Made by a program: the position numbers and the translations under genes
NCBI GenBank assembly: GCA_017937865.1
Contig: JAGBCU010000045.1
Location: 1-64,000, forward strand
Direction of reading: 5' to 3'
Source: Clostridia bacterium
GTDB taxonomy: Bacteria; Bacillota; Clostridia; Oscillospirales; Acutalibacteraceae
DNA: 64,000 nt
Part shown: one piece after another, positions 1 to 64,000 of the stretch
How the letters are laid out: every line of letters begins with the position of its first letter
Numbering within the stretch: the stretch's first letter is position 1
Notes under the pieces: generated by a model
Told to the model about the DNA's origin: nothing
What the model saw: only the letters and a program-made list of their open reading frames with translations
Databases searched by the model: none

Positions 1-228
1 GGGTGAGCGTTTGTGAGCGCTGCCAGTGGCAGATGAAGCGAACAATAAGCTCTGGGCACAATAAGGAGTATTGCGAAGTGAATAACGAGCAAGACGACTA
101 TATTGTAACCGGTTGACCGACGCCGTCAGGAGTTGGTGGGTGGTACTCGACGTGAGACCTCGAACGTCGTGAAACCGTAGGTTTCATTGACACAAACTTA
201 CATTTTCAGGTAAAGTCAGTTAGTACAC
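1..228. other. GC-richer structured segment with a truncated open frame
   Basis: This segment is visibly richer in G and C than the rest of the window. It contains near-perfect short hairpins: CTGCCA/TGGCAG at 20-32, CGACGT/ACGTCG at 148-169 and GAAACC-GTA-GGTTTC at 171-185. A frame is open from base 3 to a stop at 114-116 (37 codons, three Cys, ending IVTG). It could be the 3' end of a truncated gene, but the hairpins suggest a structured RNA or the end of a mobile element or intron. I do not recognise the family. Confidence 0.35.
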
Positions 229-341
229 CGTAGGGAACGCGGCTTTTGCCCGTTCCGCTATGGGTGCGATTGAGTTGCCGTCGTACGTTACCGTATGGGG
301 AAGTTTATTTACACGGAACACCCAAAGGGATGTTCCCTACA
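229..341. repeat. Palindromic repeat element, copy 1
   Basis: This is a 113-bp element whose ends form an inverted repeat (GTAGGGAAC near 230 and GTTCCCTAC near 332-340), with further internal complementarity (TGGGTG and CACCCA). It is closely related to the element at 363-475, 134 bp away. Both are followed by GTTGTT. It lies upstream of the giant surface-protein gene. A 65-codon open frame that covers parts of both copies is probably not a gene. Confidence 0.65.
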
Positions 342-362
342 GTTGTTCTACCGTGCCTCACC

Positions 363-475
363 CTGTAAGGAACGTGGCTCTGCCCGTTCCGCTATGGGTG
401 TGATTCGTTTACCGTCACAATTTATTGTATGGGCGGGTTTATTTACCGGAACACCCAGAGGGCTGTTCCTTACGG
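363..475. repeat. Palindromic repeat element, copy 2
   Basis: This is the second copy of the 113-bp palindromic element. Its arms read GTAAGGAAC and GTTCCTTAC. The G-to-A change relative to copy 1 is matched by a C-to-T change in the opposite arm, so pairing is preserved. That suggests the folded structure is what is conserved. It could be a MITE-like repeat or a structured transcript end. Confidence 0.65.
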
Positions 476-557
476 TTGTTTTTTCGCAATAAAATTCTTC
501 TTATTTTTTCAAAATTTCTAATAGTTTTTTTTGATTTTTATTGATTTTTTTATTCTG

Positions 558-612
558 AAATGGTATTATACTTATTTGTATAACCATTTTTAAAATGGAG
601 AAATATTATAAT
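558..612 (+). promoter_or_regulatory. Leader/promoter region of the surface-protein operon with competing palindromes
   Basis: AAATGGT (558-564) is complementary to ACCATTT (583-589), and CCATTTT-T-AAAATGG (584-598) is itself a perfect palindrome. The middle arm can therefore pair either way. A TATAAT hexamer follows at 607-612 but has no good -35 box. The arrangement could be an operator pair or alternative RNA hairpins. The AGGAGG ribosome site for the next gene is at about 677-682. Confidence 0.4.
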
Positions 613-693
613 CTGAAAACAGACGAAAAATACTATTTATAGTTATATATATTATTGGTTGTTTGTGTTCAGTTTTAGGAGGAAAAAATTTTT

Positions 694-3600
694 ATGAAAA
701 AAGGACTTTCGCTTTTCCTTGCGCTCCTTATGGTAGTGCTGGTGTTTTCACCTGCATTTCCGTCATTAGGGATTGTTGCAAGTGCAGCAAGCACGTTCCC
801 GGTTGAGCTTGCCTTTAACAACCTCTTCATATTTGAGGATTGGGCAACCAACTCATTATCGTCAACGGTAATCGTTGACGGAGTCGCTCAATCCAAAGAT
901 GCAAATCTTTTGGAAACTGATATTGAGAACGGTAGCTTTACATTTTATAAAAAAGATATGGCTGCTGCCGAAACTTATACAGCATTCTCAATGAGTGAGA
1001 CTGATGCTGCATTCAACAGCAAGTATTATATGATGTCAGTTGAGCCGAATACAAAGTATACTTTTTCATACAACGTACAGGGTACTATTTGGGAGTTCAC
1101 CCCAATCGTATTTATGTATGATAATCAGGGCTTGTTTGATGGTCTCGATACAATGGTGGCATACGGCACACCCGGCTACGGCAATAATAGCTTTGATTTT
1201 ACTACACCTGCTGATGTAACAGCAATTCAGATCCGTTTCACTATCGGTGATGATACTGGTTCCAGAGGTGCAGATGTAACTGAGGTTTATGCAAATGTTT
1301 CAGACATTGCTATTTACAAAACCGAATTGAAGGAAGCTTATCTTGCTGACCAGAATATGTTCAGCCTTGAGGATTGGGCAAATAATGCAAGCTCATCAAC
1401 TACACCATCTTCTAATTTGGGTACCGTAACACCGAATGTGTCAGATGGTAGTATAAGATTTGTGAATTCCGGCACAGGTTATTTGTGGACCGGTTTCGGA
1501 GTAGATCAGGGAAATAGTAACGATGCTTACTATACAATGACGGTTTCTCCTAATACCAGTTATACTTTAACCTATGATCTTACCGACCAAAACCTTCTTG
1601 GTCCTATATACTGTCAGCCGTTTATTGTTGAAATGAGAGATGACGGAACATGCATAACTTATTATGCTAATCCAACCGCAAGTCTTTCTAACAAGTTCCA
1701 ATTCACTACTCAAGCAGAAACGGTGCGCATTCAGCTTGTATTTGCACTCATTACTGATGGGGATAACACTGCAAGTGCTGAAAATCCACGATACGTTACT
1801 GTAAATAACATCGGCATTTATGAAACTTCTGTTTTCAGTGTTGACTTTGAAACAATTACAGGTCATACTCACCGTGCGGCTTATTCATACACCACAGGTA
1901 GTAGCGATAACGGTACATACGGAACTCTTCCTACTCCTTCATACGTTCCTGAAAACTATGTTTTTGCCGGTTGGTATACAGGTAAAGACGGTACAGGTGA
2001 ATACATTTCTGCTGATACAGAGGTTTCATATTCAAGCTATACCGTTTACCCCAAATTTGAACCTAAGGTAGATACACTTACAATTACTACTCCTCCCTCT
2101 AAAATTGAATACACACTTGGTGAAAAGCTTAACACAGCAGGTCTTGTTCTTACTGCAACTATTAACTATATGAAACAGGAAGATACAGACAACGACGGTG
2201 TAGTTGATACAGAAACACCGGCTGTTAATACTTTTAACATTACTTCCGGTTATCGTTGCACACCCGAGTATTTAACTGCCGAAGGCACTCAGGCTATTAC
2301 TGTTGCATACGGCGGAATGACTGCAACCTTTAACGTTAACGTTAGCCCTTATAACGAAAAAAATATTACCGTTAACGGAGCTACACATCCCGTTACGGTA
2401 GCAAACAATAATTATACTATTGAATATAGTGGTACTCCCTTTAACCGTTACGAATTAAATTATTATTCTGACAGTTACGTTAAAGGCGTTATCACAATGG
2501 ATGCGGATACAGAGGAATTCTTCCTTGAGCCCTCCGATAACGGCCATTTCGCTTCATATATTGACAGCTTCCTCAGAGGTATTAAGCATTATTCAGTTGT
2601 ATCAATTGAATTTACTTGCCTTGATAATGAATACGGTAATTTTGAATTGTTCTCAGTAACAACAATTGATTCACCCGTACCCTCTGACCCCACCCAGTAC
2701 TACCAGAACGACGAATACAAGGTTGGTATCAGCCTTGACTACGGCGGTGTTGTAAGCTATATCGAAGACCTTGATGATGACGTTAGTGCCGCTGTTTATA
2801 ACGAAAACGGCAAGGATATTACAAGGGTTGACTATACAAGCAAGCTGCCTTCAGGCGCAACTGCGACAAGCAACAGCGTTAACCTTATTAATACAAACGA
2901 CCGCGGTCGTTACCTTCAGCAGTCTTACTACGGTACTGATCAGCCCCCTTATGAAATGGGTAGCTATAACGGAATTCCTTGGTCATACAACCCTGTTCAG
3001 GGTGGTAACATCAGTACCTTTGATCCCGGAACAGGTGAAGTTATCAAGGGTGCTGAAGCAAGTAAGGTTATTGACTACCGAATTACTGCAGATCAGATTT
3101 ATATTAAAACCCGTCCTCTTGACTGGGGTAAAAACTCAGAGGATTACCCCGATTCTTACGTTACAGACTCCTATATGGAGGCTTGGTATACCTTTGAAAA
3201 CGGTATGATTAAAACAACCTGCCGTTTCGTTGACTACTCAGGCTATCCTTCGAATACAACAACTCAGGAATACCCCGCACTTTATACAATCGAGCCTCTT
3301 AACCATTTCGTTTATAACGAAACTACAGAAGCTAAAGCTTGGGAAGCAGCAAGCATTGCATGGCAAACTGATGGTATGAAAAATATCGAAGAGCCTGATT
3401 TCTGGGGTGTATTGCCTGAATATAATGCATTACTTAAAGCAAACGGTATGTCTGAGGTAGACGTAGACGTTGACTGTTATGAAAACTGGGCTGCCTTTAC
3501 AGCAAGTGCAGATACAGACAGCTTCGGTATCGGTGTTTATTCAGCAGGTATAACAGACTTCCATTACGGTGTTTTCCCTGCAATTTATAATGAAGACCAG

Positions 3601-6600
3601 GTTAAACAAGGTAATCTTGTAGCAAACTACAGACACGCAGCTTCTCTTGACCCTGCTATTGAAAGCCCCACTTCATATATTTCTCCCGTTGGTACAATGA
3701 CATTTGAAAGCTATAAGCCTTCAACTTATTCATTCTACGTAACAACAGGTACTGCCGACCAGATTCGTGAGGACTTCAGAAAGGTTGAATCAATTGAGTC
3801 GGCTGAGGCACTTGCACAGACTAAGGTTGCAGTTCCTGAAACTGTTTATATGGCTCCCGTTGACGGTGCTTCAACAGTTGGTGAAATATACGTTAACAAT
3901 ATCTTAGATTCAAACGATTTCTACAATGTTACAACCCTTGCAGAGCGTGAAGATAATATGTATTTCGGTATTCATATTGCTGACGCTGCATACTTCACAG
4001 TTGACGTTTCAAACGCTACGAATCCTTCTAACGATATCAACTTGTGCACAACAGGTGGTTCTGCTGTCAGCACAACTCAGCAATTTGAGTTTGACCCCAA
4101 CGATAACTTTATTAATGACGGTCAGTATGAATTGAGATTCAGCGGTACGGGACTTAACCCCGGCGAAAAGGCTACTGCTAAATGGGATATAACCGTTACA
4201 ATGGATGACGGTACAACTCAAAAGTATGCGTATTATACTGTTTTGTATGCTCCGGAGCGTACAGTCGGTGCAGTTGCAGAGGGTCGTTATGATAGTTCTG
4301 CAAACAATGAGATTTCATCATGGATTACAGGTGCAAACGGTGTTGATCACTCCCAGCGAGCTCCGTTAGGTACATTGAAGGGTGACGTTCACGACTCCGG
4401 TTATTTCGTATACGATCCTTTGATATATACAACTCCGCAAACACCGGCAGGTGCAGCAAGCCAAAATTCACATGACTATATTATTAGTATTGATGAAAGC
4501 CAATTGAATGATAACGGTGCACACGAAACAGACGATTTTAGCGATACTGCTTACGTTCTTGCGACCGGTACCGATGCTCAAGACCATTCAAGAGCTCAAA
4601 GCTACCTTGGTCTTCTTAAGGTTGATAAATCTCGTTATACAAACACTAACCAAATTCCAAACCTTGAAATAGGTTTTGATATTTTGAGAGTTGGCAGTGG
4701 CGCTCCAAAAGATTCACTTCGTACTTATACAACATACTACACATTAGGTACAGAGAGCTCCTTTACTCCAACAACAGATTACAGTGCAGCACCCAGCGGT
4801 TGGACTACACATAGTGGTCCATACACCGATTTTGCGGGTAGTAATTCAATTCCGTACAGAGAAACAGTGATTCCTTCATACAGTGTTTCGGATATAGATG
4901 GTAAATATATTCATGCGTTGAATCAGGGTGATGCTGTTAACTTTTTGAACAGCGACAATAAATATGCAACTGCCGGTACATCACTCCTTTGCTCTGTTAC
5001 TGATAAGAGCGGTCTTCGTGAGTCAGTACTTACAGGCTACGGCATAACTGATACTAACCCTGAATTTGATGAATCACTTGAAAACGCAGCAACCGTTCTC
5101 GGTGACCCCTCTGCAACTCAGGAAGAAATTGATAACGCAAAGAAAGAGCTTAACGATGCAATGCAGGAAAAGGTTGATACCTACTACGCATTGAAATACG
5201 ATAATATCTTCAGTGTTTACGAATTCTCTCAGAAGTCTGACAGTATGAAGGTTGTTGCTGACAGAGGTACAGCTACCTATAGCAACGGTGCTCTTACAGT
5301 TGTTAACGACACAATAACAGGTGGCGAAGCATATACAAACTATGGCTCAGCAGACGGTTATTACCACGTTGATTTGAAGCCTAACACAGAATACGTATTT
5401 GAATATGACGTTACAACAGACCTTAAAGCTCAGGCGTTTATGTTCTTCTATAATTCAACCGGCGGTAACGGTGATGTTCCTACAAACATCTCCGTTCAGA
5501 CAAACGGCGGTCAATGGGTTCCAAGAACTGAAAGCAACTCTTGGTGGGGTAATTACACTAACAGTGCAGGTACTTATCACTATGCTGTAAGATTCACTAC
5601 CGGTGCTAATACAGTAAAAGCCGGCTTCCGTTTCGGTAATACAAGTAACGACCCCGTAACTTCAACCTTCAGCAATATTAAGCTTGTTGATGTTGCTCAT
5701 TACTATGCAAATGCAACGTATAGCAAAACTGAGGAGCTCTTTAAGGAATACACTTCTTACGGTGCTATGATAACACCCGTAAGACCCGGTTATACACTTG
5801 CAGGCTGGCAGGATGCAAACGGCGTTGCTGTTACAGGTGCGGATATTGCAACAGAGCATAAGAGCATTTATTCAGTATGGAATGAAAATTCTTATACCGT
5901 TAACTATGATAAAAACGGTGCTGATGAAGGCTCAGCCGATGCAAAGATTTTCAAATATACAGAAGAGTTTACTCTTCCTGATGATTTCTCAAGAGATTAT
6001 TATATGTTTAAGGGCTGGGCGTACGAGGCTGATGCAACAGCACCTGTATTTACTCCCGGTCAGACTATCTCATTTGCAGATATTAAGGCAGATGAAATTG
6101 ACTCTAATAATCAGGTTACTCTTTATGCCGTATGGGAAAAAGGATATTCATTGTATTACTCACCCAACAACGGTACAGGTGAGCTTGCAGGAACATTTAA
6201 GGGTTATACTGAACCTCATACAATTAAAGAGAATACAACTATAACAAGAGAAGGTTATACCTTCCTCGGTTGGTCTCTTGACCAGAATGCAACAGCTCCT
6301 AGCTATTATGCAGGCGACGAGTTGACAGTAAGTGCAATTGACTCTAAGTATATTCAGAAGGATACAAGCAACGAGTTACAAACATACGTAGTTCTTCACG
6401 CTGTTTGGTCTGAGCATAAATACGGTATTGCCTTTAATGCAAACGGCGGTTCAGGTGAAATGGCAGCTATGCCGAATATCGGCTATGATGACGGTACAAC
6501 TCTTACCGCTAACAGCTTTACAAAAGAAGGCTACACCTTTAACGGTTGGAATACAGCCGCTAACGGTTCAGGCACAAGCTATGCAGATAAAGAAAACGTA

Positions 6601-9588
6601 TCAAAGCTTACAGCAGATGATAACGCTAACGTAACTCTTTACGCTCAGTGGAAGGCAAACAGCTATACCGTAAGATTTAATGCTAATACAGGCTCAGGTA
6701 CAATGAGTGACCTTGCTATGACCTACGACGTTGCAAAGAATCTTACTGCAAACGCATTTACTAAAGAGGGCTATGCTTTCATGGGTTGGAGTACAACTCC
6801 TGACGGTGAGGTTGTTTACAAGAACGGCGATAGCGTTAAGAATCTTACAGCTACTAATGGTGAAGTAATTAACCTTTATGCTGTATGGGCTCAGCCTACC
6901 GTAAACGTTACATTTGATAACCTTGTAGATATCAGTGCTTGGTCAGATACCGTAAATAACGGTACGTTAGTAAACTACAGCGATATAGGCTTTACGGTTA
7001 AATCAAATGCGGATGCAGGCGAAGCAACCTGTTCTTCAGCATATTTCCCAATTACAGTTGGTGAAAAATACGTAGTTGAAGCTGATATCAAGGGTACCGG
7101 TTGGGATATTTACGTATTCTTCTGCGATGATGCAGGTAACTGGGTTGAGTTTAGTGACGGTACTAACAGATTCTCTTCTGACGGCAAAAACGTTGCTGAG
7201 ACTAACGGAATTCACGTAAAATCTATTGAATTTACTGCTCCTGCAGGTGCAACTAAGGTTCAGCTTCGTGTTGATGCCAATAATGCTAATAATGCAGTAA
7301 GATTTGAAAATATCCGTGCTTATAACGTGAAAGATGCAACTTATCTTGAAACTGTTAACAAATACGTGAAGTATTCTGATACTTACGGCAAGCTTCCCGT
7401 TCCCGTAAAAGAGGGTCAGCAGTTCCTCGGTTGGGTAGACGGTAACGATAATATGGTAACCGCTGATTCAATAATGAACAGCACAAGCACTGTATACCTT
7501 AAATCAACATGGACAGTTAACTCAAACACAGCTAACGATGATACAGTTGTTATTGAATACGGTCTTCCTGTTGTAATTGACCTTCTTTCAAACGATAAAG
7601 GCGGTACAGTAACAGGTATCGGTAAAAACGGCGTAAGTGCTTCAGACCTTGGTAAAGTAAGCCATCCTTCAAGTATACTTACTGATAAAGCAAGCTCACT
7701 TACATTAACTAACGGTACTGCTGAGCTTGATAACAACGGAAAAGTTACTTACACACCTTCAAAAACAAACGTTGCAGCTGAAGAAGTATTCTTCTACGAG
7801 GTAAGTGTTGACGGAGTATTCTACTACGCTAAGGTAACAATTATCCCTGCTACAACAATTTATTTTGAAGACACGTTCTTTACGTTTGAAGATTCTTCAG
7901 TAACAAAGAACGGTACAACATACAACTATAACTGGCAGAATCTCGGTACGTCTGTAGGCGAGGTATTCCAGAGTGCTGACAGACCCGGTGCATTCAATTT
8001 CGCAGATGATGCAAATAACGTTTACGGTTATGATTCATCTTTTGATGATAAAGTAGCATATTCAGGCGGTACAGCTCATTTCGTTGAGGTTGACCAGATT
8101 GCAGGTACTGCTGCACCTAAGGCTGTATTTACTTTTACAGGTACAGGCTTCGACTTATTCAGCGTAACTGATAACAAGTCAGGTACAGTAACCGTAACAA
8201 TTTACAACGGTACTGAAGTTGATGCTTCAAAACGTGTTCAGGGTATAATGGCAAACGCTTACTTCGGTTATAGCTATGATAGTGAAAATGATAGTTATAC
8301 TCCTTCAGATAACGGTGCTCTTTTCCAGGTACCCCTTATCCGTGCACGTGACCTCGGCTATGGCACATATACTGTAGTTGTAAGTCCCAGATACAACAAG
8401 GCGTTTGACGTTGCAGGAACCGGTAAAGCAGGCGTTTACGTTGATTCTGTTAGAATCTACGACCCCATGGGCAGCGGTAATGCAACAGCAAACGACGCCT
8501 ATATGGCAGACGGTGAATATGCACCTCAGTTCCTTGAAATACGTGATACACTTGTATTGCCGATAAAAGACAGTAATGGCAAATTTACAGGTGAGTATAA
8601 TATTACAGAAATTCAAGAATATAATAAATCTGTATTCATTGATGGTGGCAAAACAACAATGGCTGATTTTATAAAATCAGGTCCTAAGAACGAGGTTTAC
8701 CTTCAGAACGGTAACTCTGTTGCGTTCCATATCGTAACAGACAGAGCTGACTTACCTTCAACAATTCAGCTTGGTATGAGCCTTGCAGGTAAGGACGGTT
8801 CAAGTGCTAACGTTAGATTAATGAATACCGCTTACAATAGTTGGGTTGAAAACATAACTCTTAACAGCACTTCTGAACGTTATTACAACATTGAAGCTGT
8901 TGTTGATTGGGTAGAGCAGAGTGACGGTACTTATAAAACTGCATCACCTGTTGTAATTACAAATACATCAGATGCTATCGTTTCACTTACATCGCTTAAA
9001 TGGGCATTTGACAGTGAAGATACTAATGCAACTGTTCTCAGCCTTATGTCAGATATGGATACACCTGAATTAGCAAAGGCAGCAATTATGCGTATGGCTA
9101 ATCCTCAGGTTACTCCTCAGCAGACAATACTTAGCAGAGATAATATTACCTATAGCTTCTCAGGCGAGCCCTATGCTCCCGGTGATTCCGGAATTCTTAC
9201 AATTACTACAGAGCAGGGTGTTTCAGGCGTTACTGTTAACGGAACAGACGTTTTCGACTGTGAGCTTAATTCAGACGGCAAATTAGAATGGTCTTGTGAA
9301 TTTACTGCAGAAGCAGCAGATTCAATGACCTTTGAGATTGTTGCACGTGATGAAAATGGCTTCACAAGCGAGTCTATTTACGCTACAACTGATATTGACA
9401 ACAATACAGATGATAACGATAATGAAGCTACAGAGCCTGACGGTGATGAATCTGATGATACTACAGGCGATTCAGGTAATAATAACGTTGTTACTAGTCC
9501 CGAATCATTCGTAACTACTCTTCTTAACGGTATATTTAATATCATAAGAAAATTATTAGGTGCTATTTTAGGAGGTGCTACAGTATGA
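694..9588 (+). CDS. Giant secreted multidomain surface protein (2964 aa)
   Basis: The protein starts with a signal peptide (Lys-Lys, hydrophobic core, cleavage near Ala-Ser-Ala-Ala at about 31-34). Four CBM-like beta-sandwich modules lie at about 40-210, 218-383, 1505-1666 and 2070-2216, and modules 2-4 are each followed by InlB-type (Listeria-Bacteroides) repeats. Five of those repeats form a block at about 1669-2068 with GW and YAVW signatures. An Ig-like Big_3 domain sits at about 460-549. A large sheet-rich region at about 663-1036 carries an NPVQGG motif. A FIVAR-like helical segment (about 1460-1498), a cadherin/VCBS-like domain (about 2281-2386) and a jelly-roll-like region (about 2388-2596) follow. 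An acidic linker (about 2901-2933) precedes a hydrophobic/amphipathic C-terminus. There is no LPXTG motif or S-layer homology domain. AGGAGG lies 11 bases before the ATG. Its likely role is glycan binding or adhesion; no catalytic site is evident. Confidence 0.9.
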   Translation: MKKGLSLFLALLMVVLVFSPAFPSLGIVASAASTFPVELAFNNLFIFEDWATNSLSSTVIVDGVAQSKDANLLETDIENGSFTFYKKDMAAAETYTAFSMSETDAAFNSKYYMMSVEPNTKYTFSYNVQGTIWEFTPIVFMYDNQGLFDGLDTMVAYGTPGYGNNSFDFTTPADVTAIQIRFTIGDDTGSRGADVTEVYANVSDIAIYKTELKEAYLADQNMFSLEDWANNASSSTTPSSNLGTVTPNVSDGSIRFVNSGTGYLWTGFGVDQGNSNDAYYTMTVSPNTSYTLTYDLTDQNLLGPIYCQPFIVEMRDDGTCITYYANPTASLSNKFQFTTQAETVRIQLVFALITDGDNTASAENPRYVTVNNIGIYETSVFSVDFETITGHTHRAAYSYTTGSSDNGTYGTLPTPSYVPENYVFAGWYTGKDGTGEYISADTEVSYSSYTVYPKFEPKVDTLTITTPPSKIEYTLGEKLNTAGLVLTATINYMKQEDTDNDGVVDTETPAVNTFNITSGYRCTPEYLTAEGTQAITVAYGGMTATFNVNVSPYNEKNITVNGATHPVTVANNNYTIEYSGTPFNRYELNYYSDSYVKGVITMDADTEEFFLEPSDNGHFASYIDSFLRGIKHYSVVSIEFTCLDNEYGNFELFSVTTIDSPVPSDPTQYYQNDEYKVGISLDYGGVVSYIEDLDDDVSAAVYNENGKDITRVDYTSKLPSGATATSNSVNLINTNDRGRYLQQSYYGTDQPPYEMGSYNGIPWSYNPVQGGNISTFDPGTGEVIKGAEASKVIDYRITADQIYIKTRPLDWGKNSEDYPDSYVTDSYMEAWYTFENGMIKTTCRFVDYSGYPSNTTTQEYPALYTIEPLNHFVYNETTEAKAWEAASIAWQTDGMKNIEEPDFWGVLPEYNALLKANGMSEVDVDVDCYENWAAFTASADTDSFGIGVYSAGITDFHYGVFPAIYNEDQVKQGNLVANYRHAASLDPAIESPTSYISPVGTMTFESYKPSTYSFYVTTGTADQIREDFRKVESIESAEALAQTKVAVPETVYMAPVDGASTVGEIYVNNILDSNDFYNVTTLAEREDNMYFGIHIADAAYFTVDVSNATNPSNDINLCTTGGSAVSTTQQFEFDPNDNFINDGQYELRFSGTGLNPGEKATAKWDITVTMDDGTTQKYAYYTVLYAPERTVGAVAEGRYDSSANNEISSWITGANGVDHSQRAPLGTLKGDVHDSGYFVYDPLIYTTPQTPAGAASQNSHDYIISIDESQLNDNGAHETDDFSDTAYVLATGTDAQDHSRAQSYLGLLKVDKSRYTNTNQIPNLEIGFDILRVGSGAPKDSLRTYTTYYTLGTESSFTPTTDYSAAPSGWTTHSGPYTDFAGSNSIPYRETVIPSYSVSDIDGKYIHALNQGDAVNFLNSDNKYATAGTSLLCSVTDKSGLRESVLTGYGITDTNPEFDESLENAATVLGDPSATQEEIDNAKKELNDAMQEKVDTYYALKYDNIFSVYEFSQKSDSMKVVADRGTATYSNGALTVVNDTITGGEAYTNYGSADGYYHVDLKPNTEYVFEYDVTTDLKAQAFMFFYNSTGGNGDVPTNISVQTNGGQWVPRTESNSWWGNYTNSAGTYHYAVRFTTGANTVKAGFRFGNTSNDPVTSTFSNIKLVDVAHYYANATYSKTEELFKEYTSYGAMITPVRPGYTLAGWQDANGVAVTGADIATEHKSIYSVWNENSYTVNYDKNGADEGSADAKIFKYTEEFTLPDDFSRDYYMFKGWAYEADATAPVFTPGQTISFADIKADEIDSNNQVTLYAVWEKGYSLYYSPNNGTGELAGTFKGYTEPHTIKENTTITREGYTFLGWSLDQNATAPSYYAGDELTVSAIDSKYIQKDTSNELQTYVVLHAVWSEHKYGIAFNANGGSGEMAAMPNIGYDDGTTLTANSFTKEGYTFNGWNTAANGSGTSYADKENVSKLTADDNANVTLYAQWKANSYTVRFNANTGSGTMSDLAMTYDVAKNLTANAFTKEGYAFMGWSTTPDGEVVYKNGDSVKNLTATNGEVINLYAVWAQPTVNVTFDNLVDISAWSDTVNNGTLVNYSDIGFTVKSNADAGEATCSSAYFPITVGEKYVVEADIKGTGWDIYVFFCDDAGNWVEFSDGTNRFSSDGKNVAETNGIHVKSIEFTAPAGATKVQLRVDANNANNAVRFENIRAYNVKDATYLETVNKYVKYSDTYGKLPVPVKEGQQFLGWVDGNDNMVTADSIMNSTSTVYLKSTWTVNSNTANDDTVVIEYGLPVVIDLLSNDKGGTVTGIGKNGVSASDLGKVSHPSSILTDKASSLTLTNGTAELDNNGKVTYTPSKTNVAAEEVFFYEVSVDGVFYYAKVTIIPATTIYFEDTFFTFEDSSVTKNGTTYNYNWQNLGTSVGEVFQSADRPGAFNFADDANNVYGYDSSFDDKVAYSGGTAHFVEVDQIAGTAAPKAVFTFTGTGFDLFSVTDNKSGTVTVTIYNGTEVDASKRVQGIMANAYFGYSYDSENDSYTPSDNGALFQVPLIRARDLGYGTYTVVVSPRYNKAFDVAGTGKAGVYVDSVRIYDPMGSGNATANDAYMADGEYAPQFLEIRDTLVLPIKDSNGKFTGEYNITEIQEYNKSVFIDGGKTTMADFIKSGPKNEVYLQNGNSVAFHIVTDRADLPSTIQLGMSLAGKDGSSANVRLMNTAYNSWVENITLNSTSERYYNIEAVVDWVEQSDGTYKTASPVVITNTSDAIVSLTSLKWAFDSEDTNATVLSLMSDMDTPELAKAAIMRMANPQVTPQQTILSRDNITYSFSGEPYAPGDSGILTITTEQGVSGVTVNGTDVFDCELNSDGKLEWSCEFTAEAADSMTFEIVARDENGFTSESIYATTDIDNNTDDNDNEATEPDGDESDDTTGDSGNNNVVTSPESFVTTLLNGIFNIIRKLLGAILGGATV

Positions 9589-9824
9589 AAAATTATATAA
9601 AGCCTTCAATTTCATTCCAATTTTTCAATCTGGCAACAGGTGTTTCTGACGGATGCAATATGTCAGCTAACAGTGCTCCGTATCAGTGCCCTGTTGAAAT
9701 CCCGAACTGGCCCGGTGAAACCGTTTTTACAGCTTCTGCGTGTACTTGGGCAACCAACAACCCGGAAGAGTTTGACATTTGCTATCAAGGTCCCACAGGT
9801 ATAGTAAGTGTTTTAGGTTCTTGA
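9585..9824 (+). CDS. Small four-cysteine peptide, putative RiPP precursor (79 aa)
   Basis: The ATG overlaps the stop of the giant surface gene (ATGA), and AGGAGG sits inside that gene's 3' end, so the two are translationally coupled. The peptide has no signal sequence. It begins MKNYIKPSISF, a Lys/Tyr/Pro-rich start that I recall from small gut-Clostridia peptides. Its cysteines are at 24, 35, 53 and 66, in a Gly/Ser/Asn/Pro-rich body, and it ends in Leu-Gly-Ser. Four genes for an HprK-like kinase, a radical SAM-SPASM enzyme, a PqqD-like chaperone and a lipoprotein follow. By analogy with RiPP pathways this is the likely substrate, with residues 1 to about 23 as leader. The function is inferred; it could instead be a small structural partner of the surface protein. 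Confidence 0.75.
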   Translation: MKNYIKPSISFQFFNLATGVSDGCNMSANSAPYQCPVEIPNWPGETVFTASACTWATNNPEEFDICYQGPTGIVSVLGS

Positions 9825-9831
9825 TTAACCA

Positions 9832-9863
9832 AAGCCGAGCTCACTTTTTAAGTGGCTCGGCTT
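9832..9863 (+). terminator. Intra-operon hairpin (attenuator/partial terminator)
   Basis: AAGCCGAGC pairs with GCTCGGCTT, and an inner CACT/AGTG pair encloses a T-rich loop, making a very stable stem. The following bases (TGTTGTTGT) are U-rich but not a clean U run. It probably lowers transcription of the modification genes relative to the surface protein and peptide, or protects the upstream mRNA 3' end. Confidence 0.7.
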
Positions 9864-9883
9864 GTTGTTGTATTGGAGAAATT

Positions 9884-10555
9884 ATGAAAAGTTTTAAAAA
9901 ACTAATCGCAGGATTTTTGTGTCTTAGCATAATTTTACTTTGCGGTTGTACAACTGATAAAAAGGGTACGAAAAAATTTCACGGCTACGAATTTCCTGCA
10001 GCCGTTTATGATGGCATTTCTGTTGAGGATTGCTATCTTTATTCGGGTGAGTATGTTGAAGATGCATCGTTTGAAAGCTGTGAAAACGTTGTAGCTCTTA
10101 AGGTTAAAAATACATCTTTAGTTGATATACAATTAATACGTCTAAAGGTTACAACCGATGCTAAGGAAATGATGTTTGAAATCTCAACTCTTCTTGCAGG
10201 AGAAACCGTTGTAGTGCTTGAAAAATCAAAGCAGACAATAGAAGAAAAAGAAAAAATACTTAGCATTGATTATGAAAACCGAATCTTTTTTGATAGGGAC
10301 ATTTCTCTTAAAGAAGACGTTTTTATGTTGCAGGTAAATCAAAAAACTATAAATATTAAAAACATTTCCCAAACTGAAATCGAGTCAGATATTTACGTTT
10401 ATTATAAGAAAAAGGATGCTGACGGAAACTATTTCGGAGGTATAACCTTCCGTACAAAAGCAGAGGGCTTGAAGCCTGATGAGATAAAACAGCTTCCTGC
10501 AGCAAATTTTGACCCTGATAACAGTGAGGTGCTTTTTGTAGATTATGCAAAATAA
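9884..10555 (+). CDS. Lipoprotein of the peptide-modification cassette (223 aa)
   Basis: The start at 9884 has GGAG at about 9875-9878 and gives a signal peptide ending in the lipobox LCGC, followed by a Thr-Thr-Asp-Lys-Lys tether. An in-frame upstream extension lies inside the preceding gene and hairpin and is not credible. The mature part (about 200 aa) is beta-rich with charged strands and looks like an Ig/FxLYD-type extracellular domain. No catalytic motif is seen. It sits between the putative precursor and the modifying enzymes, and its 3' end overlaps the next gene by 11 bp. It could be a surface receptor, immunity protein or anchor for the peptide or giant protein; this is inference. 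Confidence 0.8.
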   Translation: MKSFKKLIAGFLCLSIILLCGCTTDKKGTKKFHGYEFPAAVYDGISVEDCYLYSGEYVEDASFESCENVVALKVKNTSLVDIQLIRLKVTTDAKEMMFEISTLLAGETVVVLEKSKQTIEEKEKILSIDYENRIFFDRDISLKEDVFMLQVNQKTINIKNISQTEIESDIYVYYKKKDADGNYFGGITFRTKAEGLKPDEIKQLPAANFDPDNSEVLFVDYAK

Positions 10556-11378
10556 AAAGTACGTTTTTTGTGATTGTGCTATTGAAATAAAGCACCAAAA
10601 CCCTATTTTAAAGAAGAATAATTACAGTCTTTTCCTTGAAGATTTTGAAACTCCTGATTTTTCGGTTGAGGTTATTGACGACGAAAAGCTCCCTGAAAAA
10701 AAGGGACAACGTCTTTTTAAGGGTGAACTAAACGAAGTTTATCTTGACGGTGAAACGATGAAAACTTATTCTGCTTTTCCTATAGGTAAAGAGCAGATTG
10801 CAAAGGATTTTGCCTGTAGAGTTAATAACGAAAAATTATTTATTTCTTTTTATAAAGAAACTAATGAGTTTTTAGTTTTTGAAGGCTTACGACTTCCTGA
10901 TTTACTTCTTTCAAAGGGTATCGGTATTCTGCACTGCTCTTTTATTGAGGTGGAAGGGCAGGCTATCCTTTTCGCAGGAGATAAGCAGGTTGGAAAATCA
11001 ACTCAGGCTTCTCTTTGGGAAAAATATGCAGGTGCTACCGTTATAAACGGTGACAGAGCAGGTCTTTTTATAAAAAACGGCAAAATAATGGCAGGCGGTG
11101 TGCCTTATTGTGGCACTTCGGGGATTTGTAAAAACAAACAAATGCCCTTGAAGGCTATTGTTTGCCCTTCAATAGGTAAAGAAAACGAATTAAAAATGCT
11201 TTCGCCAATGGAAAGCTTTACGTTCCTTTTAGGTAAATTTGCTTATAATACATGGAATCCGTCAGAAGTTAATGCTATAACAGACCTTCTTACTATTGTT
11301 GTAGAGAGCGTACCGATTTACAGTTATAGTTGCCTTAAGGATGAATCTGCGGTGAGATATCTTTCAGAAAGGATTTAA
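10545..11378 (+). CDS. HPr-kinase-like (HprK/ScmC-type) protein, putative peptide kinase (277 aa)
   Basis: The Walker A motif GDKQVGKST is at residues 145-153, preceded by LHCSFIEVEGQAILF and followed by an NGD motif (about 168-170) and GGVPYCGTSG (about 184-193). This is the layout of HprK-related proteins found in RiPP clusters, such as SynChlorMet ScmC and lasso-peptide kinases, rather than true HPr kinase of sugar regulation. The start overlaps the lipoprotein gene by 11 bp and the radical SAM gene begins 3 bases after its stop, so it is in the same transcript. In the paeninodin lasso pathway such a kinase phosphorylates a C-terminal Ser, and the peptide upstream ends in Ser. Catalysis here is unproven. 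Confidence 0.8.
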   Translation: MQNKKYVFCDCAIEIKHQNPILKKNNYSLFLEDFETPDFSVEVIDDEKLPEKKGQRLFKGELNEVYLDGETMKTYSAFPIGKEQIAKDFACRVNNEKLFISFYKETNEFLVFEGLRLPDLLLSKGIGILHCSFIEVEGQAILFAGDKQVGKSTQASLWEKYAGATVINGDRAGLFIKNGKIMAGGVPYCGTSGICKNKQMPLKAIVCPSIGKENELKMLSPMESFTFLLGKFAYNTWNPSEVNAITDLLTIVVESVPIYSYSCLKDESAVRYLSERI

Positions 11379-11381
11379 ATT

Positions 11382-12533
11382 ATGGATGTTGAAAAGCTTA
11401 TAAATAGGGCTGTTGTGAATACTGAGCCTATGTTTTCGGCATATCTTCATTCAAGAGGAAATGCTGCAGGCGTGCCTGTTTCAGCAACCTTTGAATTAAC
11501 CGCACGTTGTAATTTTAACTGTAAAATGTGTTACGTTCATTTGCAGGATTCAGCACTCTGTAAGTCTCAGGAAAAAAGTGCTCAATGGTGGATTGATTTA
11601 GGCAAAAAAGCGATTGAACAAGGCGTTGTTTTTTTACTTATTACGGGCGGTGAACCGCTTCTTCGTGAGGATTTTCCTGAAATTTATACTGAGCTTTCGA
11701 AGCTCGGGTTTATTATATCTATCAACACAAACGGCTATCTTATAACAGATAAAATTGTTGAGCTTTTTAAGAAAAATCCACCTACGAGATTAAATATTTC
11801 ACTTTACGGTGCAAGCAATAAAACGTACGAAAACGTTACGGGTGTGCCTGCGTTTTCAAGGGTTGTAGAGAATGTGAAAAATCTCAAAAAGATGGGTATA
11901 GATATCCGTTTTAACGGTAGCTTTACAAGCCTTAATGCAGAGGATTCAGAGGCTATTTTAAATATAAGCAGAGAGCTTAATACTCATGTTAAAGGTACAC
12001 AGTATATGTTTCCTCAAGTACTGGTTGGCGGAAAACCCGGTGAAAATCCCTGCCGTCTTTCTCCTGAAGAGGCTGCTCGTAAACGTGTTGAGTGGCTTAA
12101 ATTAATTTACACTCCGGAAGAGTTTGAAAAACGTCTTAAAGCTATGGTTGACGGCGTTGATGCTTTCCGGCTTTCCTGTGATGAGGAGTGTGGCGAAGGC
12201 AAAGTCAGATGCCGTGCAGGTAAAAGCAGTGCGTGGATAAATTACCGAGGTGAAATGTGCTTTTGCGGTGTTGCAGGTCATCCTTTCAGCATTGATGAGT
12301 ATGGCTTTGACGGCGCTTGGAAAAAGGTAAAGGAATTTTCAGCATCAATAAGAACACCGGCTAAATGCGAAAACTGTAAATACAGAAATATCTGTTGCGT
12401 TTGTGCTGCAGCTTGTTATACCGAAACGGGTAATTTTTCAACTGTTCCGGAGTACGTATGCCGTATGACAGAGAATATAGCTCAGCTTATGAAAAATGAA
12501 GTGGAAAGGCTTGGAATTGGTAATGGAAATTAA
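11382..12533 (+). CDS. Radical SAM enzyme with SPASM domain, peptide maturase (383 aa)
   Basis: The canonical CxxxCxxC cluster ligands are Cys43, Cys47 and Cys50 (CNFNCKMC). ITGGEPLL, about 50 residues later, is the SAM-binding GGE motif. The C-terminal third is a cysteine-rich SPASM domain (CRAG near 277, MCFCG near 293, then CENCKYRNICCVCAAAC near 330) expected to bind auxiliary Fe-S clusters. Family members introduce thioether, C-C or similar cross-links, or epimers, in ribosomal peptides. The gene is packed 3 bp behind the HprK-like gene and overlaps the PqqD-like gene by 11 bp. The natural substrate candidate is the peptide at 9585. The chemistry cannot be told from sequence. Confidence 0.9.
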   Translation: MDVEKLINRAVVNTEPMFSAYLHSRGNAAGVPVSATFELTARCNFNCKMCYVHLQDSALCKSQEKSAQWWIDLGKKAIEQGVVFLLITGGEPLLREDFPEIYTELSKLGFIISINTNGYLITDKIVELFKKNPPTRLNISLYGASNKTYENVTGVPAFSRVVENVKNLKKMGIDIRFNGSFTSLNAEDSEAILNISRELNTHVKGTQYMFPQVLVGGKPGENPCRLSPEEAARKRVEWLKLIYTPEEFEKRLKAMVDGVDAFRLSCDEECGEGKVRCRAGKSSAWINYRGEMCFCGVAGHPFSIDEYGFDGAWKKVKEFSASIRTPAKCENCKYRNICCVCAAACYTETGNFSTVPEYVCRMTENIAQLMKNEVERLGIGNGN

Positions 12534-12783
12534 AAAACAAGTCATTTTAAGAAGTGTTGCAGGGGAGCATATGCTTATACCTGTAGGTGAAACTGTTTTT
12601 GAGTATAACGGTATTTTTATGATGACCGAAAGCGGAAAGCTTCTTTGGGAAAATATCGAAAAAGGTGCCGAAGAAAATGACCTGAAAGAATTGCTTATGC
12701 AAGAGTATGAAATAGATTCGGAAACGGCTTTAAACGACGTGAAGGAGTTTCTGGAAATGCTCAAAGCATTTGGCATAATTTAA
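12523..12783 (+). CDS. PqqD-family peptide chaperone / RRE protein (86 aa)
   Basis: This is a short winged-helix-type RiPP recognition element: LRSVAGEHMLIPVGE, then SGKLLWENIEKG and a helical C-terminus ending in LKAFGII, the pattern of PqqD family proteins. Such proteins bind the leader of a precursor peptide and present it to the radical SAM maturase. An upstream in-frame ATG at 12496 would add nine residues inside the maturase gene. The Met at 12523 (MEIKK) fits the family start better and gives the same 11-bp overlap seen earlier in the operon. It is the last gene before a strong terminator. Confidence 0.85.
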   Translation: MEIKKQVILRSVAGEHMLIPVGETVFEYNGIFMMTESGKLLWENIEKGAEENDLKELLMQEYEIDSETALNDVKEFLEMLKAFGII

Positions 12784-12791
12784 TATAATGA

Positions 12792-12848
12792 AAAATCGTG
12801 AAAACCGTTGAATTTACAACAGTTTTCACGATTTTTTGTTTTTGAATT
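12792..12848 (+). terminator. Rho-independent terminator of the surface/peptide operon
   Basis: AAATCGTGAAAAC/GTTTTCACGATTT arms, extended by CGTTG/CAAC with one mismatch, enclose a short loop and run into TTTTTTGTTTTTG. It separates the peptide-modification operon from the polysaccharide operon. Confidence 0.9.
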
Positions 12849-12897
12849 TTTTAGCAAAAAAACAAGCTGTTTTTTGGTCGTAAATAGCAGAATATTG

Positions 12898-12942
12898 TTG
12901 ACAATTTATTGCTATATATAGTATTATATAATTTGGTATAAT
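12898..12942 (+). promoter_or_regulatory. Promoter(s) of the polysaccharide operon
   Basis: A consensus TTGACA at 12898-12903 is 18 bp from TATTAT at 12922-12927. A second, extended -10 element (TGGTATAAT) ends at 12942. Either could drive the long gene string from 12974, whose first ribosome site (AGGAGG) is at about 12961-12966. No intrinsic terminator is visible within the cluster until 40283. Confidence 0.75.
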
Positions 12943-12973
12943 AGAATTATTATGGGTTAGTAGGAGGTAAGCT

Positions 12974-13696
12974 ATGGTTGATATTCACTGTCACATTCTT
13001 CACGGTATTGATGACGGTGCGGAGAATTTCGACACCTCGTTTGAAATGGCGAAGCTTGCCGTTGAGAGTGGTACAACTGAAATTTTTGCAACTCCTCATG
13101 CTAATATACCTGATACTGAATGCATAAACACTTCAGCAACTGTTTCAGAAAAAGTAAATAGCTTTAATGAAATTCTTGTTCGAGAGGGTGTACCGCTTAA
13201 GATATATACCGGTTGCGAGATATTTGCTGCAGGTGATTTTATTAAGCTTTTAAAAAAAGGAAATCTTCTTACACTTAATAATTCAAATTACGTTCTTGTA
13301 GAATTTGACTTTTTTGAGCATCACGCATCAGTTTTTATGAAGCTTGAAGAGCTTTTAAGCGAAGGCTATATTCCCGTGGTAGCTCATCCGGAAAGATATG
13401 CTTTCATTGAAGAGGATGAGAATTGCATTAACATAATCAAAAATATGGGTTGCCTTATCCAATGCAACAAGGGTAGCGTTACAGGTAGATTCGGACATTC
13501 TGCTAAATTTATTGCTCACGAAATGCTTGTAAGGGAGCAAGTTGATTTTATTGCGAGTGATGCTCACAGCTCACGTATGAGAACACCGATACTTACAGAT
13601 GCTTACCAAATGGTGTGTGAGCTTTATAACAAAGATTATGCCGATTTGTTATTTGATATTAATCCGAGAAAAATTTTGAATCACGAAAAAATATAA
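12974..13696 (+). CDS. cpsB: CpsB/YwqE-type PHP-domain tyrosine phosphatase (240 aa)
   Basis: The metal-binding residues of the PHP fold are visible: His5 and His7 (IHCHIL), DDGA at 13-16, His42 in ATPHAN, His138 in VVAHPERY, and SDAHS with Asp196 and His198. CpsB-type enzymes are Mn-dependent phosphotyrosine phosphatases that dephosphorylate the tyrosine tail of the partner BY-kinase and thereby set polysaccharide chain length and output. The length is normal for the family. It is the first gene of the operon, followed two genes later by two BY-kinases with tyrosine-rich tails, which are its expected substrates. Confidence 0.92.
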   Translation: MVDIHCHILHGIDDGAENFDTSFEMAKLAVESGTTEIFATPHANIPDTECINTSATVSEKVNSFNEILVREGVPLKIYTGCEIFAAGDFIKLLKKGNLLTLNNSNYVLVEFDFFEHHASVFMKLEELLSEGYIPVVAHPERYAFIEEDENCINIIKNMGCLIQCNKGSVTGRFGHSAKFIAHEMLVREQVDFIASDAHSSRMRTPILTDAYQMVCELYNKDYADLLFDINPRKILNHEKI

Positions 13697-13711
13697 TCCG
13701 AGGGGTTTTAA

Positions 13712-14530
13712 ATGAAAATTTTAAGAATTGGTGTTGTAATACTTTTCGTTATAATATCCGTAATTTTCGGTTGGATGTATATTGATGAAAAGATAAATGC
13801 TGATAAAACAATTCCGGTTATCGAAATTGAAAGCGATGTGCTTGAGGTCAGCATTAATGCGGATAATGAAGAACTGTTACAGGGCGTTACGGCTTACGAT
13901 GAAAAAGATAAAGATATTACCCACAAGATAATAGTTGAGTCTGTTTCAAATTTTATTGACGATGGTGTTTGTAAAGTTACTTATGCCGTTTGTGATAACG
14001 ATAACCACGTTGCTAAGAAAACGAGAAAGATAAAATATAAAGATTACATTTCGCCTCGTTTTTCAGTTTCGGAATCAACCTGCTATTCCATATATGAGAA
14101 GATAAATCTTTTGTCTGTTATTAGTGCTGAGGATTGTATCGACGGCGATATTTCAAAGCAAATTATCCTCACGTCAGAAAACTATACAAAATCTGTAGCC
14201 GGTGTGTTTTCGGTAAATGCAACTGTTACTAATAAAAAAGGTGACGTTTCAACAATCGTTTTACCTTTGATTATTGAAGACCGTAGCTTATCTGCTCCCG
14301 TAATTGAGCTTGAAAGTTATCTCATTTACGTTGAAAAAGGTGAGGAAGTTAATTTAGAAGATTATATCGTAAAAGCAACTGATGATAAAGAAAACGATTT
14401 AACAGATGAGGTCAGGGTTGAATCAAAAATCAATTTTGATAAAGAAGGCACATATACCGTTCATTATTACGTAACAGACGAAGAAGGGCTTAAGGGTCAC
14501 TCAATAATGTCTGTAGTTGTTGGGAACTGA
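13712..14530 (+). CDS. Membrane-anchored protein with Ig-like repeats (272 aa)
   Basis: An N-terminal transmembrane helix (about 5-25) is followed by three Ig-like modules of the Cry22/DUF5011 or HYR type. Signatures are VTAYDEKDKDITHKI, AEDCIDGDISKQI and KATDDKENDLTDEV, each about 85 residues. The protein has no enzymatic motif and should project outside the membrane. Its place between the phosphatase and the first Wzz/BY-kinase suggests a structural or polysaccharide-guiding role in export. That is inference; the family is common on Gram-positive surfaces. Confidence 0.8.
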   Translation: MKILRIGVVILFVIISVIFGWMYIDEKINADKTIPVIEIESDVLEVSINADNEELLQGVTAYDEKDKDITHKIIVESVSNFIDDGVCKVTYAVCDNDNHVAKKTRKIKYKDYISPRFSVSESTCYSIYEKINLLSVISAEDCIDGDISKQIILTSENYTKSVAGVFSVNATVTNKKGDVSTIVLPLIIEDRSLSAPVIELESYLIYVEKGEEVNLEDYIVKATDDKENDLTDEVRVESKINFDKEGTYTVHYYVTDEEGLKGHSIMSVVVGN

Positions 14531-14535
14531 TTTTT

Positions 14536-15981
14536 ATGAATAAGAATTTAATTACAATTGAATGGCATAGCTTGGTTAAAGATATTATAAAAAACCTTTG
14601 GATTGTTTTATTGGCGGCAATAATGGGTTATATGGGTATTTTTATCGCATCAAAGAGTGTGTACAAGCCTGAGTACACATCGAGTGCTATGCTTGTTGTT
14701 AACTCCGGTACGGGCACTAATAACGGTTATTCGTCTTACGCTGTTTCAAGCGAGATGGCAAACGTTCTTACAAACGTATTCGTTCAACCGGCAATGAAAG
14801 CAAAGGCGGCTGAGTTCGCCGGCAAGGATAGTTTCAGAGGTTCTGTTTCTGCAGCTGTTTTGTCATCTACTAATTTTATTGAAGTAAGCGTTACTTCAGA
14901 TGATCCTCAAAACTCTTATGAATTACTTTCGGCAATTCTTGAGGTTTACCCCGAAATATCTGAAAATGTTTTTGAAAATGCAAAGATTAGCGTGTTAAGG
15001 CTTCCTTCGATGGCAACTAAGCCTTCGAACTCTTCGTCATACGAAAACAGAGAGCTTATCATTGGTGGTTGTGTGACTGTTGCTTTATTTGCGATTGTTG
15101 TTCTCTCAATAATCCGTGATACCGTAAAAAATGAAGATTCGTTTGAAAACAAAATTGATGCAAAGCTCGTAGGGTGTATAGTTCATGAGAAAAAGAGTTT
15201 AACCCTTAAAGATAAGTTGAAAAAGAAAAAACGAGGTTTGCTTATTGACAGTAGCTGTTTTGTATCCTTAAGCTTTGCCGAGAGCTTCAGTAAAATTGCT
15301 GCGAAAATTGAGTATACAAGAAATGAAAAGGGCAGTCGGGTTTATGCAATTTCAAGTGTAACGGAAAATGAGGGTAAATCTACGTGTGCTGCAAATATTG
15401 CATTGTCACTTGCCAATCGCGGTCATAAAGTTATACTTATTGATTTGGATTGCAAAAAGCCTGCTCTTTATAAAATTTTTAATCAAAAATACAGTGAGAA
15501 CCGTGAGCTTGCAAATCTCTTTAACGGTAAAATAAAGAAAGAAGATTTTAAATTCAAAAAATTAAATAAAAAATCTCTTTTACTTGCGTTGAATACAAAA
15601 CCCTATCCTGAATACAATGATTGGTTTTCTTCTCGCAAGGTCGTGAGCTTCGTTGATGATTTAAAAGAGTATGCTGATTTTATAATTATAGATACTGCGC
15701 CATTTTCTGCGGATTCTTCTGTAACAAGTGTTATGGGCTTTGCTGATGAAACCATGCTTGTTGTGAGAACTGACTGTGTTGTGGCGCCTGCTATAAATGA
15801 TGCTGTTTCTTTAGTAGAAAAAGTAAGCAAAAGCTTTATGGGGTGTATCCTTAACGATATTTACCCGAAAGCTACACCGTTTTTCTTCTCAGGCAATGAT
15901 CAGAGTATACAGTATGGTCATTACGGTAAGTATAAAGGCTATGGTAAATACGGCAAATACGGTGGCTACGGAAAATATTAA
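14536..15981 (+). CDS. Wzz-BY-kinase fusion 1, polysaccharide co-polymerase and tyrosine kinase (481 aa)
   Basis: A Wzz/CpsC-type domain with two membrane helices (about 17-40 and 173-195) is fused to a BY-kinase. The kinase shows Walker A TENEGKST (about 276-283), Walker A' LIDLDCKKP (about 300-308) and Walker B IIIDTAPF. The C-terminus carries eight tyrosines in a Gly/Lys context (GKYGKY type). In most Firmicutes these two parts are separate (CpsC/CpsD), so the fusion resembles proteobacterial Wzc. Phosphorylation cycles of the tail, reversed by the PHP phosphatase, are expected to control chain length. A second paralogue follows 46 bp downstream. Confidence 0.9.
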   Translation: MNKNLITIEWHSLVKDIIKNLWIVLLAAIMGYMGIFIASKSVYKPEYTSSAMLVVNSGTGTNNGYSSYAVSSEMANVLTNVFVQPAMKAKAAEFAGKDSFRGSVSAAVLSSTNFIEVSVTSDDPQNSYELLSAILEVYPEISENVFENAKISVLRLPSMATKPSNSSSYENRELIIGGCVTVALFAIVVLSIIRDTVKNEDSFENKIDAKLVGCIVHEKKSLTLKDKLKKKKRGLLIDSSCFVSLSFAESFSKIAAKIEYTRNEKGSRVYAISSVTENEGKSTCAANIALSLANRGHKVILIDLDCKKPALYKIFNQKYSENRELANLFNGKIKKEDFKFKKLNKKSLLLALNTKPYPEYNDWFSSRKVVSFVDDLKEYADFIIIDTAPFSADSSVTSVMGFADETMLVVRTDCVVAPAINDAVSLVEKVSKSFMGCILNDIYPKATPFFFSGNDQSIQYGHYGKYKGYGKYGKYGGYGKY

Positions 15982-16027
15982 GCGTTATCAGTATAAAAAC
16001 ATCATTTTATGAAAGAAAGAGTTTGCT

Positions 16028-17476
16028 ATGAATAAATCTGACAAAAAAGATTTTCGTAACACAAAAGAAACATACGTAAAGATATACCTCAGTGATATTG
16101 TAAAGGGAATTAAAAAATTCTGGTGGTTATGTATTGTAGTGGCAATTATTACTGCAAGCGCTAAGGTTGCTATGACAGTCTATGAGCATACGCCTGTTTA
16201 CAAAGCTTCAGCAACAGTAACGGTGAGTACGCAGAATTCATCTACCGATTTAGGCGGTCTTTCTGTATATTCGTTTTATTACGATACCTCTACTGCTTCG
16301 CAGCTGTCATCAACTTTCCCTTACATTCTTGCAAGCAATCTTTTACAAGATGCGGTGTGCGAAGATTTAGATATTGAATATATGCCGGTAAGCCTCAGTG
16401 CTACTGTAGTAGAAAGCTCCAATATGTTCACGATTACTGCAACGGGAAGTGACCCACAGCTTACGTACGACGTATTGCTGTCTAGCGTTGAAAACTATCC
16501 TGCGGTTGCTAAGTACGTTGTGGGTAACATTCGGTTTGAAATAATAACTCCACCGGTAGTACCTACAACGCCTTCAAATCCGATAGATTACACTACTGAA
16601 ATTATGGTTGGCGTTGTTTTGGGGTTTGCTGTTGGCTTTATTATAATTTTCATTTACGTAATTCAGCGTAAGACAATAAAAACGAAGAAGGATATAAAGC
16701 AGGAACTTAATCTTGAAACAATAGCGGTAATACCGGAAGTTACAAGAAAAAAGAGAACAGTTGCTATTTCTCAAAAACTGACTATTACGTCTCAGAATAT
16801 TAATTCTGCTTTCGCGGAGTCTTTCAGAGTTATGCGAAACGTCTTTTTAGCATCACTTGAGGACGACGAAAAAATTGTTATGGTAACAAGCTCTGTTCCC
16901 GGTGAAGGTAAAACTACAGTTATCACAAATCTTGCGTTATCGCTTTCTGAAAACGGTAAAAAGGTGTTGCTTGTAGATGCAGACGTCAGAAACCCCAGCA
17001 TTCTCGAGCTGTTGAACGTAAACGAAGAAGAGATGGATTTTGTAGTTGAACCTGAATTATATAAAAAGACGTTTATTGATGAATATAACGTTCATTTTAT
17101 GGTTCCGCTTTCCACAAAGGATGAAAAATTATTCTCAAGAAAATTAAATCAGATTTTTGAGAGTATGAAAAACGACTATGATTATATTCTAGTAGATACT
17201 CCGCCAACAGGTCTTATTTCAGATGCAATGTATATTTCTCAGGCTTGTGATGCTGTTTTGTACGTTGTTTCTCAGGATGTTGTTAAAGTATCAAGAATAC
17301 GAAGCAACATAGATAACCTTATGGCAACAGATGTAAGAATTCTCGGTTGCGTGCTTAACGGTGTAGCTAACGGCTTTGGTAGCTACGGTTACGGCTATGG
17401 CGGTTATGGTTACGGCGGTTACGGTTATGGCGGTTACGGTTACGGCTACGGTAAGAAAAAACGCAAGAAACGGTAA
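16028..17476 (+). CDS. Wzz-BY-kinase fusion 2 (482 aa)
   Basis: It has the same architecture as the preceding gene: membrane helices at about 30-52 and 191-215, Walker A VPGEGKTT (about 290-297), Walker A' LLVDADVRNP and Walker B ILVDTPP. The tail is different: ten tyrosines in a strict GYGYGG pattern followed by a basic KKKRKKR end. The tail is encoded by a tandem DNA repeat at about 17376-17452, which could expand or contract. It is clearly diverged from fusion 1, so this is an old duplication or independent acquisition. Two co-polymerases could give two chain lengths or form a mixed complex. Confidence 0.9.
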   Translation: MNKSDKKDFRNTKETYVKIYLSDIVKGIKKFWWLCIVVAIITASAKVAMTVYEHTPVYKASATVTVSTQNSSTDLGGLSVYSFYYDTSTASQLSSTFPYILASNLLQDAVCEDLDIEYMPVSLSATVVESSNMFTITATGSDPQLTYDVLLSSVENYPAVAKYVVGNIRFEIITPPVVPTTPSNPIDYTTEIMVGVVLGFAVGFIIIFIYVIQRKTIKTKKDIKQELNLETIAVIPEVTRKKRTVAISQKLTITSQNINSAFAESFRVMRNVFLASLEDDEKIVMVTSSVPGEGKTTVITNLALSLSENGKKVLLVDADVRNPSILELLNVNEEEMDFVVEPELYKKTFIDEYNVHFMVPLSTKDEKLFSRKLNQIFESMKNDYDYILVDTPPTGLISDAMYISQACDAVLYVVSQDVVKVSRIRSNIDNLMATDVRILGCVLNGVANGFGSYGYGYGGYGYGGYGYGGYGYGYGKKKRKKR

Positions 17477-17509
17477 AACTTTAAATTAAAAAAGTAAGGA
17501 GGGTGCAAA

Positions 17510-19222
17510 ATGGATAAGACCAAGAATTTCAGACAAATTTTAAAGAATATGCTTTTTGAGTGGAAATGGCTTTTTGGATTCATTATTCGCTATAAATGGA
17601 CCCTCTTACTTTACGTTGCGTTGGGTGTTGTCGGAACAGCAATGTCTTTAGGTACAGCTGTTTCCGGTAAATATCTTATTGATTCGGTTATCAGTCGTGA
17701 TAAAGAAGTTTTACTTGGCGCTGCAGCATTCTTGCTTGGTTTTTCTGTTTTGCAAATTCTGTTTCAGGCATTGTCATCGTGGGTAACTGCGGTGGTTAGC
17801 AGTAAGGCTCATAATGAAATCAGAAGTGAGATATATTCACACGTATTAAAATCTTCTGTTGACGATATAGGTAAATTTCATTCAGGTGATTTGCTTAACA
17901 GACTTGAAAGTGACGTATCAACAATTTCTTCTGCGGTTATAAATTTTATTCCCAGTGTTTTTACAAGAGGGCTACAGTTCTTCGGTTCGTTGCTTTTGGT
18001 TTTGTATTACGATAAAACAATGGCTTTGTTAGCTCTTATGAGTGCACCGCTAATGTTTTTCTCTTCTCGTATTCTTGTTAAGACTATAAGAAAATACAGC
18101 AAGGCTACACGTGAATTGAACGGAAAAATACTTGCATATTCCGAAGAGTCTGTTCAGAATATTCAGATTATAAAAGCGTTTGATATCACTCGGGATTATA
18201 TTGATAAATTTAAGCAGGTTCTTGAGAATTACAGACAGGTAAAGCTATCATCGGATAAATTCAGTATTTTTATGACTATGATTTTGTCGGTTGTTGGACT
18301 TGTTGTTTCTTATTCTTGCTACGGTTGGGGCGTTTACAGGCTTTGGCAAGGTCTTATTACATACGGTACTATGACTTTGTTTTTGCAGATATCAGGCTCT
18401 CTTACGTCGTCCTTCGGCTCTCTTGCGGCTCTTGCACCGAGCAGTATCTCTATAGCGACAGCAGCAGGCAGAGTTATGGAAATCACCTGTTTTGATGAGG
18501 AGTCTGACGAGGATAAGGATAAAGCTTTAAAAATTCTTGATAAGTGTGAAAAGTCTTCTTTTGAATTAGTACTGGAAAATGTTTCTTTTTCATACGAAGG
18601 GAAAGAAAAACCGATTTTGCAAGACGTTAGCCTGACAGTATCATCAGGTGATACTATCGGTCTTGTGGGTCCATCAGGTGAAGGTAAAACAACTTTATTC
18701 AAGCTTATACTCGGAATCATAAAACCCACAGAGGGACGAATTTATATAAAAGCTTCTGACGGTGAGGAAATAAATATTTCAGACAGTACACGAAGATTTT
18801 GTTCATACGTACCTCAGCACGTAACTGCTTTTTCAGGTTCTATAAAAGATAATCTTTTGATAGTAAAAAACACCGCAGACTTAAAAGAGCTTGAAGATGT
18901 ATTGAAAAAAGCAGAGCTCTATAAGTATGTTGAAGAGTTATCTCAAGGTATTGATACGCCTGTCAGCGAGCAGGGAGCAAATATGTCACAGGGGCAGCTT
19001 CAAAGATTATCCATAGCAAGAGCGTTATTAAGAGATGCAAGGATATTGCTTATGGATGAAGCGACCTCTGCACTGGATGCTCATACTGAAGCAAACGTTT
19101 TAGAAAATATTATGACTAACAAGGGCTCAGGAATAACGATGCTTACAACTCATCGCGAGAGCATGTTGGCATATTGTGATAAGGTTTATAGAATTTCAGA
19201 TAGTGGAAGAATCAGTGTGTAA
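17510..19222 (+). CDS. ABC exporter half-transporter, MsbA/LmrA type (570 aa)
   Basis: An N-terminal six-helix exporter domain (about 20-310) is joined to an ATPase domain with Walker A GPSGEGKTT (about 387-395), signature MSQGQ (about 491-495, where LSGGQ is usual) and Walker B ILLMDEATSALD. No C39 peptidase domain is present. It would act as a homodimer. Its place between the kinases and the initiating transferase suggests export of a lipid-linked glycan unit, filling the role of the missing flippase. Because ABC exporters also travel with PqqD/HprK peptide clusters, export of the upstream peptide is an alternative. Confidence 0.88.
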   Translation: MDKTKNFRQILKNMLFEWKWLFGFIIRYKWTLLLYVALGVVGTAMSLGTAVSGKYLIDSVISRDKEVLLGAAAFLLGFSVLQILFQALSSWVTAVVSSKAHNEIRSEIYSHVLKSSVDDIGKFHSGDLLNRLESDVSTISSAVINFIPSVFTRGLQFFGSLLLVLYYDKTMALLALMSAPLMFFSSRILVKTIRKYSKATRELNGKILAYSEESVQNIQIIKAFDITRDYIDKFKQVLENYRQVKLSSDKFSIFMTMILSVVGLVVSYSCYGWGVYRLWQGLITYGTMTLFLQISGSLTSSFGSLAALAPSSISIATAAGRVMEITCFDEESDEDKDKALKILDKCEKSSFELVLENVSFSYEGKEKPILQDVSLTVSSGDTIGLVGPSGEGKTTLFKLILGIIKPTEGRIYIKASDGEEINISDSTRRFCSYVPQHVTAFSGSIKDNLLIVKNTADLKELEDVLKKAELYKYVEELSQGIDTPVSEQGANMSQGQLQRLSIARALLRDARILLMDEATSALDAHTEANVLENIMTNKGSGITMLTTHRESMLAYCDKVYRISDSGRISV

Positions 19223-19289
19223 AAACAGCTAAGGAAAATATTTGTAAATCTGGAAAGATGTTGCAAAATTATATAAAAGGAGAATGACA

Positions 19290-20018
19290 ATGCTTTGCAA
19301 ATGGGAAGAATTACCTGTTGAATTGCAAAATCCGTCGGTCAGACCGTATTACGATAGACTTGACACACACCGCAAGCAGTTGCTTTTAAAAAGGATATTT
19401 GATATTTGTATATCGTTATGCGGGATAATATTTTTATCTCCGATATTTTTAATAACGGCGGTTGCCATAAAGCTTGATACTCCCGGACCTGTTTTTTACA
19501 GGCAAGAGCGTATCACACAATATGGAAGAGTTTTTAAGATTTTTAAATTTCGTTCAATGGTTAGCGGTGCAAAAACGGGAGCAAATCTTACCGTTAACAA
19601 TGACAGCCGTATAACCAAAACGGGTAAGTTTATAAGAAAATTCAAAATTGATGAATTGTGTCAGCTTTTAGATGTGCTTGTTGGTAATATGACTCTTGTA
19701 GGTACGCGACCCGAGGTTAAAGAATATGTGAATGAATATACACCTGAAATGATGGCGACTCTTTTACTTCCTGCGGGTATAACCTCAAAGGCAAGCATTA
19801 TATACAAAAACGAAAGTGAGCTTTTGCAGAGTGCAGAAGACCCCAAGTCAGTGTATCTCAGGGAAATTTTACCTAAAAAAATGAAGTATAATCTTGAAGG
19901 AATCGCGAAATTTGGGATAACAAACGAGATTAAATTACTTTTTATGACAGTTTTTGCAATTTTGGGTAAGGATTATTCTGAAGAAAATGAATCCGAAAGA
20001 AAAACGGAGAATGTATGA
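19290..20018 (+). CDS. Initiating undecaprenyl-phosphate sugar transferase (242 aa)
   Basis: This is a bacterial sugar transferase (PF02397, WcaJ/CpsE/PglC core) with a re-entrant or membrane helix near 33-57, then DTPGPVFYRQERITQYG, FKFRSM, the KIDELCQLLDVLVGNM segment and VGTRPEV. It transfers a sugar-1-phosphate to undecaprenyl phosphate, the first step of the repeat unit. It is the short form without the N-terminal CoA-binding-like and multi-TM region of WcaJ. The Met at 19290 has correctly spaced AGGAG; the Met two codons upstream is too close to it. Confidence 0.9.
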   Translation: MLCKWEELPVELQNPSVRPYYDRLDTHRKQLLLKRIFDICISLCGIIFLSPIFLITAVAIKLDTPGPVFYRQERITQYGRVFKIFKFRSMVSGAKTGANLTVNNDSRITKTGKFIRKFKIDELCQLLDVLVGNMTLVGTRPEVKEYVNEYTPEMMATLLLPAGITSKASIIYKNESELLQSAEDPKSVYLREILPKKMKYNLEGIAKFGITNEIKLLFMTVFAILGKDYSEENESERKTENV

Positions 20019-21154
20019 AAAACGATAAGAAAACAAAAAAATTAGTTGCGATTGTAACTAACAATGATGATGATATTTATTGCTTCAGAAAAGAGCTTGT
20101 AGAGGGTATTAAATCAGCAGGGTATGACGTGCTTATTTCTTGCCCATATGGCGAAAAATTTGAATTGATGCAGCATATTGAATACGAATATGATAACCCG
20201 ATTATTGACAGGCGCGGTACAAATATTGTTGCTGATTCAAAGTTGTTTTTACATTATCTGAAGCTTTTGAAAAAATATAAACCGGATATAGTTCTTACAT
20301 ATACCGTAAAGCCGAATATTTACTGTGGGATGGCAGCTCATATATGTAAAATACCTGTTATTTGTAATGTTACGGGCTTTGGTAGCGTACTTAAAATGTC
20401 ACGTTGCGTGCAAAAACTTATAATGGCTATGTTTAAGTTGTCTTTTAGCAAAGCAAAGTGTGTTATGTTTCAAAACGAATCAAATATGAAAAATGCTCTT
20501 GAAACAGGTATTGTTAAACGTGATTACAAGCTTATACCCGGGTCAGGTGTTAACACTGAAAGATTTTTTAAGCAACCCTATCCTCAGGGCGGAAACGGTA
20601 TAGACGGCGAAACTGTAGTTTTCAACTATATCGGTCGCATACTTAAAGACAAAGGCGTAGAGGATTATATTGAGGCGGCAAAAAGGATAAAGGAAAAATA
20701 TCCTAACACGTCATTTAATATGTTAGGTTTTATTGAGGAAACGGAGCTTCATTACGTTGAGGATTTGAAAAATCTTCAAGAAAAGAATGTTGTTATTTTT
20801 CACGGTAGCCAGAAGGATACAAGACCGTTTATAAGGTCCTCACATGCAATTATACACCCTTCTACCTACGGCGAAGGTATGAGTAATGTGCTTCTCGAAA
20901 GCGCATCCTCCGGTAGACCGATTATTTCTACTGATAATCCCGGATGCAAAGAAACTTTTGTTGATAACGAAACAGGTTTTCAATATAAGGGTGGAAACGT
21001 TGACGAGCTTTGCGAGAAAATTGAAATGTTTCTTGAAATGCCAAATAACGAAAGAGCCTTAATGGGAGAAAAAGGCAGAACTTACATAGAAAAGAATTTT
21101 TCACGCGAAATTGTTGTTAATGCTTATTTGCAGAAGATTAATGAATTGATATAG
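20015..21154 (+). CDS. GT4 glycosyltransferase, PglA/CapM-like (379 aa)
   Basis: This GT-B protein has an N-terminal acceptor domain with VKPNIYCGMAA and a C-terminal donor domain with NYIGRILKDKGVEDYIEAA and YGEGMSNVLLESASSG, which holds the E-x7-E region. The pattern is that of PglA/WbpT/CapM-type enzymes that add the second sugar to undecaprenyl-PP-HexNAc. It overlaps the sugar transferase gene by ATGA, consistent with acting directly after it. Confidence 0.85.
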   Translation: MKNDKKTKKLVAIVTNNDDDIYCFRKELVEGIKSAGYDVLISCPYGEKFELMQHIEYEYDNPIIDRRGTNIVADSKLFLHYLKLLKKYKPDIVLTYTVKPNIYCGMAAHICKIPVICNVTGFGSVLKMSRCVQKLIMAMFKLSFSKAKCVMFQNESNMKNALETGIVKRDYKLIPGSGVNTERFFKQPYPQGGNGIDGETVVFNYIGRILKDKGVEDYIEAAKRIKEKYPNTSFNMLGFIEETELHYVEDLKNLQEKNVVIFHGSQKDTRPFIRSSHAIIHPSTYGEGMSNVLLESASSGRPIISTDNPGCKETFVDNETGFQYKGGNVDELCEKIEMFLEMPNNERALMGEKGRTYIEKNFSREIVVNAYLQKINELI

Positions 21155-21167
21155 AGGGTGTTAGTTA

Positions 21168-22493
21168 ATGGAGAATTTGTTTTCGGATTTATACGAAAAA
21201 ATACTTGTAAAAGAAAAGAAAATTTCTCTTGTAGGCTTAGGCTACGTTGGTATGCCTATTGCAGTTGCATTTGCAAAAAAAGCTGAAGTAATAGGCTATG
21301 ACCTTAATAAAGAGAAAATAGAAATATATAAATCGGGAATAGATCCAACTAATGAGGTTGGAGATGATGTAATAAAAGCTACTACAGTGGAGTTTACCTC
21401 TGACGAAACAAAGCTTTCAGAAGCAAGCTTCCACATTGTTGCGGTTCCTACGCCTGTAAATAATGACCATACACCTGATTTAAAGCCTGTAATCGGAGCA
21501 AGCGAGATTGTAGGCAGAAATCTTACAAAGGGCTCAATAGTAGTTTATGAATCTACCGTATATCCCGGTGTAACGGAAGAAGTTTGCATACCTATTCTTG
21601 AAAAAGAATCGGGTCTTGTTTGCGGTGTGGATTTCAAGGTTGGTTATTCACCCGAAAGAATTAATCCCGGTGATAAGGTACACAGACTTGAAACGATTGT
21701 TAAAATAGTTTCCGGTATGGATGATGAGACGCTTGATATTGTTGCAAAGGTATATGAGCTTGTGGTTGATGCAGGGGTGTACCGTGCAGACAGTATTAAG
21801 GTCGCTGAAGCTGCAAAGGTTATTGAGAACAGTCAGCGTGATATCAACATTGCTTTTATGAATGAGCTATCAATTATTTTTAATAAAATGGGTATTGATA
21901 CAAAATCTGTTCTTGAGGCTGCAGGAACAAAATGGAATTTCCTGAAATTCTATCCGGGTCTTGTTGGCGGTCACTGTATCGGCGTTGACCCTTACTATCT
22001 TACATATAAGGCTGAAGCGATGGGGTATCACAGTCAGGTTATTCTTGCAGGTCGCCGTATAAATGATAATATGGGAAAATACGTTGCAGAGAACATTGTT
22101 AAGAAGCTTATTTCTGCTGATAAGACCGTAAAGAATGCAAAAGTTGCTATTTTAGGGTTTACGTTTAAAGAGAATTGTCCCGATACCAGAAACACAAGAA
22201 TTATTGATATCGTTAACGAGCTTAAGGATTATGGCATTACACCTGTAATTGCTGACCCTGAGGCAGATAGTGACGAGGCAAAGCGTATTTACGGCATTGA
22301 ATTTACCGACGTTAAAGATATTAATAATATGGATGCAGTTGTGCTTGCTGTAGCTCACGATTCATTTAAAAATATTACAATGGCTCAAATGGACAGCTTG
22401 TTTGGAGAGGGCAAAAAGGTTCTTCTTGATATCAAAGGTATCTTAAACAGAAAAGATTATGAAAAACAAGGCTATTCATATTGGAGACTTTGA
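21168..22493 (+). CDS. UDP-HexNAc 6-dehydrogenase, TviB/WbpA-like (441 aa)
   Basis: The NAD-binding glycine motif VGLGYVGMP follows a 20-residue N-terminal extension. VPTPVNNDHTPDL, YSPERINPGD and GLVGGHCIGVDPYYL (catalytic Cys) mark the nucleotide-sugar dehydrogenase family, in the branch that oxidises UDP-GlcNAc or UDP-GalNAc rather than UDP-glucose. The next gene encodes the matching 4-epimerase, as in the tviB-tviC pair of Vi antigen synthesis. The expected product is UDP-N-acetyl-hexosaminuronic acid, an acidic building block. The substrate is inferred from family and neighbour. Confidence 0.88.
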   Translation: MENLFSDLYEKILVKEKKISLVGLGYVGMPIAVAFAKKAEVIGYDLNKEKIEIYKSGIDPTNEVGDDVIKATTVEFTSDETKLSEASFHIVAVPTPVNNDHTPDLKPVIGASEIVGRNLTKGSIVVYESTVYPGVTEEVCIPILEKESGLVCGVDFKVGYSPERINPGDKVHRLETIVKIVSGMDDETLDIVAKVYELVVDAGVYRADSIKVAEAAKVIENSQRDINIAFMNELSIIFNKMGIDTKSVLEAAGTKWNFLKFYPGLVGGHCIGVDPYYLTYKAEAMGYHSQVILAGRRINDNMGKYVAENIVKKLISADKTVKNAKVAILGFTFKENCPDTRNTRIIDIVNELKDYGITPVIADPEADSDEAKRIYGIEFTDVKDINNMDAVVLAVAHDSFKNITMAQMDSLFGEGKKVLLDIKGILNRKDYEKQGYSYWRL

Positions 22494-22524
22494 TTTCAGA
22501 GAGCAAAGCATATAGGAGATTAGT

Positions 22525-23502
22525 ATGGGTTATAAAGATTTAAAATTTCCTGAAAATTCACTTTTTCTTGTTACCGGATGTGCAGGGTTTATAGGCTCTA
22601 ACCTTTGTGAAGCTATTCTTGATATGGGTTACAGAGTAAGAGGTCTTGACGATTTATCAACAGGCAAACAGGAAAACGTTGATATGTTTTTAGATAATCC
22701 TCATTACGAGTTTGTTAAGGGCGATATAAAGGATTATGAAACCTGTCTTAAAGCTTGTGAGGGTGTAGATTACGTTCTTAATCAGGCGGCTTGGGGGAGT
22801 GTGCCACGTTCAATCGAAATGCCTTTGTTTTATTGTAAAAACAATATTGAGGGTACACTCAATATGTTAGAGGCTGCCCGTCAGAATGGTGTTAAAAAGT
22901 TCGTATATGCTTCAAGCTCTTCTGTTTACGGCGATGAACCGAACCTTCCTAAAAAAGAGGGAAGGGAGGGTAATCTTCTTTCACCCTATGCAGTTACAAA
23001 GCGCTGTGACGAGGAATGGGGAAAGATGTACACAATGCATTATGGTCTTGATACCTATGGTATGAGATATTTTAATGTGTTTGGCAGAAGACAAAATCCC
23101 GATGGAGCATACGCTGCAGTTATCCCAAAATTTATTAAGCAGTTATTGAACGGTGAAGTACCTACAATTAACGGTGACGGTAGACAGAGTAGAGATTTCA
23201 CATATATAGATAACGTTATTGAAGCAAATCTTAAGGCGTGCCTTGCAAGTCATGATGCGGCAGGTAAGGCTTATAACATAGCTTATGGCGGAAGAGAATA
23301 TCTTATTGATATTTACTACGGTCTTACAACGGCGCTCGGAGTAGATACAGAGCCTAATTTCGGACCTGACCGTAACGGCGATATTAAGCATTCTAATGCA
23401 GATATTTCACGTGCGAAGGAGCTTTTGGGATACAATCCCGATTATAGCTTTTCTGACGGTATAAAGCTTGCTATAGAATGGTACAAGGAGAATTTGTCTT
23501 GA
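22525..23502 (+). CDS. UDP-HexNAc(A) 4-epimerase, TviC/WbpP-like SDR (325 aa)
   Basis: This extended SDR enzyme has GCAGFIGSN for NAD binding and SSSSVYGD and SPYAVTKRCDEEW supplying Ser and Tyr-x3-Lys. LNQAAWGSVPRSIE and NVFGRRQNPDGAYAAVIPKF are hallmarks of the WbpP/TviC group that epimerises N-acetylated UDP-hexoses or their uronic acids. Together with the preceding dehydrogenase it should make UDP-GalNAcA. Its stop overlaps the TTG start of the next gene. Confidence 0.88.
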   Translation: MGYKDLKFPENSLFLVTGCAGFIGSNLCEAILDMGYRVRGLDDLSTGKQENVDMFLDNPHYEFVKGDIKDYETCLKACEGVDYVLNQAAWGSVPRSIEMPLFYCKNNIEGTLNMLEAARQNGVKKFVYASSSSVYGDEPNLPKKEGREGNLLSPYAVTKRCDEEWGKMYTMHYGLDTYGMRYFNVFGRRQNPDGAYAAVIPKFIKQLLNGEVPTINGDGRQSRDFTYIDNVIEANLKACLASHDAAGKAYNIAYGGREYLIDIYYGLTTALGVDTEPNFGPDRNGDIKHSNADISRAKELLGYNPDYSFSDGIKLAIEWYKENLS

Positions 23503-24602
23503 AAGACACAATAGTTTATTACGGCGGTTTTTCATTACCTGATAAAAATGCTGCTGCAAATCGTGTTGTTTCAAACGGAAAGATTTTTAAAGCTTTAGGA
23601 TATAATGTTGTTTTTCTTGGAGCTGATTATGATAATGGTAATTATGCAGGGGTAAAGAGCCTGGGTGACGGAATGATGTGTGAAGCGCATCCCTCGGGCG
23701 TTATTGATTGGGTAAAGCAGATATTACTTTTTAAAAACCTGAAAAAAGTAATCGAAAAAGCGTCTGCCGTAAAACTCGTTATTCTTTATAACGTTCCGTT
23801 TGTAACGTTATGTCTTGCGAAAGGCTTCTTTAAAAAAGACGGTATTGAAGTAGCTTACGATTGCACAGAGTGGACGCAGTTTACTGATGGCTCGTTTGTG
23901 AAAAAAATCTTTAAGTATATTGATGAGTTCTTTATTCGTAAGTTTGCACATCGTATTGCAGATAAAATGATTGTCGTAAGCGAGACTATGCTTAAGGCTT
24001 ATAAAGGTAAAAAGAAAATTATTAAATTACCGCCTCTTATTGATTTATCTGATGATATATGGCATCAGCCGATTGAAAAAGAAGAGGGTGGCTTTACGTT
24101 TTGCTTTGCAGGTTTTCCTGACGGTAATAAAGATTATATCGGCACTGTTGTTGAAGCGTTTTCTCTTCTTGAGTGTAACAACGTTAATTTAAAAATAGTC
24201 GGCATAACAAAAGATAAGTTTCTTGAGATGTATAAGAATATAAGCATTGGTGAAAATATAGATTTTTTCGGGAAACTCACTCACAGTGAAGCTGTAAAAC
24301 AAATTCTTTTGAGTGATTGTTATGTTTTTATAAGACCGTCTGATAGGCGTAATAACGCGGGATTTCCCACTAAGTTTGTTGAAAGCTATTCTTGCGGTGT
24401 GAAAATAATTACTACAGACGTAAGTGACGTGAGGATGTACGCAGAAGCAGAGTGCGATATTCTTCCGTGTAATGATGTAAATGAATTGAGAGTTGCTATG
24501 ACGAACGCAATAAGCTCGACCCCAAAAAGAGAGCAAATATTATTGCGAGATACGTTTGATTATAAAAACTACATTGACGAAACACAGCGTTGGCTGAATT
24601 AA
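23499..24602 (+). CDS. GT-B glycosyltransferase (367 aa, TTG start)
   Basis: I place the start at the TTG overlapping the previous stop (TTGA). AAGGAG at 23485-23490 is eight bases before it, whereas the upstream ATG at 23478 lies ahead of that ribosome site. The protein has a two-domain GT-B pattern: FSLPDKNAAANRVVSNG at the N-terminus, YDCTEW mid-protein, then FCFAGFPDGNKDYI and GFPTKFVESYSCG in the donor-binding domain. The nearest assignment is the GT4 superfamily; the sugar is unknown. Confidence 0.8.
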   Translation: MKDTIVYYGGFSLPDKNAAANRVVSNGKIFKALGYNVVFLGADYDNGNYAGVKSLGDGMMCEAHPSGVIDWVKQILLFKNLKKVIEKASAVKLVILYNVPFVTLCLAKGFFKKDGIEVAYDCTEWTQFTDGSFVKKIFKYIDEFFIRKFAHRIADKMIVVSETMLKAYKGKKKIIKLPPLIDLSDDIWHQPIEKEEGGFTFCFAGFPDGNKDYIGTVVEAFSLLECNNVNLKIVGITKDKFLEMYKNISIGENIDFFGKLTHSEAVKQILLSDCYVFIRPSDRRNNAGFPTKFVESYSCGVKIITTDVSDVRMYAEAECDILPCNDVNELRVAMTNAISSTPKREQILLRDTFDYKNYIDETQRWLN

Positions 24603-24619
24603 AGGAGGTTAGATAAGCT

Positions 24620-25852
24620 ATGGCAAAACAAGGCTTTGGTTTTAGCACAATTCAATCAATTGCTGTAGCTTATATTGTTATTTGGTCGTTGTCACCTCCT
24701 TTGGAAATCGATATGATTTACAGGGTACTGGCTTTAGGTGCAGTGTTTGTCTGGGCCGCTTGCTGGTTGCTAAGAGAAAATCCGATTGAATTAGATAAAA
24801 ATCAAATAGTCTCAATATTCTTTTTATTTGTAGTTGTAGGCGTAACTTTTATAACAAATGGTGATTTTAAGGGGATATTAAAGCAAATTGCTTTCTTTAT
24901 GCTTGTAATATGCTTTATAATTAATAGATTTTACGAAGGTAAATGGGGAGAATTGAAATGGATTGTTCCTATTGTTTTAGTATTATTAATTGTTTGGAAC
25001 TATAAAACAATTCAGGCTTTGATCGAGGACCCGACGATTGCAAGACGAATTGTAAGAGACGATGAGAGTATATATCCCTATCTAAGACAAGGTGTTGGCG
25101 GGTATAGTCTTGTTTATCCTCAGGTTTGTTTATCATCTGCAATTTTTATATGGACCTTAAAAGCCTTTAAAAACAACAAGTTTTATTTTGTAATAGGTGT
25201 TTTATGGATAGCAAGTTTCGTGAGGCTTATTCTTTTAGCCGGATATTCTATTGCGATTTTTGCAAGTGTCGTAGGCTTGGTTTTAACTCTTTTTTATAAA
25301 GGTAAAAGCGGTATGGCAGCTTTTGCAATTGCGGCTGTATTCTTTGCCGGAATTATGCTGTCTATTTTATACGTTGATGAGTTTAGAGCTTGGTTACTTG
25401 AAATGTTTGATGGTACAGCAGTTGCAAAAAAAATCAACGACCTTGTGGCTACTGAAGATTCAGGTGCTGCCGAAGGCTCTATTGCTATACGTATAACGCG
25501 TTATTTAGCAAGCGTGAGGGTTATAGTGAAATATCCTATTATCGGGGCTTTATGGCGTGAGGGCGGCGGCGGACACTCTGCATTTCTGGATATTATCGCA
25601 AGGTATGGTTTGTTTGGCGGATGGTTTTTTATAAAAGCAGTTTGTTATGTTCCAGAGTATTATAAAAACAGAACAGATACTGCATATATAAGACGTTTGT
25701 GTAATGCTACAATGGTCATAGTAATGATTGTTTCTTTGCTTAACTCACTTACCTATGCGATGTATTGTGCGATATTGATAGTTTTGCCATTGTTTTTTGA
25801 AGATATAGTAAGGTGGAATGGTGTTAAAAATGAAGATTCTTTGGACGACTAA
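24620..25852 (+). CDS. Wzy-like polysaccharide polymerase, integral membrane (410 aa)
   Basis: About ten to eleven hydrophobic helices surround a large polar loop (about 130-165, rich in Arg/Asp/Glu) and a second loop near 285-325. The second loop carries GGGGHSAFLDIIARYGLFGG, which resembles the Wzy_C / O-antigen ligase signature H-x(2)-xLD. Wzy proteins polymerise lipid-linked repeat units on the outer face of the membrane under control of the Wzz partner. No flippase of the Wzx class is found in the window, so the route of repeat-unit transport is open. Confidence 0.8.
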   Translation: MAKQGFGFSTIQSIAVAYIVIWSLSPPLEIDMIYRVLALGAVFVWAACWLLRENPIELDKNQIVSIFFLFVVVGVTFITNGDFKGILKQIAFFMLVICFIINRFYEGKWGELKWIVPIVLVLLIVWNYKTIQALIEDPTIARRIVRDDESIYPYLRQGVGGYSLVYPQVCLSSAIFIWTLKAFKNNKFYFVIGVLWIASFVRLILLAGYSIAIFASVVGLVLTLFYKGKSGMAAFAIAAVFFAGIMLSILYVDEFRAWLLEMFDGTAVAKKINDLVATEDSGAAEGSIAIRITRYLASVRVIVKYPIIGALWREGGGGHSAFLDIIARYGLFGGWFFIKAVCYVPEYYKNRTDTAYIRRLCNATMVIVMIVSLLNSLTYAMYCAILIVLPLFFEDIVRWNGVKNEDSLDD

Positions 25853-27089
25853 TTTAATACCCGCAAACCTTGTTGCCGAAATAGGTGTTAAAGCTGACGT
25901 TTTGGGCGGTTGGGTAGAAGCTATGGCAAAGGAACTGAAAAAGTTCGATGATGTTCAGCTTGCAATCGTTTGTAAATGTGAAAACGGTGAGAGCTTTGAA
26001 GTAACTGTAGATGACGTTAAATACTACAGCCTTGCTTATACTCCGTCAACAGAGTATAACGTTATTGAATCGCATTTAGAAGAAATTGTTGCAGATTTTA
26101 AACCCGATTTAATACATATTGAAGGTACAGAGTTTTTACATGCAAAAGCCGCAATAAACGTTGGCAAGAAGCTTAGTATTCCTACAGTAGCATCAATGCA
26201 GGGAATATTGAACGGTCAATATAATTATCAATGCGGTCAGCTTCAAATAGACGATATGATTTTGTCGGGTAAGGTTACCGAAATTTGTGCAGGTATGCTA
26301 CTGCATCTGAGAAAGACCCGTTGGTATAAAAAAAGACTTAGCCATGAGCGTGACGTTATATGTGGTGCGAAATACGTTTTAGGAAGAACAACTTGGGATA
26401 GAGCACATACGTATTCACTTAATCCGGAAGCAAAATACTTTTCTTGTAACAGAGTTTTAAGACAACCGTTTTACGAGTTTAACTGGGGTATAAATAAAAT
26501 AGAGCCACATTCAATTTATGTAGGTAATAGCTACTATGCTCTTAAAGGCTTCCATTTTGTAGTTCAGGCTTTGCCTCAGCTTATAAATGAATATCCGGAT
26601 ATAAAGGTTTACGTAGCAGGTCATAAGCCTTTTTCGGACGGTGACAAGCGTTCCTTTATAAAAAAAGGTTACGGAGCATATCTTAAAAGACTTATTGATG
26701 ATTTAAAAGTAGGGGAGCATATTGTTTTTACAGGTCCGTTGAGTGCATCAGAGGTTGCCGAAAGATTAGCAAAAACCCACGTGTATGTATTATGCTCCGC
26801 CGTTGAAAACAGTCCCAATACGTTGGGCGAGGCAATGCTTATTGGTACACCTTGTGTAGCATCTTACGTGGGTGGAGTACCCGATATGGCAGAGGACGGA
26901 AAAGAAGCTCTCTTCTACAGAAACGACGATTCCTCATTATTGGCGTGGAATATAAAAAAGATTTTTGATAGTAATGAATTGGCGTTAAAGCTATCTGATA
27001 ACAGTCAAAGCCGTGCAAAAGAAACTCATAATCCACAAAAGAATGCGGAACAGCTTCTTGCGGTATATAAAGAAATTTTAAATGATTAA
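25830..27089 (+). CDS. GT4 glycosyltransferase (419 aa)
   Basis: This GT-B enzyme starts MKILWTTN, with GGWVEAMAKEL in the N-terminal domain. GNSYYALKGFHFVVQALPQL begins the donor domain, and ENSPNTLGEAM is the E-x7-E site. An in-frame ATG at 25818 would add four residues, but AAGGTGG almost touches it, so 25830 is preferred. The gene overlaps the 3' end of the polymerase gene. Donor and linkage are unknown. Confidence 0.82.
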   Translation: MKILWTTNLIPANLVAEIGVKADVLGGWVEAMAKELKKFDDVQLAIVCKCENGESFEVTVDDVKYYSLAYTPSTEYNVIESHLEEIVADFKPDLIHIEGTEFLHAKAAINVGKKLSIPTVASMQGILNGQYNYQCGQLQIDDMILSGKVTEICAGMLLHLRKTRWYKKRLSHERDVICGAKYVLGRTTWDRAHTYSLNPEAKYFSCNRVLRQPFYEFNWGINKIEPHSIYVGNSYYALKGFHFVVQALPQLINEYPDIKVYVAGHKPFSDGDKRSFIKKGYGAYLKRLIDDLKVGEHIVFTGPLSASEVAERLAKTHVYVLCSAVENSPNTLGEAMLIGTPCVASYVGGVPDMAEDGKEALFYRNDDSSLLAWNIKKIFDSNELALKLSDNSQSRAKETHNPQKNAEQLLAVYKEILND

Positions 27090-27105
27090 AAGCTGAGGTG
27101 AGAAA

Positions 27106-28038
27106 ATGAATTATGCACCCGTTGTGTTGTTTGTTTACAATAGAGCAGACCATTTCATGGAAACATACAATTCAATAGCGAAATGTCCTGAAGCGACGGA
27201 AACAGATTTATTTATTTTCTCTGACGGTGCAAAAAATGAAAATGCACAGAACGCGGTAAAGGAAGTAAGACGATTTGCTGAAAAAATAGCAGAAGAAAGT
27301 GTCTTTAAAAGTGTTCAGGTAATAGAAAGCCCTGTTAACAAAGGGCTTGCAAAATCTATTATAAACGGTGTTTCTCAGGTTTTGGAAAAGTATGGCAAGG
27401 TTATAGTTGTCGAAGATGATTGTTATTGCTCGCCGTATTTTTTAAAGCATATGAACCGTTGCCTTGATTTTTACAAGGATAATCAAAGTATTGGTGCTGT
27501 TTCTGGATATTGTCCGAAGCTGGATTTTCCCGAAGACTATAAAAACGATGTTTTTACAGCATACCGTTCTTGTAGTTGTGCTTGGGGAACTTGGATGGAC
27601 CGTTGGCAGAACATTGATTGGGAATTGAAAGAGTTTAAGAGCTTTTGCAAGAAGCCGGCTCTTATAAAAAAACTTAATGCTAACGGAAATGACAGGTTTA
27701 TGAGGCTTTACCGTCAGACAAAGGGCAACGGTAGCTCTTGGTCGGTACGCTTCGGTGCGCATCTTGTGAAGAATAATTGGCTTACGGTTTACCCTCGATA
27801 TTCATACATTAAAAATATCGGATGCGACGAAAGCGGGGTTCACAGTAAAACTGAGGATGCAGAGAAAATGGCGGTAGATTTATCAAAAACTATTCCTGAT
27901 TCCGTTTTAGTTGACGTACCTCTTAATAAGAAAATTCAAAAAACAATGAGAAAGCATTACTCATACGGTTTAGTTTCTGATATGAAGAAATTTATTGCTA
28001 CCACACTGATAGTAATAAAAGAGAATTTAAAAGGTTGA
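27106..28038 (+). CDS. GT2/GNT-I-like glycosyltransferase (310 aa)
   Basis: It is a GT-A fold with PVVLFVYNRADHF at the N-terminus, ESPVNKGLAKSI and VIVVEDDCYCSPYFL (the metal-binding acidic motif), and CAWGTWMDRWQNIDW, a tryptophan-rich motif typical of this sugar-transferase subgroup. GAGGTG precedes the ATG. It is a cytosolic or membrane-peripheral enzyme of repeat-unit assembly. The sugar is unknown. Confidence 0.8.
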   Translation: MNYAPVVLFVYNRADHFMETYNSIAKCPEATETDLFIFSDGAKNENAQNAVKEVRRFAEKIAEESVFKSVQVIESPVNKGLAKSIINGVSQVLEKYGKVIVVEDDCYCSPYFLKHMNRCLDFYKDNQSIGAVSGYCPKLDFPEDYKNDVFTAYRSCSCAWGTWMDRWQNIDWELKEFKSFCKKPALIKKLNANGNDRFMRLYRQTKGNGSSWSVRFGAHLVKNNWLTVYPRYSYIKNIGCDESGVHSKTEDAEKMAVDLSKTIPDSVLVDVPLNKKIQKTMRKHYSYGLVSDMKKFIATTLIVIKENLKG

Positions 28039-28042
28039 TTTT

Positions 28043-29032
28043 ATGGAAAATAAAGGGTTAATCAGTGTAATAATTCCGGTATATAATGTTGAGAAATATC
28101 TTAAAGAATGTGTTGACAGTGTTTTGTGTCAGACTTATAAAAACTATGATATTATTCTTGTAGACGACGGCTCAACAGATTCTTCACCGCAGATATGCGA
28201 TGAATATGCAAGTAAATATGAATGTGTAAGCGTTATACATAAAGAGAATAGCGGTCTTTCACATACTCGAAATAAAGGGCTTTCTGTGGCTCAAGGCGAA
28301 TATGTGTATTTTCTTGACAGTGATGATTATATTGACAGCAATGCCTTTACAATGCTTGTAGAATCAATAGAAAATGAAAATGCAGATTTTGTATTCTTCG
28401 ACAGTCGCTCGTTTGAGGATGAAAGCCGAAATTTTAATATACCACAGAATTACATCCGTAAAGAACGTTACTCAACAACAAACGGAATAGAAATGTTGAA
28501 ACAACTTTGCGAAAACAAAGATTTTCACAGTGCAGTTCCACTTTTCTTTTTTAAAAGTAATTTTATCCGCAAGGAAAAACTTACCTTCTTTGAGGGCGTG
28601 TTTTATGAGGACGTGCTTTTTGCTTATCAGTCATATTGCAAAGCAAAGAATGTAACACACGTAAACTCAGCTATTTATTTCAGAAGATACAGAGCTAATT
28701 CCATAATGACATCAAACAAAACAGTTCAACATTTCAAAAGTATTGTAGCTGTTCTAAACGAGTTGGTTTTGTTTTCATCAACATCCTTTAGTGTGTTGAA
28801 TGGTGTTCAAAAAGCATATATTTCAAGAGTTGCTTTTAATGTTTTTAACATATACGACGGATTAAGCAGAGATGATAGAATTATATGTAAAAAACAAATG
28901 CTTGAAGTGAAAAATAAAATTTTAAAGGACAATGCCTACGATAATAATACTTTAAAAATGCGTTGTTACGGAAAAGCTTTTTGGTTTATTTATAAAGTGT
29001 ATGAAAAAACGGTAGGAAGATTATTTATATGA
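28043..29032 (+). CDS. GT2 glycosyltransferase, EpsJ-like (329 aa)
   Basis: This is a classic GT2 N-terminus: ISVIIPVYNVEKYLKECVDS, VDDGSTDSSPQICDEY and YFLDSDDYID (metal site). A roughly 200-residue C-terminal helical part includes FFEGVFYEDVLFAY (ED motif). The gene overlaps the following GT4 gene by ATGA. It is one of four related GT2 genes in this operon (28043, 31406, 32452, 34702). Confidence 0.87.
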   Translation: MENKGLISVIIPVYNVEKYLKECVDSVLCQTYKNYDIILVDDGSTDSSPQICDEYASKYECVSVIHKENSGLSHTRNKGLSVAQGEYVYFLDSDDYIDSNAFTMLVESIENENADFVFFDSRSFEDESRNFNIPQNYIRKERYSTTNGIEMLKQLCENKDFHSAVPLFFFKSNFIRKEKLTFFEGVFYEDVLFAYQSYCKAKNVTHVNSAIYFRRYRANSIMTSNKTVQHFKSIVAVLNELVLFSSTSFSVLNGVQKAYISRVAFNVFNIYDGLSRDDRIICKKQMLEVKNKILKDNAYDNNTLKMRCYGKAFWFIYKVYEKTVGRLFI

Positions 29033-30231
29033 ATAAAAAGCAAGTTTTAATGGTTATGCCTGTTTTAAAGGGTGGCGGTGCAGAAAGAGTTGCCTCTATT
29101 CTTACAAATGAGTTTTATAATAACGGTTATAGCTGCGAGTTTCTTTTAACCTCTTGCGAAAAAGAAGATGTAATAAACAGAGATTTAGATAAAAATATCC
29201 CGCTCTTAATATTGAGAGAGTTTTTTGGTAAAAACTTTATGGTCGATGCTTTTTATTCTTTTTTGAGAGTGTTAAGTTCTTTTTTGTGTAAGCCTTTTGA
29301 GAAAAGCAAAAAATCAGTTCCTGTTTTATTTTCTTACCTTTCATTTGTTTCAAATTATCACAAAGAAATTAAAGCTTTTGAAAAGCTATTAAAATCGAGA
29401 CCTGATTCTACAGTGATTGCTTTTTTGCAACCGTCAATTCCTATAGTGCTTTTAGCGGGGAGAAAATCAAAAAATAAAATCATTATTTCTGAACGCGGTG
29501 ACTCTAACAGACTTATGAAGCATCGTTACGGATTTGGCTTTATAAAAAAATATTACGAAAGAGCAGATAGAGTTGTTTTTCAGACTGTTGATGCACAAAG
29601 CGTATATCCTGAAAATATCGCTTCAAAGGGTACTGTGATATTTAACCCTATAAAAGAGAATTTGCCCGAACGTTATACGGGCGAAAGAAACAAAAATATA
29701 ACAACCTTTTGCAGAATATCACACCAAAAAAATTTACCTCTTCTTGTAGATGCTTTTGCTGAATTACATAAAAGTTACTGTGATTATCGTTTACGTATAA
29801 TAGGCGATACAGCAAACGAAGACGATGAAAAAGCATTGAAGGAAACGAAAGAAATAATCACAAAGCTTGGGATTGGTCAGCTTGTAGACTTTGAGCCGTT
29901 CTCGTTTAATGTTCACCAAGAGATTATTAAAGATGCGGTTTACGTTAACTCTTCGGATTATGAAGGAATGTCAAACGCAATGCTCGAGGCTATGGCAATA
30001 GGTATGCCGGTTGTTTGCACAGACTGTCCGGTTGGAGGAGCTAAAGCTATTATCAAAAACGGTGAAAACGGTATATTGGTGCCGATGAAAGACAAAAAAA
30101 GTCTTGCAGATGCTTTACTTAAGATTATAAGTGATAAAGAATTGTCCCAACAGCTTTCAGAAAATGCCGTGAAACTCAAAGAAGAGCTTTCGCTTTCAAA
30201 TATTGCAGAGAAATGGATAAAGCTTATATGA
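29029..30231 (+). CDS. GT4 glycosyltransferase (400 aa)
   Basis: It carries MPVLKGGGAERVASILTNEF near the N-terminus, ERGDSNRLMKHRYG in mid-protein, FCRISHQKNLPLLVDAF, and DYEGMSNAMLEAMAIGMP with E-x7-E. It is strongly similar to the GT4 at 33475 in the donor domain (NLPLL and CTDC motifs), so the two look like duplicates. The next gene starts within its stop codon (ATGA). Confidence 0.87.
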   Translation: MNKKQVLMVMPVLKGGGAERVASILTNEFYNNGYSCEFLLTSCEKEDVINRDLDKNIPLLILREFFGKNFMVDAFYSFLRVLSSFLCKPFEKSKKSVPVLFSYLSFVSNYHKEIKAFEKLLKSRPDSTVIAFLQPSIPIVLLAGRKSKNKIIISERGDSNRLMKHRYGFGFIKKYYERADRVVFQTVDAQSVYPENIASKGTVIFNPIKENLPERYTGERNKNITTFCRISHQKNLPLLVDAFAELHKSYCDYRLRIIGDTANEDDEKALKETKEIITKLGIGQLVDFEPFSFNVHQEIIKDAVYVNSSDYEGMSNAMLEAMAIGMPVVCTDCPVGGAKAIIKNGENGILVPMKDKKSLADALLKIISDKELSQQLSENAVKLKEELSLSNIAEKWIKLI

Positions 30232-31400
30232 AAAAGAAAAAACTTCTCATAGTAGCTCAACATCTTACAATTGGTGGCGCACAGAAATCTTTGCTTGCCG
30301 CTTTAAAGGTGCTCGATTACGAAAAGTTTGACGTTACTTTATATCTTCGTAAAAACAGAACCGATTTATTATCTTGTGTTGACGAAAGAGTAAACGTAAT
30401 TATAAATGACGATAAATCCCATTATTATAGGAAACCTTATGCTGTTTTGTTGCAGGGGTTATCTGCATTTTGGAAAGTCATAGGTGAAAAAGAGAAAGCA
30501 GAAAAATATAATAATAAGCTGAAAAATGCCATTGTAAATTATTCAATGGAATATGAGAAAAAACATTTTTTCAGTTCTGAAAAATACGATATTGCTATCG
30601 CATATGTCCATGGTTATCCCGCGCTTTTTGTTGCAGAGTGCGTAAATGCTGAAAAAAAGTACGTTTTCTTCCACACAAGCGTAGATGAGCTACATGATAT
30701 GCATAAAAAAATATTGAGTAAATTCACCGGAGTTTTAGCAGAGCATGATTTACAAAAAGATTTGCTTGAAGAATGGTATTCAATACCCCCAGAAAAAATT
30801 CACATAATAGAAAATTATGTTGACAGAGAATTGATTCTTTTACAAAGCAAAAGTGAATTTATTGAGGTGCCCGAAGATAAAATAATTTTGTGCTATTGTG
30901 GGCGTATTACATCGGTAAAGGGTTTTGATCTAGCTGTAAAAGCAGCAAAAATACTAAAGGATAACAATGTACCTTTTCTTTGGCTTTTTGTAGGTGACGG
31001 TCCTGATAGGGAAAAGGTAGAACAGCTTATAAAGAAATATAATCTTGAAGAAGATATTGTAATAACGGGTATGAAAAAGAATCCTTATCCCTATATAGCT
31101 GCCTCTCACATTTACGTTCAGTCATCTTATGAAGAAAATACAGGAATTACGATTTTAGAAGCTCATCGTCTTGATAAGCCGGTTGTTTCTACAAAAACAG
31201 TTGGTGGTAAGAAGCTTGTAAAGCATCAGGAAAACGGTTTGTTAGCAGAAATTAATGAGTTTTCTTTGGCAGAAAATATCATAGCGTTAATTAACGATAA
31301 ACAGTTAATGGCTTCTATTTCAAAGAATTTGAAATCACAAAATTATTCTGATGAATTTGAAAGACATAAACTATCGTGGCAAAAGCTTTTAGAGGAGTGA
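30228..31400 (+). CDS. GT4 glycosyltransferase (390 aa)
   Basis: The start at 30228 overlaps the previous stop (ATGA) and gives MKKKKLLIVAQHLTIGGAQK, which has the glycine-rich acceptor loop. The donor domain has YCGRITSVKGFDLAVKAA, FVGDGPDREKVEQL and YEENTGITILEAH (E-x7-E). An in-frame Met five codons upstream has no ribosome site. GT-B, retaining family; donor unknown. Confidence 0.87.
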   Translation: MKKKKLLIVAQHLTIGGAQKSLLAALKVLDYEKFDVTLYLRKNRTDLLSCVDERVNVIINDDKSHYYRKPYAVLLQGLSAFWKVIGEKEKAEKYNNKLKNAIVNYSMEYEKKHFFSSEKYDIAIAYVHGYPALFVAECVNAEKKYVFFHTSVDELHDMHKKILSKFTGVLAEHDLQKDLLEEWYSIPPEKIHIIENYVDRELILLQSKSEFIEVPEDKIILCYCGRITSVKGFDLAVKAAKILKDNNVPFLWLFVGDGPDREKVEQLIKKYNLEEDIVITGMKKNPYPYIAASHIYVQSSYEENTGITILEAHRLDKPVVSTKTVGGKKLVKHQENGLLAEINEFSLAENIIALINDKQLMASISKNLKSQNYSDEFERHKLSWQKLLEE

Positions 31401-31405
31401 AAACA

Positions 31406-32455
31406 ATGAAATTCAGCATACTTGTTCCTGTATATAACGTTGAAAAATATCTTGAGCAATGTGTTGAGTCGTTGCTTTCACAAACGTATACGGGTGATTA
31501 TGAAATAATTCTTGTTAATGATGGTTCAACAGATAATTCAGCAAAAATCTGCGACGGCTATTTGTCAAAGCATCCCGAAAAAGTACGTGTTATTCACAAA
31601 GAAAATCAAGGGCTTCTTTCTGCACGTGATGTAGGAATAGCTGAAGCACAGGGTGAATATTGCATATTCGTAGATTCTGATGATTTTGTAGATGAAAACT
31701 TACTTCAGGTTGTTTTTGAGGAAATAGAGAAAAACGATTCACCTGATATGGTTATATATTCGTTCAGATATTACGAAAACGGTACTTTTTCAAAAGCAAA
31801 AACCGCAATGCCCGATAAGCTCTTTTCAGCAAATGAGAAGTCATTTTTTTATAACTATCTCATAGATGGGAATATTTTTACAGCTATATGGACTAAAGCG
31901 GTTAAAGCTTCAATATTAAAAAATGACCCTACAGATTATACTGTGTTTTACGGAAAAAATATGGGGGAAGATTGGCTTCGCTCAATATATATTTTTACTG
32001 TTGCAGAGAGGATTGCTTGTAAAAATATTGCCCTTTATAATTACAGAAACAATTTACAAAGTATATCGAGAAATCACTCGATTGAAAAAATCGAAACGCA
32101 AAATATATTACACGTCTACAATACTTTTCTTAAATATATTTCCGCATGGGATATGGATGCAGAAGAGTGTAAAGAAAGATTAAAAAACAGATGGTTAAAC
32201 GAAACGGTTTATACATTTTCAAAATTCTATGAAAATGCTGAGAATAATGCTGAACGCAAGCAGATAATTGATTATGATTGGTCATCATTTTTGCCGACTG
32301 ATTTTTCATTGGATGAATTGAAAAATACTAAGACAGCTCAATGCGAGCTTTATAAAATGATTATGGGCAAGCAGTATTCGGCAATAAGATTGCATTTTTT
32401 AAAAAATTTGATTTATAAAAACTATAAAAAAATAACAAGTAAGGTTAAGAAATGA
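31406..32455 (+). CDS. GT2 glycosyltransferase (349 aa)
   Basis: It starts at MKFSILVPVYNVEKYLEQC, with GAGGAG about nine bases upstream. An upstream in-frame Met at 31376 precedes that ribosome site and is inside the previous gene. NDGSTDNSAKICDGY and IFVDSDDFVDE are the GT-A donor and metal motifs. MGEDWLRSIYIF in the C-terminal half is the ED-type motif. It overlaps the next GT2 gene by ATGA. Confidence 0.87.
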   Translation: MKFSILVPVYNVEKYLEQCVESLLSQTYTGDYEIILVNDGSTDNSAKICDGYLSKHPEKVRVIHKENQGLLSARDVGIAEAQGEYCIFVDSDDFVDENLLQVVFEEIEKNDSPDMVIYSFRYYENGTFSKAKTAMPDKLFSANEKSFFYNYLIDGNIFTAIWTKAVKASILKNDPTDYTVFYGKNMGEDWLRSIYIFTVAERIACKNIALYNYRNNLQSISRNHSIEKIETQNILHVYNTFLKYISAWDMDAEECKERLKNRWLNETVYTFSKFYENAENNAERKQIIDYDWSSFLPTDFSLDELKNTKTAQCELYKMIMGKQYSAIRLHFLKNLIYKNYKKITSKVKK

Positions 32456-33465
32456 AAATAAGTATTGTTGTTCCGGTTTATAATGCCGAGAAATATTTAA
32501 TAGAGTGTATTGAGTCGGTTTTAAATCAAACGAGTGATAATTGGGAACTAATATTGGTTGACGACGGCTCAACTGATAAAAGCGGAGAAATCTGTGATAG
32601 TTTTTCAAAACAATATCCTGAAAGAATATTTTCTTTTCATAAATCGAATGAAGGTCAATTTTTGACTCGTAAATACGGTATAAAAAAATGCACGGGAGAA
32701 TATATCGGGTTTTTAGATGCAGATGATTTTTTAGATGAAAAATTTGTTGATGTTATAAACAGTACCGTTGCCGAAGATTTTTTAACAGATATTGTTTGTT
32801 TTAATTTTGCAAGATTTTACAAAAATGGTTTTACGGAATGCTTAGAATTGAAGAAAGAAGATTTTAATACAGTTTCGGAAATAAAGCGTTTACATGAAAA
32901 AATTGTAACCGGAGAAATTACGGGAGCTTTGTGGTCAAAAGTTTTTAAAAGTGATTTGTTATTAAATGTTAAATTGAACGAAGATACTGTGTCAAATAAA
33001 AGGTTTGCCGAAGATGCTTTTCATAGCTTTTCAGTAATGTTTAATGCAAAAAACGTAAAATTTGTTGAGGATGTGCTTTATTATTACCGAGATAATCCTT
33101 TAGGAGCATCCTTTGGTTATGATGAGCGTGATTTGGACTATTTTAATACCAAGTATGTTTTTTATGTAATTGAAAAGTTTTTATCTGAAAGATACCCCGA
33201 TGATGAGCATTTGTTTGAAAAATTATATGCTCATAATTTCAATAATGCTGTTAATCATATACTTAAATACTATCGGAACGCTAACAGCAAAGAACGGAAA
33301 AAAGAAATAATCCAATATGATTGGGGTAGCTATTTGTTAGATAAAACATCAGGTTTTATTGAAAATAATAAATATGTCAGACAATCTTACAAAAAAGTGT
33401 GGAAAGCATTTTGTAAGAAAAAGTATACAGAAATTTATATAAGAGAGAAGTTTATTGGTTGGTAG
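32452..33465 (+). CDS. GT2 glycosyltransferase (337 aa)
   Basis: Motifs are ISIVVPVYNAEKYLIECIES, VDDGSTDKSGEICDSF and GFLDADDFLDE, plus RFAEDAFHSFSV later. It is a paralogue of the preceding gene. The DNA is notably AT-rich compared with the first genes of the operon, as in most of 28-36 kb, which suggests that this glycosyltransferase block was acquired or exchanged. Confidence 0.87.
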   Translation: MKISIVVPVYNAEKYLIECIESVLNQTSDNWELILVDDGSTDKSGEICDSFSKQYPERIFSFHKSNEGQFLTRKYGIKKCTGEYIGFLDADDFLDEKFVDVINSTVAEDFLTDIVCFNFARFYKNGFTECLELKKEDFNTVSEIKRLHEKIVTGEITGALWSKVFKSDLLLNVKLNEDTVSNKRFAEDAFHSFSVMFNAKNVKFVEDVLYYYRDNPLGASFGYDERDLDYFNTKYVFYVIEKFLSERYPDDEHLFEKLYAHNFNNAVNHILKYYRNANSKERKKEIIQYDWGSYLLDKTSGFIENNKYVRQSYKKVWKAFCKKKYTEIYIREKFIGW

Positions 33466-33474
33466 GTGTTTACG

Positions 33475-34683
33475 ATGAAGCATATTGTTTTTGTTATCGG
33501 TATGTATAAAAACGGCGGTATGGAAAGACGTACAACAACAATTGCTAACCAATTTGCAAAAAAAGGATATAAGTGTACTATTTTAGTTACACAGGAAATG
33601 TCAGCAGAAAGATTTTTCGACACTGAAAATGACGTTGAAATTGTTCTTTTGAGTGACTATGCAGAAGAATGCAGAAAAAACAATAAAGCAAGCTCGGAAG
33701 AGATAATTCAAAGAAGGATAAACATTCTAAAAAAAATACGAAGCTGTTTAGCACCGTTTAAGAGCTTTGAAAAGCGTGTTTCCCGCAAAATTAAAATGTT
33801 GCGAGGCTGCAAGGAGTTATCAGTTTACGTTTCGAATAACAAAGAGAGTATTTATGTACCTTTCGGATGGTATCATATGGCTTTGTTATATGAAGCAGCA
33901 CAAAAAATAAATATCAAAAGTGTTTACGCAGAAAAGAATTCTCCTGAGATGGAGTTTTCAGGAAACGAAGATGCAAAACAATATTTTTATAAAATAATTT
34001 CAAAAGCAAACGGTGCGATTATGCAAACAGAAGAAGAGGTTTTGTTTTATAAACCTTATTTAAAAAACTCCAAAGTAATACATAATCCGGTCAAGGATGG
34101 ATTACCAAAACCTTACGAAACAGAACGTCGCAAGGTTGTAGTTAATTACTGCAGAGTAGATAAGCAGAAGAATTTGCCTTTACTAATAGAGGCTTTTGAG
34201 GTTTTTCATTCCGGTCATCCGGAATATTCACTTGAAATATACGGAAATACAATTACAGAGGAAGAAAATCTTCTTTTGAAAGCGTTGGAAAATCTCGTTT
34301 GCGAAAGAAAGCTTGACGAATCAATAAAAATTTTACCCCCAAGAGCAGACATACATGAAATTGTTAAAGATTGTGCAATGTTTGTTTCTTCATCAGACTA
34401 CGAGGGTTTGTCGAACTCGATGCTGGAAGCTATGGCGATAGGACTTCCTTGTGTTTGTACAGATTGCCTTGGCGGTGGTGCAAGAGAAATGATAAAGAAC
34501 GGCGAAAACGGATTGCTGGTACCTATGAATGATGTAAAAGCACTCGCTTTAGCTATGGAACGTATAGCAAATGATGTAGAGTTAGCAGAAAAATGCTCGG
34601 TAAATGCAAGCAAAATAAGAAGTGAACTTTCTGCAGAAAAGATTACAGAGCAGTGGATTGAATATATAGAAAGTGTTATTTGA
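33475..34683 (+). CDS. GT4 glycosyltransferase (402 aa)
   Basis: The ATG at 33475 has TAGGTG six bases upstream; an in-frame GTG at 33466 is part of that ribosome site. IGMYKNGGMERRTTTIANQF is the acceptor loop, CRVDKQKNLPLLIEAFEVFH and DYEGLSNSMLEAMAIGLPCV the donor site. The protein is closely related to the GT4 at 29029. Donor and linkage are unknown. Confidence 0.87.
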   Translation: MKHIVFVIGMYKNGGMERRTTTIANQFAKKGYKCTILVTQEMSAERFFDTENDVEIVLLSDYAEECRKNNKASSEEIIQRRINILKKIRSCLAPFKSFEKRVSRKIKMLRGCKELSVYVSNNKESIYVPFGWYHMALLYEAAQKINIKSVYAEKNSPEMEFSGNEDAKQYFYKIISKANGAIMQTEEEVLFYKPYLKNSKVIHNPVKDGLPKPYETERRKVVVNYCRVDKQKNLPLLIEAFEVFHSGHPEYSLEIYGNTITEEENLLLKALENLVCERKLDESIKILPPRADIHEIVKDCAMFVSSSDYEGLSNSMLEAMAIGLPCVCTDCLGGGAREMIKNGENGLLVPMNDVKALALAMERIANDVELAEKCSVNASKIRSELSAEKITEQWIEYIESVI

Positions 34684-34701
34684 AAATCAAGGAGATTATA
34701 G

Positions 34702-35832
34702 ATGATAAAAGTAAGCGTTGTCGTTCCTATATATAATGCAGAAAAATATCTTGAGCAATGCTTGGATAGTATTGTAAACCAAACTTTAAAAGAAATCGAA
34801 ATTATTTTAATAAACGATGGCTCTGTAGATGGTAGCGAAGATATTTGTAAAAAATATTTGACCGATGAAAGAGTTTCTTATTATTATAAAGAGAATGAAG
34901 GCCTTGCTGCTGCTCGTCAAGACGGTATGGATAAGGCAACCGGCGAATACATAGGTTTTGTTGACTCCGATGACTGGCTTGAGCTTGATATGTATGAGAA
35001 AATGTACGAAGCGGCAAAGAGTAACGATTCCGATGTGGTTTTTTGCAACTATATTGAGAATGACAACAGTTACCGCTTTTCCCCAATAATGCCGGTAGGA
35101 CCTTACGATAGAGAGAAAATACTTAGTGATATTCTTCCTCGCAGCCTTGCTTATATTGATAAGGATGGTAACAATAAGGTAATAAGATGGTCAAACTGTA
35201 TGAGAATATACAAAAACGAATCGCTTGTAAAAAACAATATTCGGTTTGATTGCCGTTTTAGAAGAAGTCAAGATTTGCAGTTGACGTATGAAGCAATGCT
35301 TGTAGCGCAGAATTTTTATTATTTGGGAGACAAGCATCTTTATCATAATCGTGTTGTTGCAGATTCGTTATCACGTGGGTATACAAAAAATATGTGGCAA
35401 TTATATGTCCCGCTTATAGAGCGACTCTATAAAGCCACTGAAGATTTTAAAGAGCTTGATTTGATGCCACAAATGCATTTAAGGAACTTTTTCTTTGTGA
35501 CTGAATGTATAAATAACGAGTTTAAACCACTTTGTCCCAATAGCAGAGAGAAAAAAATTGAACTCGTGGCTGAAATCGTGAATGACCCATTATGTGAGAG
35601 ATTTTACGGTCAACTTCCATTAGAAAGGCTAAATCCTGTATATAAGAAATATTATGAATTAATCCACAAAAAAGATGTAGAAAAAATTGTGGACTGTATT
35701 GTTGAGTACGCGAAAATAATTGAAAGAAAAGAACAAACAAAAAAGAAAATTAAAAGTCAGATTATGGATTTCCTCACTGAGAGTAAGATTGTGGGTACTG
35801 TATATAAAAAGATACGAGGAATAATATTATGA
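34702..35832 (+). CDS. GT2 glycosyltransferase (376 aa)
   Basis: Motifs are VSVVVPIYNAEKYLEQCLDS, INDGSVDGSEDICKKY and GFVDSDDWLELDM. The C-terminal part of about 270 residues is longer than in the other GT2 proteins here and ends with basic helices. AAGGAG precedes the start. It overlaps, through ATGA, the damaged gene that follows. Confidence 0.87.
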   Translation: MIKVSVVVPIYNAEKYLEQCLDSIVNQTLKEIEIILINDGSVDGSEDICKKYLTDERVSYYYKENEGLAAARQDGMDKATGEYIGFVDSDDWLELDMYEKMYEAAKSNDSDVVFCNYIENDNSYRFSPIMPVGPYDREKILSDILPRSLAYIDKDGNNKVIRWSNCMRIYKNESLVKNNIRFDCRFRRSQDLQLTYEAMLVAQNFYYLGDKHLYHNRVVADSLSRGYTKNMWQLYVPLIERLYKATEDFKELDLMPQMHLRNFFFVTECINNEFKPLCPNSREKKIELVAEIVNDPLCERFYGQLPLERLNPVYKKYYELIHKKDVEKIVDCIVEYAKIIERKEQTKKKIKSQIMDFLTESKIVGTVYKKIRGIIL

Positions 35833-36259
35833 GAAAAATTCTAACGTACGTTCAAGGTTTGCAGGTTATAAAATTTTTACACAGGACTATAATTGTTCTC
35901 CGGCTACATTCAGATACTGTATGAATCCTGTAGACGGTTTCGGTATCACTCAAGGTAAATGGCTGCATAAAAACAAAGAATTATTTGAGTCCTACGGTAT
36001 AAATAATGTTGATTATGCTAATTTAGGTGTATTCGATAAAGTAATTACATACGAAGATATTTCTGCAGATAATACAAAACGTCGAGAAGAAGAAAAGAAA
36101 AAAAGGCAAAAGTATTTAAAAAAAGCAAGCTTGCCTATTAGGATTAAAGAGTATTTATATGAAAAATATAAGATTATAAAAAAATCAAAAATTATAACAA
36201 CTTTTAAATATTGGAAAATTTGTTTGAAATATTTTATTTATTATAAATTCAAGCAATGA
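35829..36259 (+). pseudogene. Frameshifted remnant of an unidentified polysaccharide gene
   Basis: An ATG at 35829 overlaps the previous stop as ATGA, but its frame soon closes. The long frame from 35837 reads through RFAGYKIFTQDYNCSPATF and NPVDGFGITQGKWL to a basic C-terminus at 36259. Adding one A to the A5 tract at 35834-35838 would join the two frames into one 144-codon gene. So this looks like a gene broken by a homopolymer indel, or a phase-variable one. Internal initiation at the ATG at 35921 would give 112 residues. The predicted product is too short for a normal glycosyltransferase, so it may also be truncated. I do not recognise the family. Confidence 0.6.
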
Positions 36260-36342
36260 TTGTCGATGCAAAGCAAGAACAATATCAATGGTATAAATAC
36301 CAACCCAAAATAGATTGTATAATTAACAAATACAAAGCGTAA
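36256..36342 (+). CDS. Possible 28-residue ORF coupled to the remnant
   Basis: An ATG overlaps the stop at 36259 (ATGA) and opens 28 codons rich in Gln, Lys, Tyr and Ile. The start geometry matches the rest of the operon, but no ribosome site of its own or homology is visible. It may be the debris of another broken gene. The rest of 36260-36379 holds nothing else I can identify. Confidence 0.2.
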   Translation: MIVDAKQEQYQWYKYQPKIDCIINKYKA

Positions 36343-36379
36343 AAAATGCTGTTGATAAGAATTGTGTTAGGGTGGAATA

Positions 36380-36907
36380 ATGAGTTTTATTAAAAATTAT
36401 ATAAAAAAGAAAAAACAAAACTACATAATATATAAGCAGAATAAGAAGTTGAATTTATACACTAAATTCATTCGGTCACAAGTGATGTTTTGCGGCACAG
36501 GATTAAAGAGTTTTGGTACTGTTGAAATACAATTTCCGGAAAATATTTCTATCGGTAACAACTGCAAGATTAACTCGAATGTTCTTCTCAACGGCAGAAG
36601 CGGTATAACCATCGGTGATAACGTTACTCTTTCTCACGGCGTTAAGCTTATTTCTACAGGCTATGATATAGAGCATTGGATGAAAACCGGGGAACGAGTA
36701 CATATTTACGATAAGCCTATAGAAATTGGTAACAATTGTTGGATTGGAGCAGATGCAATAATTTTGCCCGGTGTCAAAATAACGGGTGAATTTGTTGTTA
36801 TAGGTGCAGGTGCGGTTGTTACTAAGGATATAACAGAAAGCAGAGTGCTTGTGGCAGGTAATCCTGCAAAAACAGTTAAAAGATATGATAAGGAATTTCA
36901 GGAGTAA
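36380..36907 (+). CDS. Hexapeptide-repeat O-acetyltransferase (175 aa)
   Basis: A left-handed beta-helix is built from hexapeptide turns ([53 protein letters not shown]), ending with the [13 protein letters not shown] motif of the maltose/galactoside O-acetyltransferase group. It probably acetylates a sugar of the repeat unit using acetyl-CoA. A GGGTGG ribosome site precedes the ATG. It directly precedes wzm. Confidence 0.88.
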
Positions 36908-36912
36908 GATTT

Positions 36913-37773
36913 ATGGCGGAACAAAAATGGACTACGGTTGTAAAATCTGAAAATAAAATATTGGACGTTGATATAAAAGGCTTAAAGAATTGTAAGGATT
37001 TGATTTTCCTTTTTGTTCGCCGTTCCTTTGTGGCAAAATATAAGCAGACTGTTTTAGGTCCTGCCTGGGCTATTATTCAGCCTTTTTTCACTACGGTTGT
37101 TTACTCTGTGTTTTTCGGTAATATTGCAGGGCTTGGTGCATCCGGTGTGCCTAATTTTATCTTTTATCTTTCGGGTACAATTATCTGGACTCTTTTTGCA
37201 AGTTGCCTTACAGAAACGTCTCATACATTTACAGGCAATGCGGGAATACTCGGCAAGGTTTATTTCCCTCGTCTTGTAATGCCTATATCCACCGCTATTT
37301 CTCAGTTTATAGGCTTCTTTATTCAGTTTGCGTTTATGCTTTGCTTCCTTGTTTTCTACTGTGTAACAGGGGCAGGGGTTAAGCCGAATTTGTTTATAGC
37401 TTTAACACCCTTAGTGCTTATACAGCTTGCGCTTTTAGGTATGGGCTTCGGTATGATAGTATCCGCTCTTACTACAAAATACCGCGATTTGACTATGATT
37501 GTCGGTTTCGGTGTGACTCTTTGGAGCTATTGCTCACCCGTAGCGTACGATATGTTCAGCCGTTCTCAGCTTATGCCCGGCTCTGCGCTTTATAGTATTT
37601 ATATGCTTAACCCCGTAACACCTGCTATCAACCTTTTCAGGTATGCTTTTTTGGGTTCAGGTGAGGTGGATTGGTTGTTTTACACAATTTCATGGGTTAC
37701 TACAATTGCGGTGGCAGTTGTAGGTGCGCTTATGTTCAGTAAATCTGAAAAAACCTTTATGGATACAGTGTGA
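36913..37773 (+). CDS. wzm: ABC-2 type polysaccharide export permease Wzm (286 aa)
   Basis: Six hydrophobic helices follow a cytosolic N-terminus. VRRSFVAKYKQTVLGPAWAI is the family's signature segment before TM1, and PFFTTVVYSVFFG and SYCSPVAYDM follow. Wzm forms the channel that exports completed, lipid-linked polysaccharide powered by Wzt. The wzt gene starts just after its stop. Finding it in the same operon as a Wzy-like polymerase is unusual. Confidence 0.92.
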   Translation: MAEQKWTTVVKSENKILDVDIKGLKNCKDLIFLFVRRSFVAKYKQTVLGPAWAIIQPFFTTVVYSVFFGNIAGLGASGVPNFIFYLSGTIIWTLFASCLTETSHTFTGNAGILGKVYFPRLVMPISTAISQFIGFFIQFAFMLCFLVFYCVTGAGVKPNLFIALTPLVLIQLALLGMGFGMIVSALTTKYRDLTMIVGFGVTLWSYCSPVAYDMFSRSQLMPGSALYSIYMLNPVTPAINLFRYAFLGSGEVDWLFYTISWVTTIAVAVVGALMFSKSEKTFMDTV

Positions 37774-37781
37774 GGTGCGGT

Positions 37782-39047
37782 ATGGAAGAATTAGCTATAA
37801 AAGTTGAAAACGTTTCTAAAGAATACCGACTCGGTGCTATTGGCGGTGCAACTCTTAAAGGAGAGATACAGTCTAAAATAGCAAAGCTTCGTAAAAAAGA
37901 GGACCCTAATTTAAAAATAGGCGAAAAGGCTCACGGAAAAAATGAACGATTTCTTGCAATTGACGATATGTCTTTTGATGTGAAAAAAGGCGAGGCTATT
38001 GGCATTATCGGTCACAACGGAGCGGGTAAATCTACAATTTTAAAGCTTATATGCCGAGTAACTACACCCACTAAAGGTAATATTTATCTTAACGGAAGAA
38101 TTACATCTATGTTAGAGGTTGGTACAGGCTTTCACCCTGAACTTACAGGCAGGGAAAACGTGTATCTCAACGGTGCAATTCTTGGTATGAGCAAGGCGGA
38201 AATTGATGAGAAATTTGATGAGATTGTAGAGTTCTCTGAGGTGGCTCAATTTATTGATACACCTATAAAAAGATACTCAAGCGGTATGAAGGTAAAGCTT
38301 GCTTTTGCGGTTGCCTCTCACCTTGATAGTGAAATTATGATTATGGACGAGGTCCTCGCTGTCGGTGACGTTAATTTTCAGAATAAATGCATAGAGAGAA
38401 TGAAAAAGGTTGCCACTGAAGAGGGTAGAACAATTCTTTACGTAAGTCACAATATGGCAACGGTTAAAAGTCTATGCAACAGATGTATTGTTCTCTCTAA
38501 AGGTAAAGTTATTTTTGAAGGCGCTACTGAAGAAGCTATTGCTATATATATGAAAAACGAGGCTCTTGATGATACTACTTTTTTCGATACCTCAAAAGCA
38601 GAAAGACATCGGAAATGTAATCTCAGACATCTTTTACAGAGTCTTGAGATTCTTAATAAAGACAGACCTCAATTTGAGTATGGCGAGAAATTTACATTTA
38701 GAACAAAATGGATAAGTGACAATAATGATGAGGTTTTGAAAATGAAGCTCATTGTTAACAGTATTGATGCCAGTCCCGTTGGCGTTGTTTTCTGCGGTGA
38801 GCTTAATCACGAAAAAGGTGAGAATATTGCAGAATTTACTTTCGATACATCTTATCTTGTACCCGGTAAATATACAGTAGATGTTATTCTGTATGATAAC
38901 GATGAAGCCGGTAACGTTATGTTTTATGATCGGGCAACCGCTTTGAGATTTTCAATTGAGCATAGCGATGAATCTGTAAAATTAAAGCATTGGTTCAAGG
39001 ATTGGGGAAATGCAGTCCTTCCTTGCGTTGAAAAAATCAGAGATTGA
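37782..39047 (+). CDS. wzt: Polysaccharide export ATPase Wzt with C-terminal binding domain (421 aa)
   Basis: Walker A GHNGAGKST (about 77-85), signature YSSGMKVKLAF, Walker B IMIMDEVLAVGD and the SHNMATV switch region are all intact. From about 270 onward a beta-sandwich (FEYGEKFTFRTKW to FSIEHS) matches the Wzt C-terminal domain. In characterised systems that domain recognises the capped polysaccharide chain end before export. The ATG at 37782 is preceded by GAGGTG; an in-frame GTG at 37770 is part of that site. Confidence 0.92.
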   Translation: MEELAIKVENVSKEYRLGAIGGATLKGEIQSKIAKLRKKEDPNLKIGEKAHGKNERFLAIDDMSFDVKKGEAIGIIGHNGAGKSTILKLICRVTTPTKGNIYLNGRITSMLEVGTGFHPELTGRENVYLNGAILGMSKAEIDEKFDEIVEFSEVAQFIDTPIKRYSSGMKVKLAFAVASHLDSEIMIMDEVLAVGDVNFQNKCIERMKKVATEEGRTILYVSHNMATVKSLCNRCIVLSKGKVIFEGATEEAIAIYMKNEALDDTTFFDTSKAERHRKCNLRHLLQSLEILNKDRPQFEYGEKFTFRTKWISDNNDEVLKMKLIVNSIDASPVGVVFCGELNHEKGENIAEFTFDTSYLVPGKYTVDVILYDNDEAGNVMFYDRATALRFSIEHSDESVKLKHWFKDWGNAVLPCVEKIRD

Positions 39048-39069
39048 TTTAAATTTTGGAGTTATAAAT

Positions 39070-40284
39070 ATGGCAGAAGAAAACCGTTTATCTGTAATTG
39101 AACAGGCTCTTCTTGACTTGCTTGCAAACAGTTTGTTTGATTGTGGCAGGTCTGTGTCTGTTTGTGCTGATGATTGGGACTATATCTGGCATGAGGCATA
39201 CGTTCAGGCGGTACCGCTTACAGCTTTTGCCAACGGTTTTAGTAGTGATATACCACTTGAAATGGCTTCTCACATAAAGTCAAAAATAAGTGAAATTGTT
39301 TTATCTGTATCAAGGCGCATCGGTGAGCATATTTTTCTTCATAAGCTTCTTACAGAGGCCGGGATTGATTACACTATAATAAAAGGTTTCGCTTGTTCTT
39401 TATATTATCCCGACCCGCTTACACGTTGGCTTGGTGACGTTGATTTTCTTGTTACCCCTGATGATGAAGAATCAGTTGCAAATTTGCTTATTGATAAAGG
39501 TTTTACTGAAATAAGCACTATCGGTGAGAATCACAGGGTTTTTAACTATAGGGGCTGCAGATATGAGCTTCATACAGAGCCTGCAGGTATTCCTAACGGT
39601 GAAACGGGCGAGATTGTAAAAGATTATCTAAGTGATACTATTTCAAAAGCAAAATATCAAAATACCGTATTCGGTCAGCTTAAAACCCCCGATGAATTCC
39701 ATCACGGCCTTATAATGCTTCTTCATATGAGCCACCACCTGAACGGTGAGGGGATAGGGTTAAGGCATCTTTGTGATTGGGCTGTGTTTATTTCCGATAT
39801 TGGTGTTGAAAAATTCAAAGAATTGTTTGAAGAGCCTTTAAAAGAAATGGGCTTGTGGAAATTTGCTCTGGTTTTAAACCATGCTTGCGGTAGATTTCTC
39901 GGTTGTAGTGAATATGTCACCGAAGATGAAAAAATGGAAGAATTATCTGCAACGTTTTTAAGCGATTTATTTGCAGGCGGAAATCTCGGTCAAAAAAGTG
40001 ATAACCGTGCTCATGAGGCTTTAGCTTTATCAGAAAGTCCTGATAGAAGTTATATAAAAAATCTTTTTAACTCTGCAAACAGAATAGTTTATAAAAACTG
40101 GGGTTTTTGCAGGAAGGTGAAAATTCTTCTTCCTATAGGGTGGTTGTTTTTCGGCTTAAGATATGCATTTAGGTCTTTAAAGGGGGAAAGACCTCGTATA
40201 GATTTAAGAGAAATAAAAAAAGAAACTGTCAAACGAAAAGATCTGTATTCGCAGTTGCAAATATTTATAAAAGAAGATAAATAA
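39070..40284 (+). CDS. Nucleotidyltransferase-like protein, NTP_transf_5 family (404 aa)
   Basis: The segment KGFACSLYYPDPLTRWLGDVDFLV (split around the GDVDFLV acidic motif) and RYELHTEPAG are typical of the PF14907 uncharacterised nucleotidyltransferases. LHMSHHLNGEGIGLRHLCDW lies downstream. The start at 39070 has GGAG upstream; an in-frame earlier start lies within wzt. Such proteins occur in polysaccharide clusters and also next to PqqD/HprK peptide-modification genes, both of which are present in this window. The substrate is unknown. It is the last gene of the operon. Confidence 0.8.
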   Translation: MAEENRLSVIEQALLDLLANSLFDCGRSVSVCADDWDYIWHEAYVQAVPLTAFANGFSSDIPLEMASHIKSKISEIVLSVSRRIGEHIFLHKLLTEAGIDYTIIKGFACSLYYPDPLTRWLGDVDFLVTPDDEESVANLLIDKGFTEISTIGENHRVFNYRGCRYELHTEPAGIPNGETGEIVKDYLSDTISKAKYQNTVFGQLKTPDEFHHGLIMLLHMSHHLNGEGIGLRHLCDWAVFISDIGVEKFKELFEEPLKEMGLWKFALVLNHACGRFLGCSEYVTEDEKMEELSATFLSDLFAGGNLGQKSDNRAHEALALSESPDRSYIKNLFNSANRIVYKNWGFCRKVKILLPIGWLFFGLRYAFRSLKGERPRIDLREIKKETVKRKDLYSQLQIFIKEDK

Positions 40285-40322
40285 AAAGATGTTTCAACCT
40301 TATTTGTTGAAACATCTTTTTT
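40283..40322. terminator. Bidirectional terminator between convergent operons
   Basis: AAAAGATGTTTCAAC pairs perfectly with GTTGAAACATCTTTT around a 7-base loop, with A and T runs on either side. It can end both the plus-strand polysaccharide operon and the minus-strand dehydrogenase operon. Confidence 0.92.
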
Positions 40323-40337
40323 GCTGTTTTGATTTTA

Positions 40338-41576
40338 TTAATCTCTTCTGAAAATATCTCTTGTGTAAACTTTGTCCGAAACGTCGTCGAGGCAATCCTC
40401 GTAACGGTTAGCGATAATCGCATCGCTTAAAGCCTTGAATCTGTTTATATCGTTTACAACAAGGCTTCCGAAGAAGGTCGAGCCATCCTCAAGAGAAGGT
40501 TCGTAAATGATAATTGTAGCACCCTTTGCTTTAACGCGCTTCATAACGCCTTGAATACTGCTTTGACGGAAATTATCACTGCCTGATTTCATAGTGAGTC
40601 TGTAAACACCGATTGTAACGTGCTTTTCGTATTTTACATCGAAATCCATATCGTCGTCATAGCCGTAATAGCCAGCCATTCTGAGAACTCTGTCTGCGAT
40701 GAAGTTTTTACGCGTTCTGTTTGATTCAACGATAGCTGAAATCATATTTTCAGGCACGTCATCATAGTTTGCAAGAAGCTGCTTTGTATCCTTTGGTAAA
40801 CAGTAACCGCCGTAACCGAAAGAAGGGTTGTTGTAGTGGTCACCTATACGAGGGTCAAGGCAAACACCCTCTATAATCTTTTTCGTATCAATGCCTTTCA
40901 TCTCAGCATAAGTGTCTAATTCGTTGAAATAGCTAACTCTCAATGCAAGATAGGTGTTCGCAAAAAGCTTAACTGCTTCTGCCTCGGTAAAGCCCATAAT
41001 AAGCACCGGTGTCTCTTCTTTTAAAGAGCACTCCTTGAGAAGTGAAGCAAAAGTTTCTGCTGATTTAGTAAGCTCTTCGTTTTCTAAATCAGTGCCAACG
41101 ATAATTCTACTTGGGTAAAGGTTATCGTAAAGTGCTTTTGATTCTCTTAAAAATTCAGGGCTGAATAAAATTTTATCGTAATTTAATTTTTTTCTTATGT
41201 TTACGGTATAGCCTACCGGAATTGTAGATTTGATTACTATTACTACATCGGGGTTTACCTCTATAACCTTTGAAATAACTGTTTCAAGGGCAGAGGTATC
41301 GAATTTATTAACCTTGGTATCGTAGTTTGTGGGAGCAGCAACTACTACAAAATCTGCATCCTTGTAAGCAATATCTGCATCTAAAGTTGCAGTAAGATTA
41401 AGCGGTTTATTCTTTAGATAATCTTCAATATAATCATCTTGAATAGGTGATATTCGTTTGTTTATCATATCAACCTTTTCCGGAATAATATCAACCGCAG
41501 TAACAGGGTGCTTTTGTGAAAGTAAGGTTGCAATTGATAAACCGACGTAACCTGTGCCGGCAACTGCTATTTTCAT
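40338..41576 (-). CDS. ugd: UDP-glucose 6-dehydrogenase (412 aa)
   Basis: The N-terminus has the NAD motif [28 protein letters not shown] and [15 protein letters not shown] (catalytic Cys) place it in the short UDP-glucose dehydrogenase group found beside uronic-acid epimerases. It makes UDP-glucuronate from UDP-glucose with two NAD. The ATG overlaps the stop of the upstream epimerase gene (4 bp). The gene pair lies opposite to the main operon and has its own promoter, so acidic-sugar supply may be controlled separately. Confidence 0.92.
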
Positions 41577-42655
41577 ATTACTTTCTCCTTATAAAAATCT
41601 TTATACCACGTTGCAAATTTTCTTAAGCCTACCTGCAATGGTGTAGCGGGCTTAAAGTCAAACTCTTTTTCTAACGCAGAAGTATCGGCATAAGTTATGG
41701 GTACGTCACCCGGTTGCATAGGCACTAATTCTTTATGTGCCTCAAAATCATAATCCTCAGGCAAAACACCTGCAAAAACAAGCTCTTTTTGAAGGGTTTC
41801 AACAAAATAAAGTAAATTTTCAGGACTACTGTTACCGATATTATAAACTGCATAGGGTGGAAGAGGTAAACCGTCTTCGCCCATGCTTTTTTCAGGAGGA
41901 CGCTGCATAACTCTTTTTACGCCCTCAACGATGTCATCTATATAGGTAAAATCACGTTTGCAGTTTCCGTAATTGAAAATTTTAATTTTTTCACCGTTGA
42001 GCAATTGATTTGTAAAACCGAAATATGCCATATCGGGTCTTCCTGCAGGGCCGTAAACTGTGAAAAACCTCAATCCTGTAGAAGGAATGTTATATAACTT
42101 CGAATAAGCATGAGCCATAAGCTCGTTACTCTTTTTGGTTGCGGCATAAAGGCTTACGGGGTTATCTACCTTATCATCAGTGCTATAGGGGATTTTCTTG
42201 TTTGTGCCGTAAACGCTTGAAGAGCTGGCATAAACGAGGTGCTCAACGGGATGGTTGCGACAAGCCTCAAGAATGTTATAAAAACCGATTAAGTTGCTTT
42301 CTATGTATGCATCGGGATTTGTTATCGAGTAACGAACGCCTGCCTGAGCCGCAAGGTTAACTACAACGTCAAAATTATAGTCGGTAAAGCTTTTTTCTAT
42401 TAAATCCTTATCGGCTATATTGCCCTTTATAAAATGCCAGGAGTTTTTGCTTTCTGAGTTTGAGAGCTTTTCGATCTCGTTAAGACGGTATTCTTTCAAC
42501 GAAACGTCATAATAATCGTTCATATTATCAATACCGACGATTTTTATAGGGTTAAATGATTTTAACAGCTCTATTACAAGATTTGAACCGATAAAACCTA
42601 CTGCCCCTGTAACGAGAACGGTTTTATTGTTTAAATTAATTGCCGGCATAAACAT
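41573..42655 (-). CDS. UDP-glucuronate 4-epimerase-like SDR (360 aa)
   Basis: It has the NAD motif [35 protein letters not shown] and [10 protein letters not shown] (Tyr-x3-Lys). [16 protein letters not shown] is the signature of the CapI/UDP-glucuronate 4-epimerase group. It would convert UDP-GlcA, made by the overlapping dehydrogenase, into UDP-GalA. TAGGGA precedes the ATG at 42655. It is the first gene of the minus-strand operon. Confidence 0.88.
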
Positions 42656-42689
42656 AGTAAATCCCTACCACATAATTATACTATTCCAC

Positions 42690-42718
42690 ATTATAACTCA
42701 AAATTTTTTTGAAATCAA
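42690..42718 (-). promoter_or_regulatory. Promoter of the dehydrogenase/epimerase operon
   Basis: On the minus strand TTGATT (42718-42713) and TATAAT (42695-42690) are exactly 17 bp apart, about 40 bases before the epimerase ATG. The rest of 42720-42917 is AT-rich and holds the divergent promoter of the sugar operon. Confidence 0.75.
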
Positions 42719-42800
42719 GAATATATATACAAGAGTAAAAAATAAAGTATTGATTAATTAAAAGAGTACTACCGTAGATATAGAAAAGTGAAAAAATATG

Positions 42801-42809
42801 TGTTATAAT
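42801..42809 (+). promoter_or_regulatory. Extended -10 promoter of the sugar-use operon
   Basis: TGTTATAAT is an extended -10 element. The -35 position is poor, so an activator or the extended element alone may be used. A small inverted repeat (GCTAT and ATAGC) follows at about 42829-42846 and could be an operator. Confidence 0.45.
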
Positions 42810-42917
42810 CTTTTTCGAAAAAAATAAGCTATTTACTTTATATAGCATAGTAGAAATTTATAGTTATGGCTGTTGATAATTTTAGTCAAAAGCTTTACTG
42901 ATAATTTTGGAGGACTT

Positions 42918-44096
42918 ATGGCTTTTTTGTTGGTGGTTATATATGTCGCGTTTATTGGTCTTGGAGTGCCTGATTCTCTTATCGGCTCTGCCTGGCCTGC
43001 TATACATACAGAATTGAATATTGCCGTTGAGGCAGTCAGCGTGATTACCTTCATTATCTCTGGTTGTACGGTTTTATCAAGTATGTTCAGTGCAAGAATT
43101 CTTAATAAAATAGGTACAGCCAGGGTTACCGCTTTCAGTACAGCTATGACGGCTGTTGCTATGTTTGGGTTTTCTGTAGCGCCGTCGTTTTGGGTTATGA
43201 TACCGTTGGCTGTTATTCTCGGTCTTGGAGCAGGGGCTATTGATTCAGGTCTTAATAATTACGTTGCACTTAATTTTAAAGCAAGTCATATGAATTTTCT
43301 TCATTGCTTTTACGGAGTGGGTGTAAGCCTTAGCCCTTATCTTATGTCACAAGCGTTAAGCAATGCAGGTTGGCGTGGTGGATACCGTTATGCTTTTTAC
43401 GTTCAGTTAGCAATTACTATATTGCTTGTAGTATCCGTTCCTTTATGGAAAAAGAGCTCTTCAAATAATGCTGAAGAAGAGGAAAAAGGGGTGACTCTTA
43501 CTCTTTTACAGATGGCAAAAATGCCTGAAGTAAGACAAGTATGGGTTATTATGCTTGCAACAAACGCAATAGAATACGCTTGCGGCGTTTGGGGTAGCAC
43601 GTATCTTGTAACTGAAAAGGGCTTCCAGTTGGAGCAGGGTGCACTTGCTTTAACTATTTATTACGTTGGAATGTCAATCGGTCGATTCCTTTCGGGCTTG
43701 CTTTCAGGTAAAATTAATACTTGGAGGCGTATCGGTTTGGGGTGTATTATTCTTGCACCCGCCATTGTGATTATGCTTCTTCCCTTGCCGAGTGTGGTTG
43801 CTGTAGTCGGCTTATTCCTTATTGGCTTGGGTAACGGCGCTATTTATCCTAATATGATACATTTAACACCACACAATTTCGGCAAAGAGGTCTCACAATC
43901 GGTTATGGGCTCGCAGATAGCCTTTGCTTACATAGGAGTTATGTTAGCGCCACCTATGGTCAGCCTTGTAAGCGGAGTCTTCGGTATAAAGGTATACCCG
44001 ATATTACTTGCTGTTATTTATGCTATAATGGTTATAGCTTTGAAATTATTTATAAATAAGTTGAAAAAGCAGGATAGATACAATACAGACGCATAA
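42918..44096 (+). CDS. MFS transporter, fucose-permease/YfkF-like (392 aa)
   Basis: About twelve hydrophobic helices are present, with FIGLGVPDSLIGSAWPAIH in the first helix and AGAIDSGLNNYVALNF in the middle, both typical of the FucP-like MFS branch. The ATG at 42918 has GGAGG at 42908-42912; an in-frame TTG at 42873 lies upstream of that site. It is 22 bp from a GH106-like glycosidase gene, so it probably imports a sugar or oligosaccharide released by that enzyme or feeds it cytosolic substrate. Confidence 0.85.
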   Translation: MAFLLVVIYVAFIGLGVPDSLIGSAWPAIHTELNIAVEAVSVITFIISGCTVLSSMFSARILNKIGTARVTAFSTAMTAVAMFGFSVAPSFWVMIPLAVILGLGAGAIDSGLNNYVALNFKASHMNFLHCFYGVGVSLSPYLMSQALSNAGWRGGYRYAFYVQLAITILLVVSVPLWKKSSSNNAEEEEKGVTLTLLQMAKMPEVRQVWVIMLATNAIEYACGVWGSTYLVTEKGFQLEQGALALTIYYVGMSIGRFLSGLLSGKINTWRRIGLGCIILAPAIVIMLLPLPSVVAVVGLFLIGLGNGAIYPNMIHLTPHNFGKEVSQSVMGSQIAFAYIGVMLAPPMVSLVSGVFGIKVYPILLAVIYAIMVIALKLFINKLKKQDRYNTDA

Positions 44097-44118
44097 AGCT
44101 TTAAAGGGCTGATGAATA

Positions 44119-46563
44119 ATGGTAAAAGATAGTTTTGATATAGAAAAATTTAAAAATCCCGATGCTTCATATTCTCCCGTTTACGTATGGGTATGGAATG
44201 ACGTGTGTAACAAAGAAATTATAAATAATCAGCTTGCCGAGATGCAGAATCTCGGCATAAGGGCATTTTATATTCTTCCTGAACCAAAGGGCTTTCGCCC
44301 TGACAGTATGCCCACTAACCTTGAGCCTGATTATCTGACAGATGAATTCTTTGAGCTTTGCAGCTATGCTATCGAAAAAGGGAAAGCTCTCGGTATGAAT
44401 TGTTGGATTTATGACGAGGGCGGATGGCCGTCCGGAAGTGCTTGCGGAAAGGTATTGAAAGATCACCCCGAATATTCAAGGCAGACTTTAGAGTATTATG
44501 AAAAAAACGTTTCAGCAGGGGATATTTATAAAAAATCAAGAAGCGATGTTCTTGCGACGTTTTTGAATGATAAAGAAATTATTGAAGAGGGATATATTTT
44601 TTCTGAAGATACTGTTATAACAGAGTACGTTGCAGAAAAAGAATTAAACGGTAATTATCCCGATTTACTTAATAAAAATGCCACAGATTATTTTATAAAT
44701 ATCACTCACGAAAAATATGCCTCTGCAATGAAAAATACACTTGGTGAAGCCGTTACAGCAGTATTTACGGACGAGCCTAAAGCACCTGCGGGAGCATTTA
44801 ATAATGAGTTGAAAGAAAAATATGAAGAAATTCACGGTGAATCAATTTTACCTTATCTTCCGCTTGTTGCAGAAAAAGTAGCACCTACAGAGGAAAACGT
44901 TTATATATTGCACCGTTGGTATGATTTATGCAGTCAGGTATTTTGCGAGAATTTTCTTCTTACCTGTAAAAAGTGGGCTAATAAAAACGGTATTGCTTTT
45001 ACCGGTCACTTGGATAAGGATCACGACCCTCTTGGATGTATGGACGGTGGAGGTAATTTTAACTTGATGCGTGCCCTCAGGTGCTTTGATATTCCCGGTA
45101 TTGATATTATTTGGCGTCAGCTTTACCCTGAAAACAGAGTAACGAATATTGATGATATGAATGCTTATAACGGATTCTTTCCGAGATACGCTTCATCTGC
45201 TGCTGTACAGAACGGAACAAAGCTTGCTATGAGCGAAATTTTCGGCGTAGCAGGACCGGGGCTTACTTACGATATAATGCGTTATACGGTGGGTTATCAG
45301 GCTGTAAGAGGAATAAATGTGTTTAATTCCTTTAATTTTCCTCTTGGTCGCAAGGGTCAGCTTCTTGCACAGGAGCTACCGGTTTTCACGGAAAATCAAA
45401 TCTATTATAGTTGCCTCGGTCAGTTCAATCGTTACACAGAAAGATTATCATATATCTCATCCCTCGGAGAGCGTGTCTGCGAAACTGCCCTTTACTATCC
45501 CGTTAGCGATTTTCAAGGCGGTTTGAATGCAGAATCTGTGGCAAAAGAGTTTGATAATCTTGGCAGAGCTCTTGAAGATATGTTGGTTGATTTTGACATT
45601 GTTGACGATGATGTTTTCCGGTCTGCAAGTGATTTGGAAAAAGGCTTTGTTCACATCGGTAATGCTAAATATAGAAATATAATTATTCCCGAGGGTGTCT
45701 GTATTCCACCTGAAACTCGAAAAGCTCTCAATCTTTTTATTGAGTGTGGCGGAAGAGTTTTGAATAATCTTCAAGGACTCACACCTGTTATTAAGGCACG
45801 GGGTGAAGGTCTACGTGCAATGCACAGGAAAATAGAAAATGGCGAGATCTTCTGTTTGTTCCGTGAGTCAGGTGGAACAGGGGAATATAGTATTAATTTG
45901 TCTTCATCAAAGGGCTATCTGCTTGATTTAGAAAACGGTAAATTGCAACGCCTTGAAGCAGATAATAAAATTCTGAACCTTTCTCTTGCCGTTGGTGAAA
46001 CCGCGGTTGTCTTACTTACAGATGAAGTTTTTGATGCAGAGCCTAAGAAGAAATTCAATAATAAATTCCACATTAAAAATGACTTTCAATTTTACAAAGA
46101 TATTGAGCTCAGCTGTGATGAAAACGGCTTCAAAAAAATAAAGCATTCAGATAATTCAACACCGATTCAGCTTGGGGATTGGTCATACTTGATTGGTGAG
46201 GCTTACTCTGGTAGCGGTGTTTATGAAGCAACATTTACACTCCCGACTGAGATGGTAGGAAAGACAGGTGAAATTGAACTTGGTGAAGTGCATTTTACCG
46301 CTTCTGTTTATCTCAATAATAAATTTATCGGAGCGTCTTTAATGCCACCATATAGATTAACAATCCCGGCAGGTACGCTTGATAAAGAGAATAAACTGAA
46401 AATAGTTGTAACTAATACTTCTGCCAATTGGTATGTCAATACAGATTATTTTGATAAGTGGAAAAAGGAAGAACTTTCGCCATATTTTGAGGCAGAGACA
46501 GAGTTTGCAAAAGAATCTGTATCAGGCGGATTGTACGGTCCTGTTGAGATATTTACGGAATGA
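44119..46563 (+). CDS. GH106-like glycoside hydrolase (alpha-L-rhamnosidase type), cytosolic (814 aa)
   Basis: YVWVWNDVCNKEIINNQLAE opens the protein, followed by LGIRAFYILPEP and WIYDEGGWPSGSACGKV (about 95-111), which are hallmarks of the Glyco_hydro_106 group. TAVFTDEPKAP holds acidic residues near 215-220. The C-terminal 130 residues (from about 683) form a galactose-binding-like sandwich (YLIGEAYSGSGVYEATF). No signal peptide is present, so it acts inside the cell on imported glycans. GH106 enzymes cleave alpha-L-rhamnosides; the actual specificity is not provable here. Confidence 0.82.
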   Translation: MVKDSFDIEKFKNPDASYSPVYVWVWNDVCNKEIINNQLAEMQNLGIRAFYILPEPKGFRPDSMPTNLEPDYLTDEFFELCSYAIEKGKALGMNCWIYDEGGWPSGSACGKVLKDHPEYSRQTLEYYEKNVSAGDIYKKSRSDVLATFLNDKEIIEEGYIFSEDTVITEYVAEKELNGNYPDLLNKNATDYFINITHEKYASAMKNTLGEAVTAVFTDEPKAPAGAFNNELKEKYEEIHGESILPYLPLVAEKVAPTEENVYILHRWYDLCSQVFCENFLLTCKKWANKNGIAFTGHLDKDHDPLGCMDGGGNFNLMRALRCFDIPGIDIIWRQLYPENRVTNIDDMNAYNGFFPRYASSAAVQNGTKLAMSEIFGVAGPGLTYDIMRYTVGYQAVRGINVFNSFNFPLGRKGQLLAQELPVFTENQIYYSCLGQFNRYTERLSYISSLGERVCETALYYPVSDFQGGLNAESVAKEFDNLGRALEDMLVDFDIVDDDVFRSASDLEKGFVHIGNAKYRNIIIPEGVCIPPETRKALNLFIECGGRVLNNLQGLTPVIKARGEGLRAMHRKIENGEIFCLFRESGGTGEYSINLSSSKGYLLDLENGKLQRLEADNKILNLSLAVGETAVVLLTDEVFDAEPKKKFNNKFHIKNDFQFYKDIELSCDENGFKKIKHSDNSTPIQLGDWSYLIGEAYSGSGVYEATFTLPTEMVGKTGEIELGEVHFTASVYLNNKFIGASLMPPYRLTIPAGTLDKENKLKIVVTNTSANWYVNTDYFDKWKKEELSPYFEAETEFAKESVSGGLYGPVEIFTE

Positions 46564-46595
46564 TAGTAAAATTCCAATTTATAGAGGTGTTTTAA

Positions 46596-47204
46596 ATGAA
46601 AATCAATACCCAAAATATGAAATGGACAAGAGCTCCTAAACAATATACAATTACAGAAGAGAAAATTGAAATAGTTACAGAGCCTCATACGGATTTATGG
46701 CAAAGAACTTATTATCATTTCAGAAATGACAATGCACCCGTTTTACAAATGGAAACAGAGGATAAGTTTTTCTCTTTTGTCGTAAAAACAGAATTTCAAA
46801 GTAAACGTAGATTTGACCAATGCGGTATTGTTATGTACCTTGATAGCGATAATTGGCTTAAAGCATCAATTGAATATGAAAACGAAACCTTTCAACATCT
46901 TGGCTCTGTTGTAACAAACAACGGCTACTCTGACTGGGCAACAACTGAAATCCCTGCCGATATTAAATCGATGTGGTACAGATTCAGCCGAAGAGAAGAC
47001 GATTATTGTATTGAATGCTCTGAAGACGGCGTTACATTTAAGCAAATGAGAGTTTGCCATATGTGGAATGGCGGGGGAGATATCAGGTTTGGCATTTACG
47101 CTTGCAGCCCCGAGGAGTCATCCTTTAAAGCAACCTTTACAGATATGGAAATTACCGAATGTAAATGGCTCGCTCACGACGGTCAACAGCCTGATGAGGA
47201 GTAA
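46596..47204 (+). CDS. DUF1349/YesU-like protein (202 aa)
   Basis: This is a concanavalin-like beta-sandwich protein: FSFVVKTEFQSKRRFDQCG, YLDSDNWLKASIEYEN and FKQMRVCHMWNGGGDIRFGIYACSP are the conserved DUF1349 segments. Members sit in pectin or rhamnose utilisation operons such as yesU in Bacillus subtilis and may bind or modify sugars. There is no signal peptide. It is 32 bp downstream of the GH106-like gene and ends the operon before a bidirectional hairpin. Confidence 0.82.
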   Translation: MKINTQNMKWTRAPKQYTITEEKIEIVTEPHTDLWQRTYYHFRNDNAPVLQMETEDKFFSFVVKTEFQSKRRFDQCGIVMYLDSDNWLKASIEYENETFQHLGSVVTNNGYSDWATTEIPADIKSMWYRFSRREDDYCIECSEDGVTFKQMRVCHMWNGGGDIRFGIYACSPEESSFKATFTDMEITECKWLAHDGQQPDEE

Positions 47205-47218
47205 AAAATGAAAAAATA

Positions 47219-47249
47219 TACCCGTCACAGATTTAATTTTCTGTGACGG
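47219..47249. terminator. Bidirectional terminator
   Basis: CCCGTCACAGA and TCTGTGACGGG pair perfectly around TTTAATTT. A T-rich tail follows on the plus strand and A-rich sequence precedes it. It separates the sugar-use operon from the convergent aldolase gene. Confidence 0.88.
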
Positions 47250-47268
47250 GTTGTCTTTTGGTTATTTA

Positions 47269-48183
47269 TCAGCAGAATTTTGCTTTTGCTTCGGTAATCA
47301 TTTCGTTAACCTTTGCGGCAAGGGGCTTGCTTTCTTCTTTAAGCTGAGCAAGTGGCTTTCTTGCATCACCTATATCAATACCCTGTAAACGAAGAACCTC
47401 TTTTGCAGCGGCATACATATTACATTTACAAGCACACATAGCGTAAATGATTTCGTTAATTGCGTACTGAATTTCTCTTGCTTCGTTGAGTTTGCCTGCT
47501 TTAATAAGCTCGTCGCATTTAAGGAAAAGCTCGGGCATAACGCCGTATGTACCGCCGATACCGCCTTCAGCACCGATTGCACGGCCTGCAACGAACTGCT
47601 CGTCGGGACCGTTGAAAACAACGATATCGTCGCCACCCTCAGCCTTGAACATCTGAATATCCTGTGTGGGCATTGATGAGTTTTTAACACCGATTACGCG
47701 GGGATTTTTAAGCATTTCTTTGAAAAGAGGCATTGTAAGAGAAACGCCTGCAAGCTGGGGAATGTTGTAAATAACGAAATCTGTGTTGGGTGCGGCTGAT
47801 GAAATGTCGTTCCAATACTGAGCGATAGATTCTTCGGGAAGCTTGAAATAAATAGGGGGGATAGATGCGATAGCATCAACACCTAAGCTTTCAGCGTGGG
47901 CGGCAAGCTCCATAGAATCAGCGGTGTTGTTGCAAGCAACGTGGGCGATAATTGTCATTTTGCCCTTTGCAACCTCCATAACAGACTCTAAAATCAATTT
48001 TCTTTCTTCCTTGCTCTGGTAAATGCATTCACCTGAAGAACCGCAAACGTAAAGACCCTTAACGCCTTTATCGAGTAAGAATTTTGCAAAAGCCTTTGTT
48101 CTTTCGGGGCTTACGCTACCGTCATCATTGTAGCAAGCATAAAAAGCAGGGATTATGCCGTGGTATTTAGTAAGATTTCTCAT
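47269..48183 (-). CDS. DapA/NanA-family aldolase, N-acetylneuraminate-lyase-like (304 aa)
   Basis: It is a TIM-barrel class I aldolase. CGSSGE (about 47-52) is the pyruvate-binding motif, Tyr139 in VIYNIPQLAG and Lys167 in VIGVKNSS (Schiff-base lysine) are in place, and GGIGGTYGVMPELF follows. The family splits retro-aldol substrates such as sialic acid or 2-keto-3-deoxy sugars, or condenses pyruvate. I chose the Met at 48183 (MRNLTKYH), which has GAAAGG upstream and gives family length; Met codons at 48201 and 48234 are alternatives. The sugar-operon context favours a catabolic lyase. Confidence 0.85.
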   Translation of the reverse strand: MRNLTKYHGIIPAFYACYNDDGSVSPERTKAFAKFLLDKGVKGLYVCGSSGECIYQSKEERKLILESVMEVAKGKMTIIAHVACNNTADSMELAAHAESLGVDAIASIPPIYFKLPEESIAQYWNDISSAAPNTDFVIYNIPQLAGVSLTMPLFKEMLKNPRVIGVKNSSMPTQDIQMFKAEGGDDIVVFNGPDEQFVAGRAIGAEGGIGGTYGVMPELFLKCDELIKAGKLNEAREIQYAINEIIYAMCACKCNMYAAAKEVLRLQGIDIGDARKPLAQLKEESKPLAAKVNEMITEAKAKFC

Positions 48184-48267
48184 TTTATCATAGCCTTTCA
48201 TATTATTTGAGTAGGGCTTTATGAAGTAAAACACAAAGACTTACCCGTAATATATAAATACACTGAA

Positions 48268-48296
48268 AATATAACACATTTTTAAAAGGTTGTCTA
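48268..48296 (-). promoter_or_regulatory. Promoter of the aldolase gene
   Basis: On the minus strand TAGACA (48296-48291) and TATATT (48273-48268) are 17 bp apart, about 85 bases before the chosen start. Confidence 0.6.
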
Positions 48297-48339
48297 CACT
48301 TATTTAAGGCTTAAAACTGTAGAAATGTTGAAATTAATA

Positions 48340-48348
48340 TGATATAAT
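48340..48348 (+). promoter_or_regulatory. Extended -10 promoter of the methyltransferase gene
   Basis: TGATATAAT is an extended -10 element about 38 bases upstream of the ATG at 48387. No good -35 box is present. Confidence 0.45.
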
Positions 48349-48386
48349 CGCAAAAGATTGTTTTCATTAATGAGGTAAAATATCAA

Positions 48387-48986
48387 ATGGATAAAAAGCA
48401 GGTTGCAGAATATTTTGATAATATGGCTGACGTTTGGGATATTAATATGATAAAAATTCAGCCGAAAATAGATGAGATACTTGATAGGGCGGGGGTAACC
48501 GAGGGGAAATACGTGCTTGACGTTGCCTGTGGCACGGGTGTTTTGATATCCGATTACGTAAAAAGAAAAGTAAGTAAATGTGTTGCGATTGATATATCAG
48601 ATAAAATGATAGAAAAAGCGAAAAGTAAATTCAGCCAATATGAAAACGTTGAGTTTTTATGCGGAGATGCTGAAGTCTTTGATTTTAAAGATAAGTTCGA
48701 TTGCATTGTGATTTATAATGCATTTCCCCATTTTGTTGACAGGGACAAGCTTTTTAAAAATCTTTCAAAATGCCTTAAACCCGACGGTAGAATTACTGTT
48801 GCTCACGGTATGGGAAGAGAAGCTCTTTTAAAGCATCATTCGGGAAGTGCGAAAAACGTTTCAACCGTTCTTCCTGAAATTGAAGAAATGACTGACTTAA
48901 TGAGTGATTATTTTGACGTTGACGTAAGCATTTCCACAGATGATATTTACATAGCTTCTGCGAAAAAATGTCAGGATAGCATTTGA
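48387..48986 (+). CDS. Class I SAM-dependent methyltransferase (199 aa)
   Basis: The Rossmann-type motif I is VLDVACGTG (43-51). Motif II-like KCVAIDISDKMIEKA, then FLCGDAEVF and FDCIVIYNAFPHF, follow in the usual order of the Methyltransf_11/25 group. No substrate domain is present. It is monocistronic, between the aldolase promoter and a decayed transporter. The substrate is unknown. Confidence 0.85.
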   Translation: MDKKQVAEYFDNMADVWDINMIKIQPKIDEILDRAGVTEGKYVLDVACGTGVLISDYVKRKVSKCVAIDISDKMIEKAKSKFSQYENVEFLCGDAEVFDFKDKFDCIVIYNAFPHFVDRDKLFKNLSKCLKPDGRITVAHGMGREALLKHHSGSAKNVSTVLPEIEEMTDLMSDYFDVDVSISTDDIYIASAKKCQDSI

Positions 48987-48992
48987 ATTTAG

Positions 48993-49235
48993 TATAATTT
49001 TTGCTTTATAGGTTATTTTAACGGCTGCGGTAATACAAAATTCGTTATGGTGCAAGGGAGTATCGGCGGTATTTGCGTAAGGCTTCCTGTTTCTTGGTTA
49101 ATGAGTAAAAGCGTACCCTTTTCCCTTTTTCACATAGGTCTTGCAACACCTATATCTACAACCGTACAAATTATTTTATGCATAAGCTTTTTTGTAATTA
49201 TGCAAAGGGTGAATAAGCATAAGTTTATTCATTAA
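48993..49235 (+). pseudogene. Remnant of a MATE efflux transporter (C-terminus only)
   Basis: The frame is open from 48993 to the stop at 49235. It reads IGYFNGCGNTKFVMVQGSIG, then VRLPVSWLMS and FHIGLATPISTTVQIIL, which match the last two to three helices of NorM/MATE transporters. A stop codon sits directly upstream at 48990 and no initiation region or first ten helices exist. An internal ATG at 49047 would not give a functional protein. It is gene decay or a deletion scar. The rest of the 360-base gap holds the operator/promoter of the response regulator. Confidence 0.75.
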
Positions 49236-49283
49236 AAAACGCCTCGATTTTTACTTTTAAGTATCAGTTGTGTACATAAATAA

Positions 49284-49324
49284 TCTTACGAAATCTTAAT
49301 TTGATTTATATGCTTTATTATGAT
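49284..49324 (+). promoter_or_regulatory. Response-regulator operator and promoter of the two-component genes
   Basis: TCTTACGAAATCTTAA (49284-49299) contains two direct half-sites, TCTTAC and TCTTAA, 10 bp apart, the geometry bound by OmpR/PhoB-type dimers. It overlaps the -35 position; TTAATT (49296-49301) and TATGAT (49319-49324) are 17 bp apart. The same motif, with one mismatch, occurs at 51598-51613 before the ABC genes, which points to autoregulation plus control of the transporter. Confidence 0.65.
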
Positions 49325-49346
49325 ATTTTAATTGTAGGGTGATTAA

Positions 49347-50009
49347 ATGTCTGTAAAAATTCTTGTAATCGAAGACGATGCTTTTCTTCGTGACGGGCTT
49401 TGCGAAATGCTGAAAAAAGAGGGCTACAACGTTGTTACTGCGGGAACAATTGATGATGCAAAGGAATGCTTTTTAAAAGAACACTTTAATCTTGTTATTC
49501 TTGACGTTATGCTTCCCGACGGAAACGGCTTTGATATGTGTGCTTTTATCCGTTCGAAAAATGAAAACGTTCCCATACTGTTTTTAACCGCCTGCGATGA
49601 TGAGGTTCAAGTGGTAAGAGGTCTTGATGCAGGTGCAGACGATTACGTTACAAAGCCATTTAAGCTCTTGGAATTACTTTCAAGAATACGGGCTCTTTTA
49701 AGAAGAAGTAAAGCTTCTGTTTACAACTGCGAAAATATTTCTGTCGATATAAACACAATGACTGTTAAACGTGACGGTGAAAACATTTTTGTTACACCTA
49801 CTGAATTTCAGATTCTTTCTGCGCTTATAAGAAACAGCGGTGTTATTGTTACAAGGTCTGTTTTGCTTGAAAATATATGGGACGAGGGTGGCTCGTTTAT
49901 TGACGATAACACTCTTTCTGTTCATATAAGCAGACTTCGTGAGAAAATAGGTGCGGAGCATGTAGTAACAGTGAGAGGTATCGGCTACAGATGGGAGGAT
50001 TCACAATGA
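49347..50009 (+). CDS. OmpR-family response regulator (220 aa)
   Basis: The receiver domain has acidic pocket residues near 9-11, phospho-acceptor Asp53 in VILDVMLPDG, Thr81 and Lys103 in VTKPFKLLELL. The C-terminal winged helix shows VTPTEFQILSALIRNSG and SVHISRLREKIG. It should activate or repress from the direct-repeat operators in front of itself and of the ABC operon. The histidine kinase gene overlaps its stop (ATGA). Confidence 0.92.
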   Translation: MSVKILVIEDDAFLRDGLCEMLKKEGYNVVTAGTIDDAKECFLKEHFNLVILDVMLPDGNGFDMCAFIRSKNENVPILFLTACDDEVQVVRGLDAGADDYVTKPFKLLELLSRIRALLRRSKASVYNCENISVDINTMTVKRDGENIFVTPTEFQILSALIRNSGVIVTRSVLLENIWDEGGSFIDDNTLSVHISRLREKIGAEHVVTVRGIGYRWEDSQ

Positions 50010-50911
50010 GTCCTTTGGAAATCTGTCTTATTATTTTTGTTTGCTTATTGCTTTTTGTTGTTCTTGTTTTGAGTGTTTTGCTTACTAAAAACAAAAGAAA
50101 TGTGAAAAAGCTTACCAAAAGTATCAACAAATATCTTGAAAAAGGTGAGCTGACAAAATTCAGTACAAAAGACGATAGCTTTGCGCCTCTTCAGAATGCG
50201 GTTTGCGATTTGGAAAATGCTCTTGAAGTGCAAAAGCAAAACACTGAGTCCGAAACTAAAAAGAATACTGATTTTATTGCAGATGTTTCTCACCAGTTAA
50301 AAACTCCTCTTGCAGGACTTCGCCTTTATCTTGAAATGGATAATGCTCAGAATCCTACGGAGCATACAGAAAAAGAATTTCAACTTGTGGAGAAAACTGA
50401 AGAGCTTGTTGCAAAGCTTTTACGCCTTGAAAAGATAAAGAGCGATACATACGTTATGGATTTTCAGTTTTATGAAATCAGCGAAATCCTTAAAAGCATA
50501 CTCCTTGATATGAAGCATATTTTTCCTGAAAAGCAGTTCGGTGTTGTCGGCAAAAGCCGAATGAGATGTGATAAGGAATGGCTGACAGAAGCCTTGGGAA
50601 ATGTTATTAAAAACGCCTGCGAGCATACGGATAACAATGGCGAAATCAATATAACCATTGAAGAAAATGAACGCTCCACTATTGTTGCTGTTTCAGATAA
50701 CGGTGGCGGTGTAGATAAAGACGATGTTGGTAAGCTTTTCAAAAGATTTCACCGTACAAAAAATGCTAAACCTCAAAGTGCAGGAATCGGTCTTGCTATT
50801 ACAAAAGCTATAATTGAAAAGCATCACGGAACAATAAGTGCGGTAAATACTTCAAAGGGTCTTGAGGTTGTTATGTGCTTTCCGAAAATTGATGGGTATC
50901 AGGCTATTTGA
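50006..50911 (+). CDS. Histidine kinase with one membrane helix (301 aa)
   Basis: The Met at 50006 overlaps the regulator's stop and has GGGAGG just upstream; a Met five codons earlier precedes that site. The protein has a single N-terminal helix (about 6-27) and almost no extracellular part. HisKA follows with His96 in DVSHQLKTPLAG, then N, G1 and G2 boxes (NVIKNACEHTDNNG, VSDNGGGV, SAGIGLAITKAI). Kinases with so little sensor often receive the signal from a partner ABC transporter, as BceS-type kinases do. Here large FtsX-like permeases follow. Confidence 0.88.
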   Translation: MSPLEICLIIFVCLLLFVVLVLSVLLTKNKRNVKKLTKSINKYLEKGELTKFSTKDDSFAPLQNAVCDLENALEVQKQNTESETKKNTDFIADVSHQLKTPLAGLRLYLEMDNAQNPTEHTEKEFQLVEKTEELVAKLLRLEKIKSDTYVMDFQFYEISEILKSILLDMKHIFPEKQFGVVGKSRMRCDKEWLTEALGNVIKNACEHTDNNGEINITIEENERSTIVAVSDNGGGVDKDDVGKLFKRFHRTKNAKPQSAGIGLAITKAIIEKHHGTISAVNTSKGLEVVMCFPKIDGYQAI

Positions 50912-50920
50912 TTGCCAAGT

Positions 50921-51014
50921 ATAACTTGGCAGCGATATAAATCCTTACGGATTTGCGATATATCCGATGATGCGATATACCTACGGTGCGATATGTGCCT
51001 GACGGCACGAGAAA
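50921..51014 (+). repeat. 94-bp direct repeat, left copy
   Basis: It is identical over 94 bp to 51466-51559. It contains four GCGATAT units (50932, 50955, 50972, 50988) separated by small hairpins such as AATCC-TTAC-GGATT and GTGCC-TGAC-GGCAC. Its first bases pair with TGCCAAG just upstream (50913-50919 with CTTGGCA). Confidence 0.9.
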
Positions 51015-51121
51015 GAGGATTTATATCATATCGCATTTGCGGAGCAAATATATCGCAATCGACAACATGTCGATTATATCGCATTTTGTGTGAACAAAAT
51101 ATATCGCAGAGAGGAAATTTT

Positions 51122-51469
51122 ATGGATAACAAAACAATCAAAGAATTAGCAATAGAGCTGACAGTTGAAATAACGACTGTTTGCGATAATATAAAAGGAC
51201 GAAACGTCTATGTTAATCAACTTTTAAGGGCGTGTTCATCCATAGGTGCAAATTCTCACGAAGCCAAATATGCTCAAAGTCGTGCTGATTTCATACACAA
51301 AATGGAAATCGCTTTAAAAGAAACATATGAAACAGAGTATTGGCTTGAAATACTTTATAAAGTGAAATCAATAGATGTTGAAATGTATAAGAGTCTTAAT
51401 AATAAGTGCGGTACAATTCGTAGAAAGCTTATAGCATCAATAACAACAGCAAAAAACAATCAAAAATAA
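51122..51469 (+). CDS. Four-helix-bundle protein, 23S rRNA intervening-sequence (IVP) family (115 aa)
   Basis: It has the layout of the IVP/bAvd-like fold: four amphipathic helices with the conserved core RACSSIGANSHEAKYAQSRA and FIHKMEIALKETYETEYWL. GAGAGG precedes the ATG at 51122. A longer in-frame extension from 50912 runs through the hairpin array and is not credible. Relatives lie inside 23S rRNA intervening sequences or next to diversity-generating retroelements and are thought to bind nucleic acid. No reverse transcriptase or rRNA is nearby here. The stop codon is supplied by the right direct repeat. Confidence 0.85.
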   Translation: MDNKTIKELAIELTVEITTVCDNIKGRNVYVNQLLRACSSIGANSHEAKYAQSRADFIHKMEIALKETYETEYWLEILYKVKSIDVEMYKSLNNKCGTIRRKLIASITTAKNNQK

Positions 51470-51559
51470 CTTGGCAGCGATATAAATCCTTACGGATTTG
51501 CGATATATCCGATGATGCGATATACCTACGGTGCGATATGTGCCTGACGGCACGAGAAA
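51466..51559 (+). repeat. 94-bp direct repeat, right copy
   Basis: This is a perfect copy of 50921-51014. It starts at the last codon of the four-helix-bundle gene and ends one base before a terminator hairpin. It lacks the inverted ATATCGC array present on the left. Confidence 0.9.
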
Positions 51560-51560
51560 A

Positions 51561-51596
51561 ACTCTCCCTTTGGTTTTGCAAAGGGGAGAGTTTTTT
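51561..51596 (+). terminator. Terminator of the two-component operon
   Basis: ACTCTCCCTTTG pairs with CAAAGGGGAGAGT, leaving one bulge, and is followed by TTTTTT. It now lies after the inserted repeat element and directly before the next operator. Confidence 0.88.
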
Positions 51597-51597
51597 A

Positions 51598-51652
51598 TCT
51601 TACGGAATCTTAAGATAAAAGTCACTTAAAATTAAGATTGGTGTTTTACAAT
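51598..51652 (+). promoter_or_regulatory. Response-regulator operator and promoter of the ABC operon
   Basis: TCTTACGGAATCTTAA (51598-51613) matches the site before the response regulator at 15 of 16 positions. A further inverted half-site (TTAAGA) occurs at about 51632-51637. TACAAT at 51647-51652 is a likely -10 with no good -35 box, as expected for an activated promoter. Confidence 0.6.
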
Positions 51653-51708
51653 AGAGTCAACATAGAGGATTAGTGTTCTCAAAAATCAAATTCAAAGGAG
51701 AGTTTTCT

Positions 51709-52392
51709 ATGAATATTATCGAATGCAAAAATCTCACAAAGGAGTATTTAAGCGGTGAAAATACGGTTGTGGCACTTAACGATGTGTCATTAGAATTTGA
51801 AAAAGGTGAATTTTGTGCCATAACGGGACCGTCAGGCTCGGGTAAATCAACCTTTCTTCATTGTCTTAGCAGTCTTGAAAATGCCACGTCGGGCGAGGTT
51901 ATATATAATAATGAAAGCTTGAAAAAGTATAACGACAATCAGCTTTCTATTTTAAGAAGACGCCGTTTCGGCTTCGTCTTTCAGGCATATAACCTTGTTG
52001 AAGAGCTTACGGGCTATGAGAATATTTTGCTACCCGTTATGCTTGATAAAAAGAAGCCTGATGAGGAGTATTTAAAGAAAATTATAGATATTCTCGGCAT
52101 TGAAGATAGAGTTTCTCATCTTCCTTCTGCTCTTTCGGGCGGTCAGCAGCAGAGAATTGCTATTGCAAGAGCACTTGCAAATAAGCCCTCAATTCTTTTT
52201 GCAGACGAGCCAACGGGTAATCTTGACGGTAAAAGCGGTAGAGAGGTGCTTTCGCTTCTTAAATACGTAAGTAAGGAATTAGGCGTAACTCTTATTCTTG
52301 TTACCCACGATTTACACGTTGCCGAGCAGGCAGACAGAGTTATAAGAATTGAAGACGGTGCTGTTGTAGAAGACAGTAAATTTAATCAATAA
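51709..52392 (+). CDS. ABC transporter ATPase, MacB/BceA/LolD type (227 aa)
   Basis: Walker A is GPSGSGKST (40-48), the Q-loop FVFQAYNLVEELT, the signature LSGGQQQR (about 142-149), and Walker B ILFADEPTGNLDG, which contains the ADEPTGNLD motif typical of FtsX-permease partners. The start at 51709 has GGAG; an in-frame GTG at 51673 lies upstream of it. It is the only ATPase for three following permeases, so it probably serves all of them. Confidence 0.92.
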   Translation: MNIIECKNLTKEYLSGENTVVALNDVSLEFEKGEFCAITGPSGSGKSTFLHCLSSLENATSGEVIYNNESLKKYNDNQLSILRRRRFGFVFQAYNLVEELTGYENILLPVMLDKKKPDEEYLKKIIDILGIEDRVSHLPSALSGGQQQRIAIARALANKPSILFADEPTGNLDGKSGREVLSLLKYVSKELGVTLILVTHDLHVAEQADRVIRIEDGAVVEDSKFNQ

Positions 52393-52406
52393 AAGTAAGT
52401 AATATT

Positions 52407-55190
52407 ATGAATAAGAAAAAGCTGACATATAACTCACTTGCATTAAGTAGTTTAAAAAATCGAAAAAAGAGTTATGCTCTTATGATTATAGGCATTGTTT
52501 TAGCAATGATGTTTTCTTCCGGTGTGCCATTTTTCATTTCTTGCATGAACTCATCACAGAACGAAATTCAATACAGAAAGCAAGGTAAACAAGAAACCAT
52601 TGTTATAGATGCACAAAATTATGATTTTGATATTCCCACAGAACAAGGTGCTATTGATGGTGATATAGGTTTTGCTCATGTTCTCTCTTATGTCTGGAAT
52701 GAAAGAGAAGATTTTTCTGATGGCACAATGATTGGCTGGCTTGATGACAGAGCAACAGAACTATATTATCCGATTGTTTCAGAAGGCAGAATGCCTAAAG
52801 AACAAAATGAAATAGCAATTGAAAAAAGTGCTCTTCAAAGAATGAGAGTGGATACAAAGCTTGGTGAAAAAATAACATTAAAAGCTTTAATTTGTGATAG
52901 TGATGAGTTTTTAGAAGAGGAAACAGATGTTACTTACACTCTTGTCGGGATTCTTTCAGACAAAAAATCCAATATAGAACATTTTTATGATGAAGCAATA
53001 ACTAAAGCTAATAAAATACCTGCAGCATTTGTCACCAAAGACACGCAAATTGAAATTGGTGGCAAAGAAGCCTTAGTTGCATTTTTTAATGAAAACCGAA
53101 AAGAAGATGGTTATCTTTATACGGATATTCCTTATACTAATGTAATTGATACAAGCTTTGTTTATTCCTTTAGCTCTATTGATAGCTACTCAGCGATTGC
53201 AAATAATGTAGGTACAGTTACATTCCTTTCAGTTTTGCTCGCATTTATGTCGTGCTTTGGAATTGTTAATGCATTCAACTCAAACTTAAAAGAACGAAAA
53301 AAACAAATAGGTATGTTAAAAGCAGTTGGTGCCACAAGAAAACAATTGATAACTATTTTTGGTCGTGAGGCTTTTATTATTTGTCTTTTAACTGCACCTT
53401 TAAGTGTTGCTCTTTCTTATGGTGCGGTTAGGGCTTATGCTAATATAATGGGTGATAGTTTTATCTTCGAACCTGATTTTCTTGTTCTTATTGCAGGTGT
53501 TTTTCTGGGCATCATTTGTGTTATGCTTTCATCACTTATTCCTCTTTTCAATATTTCAAGGCTTTCTCCGTTGCAAGCCATCCGCAATATTGAAATGATG
53601 CGAAAAATAAAAAATAAAAAAATTAAAACTCAAACTTCTTTTAGTGTTGAAAGACATCTTGCAAAAAGAAAACTTCTTTTTTCTAAAGGTAAAAATATCG
53701 CTATAAGTGTAATAATTGCCTGTTGCGTTATAATTTCATGCCTGTCTTTGTCTTTTCTGAATTCGGTGTTGGAAAATGCGACTACTTATTATGACATAGA
53801 TTATGAAATTAACGATTATGGGGGAGTAGGTTCAAGCAACTCATTTATAAACGATTTGAGTTATCAGAATACAGAATCACCTTTGACGGAAAATAAAAAA
53901 CAAGAAGTTCTTGAAATACCTCAGGTTAAAGATATTTACGAAGAAAAACAAGCAAAGCTTAATATAGTCTTTAAAGGTGAAGTTCCTGAATATTTGCAAA
54001 TCAATGAATATGCAAGTTTCACCACAACAAGCTCTCGCTTTTTAACTGCAGAATTTAGTGATGCATTGTCTGCAAGTGGACAAGGAAATAATAATTCTGA
54101 TTATTCAAAGATGATGAACGATAATTTGAAAGCCTATATGCAAGCTGCTCCGAACCCTGACTATATTCATACAAAAAAAGTAGCGGGTTTTGAAAAAGAA
54201 GAACTTTTTAATGTTGAAGTTACAGCTCAAAATCCAGAGCTATTTGTTTTTGATGGAATTACAAAAGATGACATAATTGCCGGTGAAATAAATATTGATA
54301 AACTAAATTCAGGTGAAGAAATATTAATTTATGCACCTGAAAAAATCGGTTTTTCCTACGAAGCAATTCCTGGTGGCGGAATAACCTACGGACTTTATAA
54401 TTTAGCACCTGAAGCCGATGTTGACAGTACCGCTGATATGGTTTTAAGAGATAATATAAAAGCTGAGGCGGACAGTCCTTTTAAAGTCGGTGACACATTA
54501 ACTTTAACCCTTCTTTGTGATGATGGTAAGGGTAATATCACAAGAGAAGATAAAAAAGTGAAAATTGGTGCCATTTTAGGCAAAAACAGTTCATCCGGAG
54601 TTTTTCGTATTTTTACTACACTTGAAGGGCTTGATACATTTAAAACAAATTTCAATTATTCCGTTTTTGATGTTGAGTTGAAAGAAGATTGCTCTGCAGA
54701 ACTTGATGAAATTATGCAAGCTGAGCTATCATCAATATTTCCCGGTAAAGACATTACCTCTGTTTTTGAATTTTTTGAATCAGAAAAGCAGCAAAGAAAA
54801 ATGATGATTATTTCTATTGCCTCACTTGTTTTTGTATTCCTTTGTGTTTCAATCTCACTTATAAATAACTCAATCAGCGCACAAATCCGTGACGGTAAAA
54901 GAACTTTAGGAACTCTTCGTGCAGTTGGTGCTTCTGAAAAAGAACTTGTTTCATCTTATATTATCCAAATTGCAAATATTATGTTGTTAGGATTTGGTGC
55001 TGGAAGCATAATCTACATATGCTCATGTAGGTTTATAGGTCTGATAGCTTTTGGTGGTTATGTCCCTATAGCCATCTGGCCGGTACTATTGATATTTATC
55101 ATATTAAGCACAGCTTGTTATATTAATCTTAAGCTAAAAATTAAAACGATTACCAATAACAGTATTGTTGAGAATATAAGAGAATTATAA
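52407..55190 (+). CDS. FtsX-like ABC permease 1 (927 aa)
   Basis: TM1 (about 18-47) is followed by an extracellular domain (about 48-265). Three helices (about 266-398) include LKERKKQIGMLKAVGATRKQ, the FtsX coupling motif. A further helix (about 430-455), a second large extracellular domain (about 460-795) and three C-terminal helices follow, with TLRAVGASEKELVSSY as the second coupling motif. This is a tandem (TM-domain-3TM) duplication. The C-terminus NSIVENIREL is shared with permeases 2 and 3. It is a mechanotransmission-type permease; the substrate is unknown. Confidence 0.88.
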   Translation: MNKKKLTYNSLALSSLKNRKKSYALMIIGIVLAMMFSSGVPFFISCMNSSQNEIQYRKQGKQETIVIDAQNYDFDIPTEQGAIDGDIGFAHVLSYVWNEREDFSDGTMIGWLDDRATELYYPIVSEGRMPKEQNEIAIEKSALQRMRVDTKLGEKITLKALICDSDEFLEEETDVTYTLVGILSDKKSNIEHFYDEAITKANKIPAAFVTKDTQIEIGGKEALVAFFNENRKEDGYLYTDIPYTNVIDTSFVYSFSSIDSYSAIANNVGTVTFLSVLLAFMSCFGIVNAFNSNLKERKKQIGMLKAVGATRKQLITIFGREAFIICLLTAPLSVALSYGAVRAYANIMGDSFIFEPDFLVLIAGVFLGIICVMLSSLIPLFNISRLSPLQAIRNIEMMRKIKNKKIKTQTSFSVERHLAKRKLLFSKGKNIAISVIIACCVIISCLSLSFLNSVLENATTYYDIDYEINDYGGVGSSNSFINDLSYQNTESPLTENKKQEVLEIPQVKDIYEEKQAKLNIVFKGEVPEYLQINEYASFTTTSSRFLTAEFSDALSASGQGNNNSDYSKMMNDNLKAYMQAAPNPDYIHTKKVAGFEKEELFNVEVTAQNPELFVFDGITKDDIIAGEINIDKLNSGEEILIYAPEKIGFSYEAIPGGGITYGLYNLAPEADVDSTADMVLRDNIKAEADSPFKVGDTLTLTLLCDDGKGNITREDKKVKIGAILGKNSSSGVFRIFTTLEGLDTFKTNFNYSVFDVELKEDCSAELDEIMQAELSSIFPGKDITSVFEFFESEKQQRKMMIISIASLVFVFLCVSISLINNSISAQIRDGKRTLGTLRAVGASEKELVSSYIIQIANIMLLGFGAGSIIYICSCRFIGLIAFGGYVPIAIWPVLLIFIILSTACYINLKLKIKTITNNSIVENIREL

Positions 55191-55202
55191 ATCAGCATAT
55201 AA

Positions 55203-55230
55203 CAGTTAACGGATATTAGATGATTAACTG
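55203..55230 (+). other. Intergenic inverted repeat between permeases 1 and 2
   Basis: CAGTTAA and TTAACTG enclose 14 bases in the 59-bp gap. A comparable but unrelated hairpin lies in the next gap. It may be an mRNA processing or stability element. Confidence 0.4.
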
Positions 55231-55249
55231 CTAATTAATAGGTGACTCT

Positions 55250-58072
55250 ATGAAAAACAAAAAATTAACCTTTAATTCCCTTGCTTTCGGTAATCTGAAG
55301 CATAGGAAAAAGCAATATACCTTGCTTATTATCGGCATCATTCTTTCAATGGTGTTTTCTTCAGGCTTTGTGTTTTTCGTTTCAAGTGCGGTTACTTCTG
55401 CAATCGAAACACATAATTACAAATACGGAAAGCAATCGGAAATTGTAACTAATGTTGTTACTAACGATTCTCTGGAAGCCGTATTAAATGAAACTTATGA
55501 AGACCACGGCTATATGCACATATTGGGTGCAATTACCACAGTTGACAGTGAAATTGATTTGGGTACTGCTGTTGGTTGGCTTGATGAAGGTGGTAAAGAG
55601 CTTTATTATCAAAGCCTTGCAGAAGGCAAAATGCCACAAAAGAAAAATGAAATTGCCATAGAAAAAAGCGCACTTATAAGACTTGGCGGAATATATAAAA
55701 TCGGAGATAAAATAACCTTTGATTTATATGTTCAGAATGGTGCGGAAAAGGCTGAAAAGCCAATAAAAAAAGAATATGTGCTTGCTGGTATTCTTAATGA
55801 TAAAAGATCGAATATTTCCAATCAAGGTGGAGTTCAGGCATTTGAGCTTCCTGCAGCCTTTGTTGCAGATAATTCAAAAGTTGAATTAGGTGGCAAGGAA
55901 AGCTTACATTGTCTTATTTTGTCTAAAAATGAAGAAGGTAGCCTTGGTACATATATCACTGAATTAAGAAAAACAATGGATTCCGGTAATGGTGGCAGAA
56001 CAGGGATTTACACAACAGGCGGATATGAGCTTAGCTACACAATTGCAGACATGTTCGGAGTTGACGCACCATTTTTATTGATGCTTGTTTTTGTTGCAGT
56101 ATTGGCACTTGTTTCAAATATTGGTATCATAAATGCTTTTTCAACCAATTTAAAGGAAAGAAAAAAGCAAATAGGACTTTTAAGAAGCGTTGGCGCAACA
56201 AGAAGACAGATTATAAAAATCTATGGCAGAGAAAGCTTTATTATCTGCTTGCTCTGCGTTCCTTTAAGCCTTTTAATATCTGTTTTTGCAGTGAAAATGA
56301 GCGTTAGCATTATGGGAACAAACTTTGTTTTCAAGCCAAGCTGGTGGGTGCTTCCTCTGAGTGCTATGTTAAGTGTCTGCCTGGTGCTTCTTTCTTCTCT
56401 TATTCCTCTTTTCTCTGCATCAAGAATTTCTCCTATGCAGGCAATAAGGAATATTCAGATAAATCGCAAAATGAAGAAGAAAAAAATCAAAACTCAAAAG
56501 GATTTTACTCCTTCAAAGCTTCTTGCATCAAGAAATATCAGGCTTTATAAAAACAAACAGGTTTTAACAAGTATCATTCTTGCTGTAGCAATTTTTGGTT
56601 CGCTTTTTGGTTATTCAATTATTGGTGGAGTTAAAAAGAATAACCGATTTATTGATTATGATTATGGCATTAATGCAGAGTATTATGAGTATCAATATAG
56701 GCGTTTGGCATATTATGAAAATCAGGTTAAAGGCTTTTCGGATAATGATGTTTATGAAGTTCTTTCTAATTCAAATGTTGAAAGAGTCGTTACTGGTAAA
56801 GCTACAGAAGGGTTTATTATAGTTGATGAATTAACAGATTATCTGCGCCTTTGTGGTTATAAAAATGGTGTTCACCAACAGAATTTTTCAAAAAAAGGGA
56901 CAATTACACCTGAAAATTATAAGGAATTTACTGAGGTTAATTTAGAAAATAAGGCAGTTAAGGAAAAAGCAAATATCAAAGGAGAGGTTTTTCCTTTAGA
57001 TTTTTTTGGTGTTGAGGAAGAATATATCGAATCCTTAAAAGATGGGGTTACATTAGGAAGGATTGATAAAGAAAAGCTAGATTCGGGTGAAGAAGTTATT
57101 CTCCTTGTCCCGGAGTATGTTGAGCTTTCGGTTTGGGCTTATGATGAGTATGAACCTGCTCAAAAAATGAGAGCAAGTATTATCCCTACAGAAAAAGTTG
57201 CAGATAACCAGGTTATTATTGATTCTGCAAAGCTTGGTAACGAGTTTAAGGTAGGACAAAGCATCAAGTTAGGCTGGATTGGTACAAAAGATAATGAACC
57301 TATTGAATATGAGCGTAAAGGTGGAGAAGGAATAGTTAACAAAGGCGAGTTTAAGCACACAAAGGTTGAAAAGAATGTTAAAATCGGTGCAATAATTTAT
57401 TTACCTGCTGATGTTTTTAAGCTCTTTCACGATTATAATTTCTTTAATGTAAGCAGTGACCCTTGTATTATTACAAGTATTGATGGCATAGATACCTTCA
57501 CAAAAAATTTGCCCCATCTTTCAATGAATGTATATCTCAATGAGAAATGCAATGATGAAATTGAAAAGGAAATGATGACTCTTTTTGACAGGCTGACTGC
57601 AGGACGTGGTATGCAGGATATATATTCTACTTACAGTTATGAGAAATCTCGTGAAGCAACAGCTAAAACATTATTGCTTATTATAACTGCTGTTGTGGCA
57701 CTTCTTTACACTCTGAGCGGCAGTCTTATTAACAATGCTCTTACTGCACGAATAAGAGAAAGTAAAAAGGAAATCGGTACTTTAAGAGCGGTTGGTGCAT
57801 CTGTTAAGGATATTTCAAGCTCATATATAAGGCAGTTGCTGTCGGTTCTCGGTTTCGGAACAATTTTAGGTTTTGTGGCGTTCGCACTTTTCTATGGTAT
57901 ATATTGCTTGATATTCATAAGTATGGGCGACACTACCGATGACTTTATTCTGACATTCCGGGAAACAATTGTTGCTGTTATAGCACTCTTTGGTTGCTGT
58001 ATTGCGAATGTTCATTTCAAGGTTAAAAAAGAAATGAAAAACAGCATCGTTGAGAACATAAGAGAATTATAA
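55250..58072 (+). CDS. FtsX-like ABC permease 2 (940 aa)
   Basis: It has the same architecture and near-identical ends as permease 1 (MKNKKLTFNSLAFGNLKHRK at the start, NSIVENIREL at the end). Coupling motifs are ERKKQIGLLRSVGATRRQ and GTLRAVGASVKDISSSY. The two extracellular domains have diverged much more than the membrane parts. The paralogues probably recognise different ligands or form heteromers with the single ATPase. Confidence 0.88.
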   Translation: MKNKKLTFNSLAFGNLKHRKKQYTLLIIGIILSMVFSSGFVFFVSSAVTSAIETHNYKYGKQSEIVTNVVTNDSLEAVLNETYEDHGYMHILGAITTVDSEIDLGTAVGWLDEGGKELYYQSLAEGKMPQKKNEIAIEKSALIRLGGIYKIGDKITFDLYVQNGAEKAEKPIKKEYVLAGILNDKRSNISNQGGVQAFELPAAFVADNSKVELGGKESLHCLILSKNEEGSLGTYITELRKTMDSGNGGRTGIYTTGGYELSYTIADMFGVDAPFLLMLVFVAVLALVSNIGIINAFSTNLKERKKQIGLLRSVGATRRQIIKIYGRESFIICLLCVPLSLLISVFAVKMSVSIMGTNFVFKPSWWVLPLSAMLSVCLVLLSSLIPLFSASRISPMQAIRNIQINRKMKKKKIKTQKDFTPSKLLASRNIRLYKNKQVLTSIILAVAIFGSLFGYSIIGGVKKNNRFIDYDYGINAEYYEYQYRRLAYYENQVKGFSDNDVYEVLSNSNVERVVTGKATEGFIIVDELTDYLRLCGYKNGVHQQNFSKKGTITPENYKEFTEVNLENKAVKEKANIKGEVFPLDFFGVEEEYIESLKDGVTLGRIDKEKLDSGEEVILLVPEYVELSVWAYDEYEPAQKMRASIIPTEKVADNQVIIDSAKLGNEFKVGQSIKLGWIGTKDNEPIEYERKGGEGIVNKGEFKHTKVEKNVKIGAIIYLPADVFKLFHDYNFFNVSSDPCIITSIDGIDTFTKNLPHLSMNVYLNEKCNDEIEKEMMTLFDRLTAGRGMQDIYSTYSYEKSREATAKTLLLIITAVVALLYTLSGSLINNALTARIRESKKEIGTLRAVGASVKDISSSYIRQLLSVLGFGTILGFVAFALFYGIYCLIFISMGDTTDDFILTFRETIVAVIALFGCCIANVHFKVKKEMKNSIVENIREL

Positions 58073-58089
58073 ATCAGCAAATAGCAGGT

Positions 58090-58135
58090 AGCGGATAGCT
58101 GACAGCTGACAGCTAATTGCTAACCGCTATCCGCT
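58090..58135 (+). other. Intergenic hairpin between permeases 2 and 3
   Basis: AGCGGATAGC and GCTATCCGCT form a perfect 10-bp stem around a loop containing repeated CTGACAG units. There is no U tail, so it is not a terminator. It could adjust the expression ratio of the permeases. Confidence 0.5.
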
Positions 58136-58152
58136 AATTAGTAGGTGAAACT

Positions 58153-60909
58153 ATGAAAAACAAAAAATTAACCTTTAACTCCCTTGCTTTGGGAAACCTG
58201 AAGCACAGGAAAAAAAGATATACCTTAATGGTTTTAGGTATCGTTCTTTCAATGGTATTTTCTTCAAGTATTATTTACTTTGCTTACAGTATTTACAACA
58301 CATCTCAGGAGCAACGTAAAGCAGAGTTAGGTTTATATGACAAGTTCTACGGTGTTTTCAATGAAAAAATGTATGAAGCCGGAAAAAGCAGAGGTGCTTT
58401 TGAAGAAACAGGCTTCGGTGAAACATTGGGTTTGATTTTTACTGATAAAGAAGAAAAAATCAACGGAACACCAATTGCCAAGCTTGATGAAACTGCCAAA
58501 AAACTTGTGAATCCGGTTTTGATAGAGGGTAGTTATCCTGAAAAACAAGGCGAAATTGCTATTGAACAAACAACCCTTTTGCAGTTAGGCATTACTGCAA
58601 AACCCGGTGATAAAATCAAATTAAAAATGCAGGTTCAGAATGGCGAAGAATTATTATCTGAAATCAAAGAGAAAACCTATGTTTTATCAGGCATTTTGAA
58701 AGATAAAAGAGCTAATATTCTTTACAGTGTTGATGATAAGGATGTTCTGCCGTCAGCCTTTGTCAGCGAATATGAAAAGGTTGATTTAGGCGGAAAAGCA
58801 AATAAGATTGTTTATTATAAGCTTACTGATGACGGTTGGAAAATAATCTATGATGTTATGGCGGAATATGATGGCTTCACTAAAGAAATTGTTGTTTATA
58901 GTGATGTGGGAGAATTTATGTCTGACCAATTCTCATCATTGATGTTCATTGGGACTATTGTTGTAATTTTGCTTCTTGCATCTTCTGTTGGTATTGTTAA
59001 TGCTTTTACGAGCAATTTAAAGGAACGAAAAAAGCAAATCGGTATGTACCGTGCGGTTGGTTCAACCAAAAGGCAGATTAGAAAGCTTTTCGGCAGAGAA
59101 GCAATTTTGTTAAGCGTGATTTGCACACCAATTAGTCTTTTGATTTCTTATGGTGCGGTAAAAATTATTGTAAACAATCTTTTTGAAAATGCTTATTTTA
59201 AACCGAATTTGTGGGTGCTTTTAGCTTGCGGTGCATTCAGCATTATCTGCGTTATGGCAGCATCCTTTATTCCTTTGGTTTCTGCTTCCAAAATTTCACC
59301 TATGCAGGCAATCAGGAATATTGAAGCCACAAGAAAATTGAAGAATAAAAAAATAAAGAGTCAGAAGGATTTTAATGTTTCTAAGCTTATTGCAAAAAGA
59401 AATCTTGTTATTTCAAAGGGTAAGTTAGTTGTTGTAAGTCTTTTCCTTGTTATCACAATTATCTTTTCTTCTTATGCACTTTCATATCTTTCCTTTGCTA
59501 AGGATGATTTATATGAACAGGAATATGACTATAGCTTACACTTGAGCAGAGATTCGGGTTATTATGCAATTAATTATCCTAAAGGCAATAACGGATTTAC
59601 TGAAAATCATAAGCAGACGGTTTTAATGAACGAAAATATAAGGTCTGCATACGGATATAAAACTGCAAATGTTAACATACTTGTTGATAAAATGACGGAA
59701 TATCAGCAAATTGCAGATGCAGATTATTTCCCGCCTGATATGGAATTGCTTTCTCTAGATGAGTCGAATTATCAAGAGGTTTTCAAGCACGGGATGAGTC
59801 AGGAAAAGCTTGATATTGCTAATGTTGCAGGCTACGAAGGAAACTTTATTGCAAGTGAAATTATTGCTTTGGATGAAGAATTAATAAACAAGATTGATAA
59901 TTTGCGCGACGGTGAAATAGATATAGCAAAGCTTAACAGCGGTGAACAGGTGCTTCTTCTTGCACCTGAAAAGGTATATTTAACTCTCCGTTCAGATGAA
60001 CACGGAAATTGGCTCAACGTATATGAACAGTTAAGCCATATTGAACAGGCTAAAGAGCGGCAAGGGGAAAACTCTATTAAAATACTTGCAGAAAAAGAAT
60101 GTGATTTCAAAGTTGGAGAAAAGCTGGATTTGAGTGTTCTTTACAGTGAAAAGTCCAATGAAGATTATGATATAACAGGCGAAACAGTTGTAAATAAAGA
60201 AGATTTGGAAATTAACAATAAAAAGGTTGAAATCGGTGCTGTTGCCGCTTCTTCTATTCCTAATGACACATTGATGTTGATTTATGCAGGTGGTGTGCCA
60301 TTTAAAATAGTAACAACGGTTGAAGGAATGGAGCATTTCTTCCCGAGAGCGAAATATAAAAATATAATGTTCGAACTAAAGGATGAATGTAATGATGAAA
60401 TAGATGCAGAGATAACAGATTTGCTCAAAAGCATTGTTAATTGCGTTGATGAATCTGATTATATGTCTAATTATGAGTATAACCAGGAGCAAAAAGAAAC
60501 TATTAAAGGTTTGACATTCCTTGTTTATGCTATTGTAATTCTTCTTTTTACAATCTGCGGAAGTATTATCAACAACACAATTGCAGCTAACATCAAAGAA
60601 GATAAAAAGAAAATAGGTACACTTCGTGCAGTTGGTGCAAACGAAAGAGAAATTTCAAAATCCTATATTTTCCAGCTTCTTTCAATGTTCAAATGGGGCT
60701 TCGGAATCGGTTTTGGTGGTTTTGCTTTATCATACTTGATAATAGTGCTGACAAATAAATACACAAGTCTTGCAGAGGTTCTTGTATTTAATCCTTGGAT
60801 TACACTTTTATTAGGTCTTATTCTTTTTGCAATCTGCTCATTGAGCGTGTATACAAAAATAGGAAAAGAAACAAGGAACAGTATTGTTGAGAATATAAGA
60901 GAACTGTAA
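58153..60909 (+). CDS. FtsX-like ABC permease 3 (918 aa)
   Basis: This is the third copy of the same design. Its start (MKNKKLTFNSLALGNLKHRK) differs from permease 2 at a single residue over 20. Coupling motifs are ERKKQIGMYRAVGSTKRQ and GTLRAVGANEREISKSY, and the C-terminus is NSIVENIREL. The extracellular domains are again highly diverged. The gene is followed 83 bp later by a membrane-anchored Ig-like protein. Confidence 0.88.
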   Translation: MKNKKLTFNSLALGNLKHRKKRYTLMVLGIVLSMVFSSSIIYFAYSIYNTSQEQRKAELGLYDKFYGVFNEKMYEAGKSRGAFEETGFGETLGLIFTDKEEKINGTPIAKLDETAKKLVNPVLIEGSYPEKQGEIAIEQTTLLQLGITAKPGDKIKLKMQVQNGEELLSEIKEKTYVLSGILKDKRANILYSVDDKDVLPSAFVSEYEKVDLGGKANKIVYYKLTDDGWKIIYDVMAEYDGFTKEIVVYSDVGEFMSDQFSSLMFIGTIVVILLLASSVGIVNAFTSNLKERKKQIGMYRAVGSTKRQIRKLFGREAILLSVICTPISLLISYGAVKIIVNNLFENAYFKPNLWVLLACGAFSIICVMAASFIPLVSASKISPMQAIRNIEATRKLKNKKIKSQKDFNVSKLIAKRNLVISKGKLVVVSLFLVITIIFSSYALSYLSFAKDDLYEQEYDYSLHLSRDSGYYAINYPKGNNGFTENHKQTVLMNENIRSAYGYKTANVNILVDKMTEYQQIADADYFPPDMELLSLDESNYQEVFKHGMSQEKLDIANVAGYEGNFIASEIIALDEELINKIDNLRDGEIDIAKLNSGEQVLLLAPEKVYLTLRSDEHGNWLNVYEQLSHIEQAKERQGENSIKILAEKECDFKVGEKLDLSVLYSEKSNEDYDITGETVVNKEDLEINNKKVEIGAVAASSIPNDTLMLIYAGGVPFKIVTTVEGMEHFFPRAKYKNIMFELKDECNDEIDAEITDLLKSIVNCVDESDYMSNYEYNQEQKETIKGLTFLVYAIVILLFTICGSIINNTIAANIKEDKKKIGTLRAVGANEREISKSYIFQLLSMFKWGFGIGFGGFALSYLIIVLTNKYTSLAEVLVFNPWITLLLGLILFAICSLSVYTKIGKETRNSIVENIREL

Positions 60910-60992
60910 ATTAAATTGCAAATTGCAAGTGGCAAGTGGCAAATTTCGGGGCACTTTGTGCCGATTGTAAATGTAAAACGGTAGGTGGAAAT

Positions 60993-62078
60993 ATGAAGAG
61001 GATTATTATAATTATACTGTGCTTTGCGGTTTTTGTAACTCCTTGCTTTGCGGCAGAGGGGGAAGAAAGCCTTGAAGCAACGCAAATAACAGAGCCGGTT
61101 ACAGATGTTGTTGCGGAAAGTACAACAGAGCCAGTGACAGAAATAACAGAGCCTGTACAGGAAACTCAAGTAACAGAGCAACCCTCTGTAGAAAAAGAAG
61201 AGATTAAGATACCCGAGAAGCAAGAAGCTGAAAGCATAGACAACTCTCAACCTCGACTTATGGTTGTGTCTTATGAAATAGAGGACGGATTTATAAGTCC
61301 CGAAGAAACTAAAAAACTGACTGTAACCCTTAAAAATATGCATCCGACAAAAGCGGTAAGTAATATTAAATTAAGCATTACCGAGGATACAGATGAAATA
61401 AGACCCACCGAAATGGGAACGAAATACGTTTCTTCAATAAGTGCAGGTGGATATTACAGCTGGGTTATTGAACTTAAAGCGGTTCACACTGCTACGGTTG
61501 GTGAGCATAAGCTGAACTTTTCTTGCGATTATGAGGACTCCAATGGTTCGGGTTATAGTGCAAATGACTTAATAAGGCTTGAAGTCCGTCAACCCGCAGA
61601 GCTTTCCTTTGACGGCGTGAAGCTTCCCGTAAAGGTAGTTCAGGAGGAAACGGTTACTCTTAATATCAATCTTATGAATACGGGCAAAACTCCGCTTTAT
61701 AACTGTAAGGTTGATTTTGATATCGAAGGACTTGATGCAGGCGGTAGTAGCTTTGTAGGAGTTATTGAAGCACAACAGAATTCAACTGCAAATGCAAATT
61801 TACTTGTTTCATCAGATAAAACAGGCGAGGTTAAGGGTACGGTAACGATTACCTATGAAGATACATTTGGTAACGGATATACTCTTACCCACGACGTAAA
61901 AACCGTTATCGAGAAAAAGGTAATTAAGGCACAAAAGGAAGAAAAAGAAGAAAAGAAAAATCCGTTGTGGTGGCTTTTTCTTTCGGGAGGCTTGCTTGTT
62001 GGCGGTGGTTTGGGATTCGGAATCCCCTTTGCAATTAACTCTAAAAAGCAAAGAGAAGAAGATGAAAAAAGGCTTTAA
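60993..62078 (+). CDS. Membrane-anchored CARDB/Ig-like surface protein (361 aa)
   Basis: The start at 60993 has AGGTGG and gives a signal peptide cleaved near Cys-Phe-Ala. A Thr/Glu/Pro-rich stalk (about 25-80, repeated TEPVTE units) leads to two CARDB/COG1361-like sandwiches (about 82-185 and 190-295), a charged coil and a C-terminal helix (about 320-345) with a basic tail. It probably stays in the membrane facing out. Its location at the end of the three-permease operon suggests it is an extracytoplasmic partner. An in-frame GTG at 60936 is not credible. Confidence 0.8.
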   Translation: MKRIIIIILCFAVFVTPCFAAEGEESLEATQITEPVTDVVAESTTEPVTEITEPVQETQVTEQPSVEKEEIKIPEKQEAESIDNSQPRLMVVSYEIEDGFISPEETKKLTVTLKNMHPTKAVSNIKLSITEDTDEIRPTEMGTKYVSSISAGGYYSWVIELKAVHTATVGEHKLNFSCDYEDSNGSGYSANDLIRLEVRQPAELSFDGVKLPVKVVQEETVTLNINLMNTGKTPLYNCKVDFDIEGLDAGGSSFVGVIEAQQNSTANANLLVSSDKTGEVKGTVTITYEDTFGNGYTLTHDVKTVIEKKVIKAQKEEKEEKKNPLWWLFLSGGLLVGGGLGFGIPFAINSKKQREEDEKRL

Positions 62079-62117
62079 TCAGTTTTCTGAATGCCGAAAA
62101 TTAGATTAAAAACAAAT

Positions 62118-62165
62118 AAAATCTCAAAACATTTCTCTTTGAGAATGTTTTGGGATTTGTTTTTG
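62118..62165 (+). terminator. Terminator of the ABC operon
   Basis: AAATCTCAAAACATTTCTC pairs with GAGAATGTTTTGGGATTT (one bulge and one G-T pair), followed by GTTTTTG. Confidence 0.85.
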
Positions 62166-62176
62166 CAATTATTGGT

Positions 62177-62204
62177 TGAAAATGGCGGTTGTGATATATA
62201 TAAT
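62177..62204 (+). promoter_or_regulatory. Promoter of the GH18-like gene
   Basis: TTGAAA (62177-62182) and TATAAT (62199-62204) are separated by 16 bp, directly before a strong ribosome site (AAGGAGAGGG). Confidence 0.6.
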
Positions 62205-62226
62205 AATATCAAAAGGAGAGGGTAGT

Positions 62227-63264
62227 GTGTTAAAAAACAAGGTAGGAATAAAGTGTTTGAAAGCTATTGCTTTGGTTATAGTATTGGCTTTGGTTGCCTG
62301 TTCTTTTTTCGGTTGCGGGAAGGAAGAAGTAAAGCCCGAAAACAGAGATTTTAAGGTTACTGCTTATATACGCGGTGACTATATTAAATCAGAGGATGAT
62401 TTATGCTCCGAGGATTTTGATATTATTACAGACGTTATTGTTTTCGAATGTGCTTCATTTGACAGTAACGGTGAAGTAATATACGAAAAAGACAAGCTTG
62501 AATCGGTTCTCGGAATTATTCGTAACGTAGTAGGTGACAGGGATATAAATATCACACTCAATCTTTTAGGTCCGTCAGCACAGGGTGAATTTGAAAGCTG
62601 GGAAAAACAGATGAAAGCTCAGAGTGATGAGCATAACAAGGCTTTTAAAAGCGGTGTTTTAGAGGATAATATTATTTCTGTGCTTGATGAATTCGACTTC
62701 CAAGGTGTTCATTTTGATTATGAATATCCGCTTTCCAATAAAGCCTGGCGTTGTTATAACAAGTTTCTTGTGTCGTTAGACGAAAAGCTCGGTGATTATA
62801 CATTGGGGGTATCCGGTGTGGAATGGAATATGAATTATTCAAGCGAATCTGCGAAAGCAATCGATTCATTAGAGCTTATGATGTACGATTACGTAGATGA
62901 AAACGGTAAACACGCAACCTTTGAGGATATAACAAAAAGATTGGAAGAAACTGATTTTGGTAAGGTAGCTTTATGGAAGGTAAACGTAGGCTTGCCGTTT
63001 TACTCAAGACCTACTGATTTAGACGCTTTTTGGTATAGTTACAACAGTTGCTTTGAGAATATTGATAAAGATGGTTGGTATCATTGCCCCGAAATTGATA
63101 AAGACTTCTGGTTTAATACGCCGAAGGTAATCGCACAGAAAACCGAGTATGCAATTGAGAACGGTTACGGTGGTGTTATGGTATGGCATTATAACTGCGA
63201 TTTGCCATCTACCGAAGAAGGCTCTCTTTTCAGGGCGATAGGGGATACAGTTGTTAAGAAATAA
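62227..63264 (+). CDS. GH18-like glycosidase lipoprotein (345 aa, GTG start)
   Basis: The GTG at 62227 has AAGGAGAGGG five bases upstream; an ATG at 62176 precedes it and overlaps the promoter. A lipoprotein signal ends in LVAC25 (a good lipobox), or in FFGC30. The catalytic strand reads FQGVHFDYEYP (158-168): compared with the GH18 DxxDxDxE motif the first two Asp are Gln159 and His162, while Asp164 and Glu166 remain. ELMMYDYVDENG and GVMVWHYNCD are late-barrel GH18 motifs. It is a surface enzyme on beta-1,4-GlcNAc-type glycans, or a non-catalytic binder if the changed motif is inactive. Confidence 0.85.
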   Translation: MLKNKVGIKCLKAIALVIVLALVACSFFGCGKEEVKPENRDFKVTAYIRGDYIKSEDDLCSEDFDIITDVIVFECASFDSNGEVIYEKDKLESVLGIIRNVVGDRDINITLNLLGPSAQGEFESWEKQMKAQSDEHNKAFKSGVLEDNIISVLDEFDFQGVHFDYEYPLSNKAWRCYNKFLVSLDEKLGDYTLGVSGVEWNMNYSSESAKAIDSLELMMYDYVDENGKHATFEDITKRLEETDFGKVALWKVNVGLPFYSRPTDLDAFWYSYNSCFENIDKDGWYHCPEIDKDFWFNTPKVIAQKTEYAIENGYGGVMVWHYNCDLPSTEEGSLFRAIGDTVVKK

Positions 63265-63322
63265 TAATTTTTTAAAGCAAATTGTTTATAAAAGTTTTTC
63301 AATGTAATTTGGATTTTTAGTA

Positions 63323-63351
63323 TTGACTTTACTGTGGTAAAGTGGTAGAAT
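63323..63351 (+). promoter_or_regulatory. Promoter of the T-box transcript
   Basis: TTGACT (63323-63328) and TAGAAT (63346-63351) are 17 bp apart. The spacer and start region carry two palindromes: CTTTAC-TGTG-GTAAAG at 63327-63342 and GTGGT/ACCAC at 63342-63357. The first lies between -35 and -10 and could be a repressor site. Bases 63265-63322 show nothing else. Confidence 0.75.
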
Positions 63352-63357
63352 GACCAC

Positions 63358-63636
63358 ATTAAATGCGTTTGAGCAGAAAGTAGTAGGCTGGAAAGAATCT
63401 GGAGAGAGTTGCCGGTTGGTGCGAGGCAAAGAGGGCGTCCTTTTCGAATTCATTCTGTTAGCAGTGCACCGAAAAGATTTTTCTAAGTAGGCTGCAACGG
63501 GTGTTCCCGTTATAGAACAGGAGTGTTTATTGCACTTTTAAAGGCCGTAATCGTGAGATAACGGTAAATTGAGGTGGTACCACGGGTTTTCTCGTCCTCT
63601 GTATTCTTTGAGAATGCGGAGGGCGTTTTTGTTTTT
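63358..63636 (+). promoter_or_regulatory. T-box riboswitch, apparent specifier UUC (Phe)
   Basis: Stem I shows AGCAGAA and TTCTGTT arms, AGTA on the 5' side of the specifier loop, and the AG-bulge/distal-loop segment GAGAGTTGCCGGTTGGTGCG. On the 3' side the loop reads GAA-TTC-A, so the specifier codon is UUC (Phe). The T-box proper, GAGGTGGTACCACGGG, is at about 63571-63586. The terminator stem follows (CGTCCTCTG with CGGAGGGCG, about 63592-63625) with a T tail. Uncharged tRNA-Phe would stabilise the antiterminator and switch on the ligase gene. Confidence 0.9.
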
Positions 63637-63666
63637 CGTATTCCAAAATTTAAAAAGGTGATAAAA

Positions 63667-64000
63667 ATGGCACAAAAATACTACCAAAAAGAAATTGAAA
63701 CCATGCCCGTTGAGGAAATGAAAAAGCTTCAATCGGAAAAATTGGTAAAGCAAGTGAAGCACGTTTACGATAACGTTGAGTATTATCGTAATCTTATGGA
63801 TGAAAAGGGAGTAAAGCCCGAGGATATTAAGGGTATTGACGACCTTTATAAGCTTCCCTTCTTAAGCAAGGCTGACCTTCGCGATGCTTATCCTTACGGT
63901 CTTCTTGCAAAGCCCTTAAGCGAATGTGTTCGTATTCAGTCAACATCGGGTACAACAGGTCGCCGCGTAGTTGCTTTCTACACTCAGCACGACGTTGATT
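63667..64000 (+). CDS. paaK: Phenylacetate-CoA ligase, N-terminal part (runs off the window)
   Basis: It starts MAQKYYQKEIETMPVEEM with AAGGTG upstream. VYDNVEYYRNLMDEKGV and LPFLSKADLRDAYPYGL are typical of PaaK, and the ANL-family ATP loop STSGTTG lies near the window end. About 111 codons are visible. The enzyme makes aryl-acetyl-CoA from phenylacetate (or indoleacetate), ATP and CoA. In anaerobes it is usually paired with indolepyruvate ferredoxin oxidoreductase. Control by a Phe T-box implies use when Phe is short. Confidence 0.9.
   Translation, partial: MAQKYYQKEIETMPVEEMKKLQSEKLVKQVKHVYDNVEYYRNLMDEKGVKPEDIKGIDDLYKLPFLSKADLRDAYPYGLLAKPLSECVRIQSTSGTTGRRVVAFYTQHDVD

Follow-up and report, generated by a model that had tools for sequence, protein, structure and literature searches.

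Why should a gene for a giant surface protein share an operon with a small cysteine-rich peptide and a set of peptide-modifying enzymes? The question is raised by positions 694-12783 of the window, the whole 64,000-nucleotide stretch of clostridial DNA analysed here. A preliminary description had claimed a six-gene operon in which the giant and a translationally coupled four-Cys peptide are followed by a hairpin, modification genes and a strong terminator; ORFs, Pfam searches and RNA folding all agree with this, each of the six ORFs lying where it had been placed (Table 1). The giant carries List_Bact_rpt repeats (Pfam; best at residues 1910-1985), and its stop codon overlaps the start of the peptide gene as ATGA. 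Compared with shuffled sequences, the hairpin 3' of the peptide gene (-22.9 kcal/mol, z -4.7), a possible attenuator, and the terminator that follows pqqD (-24.8 kcal/mol, z -6.5) are both unusually stable. For the lipoprotein, 9884 is the most probable start, rather than a TTG farther upstream at 9779. Beyond the terminator, an EPS/capsule cluster, which the preliminary description did not mention, has a promoter-like site of its own at 12898-12927.

Table 1. Features of the operon and its surroundings, in window positions
Feature	Position	Strand	Basis or remarks
Giant secreted surface protein	694..9588	+	2964 aa, N-terminal signal peptide, six List_Bact repeats
Conserved C-terminal module of giant	7537..9087	+	residues 2282-2798; no Pfam family
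Ig-like domain after module	9118..9402	+	model residues 528-622
C-terminal amphipathic helix tail of giant	9499..9573	+	model residues 655-679; low local pLDDT
AGGAGG ribosome-binding site of peptide	9570..9575	+	sequence; within 3' end of giant gene, 9 nt upstream of peptide
Precursor peptide, 79 aa	9585..9824	+	leader Y4-x-K6-P7-x-I9, Cys 24/35/53/66, C-terminal Ser79 (9819-9821)
RNA hairpin between peptide and lipoprotein genes	9832..9863	+	folding versus shuffles; without clean U-tract
Lipoprotein, 223 aa	9884..10555	+	LLCGC; two Ig-like beta-sandwich domains
HprK-like peptide kinase (putative)	10545..11378	+	H130, P-loop GDKQVGKS 145-152, N168-G169-D170
Radical SAM enzyme	11382..12533	+	C43/C47/C50; seven SPASM-type Cys 277, 295, 329, 332, 338, 341, 360
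PqqD-family RRE	12523..12783	+	closest solved structures are lasso B1 proteins
Terminator hairpin closing operon	12787..12840	+	folding; minus strand also reads as terminator
Head of EPS/capsule cluster	12974..20018	+	CpsB, Ig-like protein, two Wzz/CpsD-type proteins, ABC exporter, sugar transferase
ABC exporter without C39 domain	17510..19222	+	L083 homologue directly after radical SAM gene, 37% identity
NTP_transf_5 nucleotidyltransferase	39010..40284	+	family enriched in module/peptide genomes

The operon is not a chance arrangement, because roughly 25-30 genomes carry the cassette, which is conserved in many gut Clostridia. Co-occurrence of homologues of the six genes had been set beforehand as a check, and its outcome was favourable: four strong new lipoprotein matches all came with the full gene set, the peptide is conserved beside the maturase in relatives, and no rival precursor is conserved there. 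The full set is not found in every lipoprotein genome, L087-L090 being lone or partial lipoprotein loci, and no HprK gene adjoins the cassette in L014, L017, L023, L025 and L030, although the peptides of L025 and L030 retain the C-terminal Ser described below. Like the preliminary description, we found no characterised system with this layout in the open-access literature.

The tie between peptide and giant proved real and more specific than first claimed, residing in a C-terminal module of about 517 aa that is common to giants with unlike N-termini (GH2, GH20, GH43, endonuclease I, MucBP and others) and varied surface anchors, and that matches no Pfam family; the concrete role suggested for the peptide, as a surface cross-link, anchor or cap, is still conjectural. 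A 683-residue structure model of the module, which gives matches at domain level only, begins with a cadherin-like part, and its best match is a CBM35/CBM6-like beta-sandwich at about 7852-8463 on the plus strand (Z 13.8 to 3nqh). Tails comparable to the C-terminal helix of the giant occur in several relatives. The module is rare (12 of 394 genomes of the order, 3 of 391 of the class) and present once in the window's own genome, and the genomes that bear it overlap those with the lipoprotein (p 1e-7; by genus 5e-6).

For 44 module genes the 3' flank could be read; the peptide is the next gene at 36 and lies two genes on at a further three, giving 39 of 44 overall; the five without an adjoining peptide are L161, L162 and L123-L125, the last three from one genome that has peptides elsewhere. 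Searches with the module alone recovered adjoining peptides, including a class missed by the peptide profile. Distances between peptides correlate with those between modules (Mantel r 0.84, n 35), in part through shared descent, and the partial correlation is 0.44 given the radical SAM enzyme and 0.41 given HprK (n 25). Giant-peptide pairs also occur apart from adjacent maturases (L094, L119), where the enzymes seem to act in trans. This pattern suggests that the modified peptide is made to work with the surface protein and is not a free antibiotic or signal. Gene pairing alone does not prove physical contact of peptide and giant.

The 79-aa peptide has no family match at cut-off in Pfam or NCBIfam. 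In 47 aligned peptides Y4, P7, C24 and C53 are kept throughout and C35 and C66 in 42, while position 9 is I, L or V in most and I in the window peptide. Through Y4 and P7 the leader fits the YxxPxL motif of lasso leaders (PMC10368454). The conserved Cys are the predicted sites for cross-links. Ser is the last residue of 52 of 55 peptides and second to last in the other three, against a Ser background of 8.6%; since the small ORFs of the sister cassettes L049-L065 are different and have no C-terminal Ser, this rule is limited to the giant class and L044-L047. The L096 peptide stops early through a frame break, another frame giving a Ser-ended C-terminus.

The radical SAM protein matches Radical_SAM (PF04055, 1.2e-24), with the CxxxCxxC Cys (C43, C47, C50) invariant; the Pfam SPASM model gives no match, so that the SPASM assignment rests on the seven Cys of the C-terminal domain, which are likewise invariant in relatives. 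The PqqD-like protein (Pfam PqqD, 1.4e-14) has the features of a lasso B1-type RRE when its profile is compared with solved structures (TbiB1 5v1u, 3.5e-13; TfuB1, 4.8e-8; PqqD 3g2b, 0.02), and scores 32 bits with NCBIfam lasso_PqqD_Bac, below that family's 80-bit cut-off. For the HprK-like protein there was no family match at cut-off in Pfam or NCBIfam and, among PDB structures, a weak match to HprK/P (1jb1, E 0.006); H130, K151 and D170, corresponding to the His, the P-loop Lys and the last Asp of the His-Lys-Asp-Asp motif, are invariant. Because almost all members have Gly (NGD) in place of the first Asp of the pair that characterises lasso kinases, we treat the protein as a relative and do not file it as a lasso-type kinase; whether it is an active kinase is uncertain, and the conserved C-terminal Ser together with the lasso-type leader, both absent from the preliminary description, makes such a role interpretable. 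No function is assigned to the lipoprotein, since its model gives generic Ig-like fold matches only (Z 6.5 or less). A profile match of the lipoprotein to 14-3-3 (E 0.003) was judged to be chance, the model being all-beta.

From the gene set, its conservation, the peptide-module pairing and covariation and the conserved residues, all directly observed, we infer a sequence of enzymatic steps. The core would be two genes, module-bearing giant and peptide, served by a maturation set: the RRE (12523) would hold the leader Y-x-K-P-x-I, the radical SAM-SPASM enzyme would act in the cytoplasm to cross-link the Cys-containing core, and the HprK-like kinase would phosphorylate the C-terminal Ser. The product may then be exported and join the module, perhaps helped at the surface by the lipoprotein, which is membrane-anchored and has two domains; the leader would be removed as well. 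Protease and exporter are absent from the operon, and the window's own genome has no C39 peptidase; the ABC exporter of the EPS cluster is a candidate exporter of the peptide. On this view the giant would have the peptide as a small, modified subunit, comparable to QhpC, the gamma subunit of quinohemoprotein amine dehydrogenase, which carries thioether cross-links. That it is a radical-SAM-cross-linked, C-terminally phosphorylated, dedicated partner of the module is the reading towards which we lean, with restrained confidence.

A radical SAM/RRE set with a Cys-rich precursor is what one typically finds at sactipeptide and ranthipeptide loci, and the sister cassettes L044-L065 have ABC exporters and no giant, as would suit a stand-alone secreted RiPP (a bacteriocin or signal) with the surface-protein gene upstream by chance and the giant a receptor, a decoy or unrelated. 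We think this unlikely: the peptide follows the module across very unlike giants, even where maturases are absent, and is sometimes ATGA-coupled to the giant; the cassette has no exporter or immunity gene; and the covariation of module and peptide exceeds that with the radical SAM enzyme and HprK.

A phosphorylated or sugar-phosphorylated Ser could instead attach the peptide to the capsule or EPS of the adjoining cluster, so tying the giant to polysaccharide. An EPS cluster directly follows the operon or the giant-peptide pair here and in L035, L037, L094, L096, L153 and L157, and NTP_transf_5, a candidate for modifying phospho-Ser whose family is possibly tied to sugar-phosphoserine lasso peptides, occurs in 17 of 18 module/peptide genomes against 60 of 197 of the order (p 1.6e-7; by genus 8e-4). 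In lasso peptides PsmK and PsmN add phosphate, then hexoses, to the C-terminal Ser (PMC9266682). Yet membership of PsmN in NTP_transf_5 is only presumed, the gene lies 26 kb off in the window and is unlinked in other genomes, the genus-level statistics are weaker, and the EPS cluster may be a mere neighbour; we hold such attachment to be rather improbable. Equally doubtful is its fullest form, a dedicated tether whose cross-linked core binds the module and whose phosphorylated, then glycosylated Ser is joined to polysaccharide made by the cluster; if true, giant enzymes and adhesins would be fixed to the capsule. PqqD and a radical SAM-SPASM enzyme form the core of the PQQ and mycofactocin pathways, but processing to a small redox cofactor of that kind is very improbable given about 55 core residues, four conserved Cys, a conserved C-terminus, the absence of further redox or peptidase genes and an RRE closer to lasso B1 than to PqqD.

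The preferred reading, a dedicated partner of the module, points to a modified peptide that serves surface proteins as a structural or functional partner and is not a free natural product; it would join recognition and phosphorylation of the lasso type to radical SAM chemistry. It also yields a sequence rule, a module beside a YxxP...C...Ser peptide, by which new cases are found, and a defined test case for the role of kinases and nucleotidyltransferases in RiPP loci beside capsule genes.

Among known systems, the HPr-rel-A and SynChlorMet cassettes (NCBIfam TIGR04352, TIGR04353, TIGR04249) likewise have an HprK-related protein and a PqqD-family chaperone. Matches to them here are weak and below cut-off. 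To our knowledge, their definitions include no giant and no Ser-ended precursor. Sactipeptides and ranthipeptides such as ruminococcin C share the radical SAM-SPASM maturase, the Cys-rich core and an origin in gut Clostridia, whereas the present cassette has a kinase, a lipoprotein and a regular giant neighbour in addition, and its operon lacks an exporter. Phosphorylated lasso peptides (paeninodin PadeK, ThcoK, SyanK, pseudomycoidin PsmK/PsmN) resemble it in the leader Y-x-x-P-x-(L/I), the discrete B1-type RRE, the HprK-like kinase, the C-terminal Ser and a nucleotidyltransferase gene in the same genomes. The B2 transglutaminase-like protease and asparagine-synthetase-like C cyclase are not in the window cassette and do not recur near relatives, a radical SAM-SPASM enzyme being present instead; four Cys stand in a core of about 55 aa, the kinase reads NGD in place of the Asp-Asp of lasso kinases, and the peptide is tied to a giant surface protein. 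Identity as a lasso peptide was rejected because no B2 or C genes lie beside the precursor. In the QhpC/QhpD system, finally, QhpC is likewise a small Cys-rich peptide, which a radical SAM enzyme modifies in the cytoplasm before it is joined to a large exported protein of the same operon (PMC7876137). The operon described here ends after pqqD, without a QhpE-like protease, QhpF exporter or QhpG monooxygenase; the large partner in this case is a protein of the cell surface that has a carbohydrate-module-like domain, and a kinase and an RRE are present in addition.

In the 2.15-Mb draft genome from which the window derives, six genes run in a single direction with overlaps or short gaps between them and end at a strong terminator (-24.8 kcal/mol, z -6.5), in keeping with the single operon proposed in the preliminary description. 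Translational coupling of the peptide to the giant protein, also proposed there, holds as well: the stop of the giant gene overlaps the peptide start as ATGA, and AGGAGG lies 9 nt upstream of the peptide ATG. The stable hairpin between the peptide and lipoprotein genes (-22.9 kcal/mol, z -4.7) lacks a clean U-tract, so attenuation at this site is a guess.

The peptide's pairing with one part of the giants, a stretch of about 517 residues near the C-terminus that is homologous across 31 loci (the module), is well supported. Among 44 module genes with a readable 3' flank, pooled from all loci, a YxxP...C peptide is the next gene in 36 (28, plus 8 from a later search) and follows the lipoprotein and RRE in three, while five have no peptide nearby; this set partly favours cassettes because some loci were found through the radical SAM (rSAM) gene, a bias from which module-only searches are free. 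The latter show the module to be rare, retrieving it from 12 of 394 genomes of the order, 3 of 391 of the class and 13 of 148 relatives (it occurs once in the window's own genome), and revealed a second peptide class (L153-L159) missed by the peptide profile. Peptide and module distances are correlated (r 0.84, n=35), and the correlation persists given rSAM (0.44) or HprK distances (0.41; n=25). The lipoprotein and module co-occur (p 1e-7 by genome, 5e-6 by genus), and two loci, L094 and L119, carry giant-peptide pairs without an adjoining maturase, the full set lying elsewhere in the same genome. The peptide-giant link first read from the window is borne out, and its likeliest meaning, which we consider somewhat probable, is a working partnership at the cell surface. 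At one locus (L027), where a frame break also splits the giant, the giant 3' end and peptide are present as inverted duplicates to either side of the maturation genes (matching over 412 nt at 98% and 277 nt at 100%), an arrangement that might permit inversion or gene conversion. Genome G036 holds a tandem pair of module-bearing giants with a 4-nt overlap and no peptide between.

Features of the window and of selected loci
Feature	Sequence	Position
Giant	window (+)	694-9588
Module	window giant	residues 2282-2798
Amphipathic helix tail	window	9499-9573
Peptide	window (+)	9585-9824
Lipoprotein	window (+)	9884-10555
HprK-like kinase	window (+)	10545-11378
rSAM	window (+)	11382-12533
PqqD-like RRE	window (+)	12523-12783
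ABC exporter	window	17510-19222
NTP_transf_5	window	39010-40284
Two-component system	window	49347-50911
ABC ATPase, FtsX-like permeases	window	51673-60909
Inverted duplication	L027	4800-11300
Leader-like N-terminus fused to PqqD domain	L043	4605-5030
Tandem giants	L162 (G036)	1-8872

The rSAM scan yielded 63 loci; the nearest relatives of the window's cassette are Clostridia MAGs, many of herbivore-gut origin. The giant class shares the window's gene order, though some loci depart from it, one alternative being giant, lipoprotein, RRE, peptide, kinase, rSAM. A lipoprotein-profile search separate from that scan found 8 of 394 genomes of the order, including the window's own; all four strong new loci examined carry the giant, a Ser-ended peptide, kinase, rSAM and RRE, and four others are lone or partial, so that the six-gene co-occurrence suggested earlier as a check held at the former and not at the latter.

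With high probability the peptide is the precursor of a RiPP. Y4, P7, C24 and C53 are kept in 47/47 peptides, and C35 and C66 in 42. Of these 47, 44 end in Ser (background frequency 8.6%) and the remaining three have it as the penultimate residue; eight further peptides from the later module search are all Ser-ended (52/55 in total). Of 24 complete peptides found after this rule was noticed, 22 end in Ser and two have it second to last. In L043 a single protein fuses a leader-like N-terminus (MKKEYQKPVV) to a PqqD domain. In the rSAM, C43/C47/C50 are invariant, as are seven Cys of SPASM type; the PqqD-like protein matches lasso B1 RREs (TbiB1, 3.5e-13) better than PqqD (0.02); and the HprK-like protein, weakly aligned with HprK/P (E 0.006), retains H130, the P-loop and D170. 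The lipoprotein is modelled as two Ig-like domains (mean pLDDT 92.8), for which structure comparison gave no informative relative.

The window giant combines a signal peptide with List_Bact repeats. N-terminal parts vary among giants (GH2, GH20, GH43, endonuclease I, MucBP, VWA or lectin domains, each in some), as do C-terminal ends (amphipathic helix, LPXTG-like, SLH or others). The window module has no Pfam match; its model (mean pLDDT 79) has a cadherin-like start and a sandwich resembling CBM35/CBM6 (Z 13.8 to 3nqh over 124 residues, rmsd 2.5), from which carbohydrate binding might be guessed. The C-terminal amphipathic helix tail recurs on secreted proteins, namely giants of L011, L015, L037, L048, L091-L093 and L153-L159, and is possibly a surface-retention signal. 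Beside or within the cassettes of L120, L122 and L043 lies a secreted protein of ~1450-1580 aa (57-62% identity among them) that looks like a GH2 glycosidase.

A CpsB-Wzz-CpsD-ABC-sugar transferase cluster with its own promoter-like site begins 190 nt past the operon, and EPS-type neighbours recur in L035, L037, L094, L096, L153 and L157; the peptide is possibly a tether to capsule. A homologue of the window's ABC exporter directly follows the rSAM gene in L083. NTP_transf_5, putatively the family of PsmN, occurs in 17/18 module/peptide genomes versus 60/197 in the order (1.6e-7 by genome; weaker by genus, 8e-4). Sister cassettes (L049-L065; PqqD-rSAM-small ORF-HprK(-signal peptidase)-ABC exporter-NTP_transf_5) lie within EPS loci of taxa that include Lachnospiraceae and Olsenella, and their small ORFs do not follow the C-terminal Ser rule. 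Elsewhere in the window, 3' of a two-component system, an ABC ATPase gene precedes a run of three large FtsX-like permeases (918-940 aa); by eye, the set resembles antimicrobial-peptide sensing/resistance modules.

Searches of the open-access literature turned up no account of such a system, which agrees with the preliminary statement that none of this layout had been characterised. The system resembles phosphorylated lasso peptides in its leader, in the type of its RRE, in having a relative of their kinase and in the C-terminal Ser. In lasso peptides, PadeK, ThcoK and PsmK phosphorylate that Ser and PsmN puts hexoses onto the phospho-Ser (PMC9266682), and B1 proteins bind the leader of precursors carrying YxxPxL and can speed phosphorylation (PMC10368454; PMC5067487). 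The present system differs in having an rSAM enzyme where lasso systems have B2 and C, and because its kinases carry NGD where lasso kinases have Asp-Asp, their activity could be altered or lost. A precedent for attaching a modified peptide to a large exported protein is QhpC/QhpD (PMC7876137).
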